A stretch of DNA of 23,454 nucleotides, taken from the IMG/VR virus record IMGVR_UViG_3300017719_000210, positions 1-23,454 of that record; one strand, given 5' to 3'. Under the pieces are notes generated by a model. That model saw nothing but the letters and a program-made list of their open reading frames with translations. It was not told where the DNA came from and ran no database searches. Shown here one piece after another: positions 1 to 23,454 of this stretch (within the stretch, counting starts at the first letter, position 1; the number at the start of each line of letters is the position of its first letter). The translations under genes were made by a program, and so were the position numbers. Source of the stretch: a virus.

Positions 1-2
1 AG

Positions 3-632
3 AAAGCATTTGAGGCAAATCCTAATTGTGTATGGGTATTTGGAATAGATGGTCTTCCATATCAAAGTTTTGCGTATCGTGAAAATCAAGATGGTGAATA
101 TCTATTTGACGTTATGTTAAAAGCAAGAAACATGAATATCAATGTAATATGGCAGTATCTAGTATTTAAATATAACGAAGATAAAATTGATTTTGCAAAA
201 AGATTAGCAGATAATCACGGAATAAAAATTGAAATACACCATACTGCAAGAGTTAATGAATTTCTTGCACCCACAGTTGAAATAGTAAAAGAAGTAGAAG
301 AAGAAAAAGTATTTGTACCAAAGTGTTTAAAAGACCCACAACAAAGAGCACCCTACTTAGCAGCCACAGGACAAATGTATCCATGTTGTTGGTTAGATGA
401 AGAACAGGTTCACGACCCCGAATATAAAGCGTTACAAAATGAACAACTAAATATTAGACATAACAAAGTAGAAGATATTATTAATAGTGAAACATGGCAA
501 ACATTTTACGATAACTTATATACTGATAAATGTCCTAGTTATTGTAAAAAGAAATGTACAACAACATTAAGAAACCCAACTAGAATAGTAAAGGGTAGAA
601 TTGATGGTAAGACAATGGAAGTAGAAAAATAA
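3..632 (+). CDS. Radical SAM/SPASM-type protein, 3' part (5' end outside window)
   Basis: The reading frame is open from base 3 to the stop at 630-632, giving the last 209 residues; the start lies upstream of the window. The visible part resembles the C-terminal half of radical SAM enzymes. It has a strand with WVFGIDGLPYQSFAYR, like the 'GxDG' substrate-binding strand of the barrel, then a cysteine-bearing tail with YPCCW and later CPSYCKKKC. These cysteines are arranged as in SPASM/twitch domains, which bind auxiliary Fe-S clusters. The CX3CX2C radical SAM motif itself would be upstream and is not seen. The gene ends one base before terminase, so the two are probably co-transcribed. Substrate unknown; peptide or small-molecule modification are both possible. 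An ATG at 114 exists but is internal to the domain and not the likely start. Confidence 0.7.
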   Translation, partial: KAFEANPNCVWVFGIDGLPYQSFAYRENQDGEYLFDVMLKARNMNINVIWQYLVFKYNEDKIDFAKRLADNHGIKIEIHHTARVNEFLAPTVEIVKEVEEEKVFVPKCLKDPQQRAPYLAATGQMYPCCWLDEEQVHDPEYKALQNEQLNIRHNKVEDIINSETWQTFYDNLYTDKCPSYCKKKCTTTLRNPTRIVKGRIDGKTMEVEK

Positions 633-633
633 T

Positions 634-2274
634 ATGAGTGCAAGAGACGAACATTATCTAGGTAATCCATTACTTAAAAAAGCAAATCAAGAATTAGAAT
701 TTACCAAAGATCAAGTCTTAGAAATACAAAAATGTATGGAAGACCCACAATACTTTGTGGAAAATTATATTAAGATTGTATCTCTAGATAAAGGACTTGT
801 TCCTTTTAAAATGTACAACTTTCAAAAAGACATGTTAGGTACATTCCATAAAAACAGATTTACAATTTGTAAACTTCCTAGACAGTCTGGTAAGTCAACA
901 ATTATGGTGTCATATCTTTTACACTATGCATTGTTTAATGAAAATAAAAACATTGCAATTCTCGCCAACAAGGCTGCAACTGCAAGAGACTTGTTAGGCA
1001 GATTACAACTTGCATATGAAAATCTTCCTAAGTGGTTACAACAAGGTGTTCTATCATGGAACAAAGGTTCTCTTGAATTAGAGAACGGAAGTAAGATACT
1101 TGCAGCATCAACCTCTGCATCAGCAGTTCGGGGTAGTTCATTTAATATTATATTCCTTGATGAGTTTGCATTCGTACCTGCCACTGTTGCAGAGCAATTT
1201 TTTAGTTCAGTGTATCCTACAATTTCTTCTGGTCAATCTACAAAAGTAATTATTGTATCTACACCTATGGGTATGAATATGTTTTACAAGTTATGGAATG
1301 ATGCTACACACAAACGAAACAGTTATATTCCTATTGAGGTACATTGGACGGAAGTACCTGGTCGTGATGAAGCGTGGAAAAAAGAAACAATCGCAAACAC
1401 TAGTGAACAACAGTTTGCCTCAGAGTTTGAGTGTGAGTTTTTAGGTTCTGCAAATACTCTTATCAATGGTTCTAAATTAAGATTGTTATCTTACAAAAAT
1501 CCAATAGAACAAGCAGGTGGATTAAAAGTATATGAGAAACCAATAAAAGATCATACATATTTTATTACTGCCGATGTTGCAAGAGGAACACAAAACGATA
1601 ACTCAGCATTTATTTGTTTTGATGTTACAACAGTTCCATACAAAATTGTTGCAGTATTTAAAGACAATGAAATAAAACCATTGTTATTTCCAAATAAAAT
1701 TAACGCAGTAGCAAGAGCATATAATCATGCATTTGTATTAACGGAAGTAAATGATATAGGACAACAAGTAGCAGACACACTACACTTTGAATTAGAATAT
1801 GATAATATTGTAATGTGTTATATGCGTGGTCGTGCTGGACAAATCATGGGTGGTGGGTTTTCTGGTACTAAAGGACAGTTAGGAGTTAGAACAACAAAAG
1901 CAGTTAAGAAGATTGGTTGTTCTAATATGAAACAAGTAATTGAGAATGATAAAATTATAGTAGAAGACTTTGATATAATAAATGAATTATCTACATTTAT
2001 TGTAAAAGGAAATCAGTTTGAAGCAGATACAGGTTCTAACGATGATTTAGTTATGTGTATTGTTTTAATGTGTTGGGCAATGGACCAGAAATATTTTAAA
2101 GAATTAACAGATGTAAATATCAGAGCAAATATGTTACAAGAAAATCAAAATCAAATGGAAAACGAAATGGCACCATTTGGATTTATGGATAATGGATTAG
2201 ATGACCCAGAGTTTGATGAATATGGGTCGACATGGAAACCTGTGAAAGTGAGAGACTATGAGACAGATTGGTAA
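634..2274 (+). CDS. 17: Terminase large subunit (gp17), DNA packaging ATPase/nuclease
   Basis: This is the motor that pumps phage DNA into the prohead through the portal and cuts the concatemer at the end of packaging. The N-terminal ATPase shows a Walker A motif (PRQSGKST, residues 82-89), a Walker B motif (NIIFLDEF, with D176 and E177) and the coupling motif VIIVSTPMG (205-213). The C-terminal RNase H-like nuclease shows the acidic residues D314 (ITADVARG), E371 (LTEVND) and D470/D471 (GSNDDLVM). At 546 residues it is shorter than T4 gp17 (about 610) but all motifs are present. ATG at 634 follows the upstream stop by one base and lacks a clear Shine-Dalgarno sequence. The 3' end overlaps the next gene by 17 bases. 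No small terminase (gp16) is seen in the window. Confidence 0.97.
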   Translation: MSARDEHYLGNPLLKKANQELEFTKDQVLEIQKCMEDPQYFVENYIKIVSLDKGLVPFKMYNFQKDMLGTFHKNRFTICKLPRQSGKSTIMVSYLLHYALFNENKNIAILANKAATARDLLGRLQLAYENLPKWLQQGVLSWNKGSLELENGSKILAASTSASAVRGSSFNIIFLDEFAFVPATVAEQFFSSVYPTISSGQSTKVIIVSTPMGMNMFYKLWNDATHKRNSYIPIEVHWTEVPGRDEAWKKETIANTSEQQFASEFECEFLGSANTLINGSKLRLLSYKNPIEQAGGLKVYEKPIKDHTYFITADVARGTQNDNSAFICFDVTTVPYKIVAVFKDNEIKPLLFPNKINAVARAYNHAFVLTEVNDIGQQVADTLHFELEYDNIVMCYMRGRAGQIMGGGFSGTKGQLGVRTTKAVKKIGCSNMKQVIENDKIIVEDFDIINELSTFIVKGNQFEADTGSNDDLVMCIVLMCWAMDQKYFKELTDVNIRANMLQENQNQMENEMAPFGFMDNGLDDPEFDEYGSTWKPVKVRDYETDW

Positions 2275-2956
2275 ACATGTATATGTAGATTATTCTGCAG
2301 GTGCATTTGGAGATTGGTTAAGATACTTTATAGCAGAGCATGATGGGTTTGAAAAGTTTGAAGAGTATGGTAGAGAAGGTGTGTATATTAACTATGTTGG
2401 TCACATAAACTTTACTACACCACATTATCCTATAAGACCACTTAAACAAATACCATTTACACATATTAAAACTGGTGATGATCTTATAGAAGAGTTTAAA
2501 AAACAAGCACCAAATTACGATAAGTACAGACAAGTATGGAAGTCTGCCGATGCACCAAAACTAATTGGTCAAGGACACACACTTGTTGGTTCTGATTGGA
2601 CTAAAATAGAAGATATAGACTTTCAGTATTACGATATTGTTAGAAAAAATTTAGATCATCTTATAATTTTTGTTTCATTAAGTCCATTCTCAAAATATGA
2701 GAAACCATATATGATGAGATATAGAGAAGATGCTAAAAAGAAAAAAACAGACTTAGAAAAAGAACATAAAAAAACATGGTTGTATAATTATGTAAATAAA
2801 GAATATCCTAAACATGAATTAAATTTTGAATTGGAGATAAATGAATTGTTTGAATATGATGAAGAATTATATACAAAACTAACAGAGTTTTTAAATGTAA
2901 AACCACTTCCTAATTGGAAAGATTATATTGATGAATTTAATGATAGGATACTTTAA
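2258..2956 (+). CDS. Conserved hypothetical, VDYxAGxFGDWLRYF family, copy 1
   Basis: A 232-residue protein of unrecognised function. It begins with VDYSAGAFGDWLRYFIAEH (about residues 10-28), which is repeated almost exactly at the start of the following gene. Further shared blocks are LSPFSKY, a PKHELNFELEINELF stretch, and a C-terminal FLxVxPLxxWKDYIxxF. The glycine-rich N-terminal strand-loop and the C-terminal helix pattern recall nucleoside-binding sulfotransferase-like proteins, but no clear P-loop or PAPS motif is visible, so this is only a suggestion. The ATG overlaps terminase by 17 bases, which suggests translational coupling. Very rich in Lys, Glu, Asp and Tyr, and no signal peptide or membrane segment is visible; probably cytoplasmic. 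Confidence 0.85.
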   Translation: MRQIGKHVYVDYSAGAFGDWLRYFIAEHDGFEKFEEYGREGVYINYVGHINFTTPHYPIRPLKQIPFTHIKTGDDLIEEFKKQAPNYDKYRQVWKSADAPKLIGQGHTLVGSDWTKIEDIDFQYYDIVRKNLDHLIIFVSLSPFSKYEKPYMMRYREDAKKKKTDLEKEHKKTWLYNYVNKEYPKHELNFELEINELFEYDEELYTKLTEFLNVKPLPNWKDYIDEFNDRIL

Positions 2957-3636
2957 TGAATCATGTTTTAGTTGATTACACTGCTGGGACTTTTGGAGAT
3001 TGGTTAAGGTATTTTATTGCCGAACATAATGGATTTCAAAAACTTCCATTTGAAACAGAAACATTATATGAAAAGTTTTTAAAATTAAAAATAGATAACA
3101 ATAAAGTTTGTTTAAACAATGTAAAAACTACAAATGATTTTATTAAAGAGTTTGAAAAGATTTCAAATTCAGATTTAAGGCAATGTTACAAATACGTTTC
3201 TGATTTAAACGTACCTGCAAGTCATAGTTGTGTTGGTGCAAATTGGTTAGAAGATGGTTCAATAATAGATGGCAAACCATTTAAGTGGGATTACACCAAT
3301 TATAATTTAATAAGAGAAACAGATCATAAAATAGTTTTTGTAATATTAAGTCCATTTTCAAAATATAAAGATTTGTATATAAAAAGACATGAGCTTTGGA
3401 AAGAAAATTTAAAGTTTAAAGATAATTGGAAAGAGTATCACGAAACAATTTGGAAAAAAAATTACATGAAAGATAATTTGCCAAAACATAAATTAAATTA
3501 TCAGCTAGAGATCAATAATTTACTTGACAAAGACGATGAAACCTACTATAGTTTGATAAAGTTCCTTGATGTGAACCCTATAGATAAATGGAAAGATTAT
3601 ATTAATGACTTCGATAGACTCATACTTTCGAAATAA
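2956..3636 (+). CDS. Conserved hypothetical, VDYxAGxFGDWLRYF family, copy 2
   Basis: A 226-residue paralogue of the preceding gene. It shares VDYTAGTFGDWLRYFIAEH at residues 6-24, the LSPFSKY block, the PKHKLNYQLEINNLL block and the C-terminal WKDYI tail, while the middle (about residues 30-120) has diverged in sequence and length. Its ATG overlaps the last base of the previous stop codon (TAATG), a typical coupled arrangement. The pair looks like an old tandem duplication that has since diverged. Function is not recognised; the sulfotransferase-like possibility noted for copy 1 applies equally weakly here. The 3' end overlaps the next gene by 32 bases. Confidence 0.85.
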   Translation: MNHVLVDYTAGTFGDWLRYFIAEHNGFQKLPFETETLYEKFLKLKIDNNKVCLNNVKTTNDFIKEFEKISNSDLRQCYKYVSDLNVPASHSCVGANWLEDGSIIDGKPFKWDYTNYNLIRETDHKIVFVILSPFSKYKDLYIKRHELWKENLKFKDNWKEYHETIWKKNYMKDNLPKHKLNYQLEINNLLDKDDETYYSLIKFLDVNPIDKWKDYINDFDRLILSK

Positions 3637-4117
3637 CTGGCGACCAAACTACGATAAGTTTAAATATTCTGGTTGGCAGTTATTAGATAAGATAGACAAA
3701 GACGCACATATACTAGATATAGGATGTGGTTACAATTTACTTAAACCACACTTTCCTAATTTATATGGAATAGACCCACATAATAGTAATTCAGATCAAG
3801 AGATTGCATTTGAAGATTACAAACCACATAAACAATTTGACGTATTTCTCGCATTAGGAAGTCTTAACTTTGGAACCAAAAAAGTTCTTGACAAACAGAT
3901 AAAACATTTATATGATATTACAAAAAAGAACGATATAGTTTATTGGAGACAAAACCCTGGGTTGAGTGATCACCCATGGCAAGGTGTTGAGGATATAGTT
4001 TTCTTCCCATGGTCTTTAAAATGGAATACACATTATTGTGATAAGTATGATTTTGAATTAAAAGAATATGCACAGGATAATGGCAATAGATTATATGCAG
4101 AGTGGGTAAGACAATAA
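3605..4117 (+). CDS. Class I SAM-dependent methyltransferase-like protein (small)
   Basis: A 170-residue protein with a Rossmann-type motif I, HILDIGCGYN (about residues 35-44), followed by LYGIDPHNS, where the acidic residue of motif II would contact the SAM ribose, and then FDVFLALGSLNF and a late DIVYWRQNPG strand. These fit a class I methyltransferase fold. The target is unknown. It is short for the class, with little room for a substrate domain. The ATG at 3605 overlaps the upstream gene by 32 bases, and the next gene follows directly with no gap. It could be a degenerate SAM-binding protein rather than an active enzyme. Confidence 0.75.
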   Translation: MTSIDSYFRNNWRPNYDKFKYSGWQLLDKIDKDAHILDIGCGYNLLKPHFPNLYGIDPHNSNSDQEIAFEDYKPHKQFDVFLALGSLNFGTKKVLDKQIKHLYDITKKNDIVYWRQNPGLSDHPWQGVEDIVFFPWSLKWNTHYCDKYDFELKEYAQDNGNRLYAEWVRQ

Positions 4118-5557
4118 ATGGAATTACTATTTTTACTATTTGGAATTTTATACGGATTAATTATAGGTATCATTCCAGCTGCAGGTGCAACAACAGGATT
4201 AATTACATTGTTTGGATTTATGCCATACTTTGCAGGTGACCCTTATCTTGGTGTTATCTTTTGTGTTGCCGTAGTGGCATCATCAACAACAGGTGACTCC
4301 TTTAGTGGAGTGTTGTTAGGAATACCAGGGGCAAACTCTGCGGCCGCAACAATGGTTGACGGATTTCCCATGGCACAAAACGGAGAGGCAACGAGAGCAT
4401 TATCTGCTGCGATTACTTCATCAACATTAAACGGATTAATATTTGGGTCATTGACATTTTTATTTTTACCATATTATACAAACATTGTTATGTACATGGG
4501 TATACCAGAATTGTGGTCATTAGTAATACTTTCATTTGTTACAGTAGGATTTGTTTCAAACACTTATTACATTAGAAGTTTAATTGCAATTGGTTTAGGA
4601 ATTACATTAGGACTAGTTGGTATGGACGCAAACAATGTTGCTAGATTTACATTAGGATGGTCTTACTTAGAAGATAGTATTCAGATACTTCCTTTTGTTG
4701 CAGGTCTATTCGCAGTACCAGAATTACTATCTAGTTGGAAAACTAGAAACGCAACTGATAGCGTAGAATATCAGTACACAGGTGGATGGCGACAAATTAA
4801 ACAAGGAATGAAAGATACACTTAGATGTTGGAAAGATAGTATTCGAGGTGGACTTATAGGTTCAGGTATTGGATTACTGCCAGGATTAGGTGGAGCGATA
4901 GCAGATTGGTTATCATACGGGTCAACTGTAGCATCAAATCCAAAAGAAGATTTTGGTGGTGGAAATGTCAGAGGTGTTATTGGGGCAGAGGGTGCTAACA
5001 ATTCACAAAAAGCATCTTCATTTATTCCTACTGTTTTATTTGGAATACCAGGAGCTCCATTTGCAGCTATCCTTATGGGATTATTTTTGTATCTAGGAAT
5101 TGACTTAGGTTCACCAGATACGTTTTATGATGACAAATTATTTGATAGTATGGCATTTGCATTTTTATTAGGAACAGCGATTACTGCTGTGATCTGTTAT
5201 GTCTTGGCGTATTACGCTGGATGGGTTGCAAAGATTCCATACGCATACTACTTCCCTATTATCGTTGCAGTTATTATTTGGGCAACTTTACAATATACAG
5301 GTGGTTGGGAAGACCTTGCAGTATTAACAATTTTTAGTATCTTAGGTATTGTTGCAAAACAATATAAATTTAGCAGACCTGCGTTACTAATTGGTTTTTT
5401 GTTAAGTGATAGAATATATAATCTCACTTATCAATTAACCTCTTTACACACGGTACAAGATTTAATTACAAGACCAATATTCTTGTTTATCGTGTTATCA
5501 ACAATCGTAATAACATATTGGTCGTTAACAACTAGGAGTAAATTAAACTATGCTTAG
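4118..5557 (+). CDS. tctA: TctA-family membrane subunit of a tripartite tricarboxylate transporter (TTT)
   Basis: A very hydrophobic 479-residue protein with about ten or more membrane segments, close to the roughly 500 residues usual for TctA. TctA is the large channel-forming subunit of TTT uptake systems, which import organic acids such as citrate using an ion gradient and a periplasmic binding protein. The family's repeated signatures are visible: GIIPAAGATTG (residues 17-27), GDSFSGVLLGIPGANSAAAT (59-78), then GFPMAQNGEATRAL, and in the second half GLLPGLGGAIADWLSYGS (252-269) and VLFGIPGAPFAAILMGLF. It starts one base after the upstream stop and overlaps the TctC-like gene by 8 bases. 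The reading frame looks intact. In a phage this is a candidate auxiliary metabolic gene. No TctB-like small membrane subunit is found nearby, so it may work with host TctB or without one. The substrate cannot be told from sequence. Confidence 0.93.
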   Translation: MELLFLLFGILYGLIIGIIPAAGATTGLITLFGFMPYFAGDPYLGVIFCVAVVASSTTGDSFSGVLLGIPGANSAAATMVDGFPMAQNGEATRALSAAITSSTLNGLIFGSLTFLFLPYYTNIVMYMGIPELWSLVILSFVTVGFVSNTYYIRSLIAIGLGITLGLVGMDANNVARFTLGWSYLEDSIQILPFVAGLFAVPELLSSWKTRNATDSVEYQYTGGWRQIKQGMKDTLRCWKDSIRGGLIGSGIGLLPGLGGAIADWLSYGSTVASNPKEDFGGGNVRGVIGAEGANNSQKASSFIPTVLFGIPGAPFAAILMGLFLYLGIDLGSPDTFYDDKLFDSMAFAFLLGTAITAVICYVLAYYAGWVAKIPYAYYFPIIVAVIIWATLQYTGGWEDLAVLTIFSILGIVAKQYKFSRPALLIGFLLSDRIYNLTYQLTSLHTVQDLITRPIFLFIVLSTIVITYWSLTTRSKLNYA

Positions 5558-6605
5558 ACTATTGACAACATTTGCAGTTGCTTTTATAATGATGACTTCA
5601 TCGGTGAGAGCTGACTACACTTTAATAGTTCCTCAAAAACCATCTGGTGGTACATCTGTATGGGCACAAATCGTTGTGGCTGAATGGGAAAAACATTTGG
5701 GGGAAAAAATCAACTTAAAATATATGCCAGGCTCGAGAGATCAAGCAGGCCCAAATAAATTTCATGAAGAATTAAGATTTGACGATAAGACAATTCTTGT
5801 TTCTCATGGTGGGAATGGTATATCATTTATTTTAGAACCCGTAACTTACAATTATTTTGAATGGGAGTCCGTAGGACACATGAACCTTAATATCATTGTA
5901 GGTGCAAACGAAAATGTAAATGCAAACTCAAAACAGATTGCATTCTCAGCTGGTTCAGGTATGACACCTGAAATTATGGCAATCGTTCAATTACTCGCAG
6001 GGCCAAATGAAGACCCTAACGAAGTATTTAAAAATCAAATCATTTGGGTAAAAGGAATGTCTGGTGGCGAAAGAAGACTTGCGTTCATGCGTGGAGATTT
6101 AAACGCAACTAGAGAAAATCCAGCTGCATATAAAAAACATGTAATGCCTTTGATTGAAAAAGGACAAGCATACACATGGTTTCATCATGGTATTCTAAAC
6201 ATGGAAACAGGTGATCATGATAATGACCCTAACTTTACAGAACCAACATTCGAACAATTGTATAAAGAAACTTGGGGTGTAGAACCATCAGGTGATTTCT
6301 ACGATGCATATAAACTTGTTAAGTCATGGAGAGACTCAATCCAAAAAGCATTTTGGGTAAATGCAGGCAATCCAAACAAACAAAAATTAGTAGATGCATT
6401 AGTCAAAATGGCTAACGACCCAGAGTCTGTAGCTGCTATTGAAAAGAAAGTTGGAAAGTATCAATGGCGTGTTGGTGCAGAAGGTGATAAAACAGTAGAG
6501 ATATTGAAGTCACTTATTACACCAGGTGCTTTGAAAACACTATCTGATTTTGGTAAAAATCAACTAGGGTATAACGCAATTTACAAAGAAGAGTTAACTA
6601 AGTAA
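5550..6605 (+). CDS. tctC: TctC-family periplasmic substrate-binding protein of a TTT transporter
   Basis: A 351-residue protein with a classical Sec signal peptide: MLRLL, a hydrophobic core, then likely cleavage after A21 (SVRA|DYT). The mature part begins YTLIVPQKPSGGTSVWAQIV, matching the TctC/Bug pattern in which a strand near the N-terminus is followed by a 'PGGxxD'-like ligand loop; here the loop reads PSGGTS. Later segments (LKYMPGSRDQAGPN, KTILVSHGGNGISF, the FSAGSGMTPEIMAI helix) fit the two-lobed binding fold. It would capture a carboxylate in the periplasm and deliver it to the TctA-like protein encoded just upstream, with which it overlaps by 8 bases. It is somewhat longer than typical TctC (about 320) and carries an unusual middle segment rich in His, Asp and Asn (about 210-230). 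Ligand unknown. Confidence 0.88.
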   Translation: MLRLLTTFAVAFIMMTSSVRADYTLIVPQKPSGGTSVWAQIVVAEWEKHLGEKINLKYMPGSRDQAGPNKFHEELRFDDKTILVSHGGNGISFILEPVTYNYFEWESVGHMNLNIIVGANENVNANSKQIAFSAGSGMTPEIMAIVQLLAGPNEDPNEVFKNQIIWVKGMSGGERRLAFMRGDLNATRENPAAYKKHVMPLIEKGQAYTWFHHGILNMETGDHDNDPNFTEPTFEQLYKETWGVEPSGDFYDAYKLVKSWRDSIQKAFWVNAGNPNKQKLVDALVKMANDPESVAAIEKKVGKYQWRVGAEGDKTVEILKSLITPGALKTLSDFGKNQLGYNAIYKEELTK

Positions 6606-7187
6606 ATGTATATACTTGTAACAGGCGCCCCAGGCTCTAAATGGAGTAGTGTCGTTAAGAACATTTATTGGTCAGATGATATAGATCATACTGATTATAC
6701 AGACGAAAGAATGTATTATCATGATGCAGATACACCTGGCGAAAAACAATTAATGCACACAGGCGCCTATTACGACCCAGGCATGGAATTTGGGAATCAA
6801 CGTGATCAATGGGATTTACCTTTCTCTGGCAAAGGGAAAAGGATTATTAAATCTCATTGTTTTGCGTATGAGTTAGACGAATTAAAAAAACATAAACATC
6901 CTATTGTCATGGTATATAGAAATGATATAGAATGCTATGATTGGTGGAAACATTGTGGTGAGTTTAATATCACATATCCAAAATATACTTACTATGAAAA
7001 TTTATCAAGTATGTGGTTTCATATTCAAGAACAGAATAAAGAAATTATGGAGTTTTGTAAAAACAATTGGAACAGAATTAAAAAAGTTAAAGACAATGGA
7101 GAATTAGCAAAAGAATTAGAAATACAATATTCAGGTGAGAAACACGACTACAAGAAAAAGGATATTCAAGTATATGTCTATAAGTAA
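6606..7187 (+). CDS. P-loop / sulfotransferase-like protein
   Basis: A 193-residue protein starting YILVTGAPGSKWSSVVKNI, a glycine-rich loop resembling the 5'-phosphosulfate binding loop of sulfotransferases and related P-loop proteins (G-A-P-G-S-K). A later HPIVMVYRNDIECYDWW (about residues 97-113) resembles the sulfotransferase strand-plus-Arg/Ser 3'-phosphate region. The rest is rich in Tyr, Trp, His and Lys. It starts immediately after the TctC-like stop codon, so it is probably in the same transcript, but nothing ties it to transport. The 3' end overlaps the oxygenase gene by 14 bases. It may be a distant relative of the tandem pair at 2258-3636; this is a weak inference. Function otherwise unknown. 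Confidence 0.75.
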   Translation: MYILVTGAPGSKWSSVVKNIYWSDDIDHTDYTDERMYYHDADTPGEKQLMHTGAYYDPGMEFGNQRDQWDLPFSGKGKRIIKSHCFAYELDELKKHKHPIVMVYRNDIECYDWWKHCGEFNITYPKYTYYENLSSMWFHIQEQNKEIMEFCKNNWNRIKKVKDNGELAKELEIQYSGEKHDYKKKDIQVYVYK

Positions 7188-7836
7188 TTGGGAAGAAGCA
7201 AAGAAAAGAAGTAAATATCATTTTAGTACATCAATTATTGATACAACTAACATACAATCATTAGGTAAATTTCGTGGCGATTGGAAAAAAGATTTAGAGT
7301 TTGCTCTTGGTTGTGTTGAAAAAATTAATTGGGGTAATAGAAGAGCAGCTGCAGATAGACCAAATAATGATATTGAATCTGAGGAATATGATTTAATTAA
7401 AGCAGGTGCAAACCCTAAGATGACAATATACAGAGGTCTAACAGATTTTAGTAAATGTCCTACTATTCAAAAGATGATAGACTTCTTTGAATTAAAGAAA
7501 GATGTAAAAGCAAAATTACATATTCAGTTTACAGGTGATGTATTGAATATGCATATAGATAAACTATATGATTTAAATCCATTTGGAAGTGCAAACGATG
7601 TAATAAGAATTATGGTTATGTTAGAAGATTGGCAACCAGGTCAATTCATAATATATGGAAATCAAACTTATACTAATTGGAAAGCAGGTGATATTCACAA
7701 ATTTGATTGGATGAATATACCCCATGCGACAGCCAATGCAAGTTTATATCCTAGACCTATGTTAGTGATAACGGGTGTGATGACATTAAAGACTAAAGAG
7801 ATTATATCAACTCAATTAGATCATTATCTAACTTAA
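7174..7836 (+). CDS. 2OG-Fe(II) oxygenase-like protein
   Basis: A 220-residue protein with the metal and cosubstrate triad of the 2-oxoglutarate/Fe(II) dioxygenase barrel: H127-x-D129 (NMHIDK), a distal H184 (WMNIPHATANA) and R194 (YPRPML) for 2-oxoglutarate. GDIHKFDW before H184 and MLVITGVM after R194 complete the typical C-terminal strands. Such proteins hydroxylate amino acids, proteins or small molecules; related genes are common in marine T4-like phages, with targets mostly unknown. I chose the ATG at 7174 over a GTG at 7135 because an AAAAGG lies 13 bases upstream and the overlap with the previous gene is then only 14 bases. The 3' end overlaps the convergent - strand gene by 35 bases. 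Confidence 0.8.
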   Translation: MSISNWEEAKKRSKYHFSTSIIDTTNIQSLGKFRGDWKKDLEFALGCVEKINWGNRRAAADRPNNDIESEEYDLIKAGANPKMTIYRGLTDFSKCPTIQKMIDFFELKKDVKAKLHIQFTGDVLNMHIDKLYDLNPFGSANDVIRIMVMLEDWQPGQFIIYGNQTYTNWKAGDIHKFDWMNIPHATANASLYPRPMLVITGVMTLKTKEIISTQLDHYLT

Positions 7837-8101
7837 TCCAACAATTATGACAGATAACTTTAGAATTTTCAATCAATTTAACGATTTCCTCTCTCGCTTC
7901 TGTATTAATTCCTGTCACTTTAGATTTTTTTCTTATTTCAGCGTCATGTGGATGAAACTTCAAACAGATAGTTTCAGACTCCCCACAATTGCAACAAGAC
8001 GATGTATCAAGATGTTTGTTTACCCAAGAAACTCTTTTAGAGTAATTTCTTCTAGCGACTTTTTTGATAGTTTCCTTATATTTTTCATAATGAGTCTGCA
8101 T
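7802..8101 (-). CDS. Small HNH-like / zinc-binding protein
   Basis: This is the only convincing - strand gene in the window. From the ATG at 8101 it encodes 99 residues: a basic N-terminal helix region, C36-x-x-C39 (CCNCGE), LKFHPHDAE (H50, H52, D53), and C84-x-x-C87 (ICHNC). This is the zinc-ribbon plus beta-beta-alpha layout of small HNH homing-type nucleases in phages. The usual Asn/His after the second Cys pair (typically CxxCHxxxH) is replaced by CWIKLD, so it may be a catalytically weak or non-nuclease relative. A longer form starting at 8179 is open, but its extra residues read through the promoter region, so I prefer 8101. The ATG sits 5 bases after a - strand TATAAATA box with no Shine-Dalgarno sequence. 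It overlaps the oxygenase gene tail-to-tail. Confidence 0.75.
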   Translation of the reverse strand: MQTHYEKYKETIKKVARRNYSKRVSWVNKHLDTSSCCNCGESETICLKFHPHDAEIRKKSKVTGINTEAREEIVKLIENSKVICHNCWIKLDNDLIELI

Positions 8102-8104
8102 ATT

Positions 8105-8120
8105 AGTATTTATAAATACT
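8105..8120. promoter_or_regulatory. Palindromic, possibly bidirectional T4-type late promoter
   Basis: AGTATTTATAAATACT is a perfect 16-base palindrome that contains the T4 late -10 box TATAAATA on both strands (+ at 8111-8118, - at 8107-8114). On the - strand it points into the HNH-like gene, with the ATG five bases beyond the box; on the + strand it points to the tail sheath gene. Known: the T4 gp55 sigma factor recognises TATAAATA as the sole core element. Inferred: activity in both directions. Confidence 0.6.
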
Positions 8121-8157
8121 ATGGCATATAAAAAACGATTGTAGAAATGTTTATTTC

Positions 8158-8165
8158 TATAAATA
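8158..8165 (+). promoter_or_regulatory. Late promoter for tail sheath gene 18
   Basis: CTATAAATAC contains the exact T4 late box TATAAATA 57 bases before the gp18 start codon. Transcription would begin near 8171, leaving a leader that carries the 8181-8196 palindrome and a strong AAGGAGA ribosome site at 8210-8216. Confidence 0.75.
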
Positions 8166-8180
8166 CATGTATAAAACAAG

Positions 8181-8196
8181 TATTATTCGAATAATA
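8181..8196. repeat. Perfect palindrome in the gp18 leader
   Basis: TATTATTCGAATAATA is a perfect 16-base inverted repeat. It lies downstream of the late box and upstream of the ribosome binding site, so it would be near the 5' end of the late transcript as a hairpin. AT-rich DNA makes short palindromes common, so function is uncertain. A second small stem (AGAAAT at 8143-8148 with ATTTCT at 8153-8158) lies before the box. Confidence 0.55.
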
Positions 8197-8222
8197 TTAC
8201 AATACTAACAAGGAGAACAACG

Positions 8223-10229
8223 ATGGCATTTTTAGTATCACCTGGTGTACAGGTAAATGAAGTCGATTTAACAAATGTAGTTCCAGCTGTTGCAACATCT
8301 ATTGGTGCTATCGCAGGTGCATTTGAAAAAGGTCCTGTTGGTTCTATACAGACAGTCACTTCAGAAGGTGATCTAGTTTCTAAGTTTGGAAAACCAAATT
8401 CTAATAACTTTGAAAACTGGTTAGCAGCTGCTAGTTTCCTACAATATGGAAACACACTAAGAATGGTAAGAGCAGAATCAGCTATTGTTAACGCAGGAGC
8501 AAACAGCGGAATATTAATTAGGGATGATGATCATTACGAACAATCATTCAGAGCAGGCCAAGGTTCGCATGGCGAATGGGCTGCAAGATCAGCAGGAACA
8601 TGGGGTAACTCAATCGGAGTTGCTATCTGTGCTACTGCAACAGCATACGAACAAGTTTTATCTGCAAGCAACTTAACAGTTGGCGAAGACGCAGTAGGCG
8701 CTACAACAATCGCAGTTGATGATGCAGATTTAGCTAACAACGTAATTAACGTTGGCGATATGATTTCTTTCTTTTCAGACTCAGCAGGTACAACACCTGT
8801 CACAGGCGAAACAGGAAACGAATACGAAGTAACTGCTATTTCAACAAACGATTTAACAATAAGATTAAAAGACGACCCTAACGGTGCAGGTGTACAAAAC
8901 ATTATACCTGATAACTCATACATCAAAAGAAAGTGGAGATTTCATGATCTTTTTGATAGAGCACCAGGTACATCACCTTACGCCACTGAAAATGGTAAAG
9001 GAACAGCAGACGAAATGCACATTGTAGTGTATGACACAACAGGAAACATCACAGGATTTGATGTTGATGTTGCAGGTCAAAGAACAAAAGGAGTTCTTGA
9101 AACTTACGCACAAGTTTCTAAACACCCAAGTGCAAAAACACCACAAGGTAATTCAAACTACTACCCAGATGTTATCTTTTCTCAATCAACAAACGTATAT
9201 TGGACTGATCACACATCATCAGGTTCAAATTGGGGAACAGATATATCTACAGGTACAGCATTTACAGCAGTAGATTCACCAGTAGTAGATTCATTAACAG
9301 GTGGAACAGATGATTACTCATTAACAAATGGGGAAATCTCAATTGCATATAATAAATTTGCAGACGCAGAATCAGTAGATGTTAACTTAATCATCGGTGG
9401 TTCTTCATCAATCGCAGCTGACACACAAGCAAACTATGATACACACGGAACAATGTTGATCGATCTTGCGTCAGCTAGATTAGACTGTATGGCATTTATA
9501 TCGCCACACAGAGCGGCAACTGTTGGAGTAGCAGACCCTGCAACTCAAACAACTAATGTTAAAAATGCAGCTGCTACACTTCCAAGTTCATCTTACGCAG
9601 TACTAGATAGTGGATACAAATATATGTACGACAGATACAATGATGTTTACAGATATATACCACTTTCAGGTGATATTGCTGGATTATGTGCTAGAACAGA
9701 TGATATTGCTGATGTATTTTTCTCACCTGCAGGTTTCAATAGAGGAACAATCAGAGGTGCAGTAAAACTTTCTTACAATCCAAATCAATCACAAAGAGAC
9801 GACTTATACGCAGCGAGAGTTAACCCAGTAGTTAATTTTCCAGGCCAAGGTGTTACCCTATTTGGTGACAAAACTGCCTTGACAACTCCAAGTGCATTTG
9901 ATAGAATAAACGTTAGAAGACTGTTTATCGTTCTTGAAAAAGCGATTAGTACAGCATCTAAATTTCAATTGTTTGAATTTAACGATGCATTTACTAGAGC
10001 GCAATTCAAAAACTTGGTAGAGCCGTTTTTAAGAGACATACAAGGAAGAAGAGGAATTGACTCTTTCCAAGTTGTATGTGACGGAACAAATAACACAGGC
10101 GAAGTTGTTGATAGAAATGAATTTGTTGCAGATGTTTATGTTAAACCTGCAAGAAGTATCAACTTTATAACACTAAACTTCATTGCGACACGAACAGGTG
10201 TTGCCTTTAGTGAAGTAGGAGGAGCGTAA
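8223..10229 (+). CDS. 18: Contractile tail sheath protein (gp18)
   Basis: This 668-residue protein forms the outer contractile cylinder of the myovirus tail; T4 gp18 is 659 residues. The N-terminus FLVSPGVQVNEVDLTN followed by AIAGAFEKGPVG is the characteristic sheath start. The conserved C-terminal core is clear: FNRGTIRGAVKLSYNP, INVRRLFIVLEKAI, FEFNDAFTRAQFKNLVEPFL and VYVKPARSINFITLNFIATR. The middle (about residues 170-430) is variable, Gly/Thr/Asn rich, and is where sheath proteins carry surface-exposed insertion domains. The start is preceded by AAGGAGA with good spacing, and a TATAAATA late promoter lies upstream. The tail tube gene follows after two bases. Confidence 0.96.
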   Translation: MAFLVSPGVQVNEVDLTNVVPAVATSIGAIAGAFEKGPVGSIQTVTSEGDLVSKFGKPNSNNFENWLAAASFLQYGNTLRMVRAESAIVNAGANSGILIRDDDHYEQSFRAGQGSHGEWAARSAGTWGNSIGVAICATATAYEQVLSASNLTVGEDAVGATTIAVDDADLANNVINVGDMISFFSDSAGTTPVTGETGNEYEVTAISTNDLTIRLKDDPNGAGVQNIIPDNSYIKRKWRFHDLFDRAPGTSPYATENGKGTADEMHIVVYDTTGNITGFDVDVAGQRTKGVLETYAQVSKHPSAKTPQGNSNYYPDVIFSQSTNVYWTDHTSSGSNWGTDISTGTAFTAVDSPVVDSLTGGTDDYSLTNGEISIAYNKFADAESVDVNLIIGGSSSIAADTQANYDTHGTMLIDLASARLDCMAFISPHRAATVGVADPATQTTNVKNAAATLPSSSYAVLDSGYKYMYDRYNDVYRYIPLSGDIAGLCARTDDIADVFFSPAGFNRGTIRGAVKLSYNPNQSQRDDLYAARVNPVVNFPGQGVTLFGDKTALTTPSAFDRINVRRLFIVLEKAISTASKFQLFEFNDAFTRAQFKNLVEPFLRDIQGRRGIDSFQVVCDGTNNTGEVVDRNEFVADVYVKPARSINFITLNFIATRTGVAFSEVGGA

Positions 10230-10231
10230 TC

Positions 10232-10762
10232 ATGGCAAACATAGATGACTTTAAAGCAAATCTAGCTGGTGGTGGTGCAAGACCCAATCAGTTCAGAGTT
10301 ACTATTACACCACCTTCTGGTATCGCTACAGGATTGAATGTTAGAAACGCATCATTCTTATGTAAATCTTCAAACTTGCCAGGTCAAACACTTGGCGAAA
10401 TCCCTGTACCTTTTAGAGGTAGAAATATCTACATCGCTGGGGACAGAGAGTTTGAAACTTGGACTTCAACGTTCATTAATGATACAGACTTTAATATCAG
10501 AAACGCAATGGAATTGTGGATGAACGGTATTAATGATCTAGCGAATAACACTGGTGTTATCGCTTCTGCTGAATATCAATCAGACTTAACGATTGAACAA
10601 TTAGACAGAGACGATACAACTTTGAAAACTTACATCTTCAGAAATGCATACCCTTTGACACTAGGTCAAATTGATGTTGCTTACGAAACAACAAATGCAA
10701 TTGAAGAGTTTGAGGTAACTTGGAGATACCAACACTTTGAAGCAAGTGGTGTTAACTTCTAA
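10232..10762 (+). CDS. 19: Tail tube protein (gp19)
   Basis: This 176-residue protein builds the inner tube through which DNA passes; T4 gp19 is 163 residues. The family pattern is clear: RPNQFRVTITPPSG, FLCKSSNLPGQTLGEIPVPFRGR, IYIAGDREFETWTSTFIND and FNIRNAMELWMNGIND, ending with the EEFEVTWRYQHFE strand. It has a very strong ribosome site (TAGGAGGAGCG, within the 3' end of gp18) and is clearly translated in step with gp18. The sequence shares the tube fold with the protein at 17665-18237. Confidence 0.96.
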   Translation: MANIDDFKANLAGGGARPNQFRVTITPPSGIATGLNVRNASFLCKSSNLPGQTLGEIPVPFRGRNIYIAGDREFETWTSTFINDTDFNIRNAMELWMNGINDLANNTGVIASAEYQSDLTIEQLDRDDTTLKTYIFRNAYPLTLGQIDVAYETTNAIEEFEVTWRYQHFEASGVNF

Positions 10763-10806
10763 GCGATCTACTAAATAGTTAAAAAAAATACTAGTAGGAG
10801 TATATT
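10763..10806 (+). promoter_or_regulatory. Leader between tail tube and portal genes, with weak late-box-like motif and inverted repeat
   Basis: The 44-base gap holds ACTAAATA (10770-10777), two mismatches from the late box, framed by CTACTA (10768-10773) and TAGTAG (10792-10797), which can pair. TAGGAG at 10795-10800 is the ribosome site for the portal gene. The motif is too weak to call a promoter with confidence. Confidence 0.3.
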
Positions 10807-12411
10807 ATGGCAGAGCTATTCGGATTTAAATTCGAAAGAATAAAAGATACAGCACCAGAAGACAGATTTGTCCAAAAATCACCCGATGACGGCACAGTCG
10901 AAATATCGGGTGGTGGACATTTTGCTCAGGTACTTGATATTGACGGAAGAGATCGAAACGATCTTGATTTAATCAGACGATATAGAGACATTGGACAACA
11001 ACCAGAGTGTGATAGTGCAATTGAAGATATTGTAAACGAGGCAATCGTTTCAGATGAAAGAGATAAATCTGTTGATATAGTATTAGACAATCTAGAATAT
11101 TCAGAAAAAATTAAAAAAAGTATGAGAGAAGCATTTGACGATGTTCTCTCATTACTTGAATTTGATACTAAAGGTCACGACATCTTTAGAAGATGGTATG
11201 TTGACGGAAGATTATTTTATCATAAAGTTATTGATTCAAAAAACCCTAAACTAGGTATTCAAGAAGTAAGATACATTGACCCTAGAAAAATTAGAAAAGT
11301 AAAAGCAGTACAGAAAGTACCAGGGCCTCAAGGTTCAGTCTTAGTTAAACAAGAACAAGATTATTATCTTTACAATGAGAAGATGTTGAAAGGTATGATG
11401 AACCAAGGTCTAAAGATTGCAGATGACTCTATCACATATTGTCCGTCTGGTTTGATTGACGCAAACAAAAATCAAGTACTATCTTATTTACATAAAGCAA
11501 TTAAACCTGTCAATCAATTAAGAATGATTGAAGACAGTTTAGTTATTTACAGAATTTCAAGAGCACCAGAAAGAAGAATTTTCTATATTGATGTAGGTAA
11601 TTTACCTAAGATCAAAGCAGAGCAGTATCTAAAAGATGTAATGAATAGATACAGAAACAAACTTGTTTACGATGCAAAGACAGGTGAGATCAGAGACGAT
11701 AGAAATCATATGTCAATGCTTGAAGATTTTTGGTTACCTAGAAGAGAAGGTGGCAGAGGAACAGAGATCACAACTTTACCTGGTGGTTCTAACTTAGGTG
11801 AGATAGATGATATTACTTACTTCCAAAGAAAACTTTACAGATCGTTGAATGTTCCTATTTCAAGATTAGAAGCAGAGCAATCATTCTCACTAGGAAGATC
11901 AACAGAGATTACAAGAGACGAATTAAAATTTACTAAGTTTATCCAAAGACTTAGAAAGAAATTTGTACCACTATTCTTAGATATGTTAAGAACACAATTA
12001 GTTTTAAAAGGTGTTATTAATGTTGAAGAGTGGCCAAAGATTAAAGAACACATTCAATTTGACTTCTTAAAAGATGGTCACTTTGCAGAATTAAAAGCGC
12101 AAGAATTATTGAATGATAGAATTAATATGTTAGGTTCAGTTGAAAACTACATAGGTACTTTCTTTAGTAAAGAGTTTGTTTACAAACAAGTATTAAGAAT
12201 GACAGACTTTGAAGTTAAAGAAATGCAAGCACAAATGAAACGTGAGTCAGGTGCAGATGTAGATGACGGTGGAATAGATGTTCCTCAAACAGATGGTATT
12301 ACAAGAGTACCTTCATTTGGTGGAGCACCATTAGTTGCACCAGAACCTGCACAAACACCAGATCAAGCAACAGGCGATGGGCCTGATGCTGACGATATAA
12401 ATAATACATAA
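10807..12411 (+). CDS. 20: Portal protein (gp20)
   Basis: A 534-residue protein (T4 gp20: 524) that forms the dodecameric ring at the capsid vertex, nucleates prohead assembly and docks the terminase and neck. Typical portal segments are RYRDIGQQPECDSAIEDIVN near residue 60, FDTKGHDIFRRWYVDGRLFYH, YIDPRKIRKVK, IYRISRAPERRIFYIDVGNLP, and the SLNVPISRLEAEQSFSLGR crown-side segment. The C-terminal 50 residues are low-complexity (Pro, Gly, Asp rich) and probably disordered inside the capsid. It starts after a TAGGAG ribosome site; its last codons contain the TATAAATA box that likely drives the next gene. Confidence 0.96.
   Translation: MAELFGFKFERIKDTAPEDRFVQKSPDDGTVEISGGGHFAQVLDIDGRDRNDLDLIRRYRDIGQQPECDSAIEDIVNEAIVSDERDKSVDIVLDNLEYSEKIKKSMREAFDDVLSLLEFDTKGHDIFRRWYVDGRLFYHKVIDSKNPKLGIQEVRYIDPRKIRKVKAVQKVPGPQGSVLVKQEQDYYLYNEKMLKGMMNQGLKIADDSITYCPSGLIDANKNQVLSYLHKAIKPVNQLRMIEDSLVIYRISRAPERRIFYIDVGNLPKIKAEQYLKDVMNRYRNKLVYDAKTGEIRDDRNHMSMLEDFWLPRREGGRGTEITTLPGGSNLGEIDDITYFQRKLYRSLNVPISRLEAEQSFSLGRSTEITRDELKFTKFIQRLRKKFVPLFLDMLRTQLVLKGVINVEEWPKIKEHIQFDFLKDGHFAELKAQELLNDRINMLGSVENYIGTFFSKEFVYKQVLRMTDFEVKEMQAQMKRESGADVDDGGIDVPQTDGITRVPSFGGAPLVAPEPAQTPDQATGDGPDADDINNT
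12396..12403 (+). promoter_or_regulatory. Late promoter inside the 3' end of gene 20, for the prohead core gene
   Basis: The exact late box TATAAATA lies in the last codons of the portal gene, 22 bases before the ATG at 12426. The predicted start of transcription falls just before the AAGGAGA ribosome site (12414-12420), giving a very short leader. Confidence 0.55.
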
Positions 12412-12425
12412 TTAAGGAGATTATT

Positions 12426-12608
12426 ATGAGTTCAGAAAAAATAGTAGATGCATTGGCAAAAGGTTCATCGTTAGATGCTGAAGATGCGTTTAAAGAAACA
12501 ATGAAAACTAAAATTGCAGATGCAATCGAAGATAAAAAGATTGAAGTTGCAAGAGGTTTAGTAAACAATCACATTGATGCGACTCCAGCCGAAACAAGCG
12601 AGGAGTAG
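12426..12608 (+). CDS. 67: Prohead core protein (gp67-like)
   Basis: A 60-residue acidic protein between portal and protease, where gene 67 lies in T4 relatives. The central ALAKGSSLDAEDAFKETMKT and KIADAIEDKKIEVARGLV follow the pattern of T4 gp67, in which a helix with 'AAR..F.EAM' is followed by 'I.LI.EEKI.IAR', and the tail is acidic. gp67 is a minor component of the assembly core, degraded by the gp21 protease during maturation. A strong AAGGAGA site precedes the ATG. Identification rests on both similarity and position. Confidence 0.8.
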   Translation: MSSEKIVDALAKGSSLDAEDAFKETMKTKIADAIEDKKIEVARGLVNNHIDATPAETSEE

Positions 12609-12612
12609 TAAA

Positions 12613-12861
12613 TTGAGATTTGAAGACTTACATTCATCGATATTCGAAGGTGATGAGTACAAGAAATCTAGAGAATATAGAAAACAATCGCCTAAAATGA
12701 AGAAAGCGATTGATGATTTATTCAAAAAAATGGATTCTAAGGGTTCAAATTTCCTAAATAATTTTGAGAAAACAATAACAGATGTTGCAAAACGACATAG
12801 AGTACCAGAAAGCAAACTCTATGATTATTTTGAAAAAGAAGCGTCTGACTTTATGAGTTAA
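12613..12861 (+). CDS. Small basic protein at the gp68 (prohead core) position
   Basis: Starting at TTG 12613 this encodes 82 residues beginning LRFEDLHSSIFEGDEYKKSREYR. I chose the TTG because GAGGAG (12600-12605) lies 7 bases upstream and because an in-frame ATG at 12574 would overlap gp67 by 35 bases and add residues with no family look. The protein is helical and lysine-rich (KMKKAIDDLFKKMDSK) and ends in DYFEKEASDFM. Gene order makes it the counterpart of T4 gene 68, another prohead core protein, but T4 gp68 is longer and I see no decisive motif. Unusual points are the rare TTG start and the overlap of its ribosome site with the upstream coding end. Confidence 0.7.
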   Translation: MRFEDLHSSIFEGDEYKKSREYRKQSPKMKKAIDDLFKKMDSKGSNFLNNFEKTITDVAKRHRVPESKLYDYFEKEASDFMS

Positions 12862-12871
12862 GGAATAGAAA

Positions 12872-13255
12872 ATGGCAGTAGTAAAACAAACATTAAAAGA
12901 TTCAGATTTTGAACATGTAGTCAAAGTCACTACAACAGGTACAAATTCAACTGCAAGTATTGTTGACGCCTCTGCATTAGCAGGAGCTTCTACTGACCCA
13001 AGGTTATCAATAGTATCATGTACATGGACAACAGGTTCACAAACAGACATTTTATTTGATGCAACATCAAACGTAGTTGCATTATCATTAAACGGAAATG
13101 GCGCAATCAACGGAGGTGCTCAACATCTTCCGTCTATATCAAACAACGCAGGTTCGGGTGTTACAGGTGACATCCTTTTAACAAATTCGTCTGCTTCAGT
13201 TGGTACAGTCATTTTACATTGTAGAAAGGTATCGGGTTTCGATAATATAACGTAA
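12872..13255 (+). CDS. Putative virion structural protein, beta-rich, unknown
   Basis: A 127-residue protein beginning MAVVKQTLKDSDFEHVVKVTTTG and rich in Ser, Thr, Ala, Asn and Gly, with alternating hydrophobic residues typical of beta-strands (DILFDATSNVVALSLNGNG, GDILLTNSSASVGTVILH). No enzyme motif, signal or membrane segment. It lies between prohead core genes and the protease with an AAGGA site 6-10 bases before its ATG, so a role as a head decoration or minor capsid component is a reasonable inference from position and composition. I do not recognise it as a named T4 gene product. Confidence 0.75.
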   Translation: MAVVKQTLKDSDFEHVVKVTTTGTNSTASIVDASALAGASTDPRLSIVSCTWTTGSQTDILFDATSNVVALSLNGNGAINGGAQHLPSISNNAGSGVTGDILLTNSSASVGTVILHCRKVSGFDNIT

Positions 13256-13256
13256 G

Positions 13257-13916
13257 ATGCAAACAGTTAAACTAATTACAGAAGCGCAAGACTTTACAAC
13301 AAATAACTTTTTAATTGAAGAAAAAAATGGCAAAAAAGATTATAAGATTAAAGGTATCTTTATGCAATCTAATATTAAAAACAGAAATGGTAGAGTATAT
13401 CCAAAAGAAGTTTTAGTAAAAGAAGTTAAAGCTTACAACAAAGAATTTATTCAAAAGAATAGAGCATTTGGTGAGTTAGGACACCCAGAAGGTCCAACAG
13501 TAAACTTAGATAGAGTTTCACATATGATTACATCACTTAAAGAAGAAGGTGATAATATTATTGGTGAGGCAAAAATCATGGACACACCAATGGGTAAGAT
13601 TGTTAAAAGTTTAATGGACGAAGGTGCAACACTAGGAGTTTCATCTAGAGGAATGGGTTCTTTAGAAAACAAAGGTGGTGCAAACTATGTCAGATCAGAT
13701 TTCAAACTAGCAACAGCAGGTGATATTGTTGCAGACCCATCAGCACCAAGTGCTTTCGTAGAGGGCATCATGGAAGGTAAAGAATGGGTTTGGGATCACG
13801 GGTCACTAGTTGAGTCACATGTTGCAGAAGCAAAAGCAAGAATTGAAGAAAGAGCAAAGTATAAACAAGATTTAGAATCTAGTTTAGAATTTGCAAAATT
13901 TTTGAAACAGTTATAA
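13257..13916 (+). CDS. 21: Prohead core protease (gp21)
   Basis: A 219-residue serine protease that cleaves the scaffold, core and capsid proteins once the prohead is complete. The herpesvirus-protease-like active site is visible: H76 in FGELGHPEGP, the serine in GVSSRGMGS (S129/S130), and a conserved ADPSAPSAFVEGI segment (D160). The N-terminal IKGIFMQSNIKNRNGRVYP is also typical. It is close to T4 gp21 (212). The ATG is one base after the previous stop. Immediately after the stop codon lies the inverted repeat with a late promoter in its loop. Confidence 0.95.
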   Translation: MQTVKLITEAQDFTTNNFLIEEKNGKKDYKIKGIFMQSNIKNRNGRVYPKEVLVKEVKAYNKEFIQKNRAFGELGHPEGPTVNLDRVSHMITSLKEEGDNIIGEAKIMDTPMGKIVKSLMDEGATLGVSSRGMGSLENKGGANYVRSDFKLATAGDIVADPSAPSAFVEGIMEGKEWVWDHGSLVESHVAEAKARIEERAKYKQDLESSLEFAKFLKQL

Positions 13917-13939
13917 TATAGTTTTATAAATAAACTATA
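13917..13939 (+). promoter_or_regulatory. Late promoter box embedded in an inverted repeat
   Basis: TATAGTTT (13917-13924) and AAACTATA (13932-13939) are perfect 8-base arms around TATAAAT; the exact late box TATAAATA is at 13925-13932. It begins directly after the gp21 stop and points to the gene at 13960. Confidence 0.65.
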
Positions 13940-13959
13940 GAGCTACAGGTAAGTATATT

Positions 13960-14580
13960 ATGTATAAATGGTTTGACGATTTAACTCGTATACCGAAACC
14001 ATATCGTGAGAAAGAAGATTACCATCATTATGGGATTTACGAAGTTGAAATATTAAATACTATATTTCGTAATCATAATGTAAAAAAAGTTTTGAGTTTG
14101 GGGGGAATGTCTAATTTAGATTTCTTCCTAGCACAATATGATAATGACGTTAAGTATGCCAAAAATATTGATGAGGCAAAAACTTGGCGTGGATTTGATC
14201 TTGAAAAGAAACATCAAGAGTATATCCAAAGATTTAATTATAATGGGGAATACATCTTTACGAGGCGAAGTTTAGATCGGTATGATGTTGTTGACGAAAA
14301 GTACGATGTTGTCTTCTCTAATATAGACACACTAAAAGGAAAGATGAAGGTTTTACCTACAATCTTTATAAAAATGTGGTCTTATATTGGATTACCTGAG
14401 AAGGTTAGAGAAAAGATGACAACGGACTATGAAAAGTTTTTTAGTAATGTGTTGGTCACAACAAACATGACAGTATTCTCTAATCAAGAAATTGAATACG
14501 AAAATAACCTTGTTGACACCTCCACAAAACTAGAGAAAAAAAGGACAGTTGTTTATCAGCGGATGAATTTACCCGTGTAA
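13960..14580 (+). CDS. Unknown protein inserted between protease and scaffold; possible Rossmann-like fold
   Basis: A 206-residue soluble protein, rich in Tyr, Asp, Lys and Asn. KKVLSLGGMSNLDFFLAQY (about residues 46-64) looks like the first strand and glycine loop of a Rossmann-type methyltransferase, and KYDVVFSNIDTLK like the fourth strand, but the expected acidic residue pattern is not clear, so function is not assigned. In most T4-like phages the protease gene is followed directly by scaffold gene 22, so this looks like an added gene. It has its own late promoter upstream (13925-13932) and is followed by two more late boxes for gp22. This self-contained layout fits a moron-like insertion expressed late. 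Confidence 0.75.
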   Translation: MYKWFDDLTRIPKPYREKEDYHHYGIYEVEILNTIFRNHNVKKVLSLGGMSNLDFFLAQYDNDVKYAKNIDEAKTWRGFDLEKKHQEYIQRFNYNGEYIFTRRSLDRYDVVDEKYDVVFSNIDTLKGKMKVLPTIFIKMWSYIGLPEKVREKMTTDYEKFFSNVLVTTNMTVFSNQEIEYENNLVDTSTKLEKKRTVVYQRMNLPV

Positions 14581-14591
14581 ATTCTATGTTT

Positions 14592-14613
14592 TATAAATAA
14601 ATGTATATAAATA
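14592..14613 (+). promoter_or_regulatory. Two tandem late promoter boxes for scaffold gene 22
   Basis: Exact TATAAATA boxes lie at 14592-14599 and 14606-14613, 14 bases apart. Both point to the gp22 start at 14648. The spacing would give two transcription starts about one and a half helical turns apart. Confidence 0.7.
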
Positions 14614-14615
14614 AT

Positions 14616-14629
14616 TGTTAATATTAACA
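14616..14629. repeat. Perfect palindrome in the gp22 leader
   Basis: TGTTAATATTAACA is a perfect 14-base inverted repeat directly before the ribosome site (AAAAAGGAGAAA). It would lie at or near the 5' end of transcripts from the late boxes just upstream. Similar placement is seen before gp18. Confidence 0.5.
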
Positions 14630-14647
14630 GAAAAAGGAGAAATCCCC

Positions 14648-16009
14648 ATGGCTAATGAATTAGACAAAACCATTGAGGAATTAGAAGCGGAAGTTTTGGC
14701 TGAATTAGAAGAAGCCAATGGTGCTGATGCTCCTAAAAAAGGTGCGATGGCACCTGAACCAATGGACAAGAAGCCAGAGGGCGAAGTTCAAGATACGGGC
14801 GATGCAGTAGTCAAAGGTGACCAAGCAGATGCTCCTGTCAAGAAAGTCGTTGCAAAGGCTAAAGAAGTTTCAGGTCAAGCACCTCAAAAAGGTGAAGGTA
14901 AACCTGAGGCAACACCTAAACTTAAAGAAGAAGAAGAAAAAGAGGACGAGAAAAAAGAGTCCTTAGATTCTAAAGATTCTAAAGAAGAAGACAAAGAAGA
15001 ACAAAAAGAAGAAGTAGTTGACATTGAAGAAATGCAAGGTCAAATGATGAAGGCAATGAAGTCTATGAAAAAAGATGAAATGTCTGAGTTGTATGCTTCT
15101 TACATGAAGGCTTCTATGAATAAGACTAAAGACGAAATGTTCAGAGAAATGTCTGATGGCATGAAAAAAATGAATGCTATGAAGATGAAAGAAATGATGG
15201 GCAAAATGTCTAAAAAGTCTGAAGAACAAAATATAGAAAAAGATGCTAAGACGGAAGAAAGACTAAAATCAGTAGATGTTAAAGAACATGTAGATGCTCT
15301 TTTAAATTCTGACTCAAATCTATCGGAAGACTTTAAATCTAAAGCAGCTACAATTTTTGAAACTGCCGTTAAATCTAAAATCAGATCAGAGATCAAAAGA
15401 CTTGAAGATGAATATGCTTCTGAGTTGATTGAAGCTCAAACTGAAAACAGAAATTCTTTAACAGAAAAAGTCGATAACTATTTAAACTATGTTGTAGAAG
15501 AGTGGATGAAAGAAAACGAACTTGCCCTTGAAAGAGGACTTAAAGGCGAGATCGCTGAAGATTTTATCTCTGGTCTAAAAACATTGTTTGAAGATCATTA
15601 TATCGATGTGCCTAACGAAAAGTACGATGTACTTGAAGATCAGGCAGATAAAATTTCTAAGTTAGAGAAAAAATTAGAAGAAACAATTCAACAAGTAGTT
15701 GAAGCGAAAGAATCTAATTCATCTTTGATTAAAGAAAAAGTTATGAACGATGTTTCATCGGACTTAACTGAAACCGAAATTGAAAAGTTTCAAACTTTGG
15801 CTCAAGATGTAGAGTACTCAAATGAAGAAGGTTATTCTGAAAAGCTTAACACAATCAAAGAGTCTTACTTCCCAAGACAAAAAACTGAAACACAAAGCAT
15901 TGATCATGAAGTAGAAACTGGCACCGCTGTACAGGACGTTACAGAGGGTTCCCCAATGGACAGATACATATCTGCAATTGGTAAAACTGCTGTAATTAAC
16001 GGCAATTAA
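14648..16009 (+). CDS. 22: Prohead scaffold / core protein (gp22)
   Basis: A 453-residue highly charged protein that forms the internal scaffold on which the capsid assembles before protease cleavage. The ATG at 14648 has the strong AAGGAG site; an in-frame upstream TTG at 14615 would translate the palindromic leader and is rejected. Residues 1-130 are low-complexity Glu/Lys/Ala/Pro. Residues 129-187 are extraordinarily methionine-rich (17 Met in 59). Residues 200-400 are helical and coiled-coil-like. It is much longer than T4 gp22 (269). Identity rests on position between gp21 and gp23, composition and strong translation signals; little sequence similarity to T4 gp22 is evident by eye. Confidence 0.88.
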   Translation: MANELDKTIEELEAEVLAELEEANGADAPKKGAMAPEPMDKKPEGEVQDTGDAVVKGDQADAPVKKVVAKAKEVSGQAPQKGEGKPEATPKLKEEEEKEDEKKESLDSKDSKEEDKEEQKEEVVDIEEMQGQMMKAMKSMKKDEMSELYASYMKASMNKTKDEMFREMSDGMKKMNAMKMKEMMGKMSKKSEEQNIEKDAKTEERLKSVDVKEHVDALLNSDSNLSEDFKSKAATIFETAVKSKIRSEIKRLEDEYASELIEAQTENRNSLTEKVDNYLNYVVEEWMKENELALERGLKGEIAEDFISGLKTLFEDHYIDVPNEKYDVLEDQADKISKLEKKLEETIQQVVEAKESNSSLIKEKVMNDVSSDLTETEIEKFQTLAQDVEYSNEEGYSEKLNTIKESYFPRQKTETQSIDHEVETGTAVQDVTEGSPMDRYISAIGKTAVINGN

Positions 16010-16015
16010 TAAATA
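16008..16015 (+). promoter_or_regulatory. Variant late promoter box for major capsid gene 23
   Basis: AATAAATA, one mismatch from the consensus late box, lies 20 bases before the gp23 ATG and overlaps the gp22 stop. The strong site AAAGGAGAAA follows at 16021-16030. Confidence 0.45.
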
Positions 16016-16035
16016 TAGATAAAGGAGAAACCAAA

Positions 16036-17355
16036 ATGTTTCAAACACAACATCTACAAGAAAAGTGGCAGCCAGTCCTAGAACACTCAGATTTACCTAA
16101 AATCGAGGATTCTTACAGACGAGCTGTTACTACTTTGATCTTGGAAAACCAAGAAAAAGCAATGAGAGAAGACAGAGCATTTTTAGGTGAAGCTGCACCT
16201 ACTAACGCAACTGGCGCTAACGTTGACAATTGGGACCCAATCCTAATTTCACTAGTAAGAAGAAGTATGCCGAACTTAATCGCATACGACATCTGTGGCG
16301 TACAACCAATGACTGGCCCAACAGGTCTGATTTTTGCAATGAGAGCAAGAGCAGCATCTGGCGACGGTGCAGAAGCATTAGTTGACGAACAGATTCCATT
16401 CTTATCTAACCAAGACGCAGCTGGAAACACAGGTGGTGGTGACCAATCTGGTACTAACCCTGCTGTTCTTAACGACTCACCTTCTGCTGGTACGTACTCA
16501 ACTGTAACAGGTATGACTACTACTGAGGCGGAAACTCTAGGTGATGGTACAGACGAATTTGCAGAAATGGCATTCTCAATCGAGAAGCACACTGTAACTG
16601 CTGTATCAAGAGCGTTAAAAGCTGAATACACAATGGAACTTGCTCAAGACTTGAAAGCAATCCATGGTTTAGACGCTGAAACTGAACTTGCAAACATTCT
16701 ATCTGCTGAAATCTTAACAGAGATCAACAGAGAAGTAGTAAGAAATATTTACAACTCTGCTGTAAAAGGCGCGGCTGTAAACACAACTACTGCAGGTATC
16801 TTTGATTTAGACACAGACTCAAACGGAAGATGGTCTGTTGAGAAATTCAAAGGACTATTGTTCGCAATCGAAAGAGACGCAAATGCTATCGGACAACAAA
16901 TCAGAAGAGGAAAAGGTAACATGATTATCACTTCAGCTGATGTTGCCTCTGCACTTCAAATGGCTGGTGTATTAGATTACACACCTGCTCTTAACAACAA
17001 CCTAAACGTTGATGACACAAGCACAACTTTCGCTGGTGTACTTAACGGTAGATACAAAGTATATGTTGACCCATATGCAGCTAACGTTGCAGCGTCACAA
17101 TACTATGTGGTAGGATACAAAGGAACTTCACCATACGATGCTGGTATGTTCTACTGCCCATATGTACCTCTACAAATGGTTAGAGCAGTTGGAGAAAACT
17201 CATTCCAACCGAAAATCGGTTTCAAAACTAGATACGGTATCGCTGCAAACCCATTCCACACAGGAACAGTTGCGGCTGGAGCAAATGGAGCAATCTCTAT
17301 CTCAGCTAACACAAACAAATACTACAGAAGAGTTAAAGTTACAAACTTAATGTAA
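16036..17355 (+). CDS. 23: Major capsid protein (gp23)
   Basis: A 439-residue HK97-fold protein that forms the hexamers of the head. The T4 gp23 signatures are unmistakable: LEHSDLPKIEDSYRRA near the start, LENQEKAM, then RRSMPNLIAYDICGVQPMTG, PTGLIFAMRARA, and the C-terminal VPLQMVRAVGENSFQPKIGF with KTRYGIAANPF. The prohead protease probably cleaves after E52 (AFLGE|AAPTN), aligned with the FLTE|AE site of T4 gp23, removing a 52-residue propeptide. It is shorter than T4 gp23 (521), as is usual for marine relatives. Expression is favoured by a perfect ribosome site, a late-box variant upstream, and a strong terminator directly downstream. Confidence 0.98.
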   Translation: MFQTQHLQEKWQPVLEHSDLPKIEDSYRRAVTTLILENQEKAMREDRAFLGEAAPTNATGANVDNWDPILISLVRRSMPNLIAYDICGVQPMTGPTGLIFAMRARAASGDGAEALVDEQIPFLSNQDAAGNTGGGDQSGTNPAVLNDSPSAGTYSTVTGMTTTEAETLGDGTDEFAEMAFSIEKHTVTAVSRALKAEYTMELAQDLKAIHGLDAETELANILSAEILTEINREVVRNIYNSAVKGAAVNTTTAGIFDLDTDSNGRWSVEKFKGLLFAIERDANAIGQQIRRGKGNMIITSADVASALQMAGVLDYTPALNNNLNVDDTSTTFAGVLNGRYKVYVDPYAANVAASQYYVVGYKGTSPYDAGMFYCPYVPLQMVRAVGENSFQPKIGFKTRYGIAANPFHTGTVAAGANGAISISANTNKYYRRVKVTNLM

Positions 17356-17378
17356 TACTTGTTGATACAAATATTAAG

Positions 17379-17405
17379 AAAGGGCGCTTCGGCGCCCTTT
17401 TTTTT
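17379..17405 (+). terminator. Rho-independent terminator after the major capsid gene
   Basis: A nine-base stem AAAGGGCGC (17379-17387) and GCGCCCTTT (17392-17400) with a stable TTCG tetraloop is followed by a run of eight T (17398-17405). This is a striking GC-rich island in an AT-rich region, and the only strong intrinsic terminator I see in the window. Confidence 0.95.
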
Positions 17406-17407
17406 AT

Positions 17408-17415
17408 AATAAATA
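17408..17415 (+). promoter_or_regulatory. Variant late promoter box after the terminator
   Basis: AATAAATA, identical to the variant before gp23, lies three bases after the terminator T-run and five bases before the ATG at 17421. It would restart transcription for the tail-completion gene and its small membrane neighbour, with a nearly leaderless message. Confidence 0.4.
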
Positions 17416-17420
17416 ATATC

Positions 17421-17660
17421 ATGAAATCACCATACAAAGAACTTCTAGGAATATTACTATCAGGTGGAATACTATCTATCGTAATTTTAGGAATATCAAA
17501 CTCATGGCCTTTTTTAAAAGACCCTAATCCTCTTGATAAAGTAGAAGAAAGAATTGACGAAGTTATACAAAAAGAAAAAATCCTTACAGAAAACGAAAAA
17601 CAATTAAAACAACAATCCATTAGTAAAGAGTGGAATGATCTAGACAAGGAAGATAAATAG
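17421..17660 (+). CDS. Small membrane protein, unknown
   Basis: A 79-residue protein with one membrane segment near the N-terminus (about residues 8-26, LLGILLSGGILSIVILGIS), then SWPFLKDPNP and a charged, probably coiled-coil tail (VEERIDEVIQKEKILTENEKQLKQ). No lipobox and no second segment. It lies between the gp23 terminator and the tail-completion-like gene, four bases upstream of it. There is no Shine-Dalgarno sequence; the ATG follows a late-box variant by only five bases. A lysis accessory (spanin-like) or head/tail-associated role cannot be told apart. Function unknown. Confidence 0.65.
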   Translation: MKSPYKELLGILLSGGILSIVILGISNSWPFLKDPNPLDKVEERIDEVIQKEKILTENEKQLKQQSISKEWNDLDKEDK

Positions 17661-17664
17661 TAAT

Positions 17665-18237
17665 ATGACTATTAGAAGACAACCAGAAAGTATTGATTAC
17701 GCATCACCAACGCAGTTTGTATTAAAGATCAATCAACTACCAGAAGTACAATTCTTTATTACTAATTGTAATTTGCCAGGGGTTAATCTTGGTGAAGCAG
17801 TTATTCCTACACCCTTAAAACAAATTCCTGTTATGGGTGATGAATTAACATTTGAAAATTTATCTATTGGATTTCTTGTAAACGAAGAGTTTTCAAACTA
17901 CATTGAAATACAGAAATGGTTAAATGCAATTGGGTTTCCACAATCAAGAGATCAGTTTACTAATTTCAAAGCAAATCAATCAATAACACCACAAGATAGA
18001 TTAGGTATACAAAATGATTCAGTACCAGGTAAGGCAACACCTGCAAACGCAATGTTTTCAGATGCAACACTAACTTTACTTACAAATAAAAACAATCCTA
18101 TTGCAGAGGTTAAATTTGAAGATTTATATCCTGTATCATTATCATCATTAGAATTTTCTCAAGAACAAACAGATGTTCAGTATTTAAAAGCGTCAGCAGA
18201 TTTTTCATATAAATATTATACAATTACACAACTGTAA
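17665..18237 (+). CDS. 3: Tail tube fold protein, likely tail completion / sheath stabiliser (gp3 position)
   Basis: A 190-residue protein whose first half follows the tail tube fold seen in gp19: FVLKINQLPEVQFFITNCNLPG, then LGEAVIPTPLKQIPVMGDEL and EIQKWLNAIGFP, with a closing strand pair near VSLSSLEFSQEQ and ADFSYKYYTI. In marine T4-like phages the gene between gp23 and uvsY is usually gp3, which caps the tail tube and secures the sheath, so I assign gp3 by position and fold. An alternative is a baseplate-tube initiator (gp54-like), but those are longer. Its 3' end carries a TATAAATA box (18208-18215) and a hairpin that spans the stop codon. Confidence 0.7.
   Translation: MTIRRQPESIDYASPTQFVLKINQLPEVQFFITNCNLPGVNLGEAVIPTPLKQIPVMGDELTFENLSIGFLVNEEFSNYIEIQKWLNAIGFPQSRDQFTNFKANQSITPQDRLGIQNDSVPGKATPANAMFSDATLTLLTNKNNPIAEVKFEDLYPVSLSSLEFSQEQTDVQYLKASADFSYKYYTITQL
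18208..18215 (+). promoter_or_regulatory. Late box inside the 3' end of the gp3-like gene
   Basis: An exact TATAAATA lies within the coding end, about 46 bases before the small reading frame at 18262. Transcription would begin near 18221, at the base of the following hairpin. Confidence 0.4.
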
Positions 18238-18239
18238 TT
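18222..18239 (+). repeat. Hairpin spanning the gp3-like stop codon
   Basis: AATTACA (18222-18228) pairs perfectly with TGTAATT (18233-18239) across a CAAC loop. There is no T-run, so it is not a classical terminator; it would instead sit at the 5' end of a transcript from the 18208-18215 box. Confidence 0.5.
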
Positions 18240-18261
18240 AATTCACAACAACGGAGAGACA

Positions 18262-18309
18262 ATGATACCTTATACAGAGGAAGAATGGAAATGGGTTTCG
18301 GGCAAATAA
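18262..18309 (+). CDS. Possible 15-residue mini-gene
   Basis: ATG 18262 is preceded by GGAGAG (18253-18258), a good ribosome site, and reads MIPYTEEEWKWVSGK before TAA. A late box (18208-18215) and hairpin lie upstream. The frame ends five bases before the -35 element of the uvsY promoter. The peptide is acidic in the middle with two Trp. It could be a real small protein, a leader peptide, or a decayed remnant of a larger gene. Support is the ribosome site and its place in an otherwise gene-free gap. Confidence 0.4.
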   Translation: MIPYTEEEWKWVSGK

Positions 18310-18313
18310 ACCC

Positions 18314-18342
18314 TTGACATTACACACGAATTAGTGTATAAA
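18314..18342 (+). promoter_or_regulatory. Host-type (sigma70-like) promoter for uvsY
   Basis: TTGACA (18314-18319), a 17-base spacer and TATAAA (18337-18342) form a near-consensus promoter. The transcription start would fall within about two bases of the uvsY ATG at 18351, so the message would be leaderless or nearly so. An ACCCTTGACA core is shared with the promoter before gp55. Confidence 0.75.
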
Positions 18343-18350
18343 TTTATATT

Positions 18351-18782
18351 ATGACATTAGACGAATTAAAAAAAATAGTAGCAAAAGAATTACCCGTAAA
18401 CAAAGATCATCTTGATACAGAAAGTTTACGAGGACAAGAACTATACGCAAAATTTTTAGACTATAAAACTAACTTTGCTTTTTTACTTGCAAAGGCAAAG
18501 GGTGAGTACAAAAGATTATACAGAGAAAAGTGGGAATACTATGGTGGAAAAGCAGATGCCAAAATATATGCAACAAAACCATTTGACTTAAAAGTACTCA
18601 AAACAGATTTATCAGTTTACATAGAATCAGATCAAGAAATCATTGACTCAGAAAATAAAATAGTTTACTTAGAGGAAACTGTTAAGTATATCGATGGTGT
18701 TTTAAAGGCAATCAATTCTAGAGGTTGGGATATTAAAAACAGTTTAGAGGCAATGAAATTTGAAGCTGGATTAATGGGGTAA
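18351..18782 (+). CDS. uvsY: UvsY recombination mediator
   Basis: A 143-residue protein matching T4 UvsY (137) in length and layout: an N-terminal LDELKKIVAKEL helix, a central KAKGEYKRLYREKWEYYGGKADAK (T4: KKVALKARLDYYSGRGDGD) and a C-terminal LKAINSRGWDIKNSLEAMKFEAG that mirrors T4 'LDAIKSRGFAIKHIQDMRAFEAG'. UvsY loads the UvsX recombinase on single-stranded DNA coated by gp32. The gene has an early-type promoter directly upstream and no ribosome site. It is followed by a radical SAM gene after five bases, an insertion relative to the usual uvsY-uvsW order. Confidence 0.94.
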   Translation: MTLDELKKIVAKELPVNKDHLDTESLRGQELYAKFLDYKTNFAFLLAKAKGEYKRLYREKWEYYGGKADAKIYATKPFDLKVLKTDLSVYIESDQEIIDSENKIVYLEETVKYIDGVLKAINSRGWDIKNSLEAMKFEAGLMG

Positions 18783-18787
18783 TACAA

Positions 18788-19876
18788 ATGATTTGTAAAG
18801 TACCCAGTGTTTCGCTTAACATATCTTCACAAGGTTACATTAATCTATGTTGTGAAGCTCCTGTTTATCACATAAAACATATTGACGAAGTTGATGACCT
18901 AGAAGATTTTTTTAATTCTAGTGTTATGGATTACTATAACAAAAATAAAAAAAATGCATGTGTACAATGTTTAAAAAAAACTAATAATGGAATTGAAACA
19001 TTTAAAACAAGAATAGAAAAATATTTTGTTTTTCCAAATGACAACTTAGATAAACAAGCAAGAAGCGTAGGAATGAATGTTCCTGTTCGTCATTTAGAAT
19101 TTACTTTATCAAATATATGTAATCAAACGTGTGCTATGTGTGGTAGTTTTTACAGTAACAAATGGCAAGACTTAGATAAAAAATTAGGTAGAAAAGTTTT
19201 TCCTTTACAAAAAGTAGGTAATGATGCTGTTGATAAAATAGAAAAAATTTTATACGGATTAAATTATATTGAATTAAAAGGTGGTGAACCATTTGCAGAT
19301 ATAAAAAATTTTAGAATTTTAAAAAAACTAGTTGAAGTAAATCCCAAATGCATGGTACATATTGTTACAAACATGCAACGTATCACACCAGAAGCAATGT
19401 CAATAGTTAAACAACTTCCTAATACAAAATTATTTGCTAGTATTGATGGTACTCATAAAATATATGATTGGATAAGAGACGGAAATTTTGATAAGACTGT
19501 CAAAACAATGGAACAATATTATAATGAAACAGGCAACACAATTCAAATAGGAACAACAATTAGTTTATATAACTTTTTTAACTTATTAGATATACAAGAT
19601 TATTTTTCTGATAAAAAATATATTCATAATGTTGTATTTGATAATTGGGTTAATAGTATAGAAGATGGTGCGCCTAATGTTTTAAGAGAAGAAGTATATA
19701 ACAAACAAATATTAAAACATCAAAAAACATTAAAAAATTTTACACCTAAAAAATATACAATTCCAAAAGACAAAAATTATAATCACAGAATAAATTTTGA
19801 CATATTAAATAAACATAGAGGATTTAATTTACTTGATCATGTTCCTCAATTAAAAGAATGGTATAATCAATGTTAA
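18788..19876 (+). CDS. Radical SAM protein (twitch-type), unknown substrate
   Basis: A 362-residue protein. The radical SAM cluster motif is C111-x3-C115-x2-C118 (SNICNQTCAMCGS), followed by GGEP at 165-168, which binds the SAM amino group, and barrel strands such as HIVTNMQRI and LFASIDGTHKIYDWIR. The N-terminus carries another cysteine set, C21-C22 and C58-x2-C61, in a layout (CC near a beta turn, then CxxC) like an auxiliary-cluster or SPASM-like module placed at the front. It could modify a peptide, protein or nucleotide. It is inserted between uvsY and uvsW and overlaps the methyltransferase gene by 7 bases, so the two probably act in one pathway. The composition is unusually AT-rich, with long A runs. 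Confidence 0.85.
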   Translation: MICKVPSVSLNISSQGYINLCCEAPVYHIKHIDEVDDLEDFFNSSVMDYYNKNKKNACVQCLKKTNNGIETFKTRIEKYFVFPNDNLDKQARSVGMNVPVRHLEFTLSNICNQTCAMCGSFYSNKWQDLDKKLGRKVFPLQKVGNDAVDKIEKILYGLNYIELKGGEPFADIKNFRILKKLVEVNPKCMVHIVTNMQRITPEAMSIVKQLPNTKLFASIDGTHKIYDWIRDGNFDKTVKTMEQYYNETGNTIQIGTTISLYNFFNLLDIQDYFSDKKYIHNVVFDNWVNSIEDGAPNVLREEVYNKQILKHQKTLKNFTPKKYTIPKDKNYNHRINFDILNKHRGFNLLDHVPQLKEWYNQC

Positions 19877-20379
19877 AGTTAGAAGATATTTGGTTTCAAC
19901 CTATTAAACAAATGCGAAACGAGGAATACTCATTCCTTGATAACTTCATTACAGAAAAAACTTATGGCAATATCTTAGAGATAGGGCAAGGTGGTTCTAC
20001 TGTAATTTTACTAGATGCAACTGCTCATACTTTTAGAAAAGTTGTTTCAATAGATTTAAAATTTAAACTGAAAGATACTATGCAGTATTTACCTATTACA
20101 TATAAAAATAGATTAAGTATAATTCAACAAGATTCAAAAACATATCAAACTAAAGAAAAATTTGGTTGTCTTTTAATTGACGGAGATCATTACGGAAACG
20201 CAGTAAGAAAAGACACAATGAATTTTTGGGAAAATCTTGAAGACGATGGTTATTGTATTTTTCATGATTACAATTTAAGTAAGGATGTTACAAAGTTTGT
20301 AGATGATTGGGTTAATAAATTCAAACAAGCAGAGTATGTGACAATTCAAAATAACTTAGTTGTATTGCAGAAAGTATAA
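19870..20379 (+). CDS. Class I SAM-dependent methyltransferase-like protein
   Basis: A 169-residue protein with motif I NILEIGQGGSTVILLD (about residues 34-49), the acidic motif II residue in VVSIDLKF, and motif IV-like CLLIDGDHYGNAVRKD, followed by DDGYCIFHDYN. The DGDHxYxxVxxD and HDY pattern is typical of Methyltransf_24-type enzymes, many of which work on glycan or small-molecule hydroxyls. Translation is coupled to the preceding radical SAM gene by a 7-base overlap. No DNA-target domain is present, so it does not look like a restriction-evasion DNA methylase. Substrate unknown. Confidence 0.82.
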   Translation: MLKLEDIWFQPIKQMRNEEYSFLDNFITEKTYGNILEIGQGGSTVILLDATAHTFRKVVSIDLKFKLKDTMQYLPITYKNRLSIIQQDSKTYQTKEKFGCLLIDGDHYGNAVRKDTMNFWENLEDDGYCIFHDYNLSKDVTKFVDDWVNKFKQAEYVTIQNNLVVLQKV

Positions 20380-20383
20380 TACT

Positions 20384-21826
20384 ATGACTACTTGGATTAA
20401 AAAAATAGATGATGTTCATTTATACATTTATTCAGAACCATCGGTATTAAAAGAGTTATCAACTTATTTTACATTTGAAGTGCCTGGTGCAAAGTTTATG
20501 CCAACGGTTAGAAATAGGATGTGGGATGGCAAGATAAGATTATTCTCATTACGAAACAATACAATTTATGTAGGGTTACTTCCATACATAGAAGAATTTT
20601 TAAATAATAATCAAATCACATATACTCTTGACGATAACGTAAAAACTGATACTAAAGTTACAGAGGAAAATGTTATTGGATTTATTAACTCATTAAAAAT
20701 TCCATTTGAATATAGAGATTATCAATTACAATGTATTATGAGTGCATTGGCAAAACAGCGTGGATTGTTTGTGTCGCCAACTGCGTCTGGTAAGTCTTAT
20801 ATGATTTATGTGCTTACTAGATTTTATAGACTTATGGATAAAAAGATTTTAATTATTGTTCCAACAACTTCATTAGTAGAACAAATGGCAACTGATTTTG
20901 TTGACTATGGTTGGAGTATGAAACAAATACATAGAATTTATTCTGGTCATGATAGAGAGACACATAAACCTGTTGTAATATCTACATGGCAATCCTTATA
21001 TAAACTTCCAAAGAAATTTTTTAAAGACTATGGTGTAGTGTTTGGGGATGAAGCACATTTATTTAAAGCAAAGTCACTAACAAATATTATGGAAAAACTT
21101 ACAGATTGTCCATATCGTTTTGGATTTACAGGAACACTTGACGGAACACAAACACATAGATTAGTATTAGAGGGATTATTCAGTAAAGCAGAAAAAGTAA
21201 TTACAACAAAAGAGTTAATGGATAAGAATACACTTGCTAAACTAAATGTTGTTTGTTTACTTTTAAAACACAAAGAAGAGGAATCAAAGTCTATTAAAGA
21301 TAGCAACTATGCTGAAGAAATACAATATCTAATTTCAAACAAAAGACGAAACAAATTTTTATTTAATCTATGCGACAATCTAAAAGGTAATACATTATTA
21401 CTTTATCAGATGGTTGAGAAACATGGTCTGGTATTATATAACATGTGTATAAAATTAGATAGAGATTTACATTTTGTACACGGTGGTGTTGACGCACAGG
21501 AAAGAGAACAAATAAGAAGACTAACAGAAAAATCAGATAAGAGTTTAATCATTGCTTCTTATGGAACATTTTCTACAGGTATCAATATTAAGAATATCAA
21601 TAATGTAATATTCGCATCACCAAGTAAATCAAGAATTAGAGTATTACAGTCTATTGGTAGAGGATTACGAAAGAGTGAAACTAAAAATGATGTAACGTTA
21701 TATGATATATCAGATGACCTATCATACAAAAATAAAAAAAACTTTACGTTAAGACACTTTGAAGAACGAATAAATATTTACAACGAAGAAGAGTTTGATT
21801 ACAGAATAGATAAAGTCAACCTATGA
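20384..21826 (+). CDS. uvsW: UvsW DNA/RNA helicase
   Basis: A 480-residue superfamily 2 helicase; T4 UvsW is about 500. It unwinds branched recombination intermediates and R-loops and helps shut off origin-dependent replication late in infection. Visible motifs are SPTASGKSYM (Walker A, 131-140), GDEAH (motif II, 221-225), GFTGT (motif III, 247-251) and QSIGRGLRK (motif VI, 422-430). The N-terminal 100 residues, with FMPTVRNRMWDGKIRLFS, are the UvsW-specific substrate domain. I use ATG 20384; an upstream TTG at 20360 is in frame but overlaps the methyltransferase gene. Confidence 0.95.
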   Translation: MTTWIKKIDDVHLYIYSEPSVLKELSTYFTFEVPGAKFMPTVRNRMWDGKIRLFSLRNNTIYVGLLPYIEEFLNNNQITYTLDDNVKTDTKVTEENVIGFINSLKIPFEYRDYQLQCIMSALAKQRGLFVSPTASGKSYMIYVLTRFYRLMDKKILIIVPTTSLVEQMATDFVDYGWSMKQIHRIYSGHDRETHKPVVISTWQSLYKLPKKFFKDYGVVFGDEAHLFKAKSLTNIMEKLTDCPYRFGFTGTLDGTQTHRLVLEGLFSKAEKVITTKELMDKNTLAKLNVVCLLLKHKEEESKSIKDSNYAEEIQYLISNKRRNKFLFNLCDNLKGNTLLLYQMVEKHGLVLYNMCIKLDRDLHFVHGGVDAQEREQIRRLTEKSDKSLIIASYGTFSTGINIKNINNVIFASPSKSRIRVLQSIGRGLRKSETKNDVTLYDISDDLSYKNKKNFTLRHFEERINIYNEEEFDYRIDKVNL

Positions 21827-21881
21827 TAAATCATTTACACCCACCTAGCGTGTCTTATTCTTCCATTAAAAAGGGTATTAT

Positions 21882-22313
21882 ATGTATTATATAAAACTAA
21901 CTAACGGCGATGATATAGTTGCCACTATTGCGTCTAAATCAAAGGGAGATTTTACAACTCTTGTTAATCCTTTTAAAATGGATACTAGACCTATGGTTAC
22001 CGAAGAAGGTGTAATAGACACTTTGTCACTATCTTCTTGGTTACATCCATATTCAGAGGATACTAGCGTTAGAGTTGCGAAAGCAGCCATCGTTACAATT
22101 GCTCCAGCATCTATTGGATTAAAAACATTTTACAAAAAACAATTAGATAATTTTACAAAAAACAGAGACAAATTAGCAGAGAGAGAATGGAAAATTAAAC
22201 AAAGAGAAAAACCAAAACGAATCGAAACTAGACATGATGATTATGATTATGATGACTACGAAATGGAAGAGATTGAAGAACTAAAAAAAATTAAAAAAAG
22301 AATATACAATTAA
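21882..22313 (+). CDS. Sm/Hfq-like small beta-barrel protein with charged tail
   Basis: A 143-residue protein. The first about 85 residues look like an Sm-like barrel: YYIKLTNGDDIVATIASKS (strands 1-2, with the 'L.NG.e..g' type turn), VNPFKMDTRP, LSLSSWLHPYSED, and RVAKAAIVTIAPASIGL. Then a helix (FYKKQLDNFTKNRDKLAER) and a strongly charged tail with DDYDYDDYEMEEIEELKKIKKR. No catalytic motif. Related small proteins are common near uvsW and gp55 in marine T4-like phages as I recall them. An RNA-binding, Hfq-like role is an inference from the fold pattern only. The 55 bases before it hold no clear promoter. Confidence 0.75.
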   Translation: MYYIKLTNGDDIVATIASKSKGDFTTLVNPFKMDTRPMVTEEGVIDTLSLSSWLHPYSEDTSVRVAKAAIVTIAPASIGLKTFYKKQLDNFTKNRDKLAEREWKIKQREKPKRIETRHDDYDYDDYEMEEIEELKKIKKRIYN

Positions 22314-22316
22314 CCC

Positions 22317-22346
22317 TTGACAAATACATCATAAAGGTGATACAAA
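22317..22346 (+). promoter_or_regulatory. Host-type promoter for late sigma factor gp55
   Basis: TTGACA (22317-22322) within ACCCTTGACA, a spacer of 17-18 bases, then ATACAA or TACAAA (22340-22346). The -10 element is weak, but the -35 element is identical to that before uvsY. The start of transcription would be close to the gp55 ATG at 22352. Confidence 0.6.
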
Positions 22347-22351
22347 TAGAA

Positions 22352-22897
22352 ATGGCAAGAACGAAATCACGAAAAGAACACTATGTAGATAATAAAAAGT
22401 TGTTTGAAGAAATGAAAAAATTCAAAGAGCTTTGTAAAGAAGCTGAGGAAACAGGTGATGAAAGACCACCCGTTTCACATTATATCGGTGAGTGTTTTTT
22501 AAAGATAGCAAATGGATTATCGTATAAACCAAACTTTGTAAATTATACTTACAAAGATGAAATGGTATCAGATGGTATTGAAAACTGTTTACAATATTTG
22601 TATAACTTTAACCCAGAGAAATCAAATAATCCTTTTGCATATTTCACACAAATAATTTATTATGCATTTATTAGACGAATACAAAAAGAAAAAAAACAAA
22701 CTCATATCAAACATAGAATAATTGAAAAGGAAGAATATAGAACGTATGAAACACTTCCTGGTGATACAAACTCTTACAACATACAAGGATTTGACCCTAT
22801 GGTAATGTTACCAGATACACCTGTATATAAAACAAAAGAAAAACATAAAGAAGATTATCCTCAAGGTTTAGAAAATTTTATGAAAGATAAAGAATGA
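22352..22897 (+). CDS. 55: Late transcription sigma factor (gp55)
   Basis: A 181-residue sigma-like protein that directs host RNA polymerase to TATAAATA late promoters, working with the sliding clamp in T4. It aligns with T4 gp55 (185) along its length: YVDNKKLFEEMKKF, SHYIGECFLKIANGLSYKPNFVNYTYKDEM, SDGIENCLQYLYNFNPEK, and NPFAYFTQIIYYAFIRRIQKEKKQ, the sigma2-like core. I chose ATG 22352; a GTG at 22337 is in frame but lies inside the promoter. The 3' end overlaps gp47 as ATGA. Early promotion of this gene would time late transcription. Confidence 0.95.
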   Translation: MARTKSRKEHYVDNKKLFEEMKKFKELCKEAEETGDERPPVSHYIGECFLKIANGLSYKPNFVNYTYKDEMVSDGIENCLQYLYNFNPEKSNNPFAYFTQIIYYAFIRRIQKEKKQTHIKHRIIEKEEYRTYETLPGDTNSYNIQGFDPMVMLPDTPVYKTKEKHKEDYPQGLENFMKDKE

Positions 22898-23454
22898 AAG
22901 TAGCGATTATAACTGATACACACTTTGGCGCTAGAAATGATAATGAAAATTTTAATGATTATTTCTATCAGTTTTACGAAGGTGTATTTTTTCCTTATCT
23001 ACAACAGAATAATATTACAACGGTTTTACATTTGGGTGACCTTATGGATAGGCGTAAGTATGTTTCATTTAAAACTGCAAAAGATTTTAGAGAAAGATTT
23101 ATATTACCTTTAAAACATTTGAAAATTGATTTTCATTGTTTAGTTGGTAATCATGACATCTATTATAAAAATACAAATGATGTAAATTCATTACACGAAC
23201 TGATTGGACAAAACACTTCAAAATTTCATATGTACTCTGAACCTACCGATGTTAATATTGGTGGATTAGATATTTTATTTTTGCCATGGATTAATCCACA
23301 AAATTATATTTACTCTATGGGAATGATTGATGAAACAAAAGCAAGGATTGCTATGGGGCATTTAGAAATAAAAGGTTTTCAAATGCACAAAGGTCAAGTA
23401 AATGAAAATGGTTATGAAAAAGAAATATTTAGAAAGTTTGATACAGTATTCTCT
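22894..23454 (+). CDS. 47: Recombination endonuclease subunit gp47 (SbcD/Mre11-like), 5' part
   Basis: The reading frame runs from ATG 22894 off the end of the window, giving the first 187 residues of a protein that is about 340 in T4. It is a metal-dependent phosphoesterase: D8 and H10 (TDTHFG), D49 (HLGDLMDRRK), N86-H87-D88 (LVGNHDIYY), and the later MGHLEIKG histidine. With gp46 (an SbcC/Rad50-like ATPase, expected downstream but outside the window) it processes double-strand ends for recombination-dependent replication. It overlaps gp55 by four bases (ATGA). Confidence 0.95.
   Translation, partial: MKVAIITDTHFGARNDNENFNDYFYQFYEGVFFPYLQQNNITTVLHLGDLMDRRKYVSFKTAKDFRERFILPLKHLKIDFHCLVGNHDIYYKNTNDVNSLHELIGQNTSKFHMYSEPTDVNIGGLDILFLPWINPQNYIYSMGMIDETKARIAMGHLEIKGFQMHKGQVNENGYEKEIFRKFDTVFS

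Follow-up and report, generated by a model that had tools for sequence, protein, structure and literature searches.

A T4-like phage, represented by the 23,454 nucleotides analysed here (IMG/VR record IMGVR_UViG_3300017719_000210, in the following the window), carries a gene for a TctA membrane channel followed directly by one for a predicted secreted TctC-type binding protein, the pair being kept together in a phage operon under strong purifying selection with no detectable TctB. Both proteins fall in a TTT subfamily, of which the nearest cellular members found have a TctB-like domain on TctA itself. The explanation favoured from sequence comparison, at slightly better than even probability, is that the phage pair would act as a reduced two-part TTT importer.

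The Gene Pair and Its Setting

T4-type TerL, tail sheath and gp23 capsid genes (gp23: PF07068, E 3e-146) occur in order in the window, placing it among the T4-like phages as a relative of the Kyanoviridae, and by TerL the nearest isolates are Pelagibacter phage HTVC008M and Methylophilales phage Melnitz (68-69% identity). The sheath gene comes directly after TerL in HTVC008M, and Melnitz has just one minus-strand ORF separating the two. Compared with these isolates the window genes therefore form an insertion at the TerL-sheath junction (Table 1). Within the insertion tctA and tctC lie on the same strand and overlap by 8 bp. The two tandem ORFs next to TerL gave no family match and belong to a family restricted to TerL-sheath contexts, with 0-3 copies among those lineages. 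Elsewhere in the window, between structural genes and UvsW, a radical SAM/SPASM-like gene (18788-19876) is followed by a TylF-type methyltransferase gene (19870-20379).

Table 1. Features of the TerL-sheath region of the window and loci of the second pair of TctA and binding protein in related contigs.
Feature	Position	Strand	Remarks
Terminase large subunit TerL	634..2274	+	Left border of insertion; PHROG terminase, E 1e-67
Two tandem related ORFs, 232 and 226 aa, one family	2258..3636 (2258-2956, 2956-3636)	+	Between TerL and methyltransferase
Methyltransferase-like protein, 170 aa	3605..4117	+	Module member; DIGCGYN; abuts tctA directly
tctA-like gene, 479 aa, membrane channel subunit	4118..5557	+	PF01970; C-terminus at TctA/TctB domain boundary of cellular relatives
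tctC-like gene, 351 aa	5550..6605	+	Predicted signal peptide and periplasmic binding protein of TctC/Bug fold
P-loop protein, 193 aa	6606..7187	+	Module member; GAPGSKWSS; sulfotransferase-like by motif only
2OG-Fe(II)-oxygenase-like protein, 220 aa	7174..7836	+	Variable module member; HxD...H...R
Small HNH-like ORF	7802..8179	-	Right border of insertion; position also occupied by a minus-strand ORF in Melnitz
T4-type late promoter motif TATAAATA	8158..8165	+	Ahead of sheath gene
Tail sheath gene	8223..10229	+	Right neighbour; synteny with HTVC008M and Melnitz
Second pair, L182 (IMGVR_UViG_3300029319_007985)	9951-13481		
Second pair, L214	5800-8021		
Second pair, L215	4274-7289		
Second pair, L217	1338-4807		

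The late promoter motif TATAAATA was found upstream of all eight distinct sheath genes compared and of none of 57 distinct tctA genes, and no exact T4-type late promoter occurs on the + strand from position 1 to 8110 of the window. As the module in the window's lineage is packed closely behind TerL, it is probably co-transcribed with it. An initial sequence-only reading had regarded the late-gene setting as odd for such genes, a worry weakened both by the absence of late promoters ahead of tctA and by the position of the module in most relatives, which is away from the TerL-sheath region.

Identity of the Two Proteins

In a Pfam search TctA matched PF01970 over profile positions 1-422 of 423 (307.9 bits, E 1.2e-91), identifying it as the channel subunit of the TTT family, and GIPGA is found in both of its halves (residues 68-72 and 309-313). 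The structure model of TctA was poor (pLDDT 45) and was discarded as unusable. In one relative (L006:553-1989) an in-frame stop interrupts tctA in its last fifth.

The N-terminus of the TctC-like protein, MLRLLTTFAVAFIMMTSSVRA/DYT, is a Sec-type signal and PSGGTS follows at residues 31-36. None of 14 family members matched PF03401, the Pfam model for TctC-type proteins, even at E 1, the TctC-like protein had no match in Pfam, NCBIfam or PHROGs, and the PDB gave nothing significant when searched by sequence, whether with single proteins or with profiles. The TctC proteins encoded beside cellular TctAB fusions (see below) are likewise weak against PF03401, with one of four above the cut-off. Remote homology gave a different answer from Pfam, in that hhalign aligned the TctC-like family, over nearly the whole mature length, with the TctC whose gene adjoins that of the nearest cellular TctA (prob 99.9, E 2.6e-31). 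The best 15 PDB fold matches of its structure model (pLDDT 70) were all members of the TctC/Bug family or unnamed relatives (TM 0.43-0.64) and included TphC, Bug27, MatC and a Polaromonas TctC. By profile comparison and fold search the second gene product is a predicted TctC/Bug-type binding protein. In the aligned phage proteins T187, R188, E189, N190 and P191 are invariant within one conserved stretch, where cellular TctC proteins have a YQTSSAY-type sequence; the stretch may mark a changed ligand site, a guess pending a structure.

These results bear out the sequence-only reading in its description of an adjacent, overlapping and intact pair, set between the terminase and tail sheath of a T4-like phage, with GIPGA signatures in both halves of TctA and a signal peptide plus PSGGTS loop in the second protein. 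Its placement of the first protein in the TctA family held at profile level; that of the second in the TctC family failed with Pfam and stood in profile-profile comparison and fold search.

Cellular Relatives and Descent

Sampling for cellular relatives covered 197 Pelagibacter-order genomes, 385 genomes from the same class and 399 from the same phylum. Phage TctA found its best counterparts there in open frames of 646-686 aa, in which TctA is extended at the C-terminus by some 170-200 TctB-type residues. These TctAB fusions were mostly seen beside a TctC gene, and in SAR11 the phage TctC profile matched exactly those TctC genes that lie beside TctAB fusions. The two-gene tctC and TctAB-fusion loci of SAR11 and other Pseudomonadota are the closest relatives found of both phage proteins, the phage TctA differing in that it stops before the C-terminal TctB-like domain and shares about 34% identity with the fusions. 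It retains 46 of the 63 columns that are near-invariant in cellular TctA, which was counted for a two-part importer, and the 17 changed columns were counted against it.

In a quick tree with midpoint root and cellular sampling from one phylum, the phage clade (100) was sister to the TctAB-fusion clade (97), standard SAR11 TctA fell outside, and the stem of the phage clade measured 1.49 changes per site. Loss of a fused TctB domain from phage TctA was not borne out, as in this quick tree the phage clade lies beside the fusion clade and not within it. The TctAB fusion has been described as rare, with a single case given (PMC5812351), and is probably commoner than this since its C-terminal TctB-like domain escapes PF07331. 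Five of the cellular tctC and TctAB-fusion loci, from SAR11 and other bacteria (L134, L139, L140, L141 and L174), adjoin prpF-like genes, three of which were confirmed as PF04303, suggesting a carboxylate substrate for the cellular TctAB-fusion subfamily.

Distribution, Linkage and Selection

Profile searches found relatives of the TctC-like protein in 351 and of TctA in 275 IMG/VR contigs, these being metagenomic so that contig counts are not independent events. Hundreds of marine virus contigs, T4-like phages among them, have this closely packed pair. Where enough flanking DNA was available, tctC lay directly downstream of tctA in 93 of 94 distinct tctA genes, and tctA directly upstream of tctC in 78 of 79 distinct tctC genes. 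In the exception, L294, tctC lies 1.5 kb from tctA with the 2OG oxygenase and methyltransferase of the module between them. With 93/94 distinct relatives keeping the two genes adjacent the pairing is far from chance, and the 8-bp overlap was present in all 119 locus records scored. Median pairwise omega was 0.066 for tctA and 0.063 for tctC, compared with 0.17 for the tail sheath, so that both pair genes are under strong purifying selection at an omega of about 0.065.

Cellular DNA miscounted as viral, or a recent and functionless pickup of host genes, would also place such a pair on these contigs. IMG/VR contigs can be mis-sorted, the gp23 capsid gene was present in just five of 13 records checked and the tctA of L006 has its in-frame stop, but TerL and gp23 lie on the window's own contig, and both the long stem of the phage clade and the strong purifying selection speak against recent, functionless acquisition. 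In addition, when 84,980 cellular species genomes were scanned with short conserved patterns, which distant relatives would escape, a single near copy came to light, on a 7.9-kb contig of a Pelagibacter bin that itself carries the same phage module. This explanation is largely refuted and is considered very improbable. Among cultured phage records the pair was absent and the TctC-like protein had no match, and the TctA matches were distant only (<31% identity) and in unannotated or bacterial records.

The Search for TctB

PF07331 (TctB) had no match in 20 longer records, a weak test as the TctB-like domains fused to cellular TctA also escape this model. It was rejected as the sole test for TctB because of this blindness, and two custom profiles were built, A4 from the TctB-like domains of the fusions and A5 from SAR11 TctB proteins that stand alone, each of which recovers its own family; compared with one another they gave a modest match (prob 88.6, E 2.6e-6, a single pair). 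Neither profile matched the six-frame ORFs of the window, of the fetched phage flanks or of three records of 172, 108 and 101 kb. A hydrophobicity and transmembrane screen of these three records gave no shared small four-TM candidate, and apart from TctA none of the ORFs in the window reaches three predicted TM segments. In keeping with the sequence-only reading, a TctB, as a small four-TM subunit either separate or fused, was detected neither in the window nor in the longer relatives checked, although a very divergent one could be missed since TctB is poorly conserved and all of the records may be incomplete.

The sequence-only reading had offered two options, a reduced two-part system or a pair using the host TctB. 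As TctB is missing in all longer relatives checked too, the first is the better supported. That the pair works only with TctB supplied by the host is judged unlikely: stand-alone TctB is present in the TTT loci of many Pelagibacter-order genomes, but the cellular proteins found closest to phage TctA have the TctB-like domain fused to TctA and not free, and a TctA match is absent from 111 of the 197 sampled Pelagibacter-order genomes. Against the two-part importer itself stands the requirement of the related TRAP system for its small subunit DctQ (PMC5812351).

A small unrecognised membrane protein of the phage might instead replace TctB. Many of 51 locus records have, ahead of tctA, a family of ~150 aa with two hydrophobic segments, and in the L047 group a membrane protein family of ~90-110 aa comes directly after tctC. 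However, neither family is universal and the window has neither of them, and the ~90-110-aa family is also found away from the pair in other contigs, so that this replacement is rated as having a low probability, below that of a host-supplied TctB.

The Surrounding Module

The sequence-only reading missed a wider module around the pair. Clustering of neighbour genes revealed a constant set consisting of tctA, tctC, a P-loop protein of ~190 aa, in many cases a protein resembling 2OG-Fe(II) oxygenases, and one resembling methyltransferases. Their respective counts are 123, 126, 122, 79 and 121 among about 127 locus records, in which some contigs were fetched and counted repeatedly. The module lies at the TerL-sheath junction as in the window, beside gene families c11/c7/c6, beside families c39-c41 or beside c33 and c42, and in the more distant L047 group it has another gene order. 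The oxygenase-like protein gave a weak match in the family search, and its iron triad and 2OG-binding Arg are invariant (H127, D129, H184 and R194), as is expected of a 2OG-Fe(II) oxygenase-like protein. The methyltransferase-like protein matched Methyltransf_23 weakly and below the cut-off, and the P-loop protein of the window had no family match; its assignment as a sulfotransferase was rejected, the motif being the only indication and profile support absent.

Only the gene neighbourhood hints that the transported carboxylate and the 2OG oxygenase are connected. The same neighbourhood, with enzymes (P-loop protein, 2OG oxygenase and methyltransferase) as constant companions, would also fit a pair that does not serve food import and that exports a product of the module enzymes or interferes with host uptake or sensing. 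In characterised TTT systems, however, the secreted TctC-type binding protein serves uptake (PMC5812351), and tctA is retained wherever tctC is; export or interference is thus held to be improbable, on a par with a replacement TctB. For the same reason, that tctA is kept with tctC, the competition with host TctC that had been proposed from the sequence is not favoured.

A Second Pair of TctA and Binding Protein

A few related contigs, from large phages, contain a second and distant pair of TctA and binding protein that had likewise been overlooked (Table 1). In the 172-kb record (G002) another TctA of 446 aa is followed directly by a secreted 274-aa protein, with two 2OG-oxygenase-like genes upstream. 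Three more contigs carry relatives of this pair, in L217 in the same order as in the 172-kb record, in G003 with three 2OG-oxygenase-like genes adjoining the binding protein, and in G005 reversed and with no 2OG gene directly adjacent. The second pair thus lies directly beside 2OG-oxygenase-like genes in three of the four contigs; in three it is followed by a PP-loop protein (SGGSDSH/TGGTDSH), and no TctB was found beside it in any of the four, an absence that counts in favour of the two-part importer. Its TctA forms a separate long-branched clade in the quick tree, and in Pfam its binding protein resembles ABC-type binding domains only weakly. Given these two pairs, a bolder reading is that at least two separate phage TctA lineages would be truly bipartite TTT importers with no need of TctB, their carboxylate being consumed by enzymes of the module, the 2OG-Fe(II) oxygenase for example, which we regard as possible but rather doubtful.

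As separate observations, a cytochrome b-like protein of a bc complex (G002) and AzgA-type purine permease-like proteins (G002 and G004) were noted by eye at 93489-94748 and 134336-135625 of G002 and 55201-56496 of G004, and a SufB-like gene lies at 35232-36665 of G002.

Relation to Known Systems and Implications

Cyanophage PstS is a phage-supplied periplasmic binding protein that comes without a membrane channel. Like PstS the phage pair would give the infected cell a binding protein, and here a channel is provided too. The citrate TctCBA system of Salmonella (PMC5812351) shares with the phage pair a TctA family protein and a secreted TctC-type protein in one operon. The phage pair differs in having no TctB, in its order (tctA-tctC rather than tctC-tctB-tctA), in a binding protein that has diverged beyond the reach of the Pfam TctC model and in being phage-borne. 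Archaeal TctA homologues without TctB and TctC are known (PMC5812351) and likewise represent TctA without TctB, whereas the phage retains TctC.

Genes of TTT type have been mentioned in passing on marine viral contigs, as a tctA domain on a SUP05-associated viral contig (PMC4164917) and on a viral scaffold where a tricarboxylate-transport gene adjoins norB/nirK (PMC8115048); the available portions of both papers contain no analysis of a pair and no description of a missing TctB or of a module. The main text of a survey of pelagimyophages (PMC7029224) does not mention TctA, and nothing in the literature searched was found to describe the pair, its module or the lack of TctB.

In the reduced two-part importer the binding protein would pick up a small carboxylate in the infected cell's periplasm and dock on TctA. 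TctA would then move the carboxylate inward together with ions, TctB having become dispensable in the phage version, and the imported carboxylate may feed the infected cell or the module enzymes (2OG oxygenase, P-loop protein and methyltransferase) during infection.

The function of TctB in the TTT family is an open question (PMC5812351), and a natural, widespread and strongly selected TctA-TctC pair without TctB makes the necessity of TctB directly testable. The pair also extends phage-carried uptake to a channel together with its binding protein, beyond the binding-protein-only case of PstS, and could let phages alter the choice of dissolved organic carbon taken up by infected marine bacteria.
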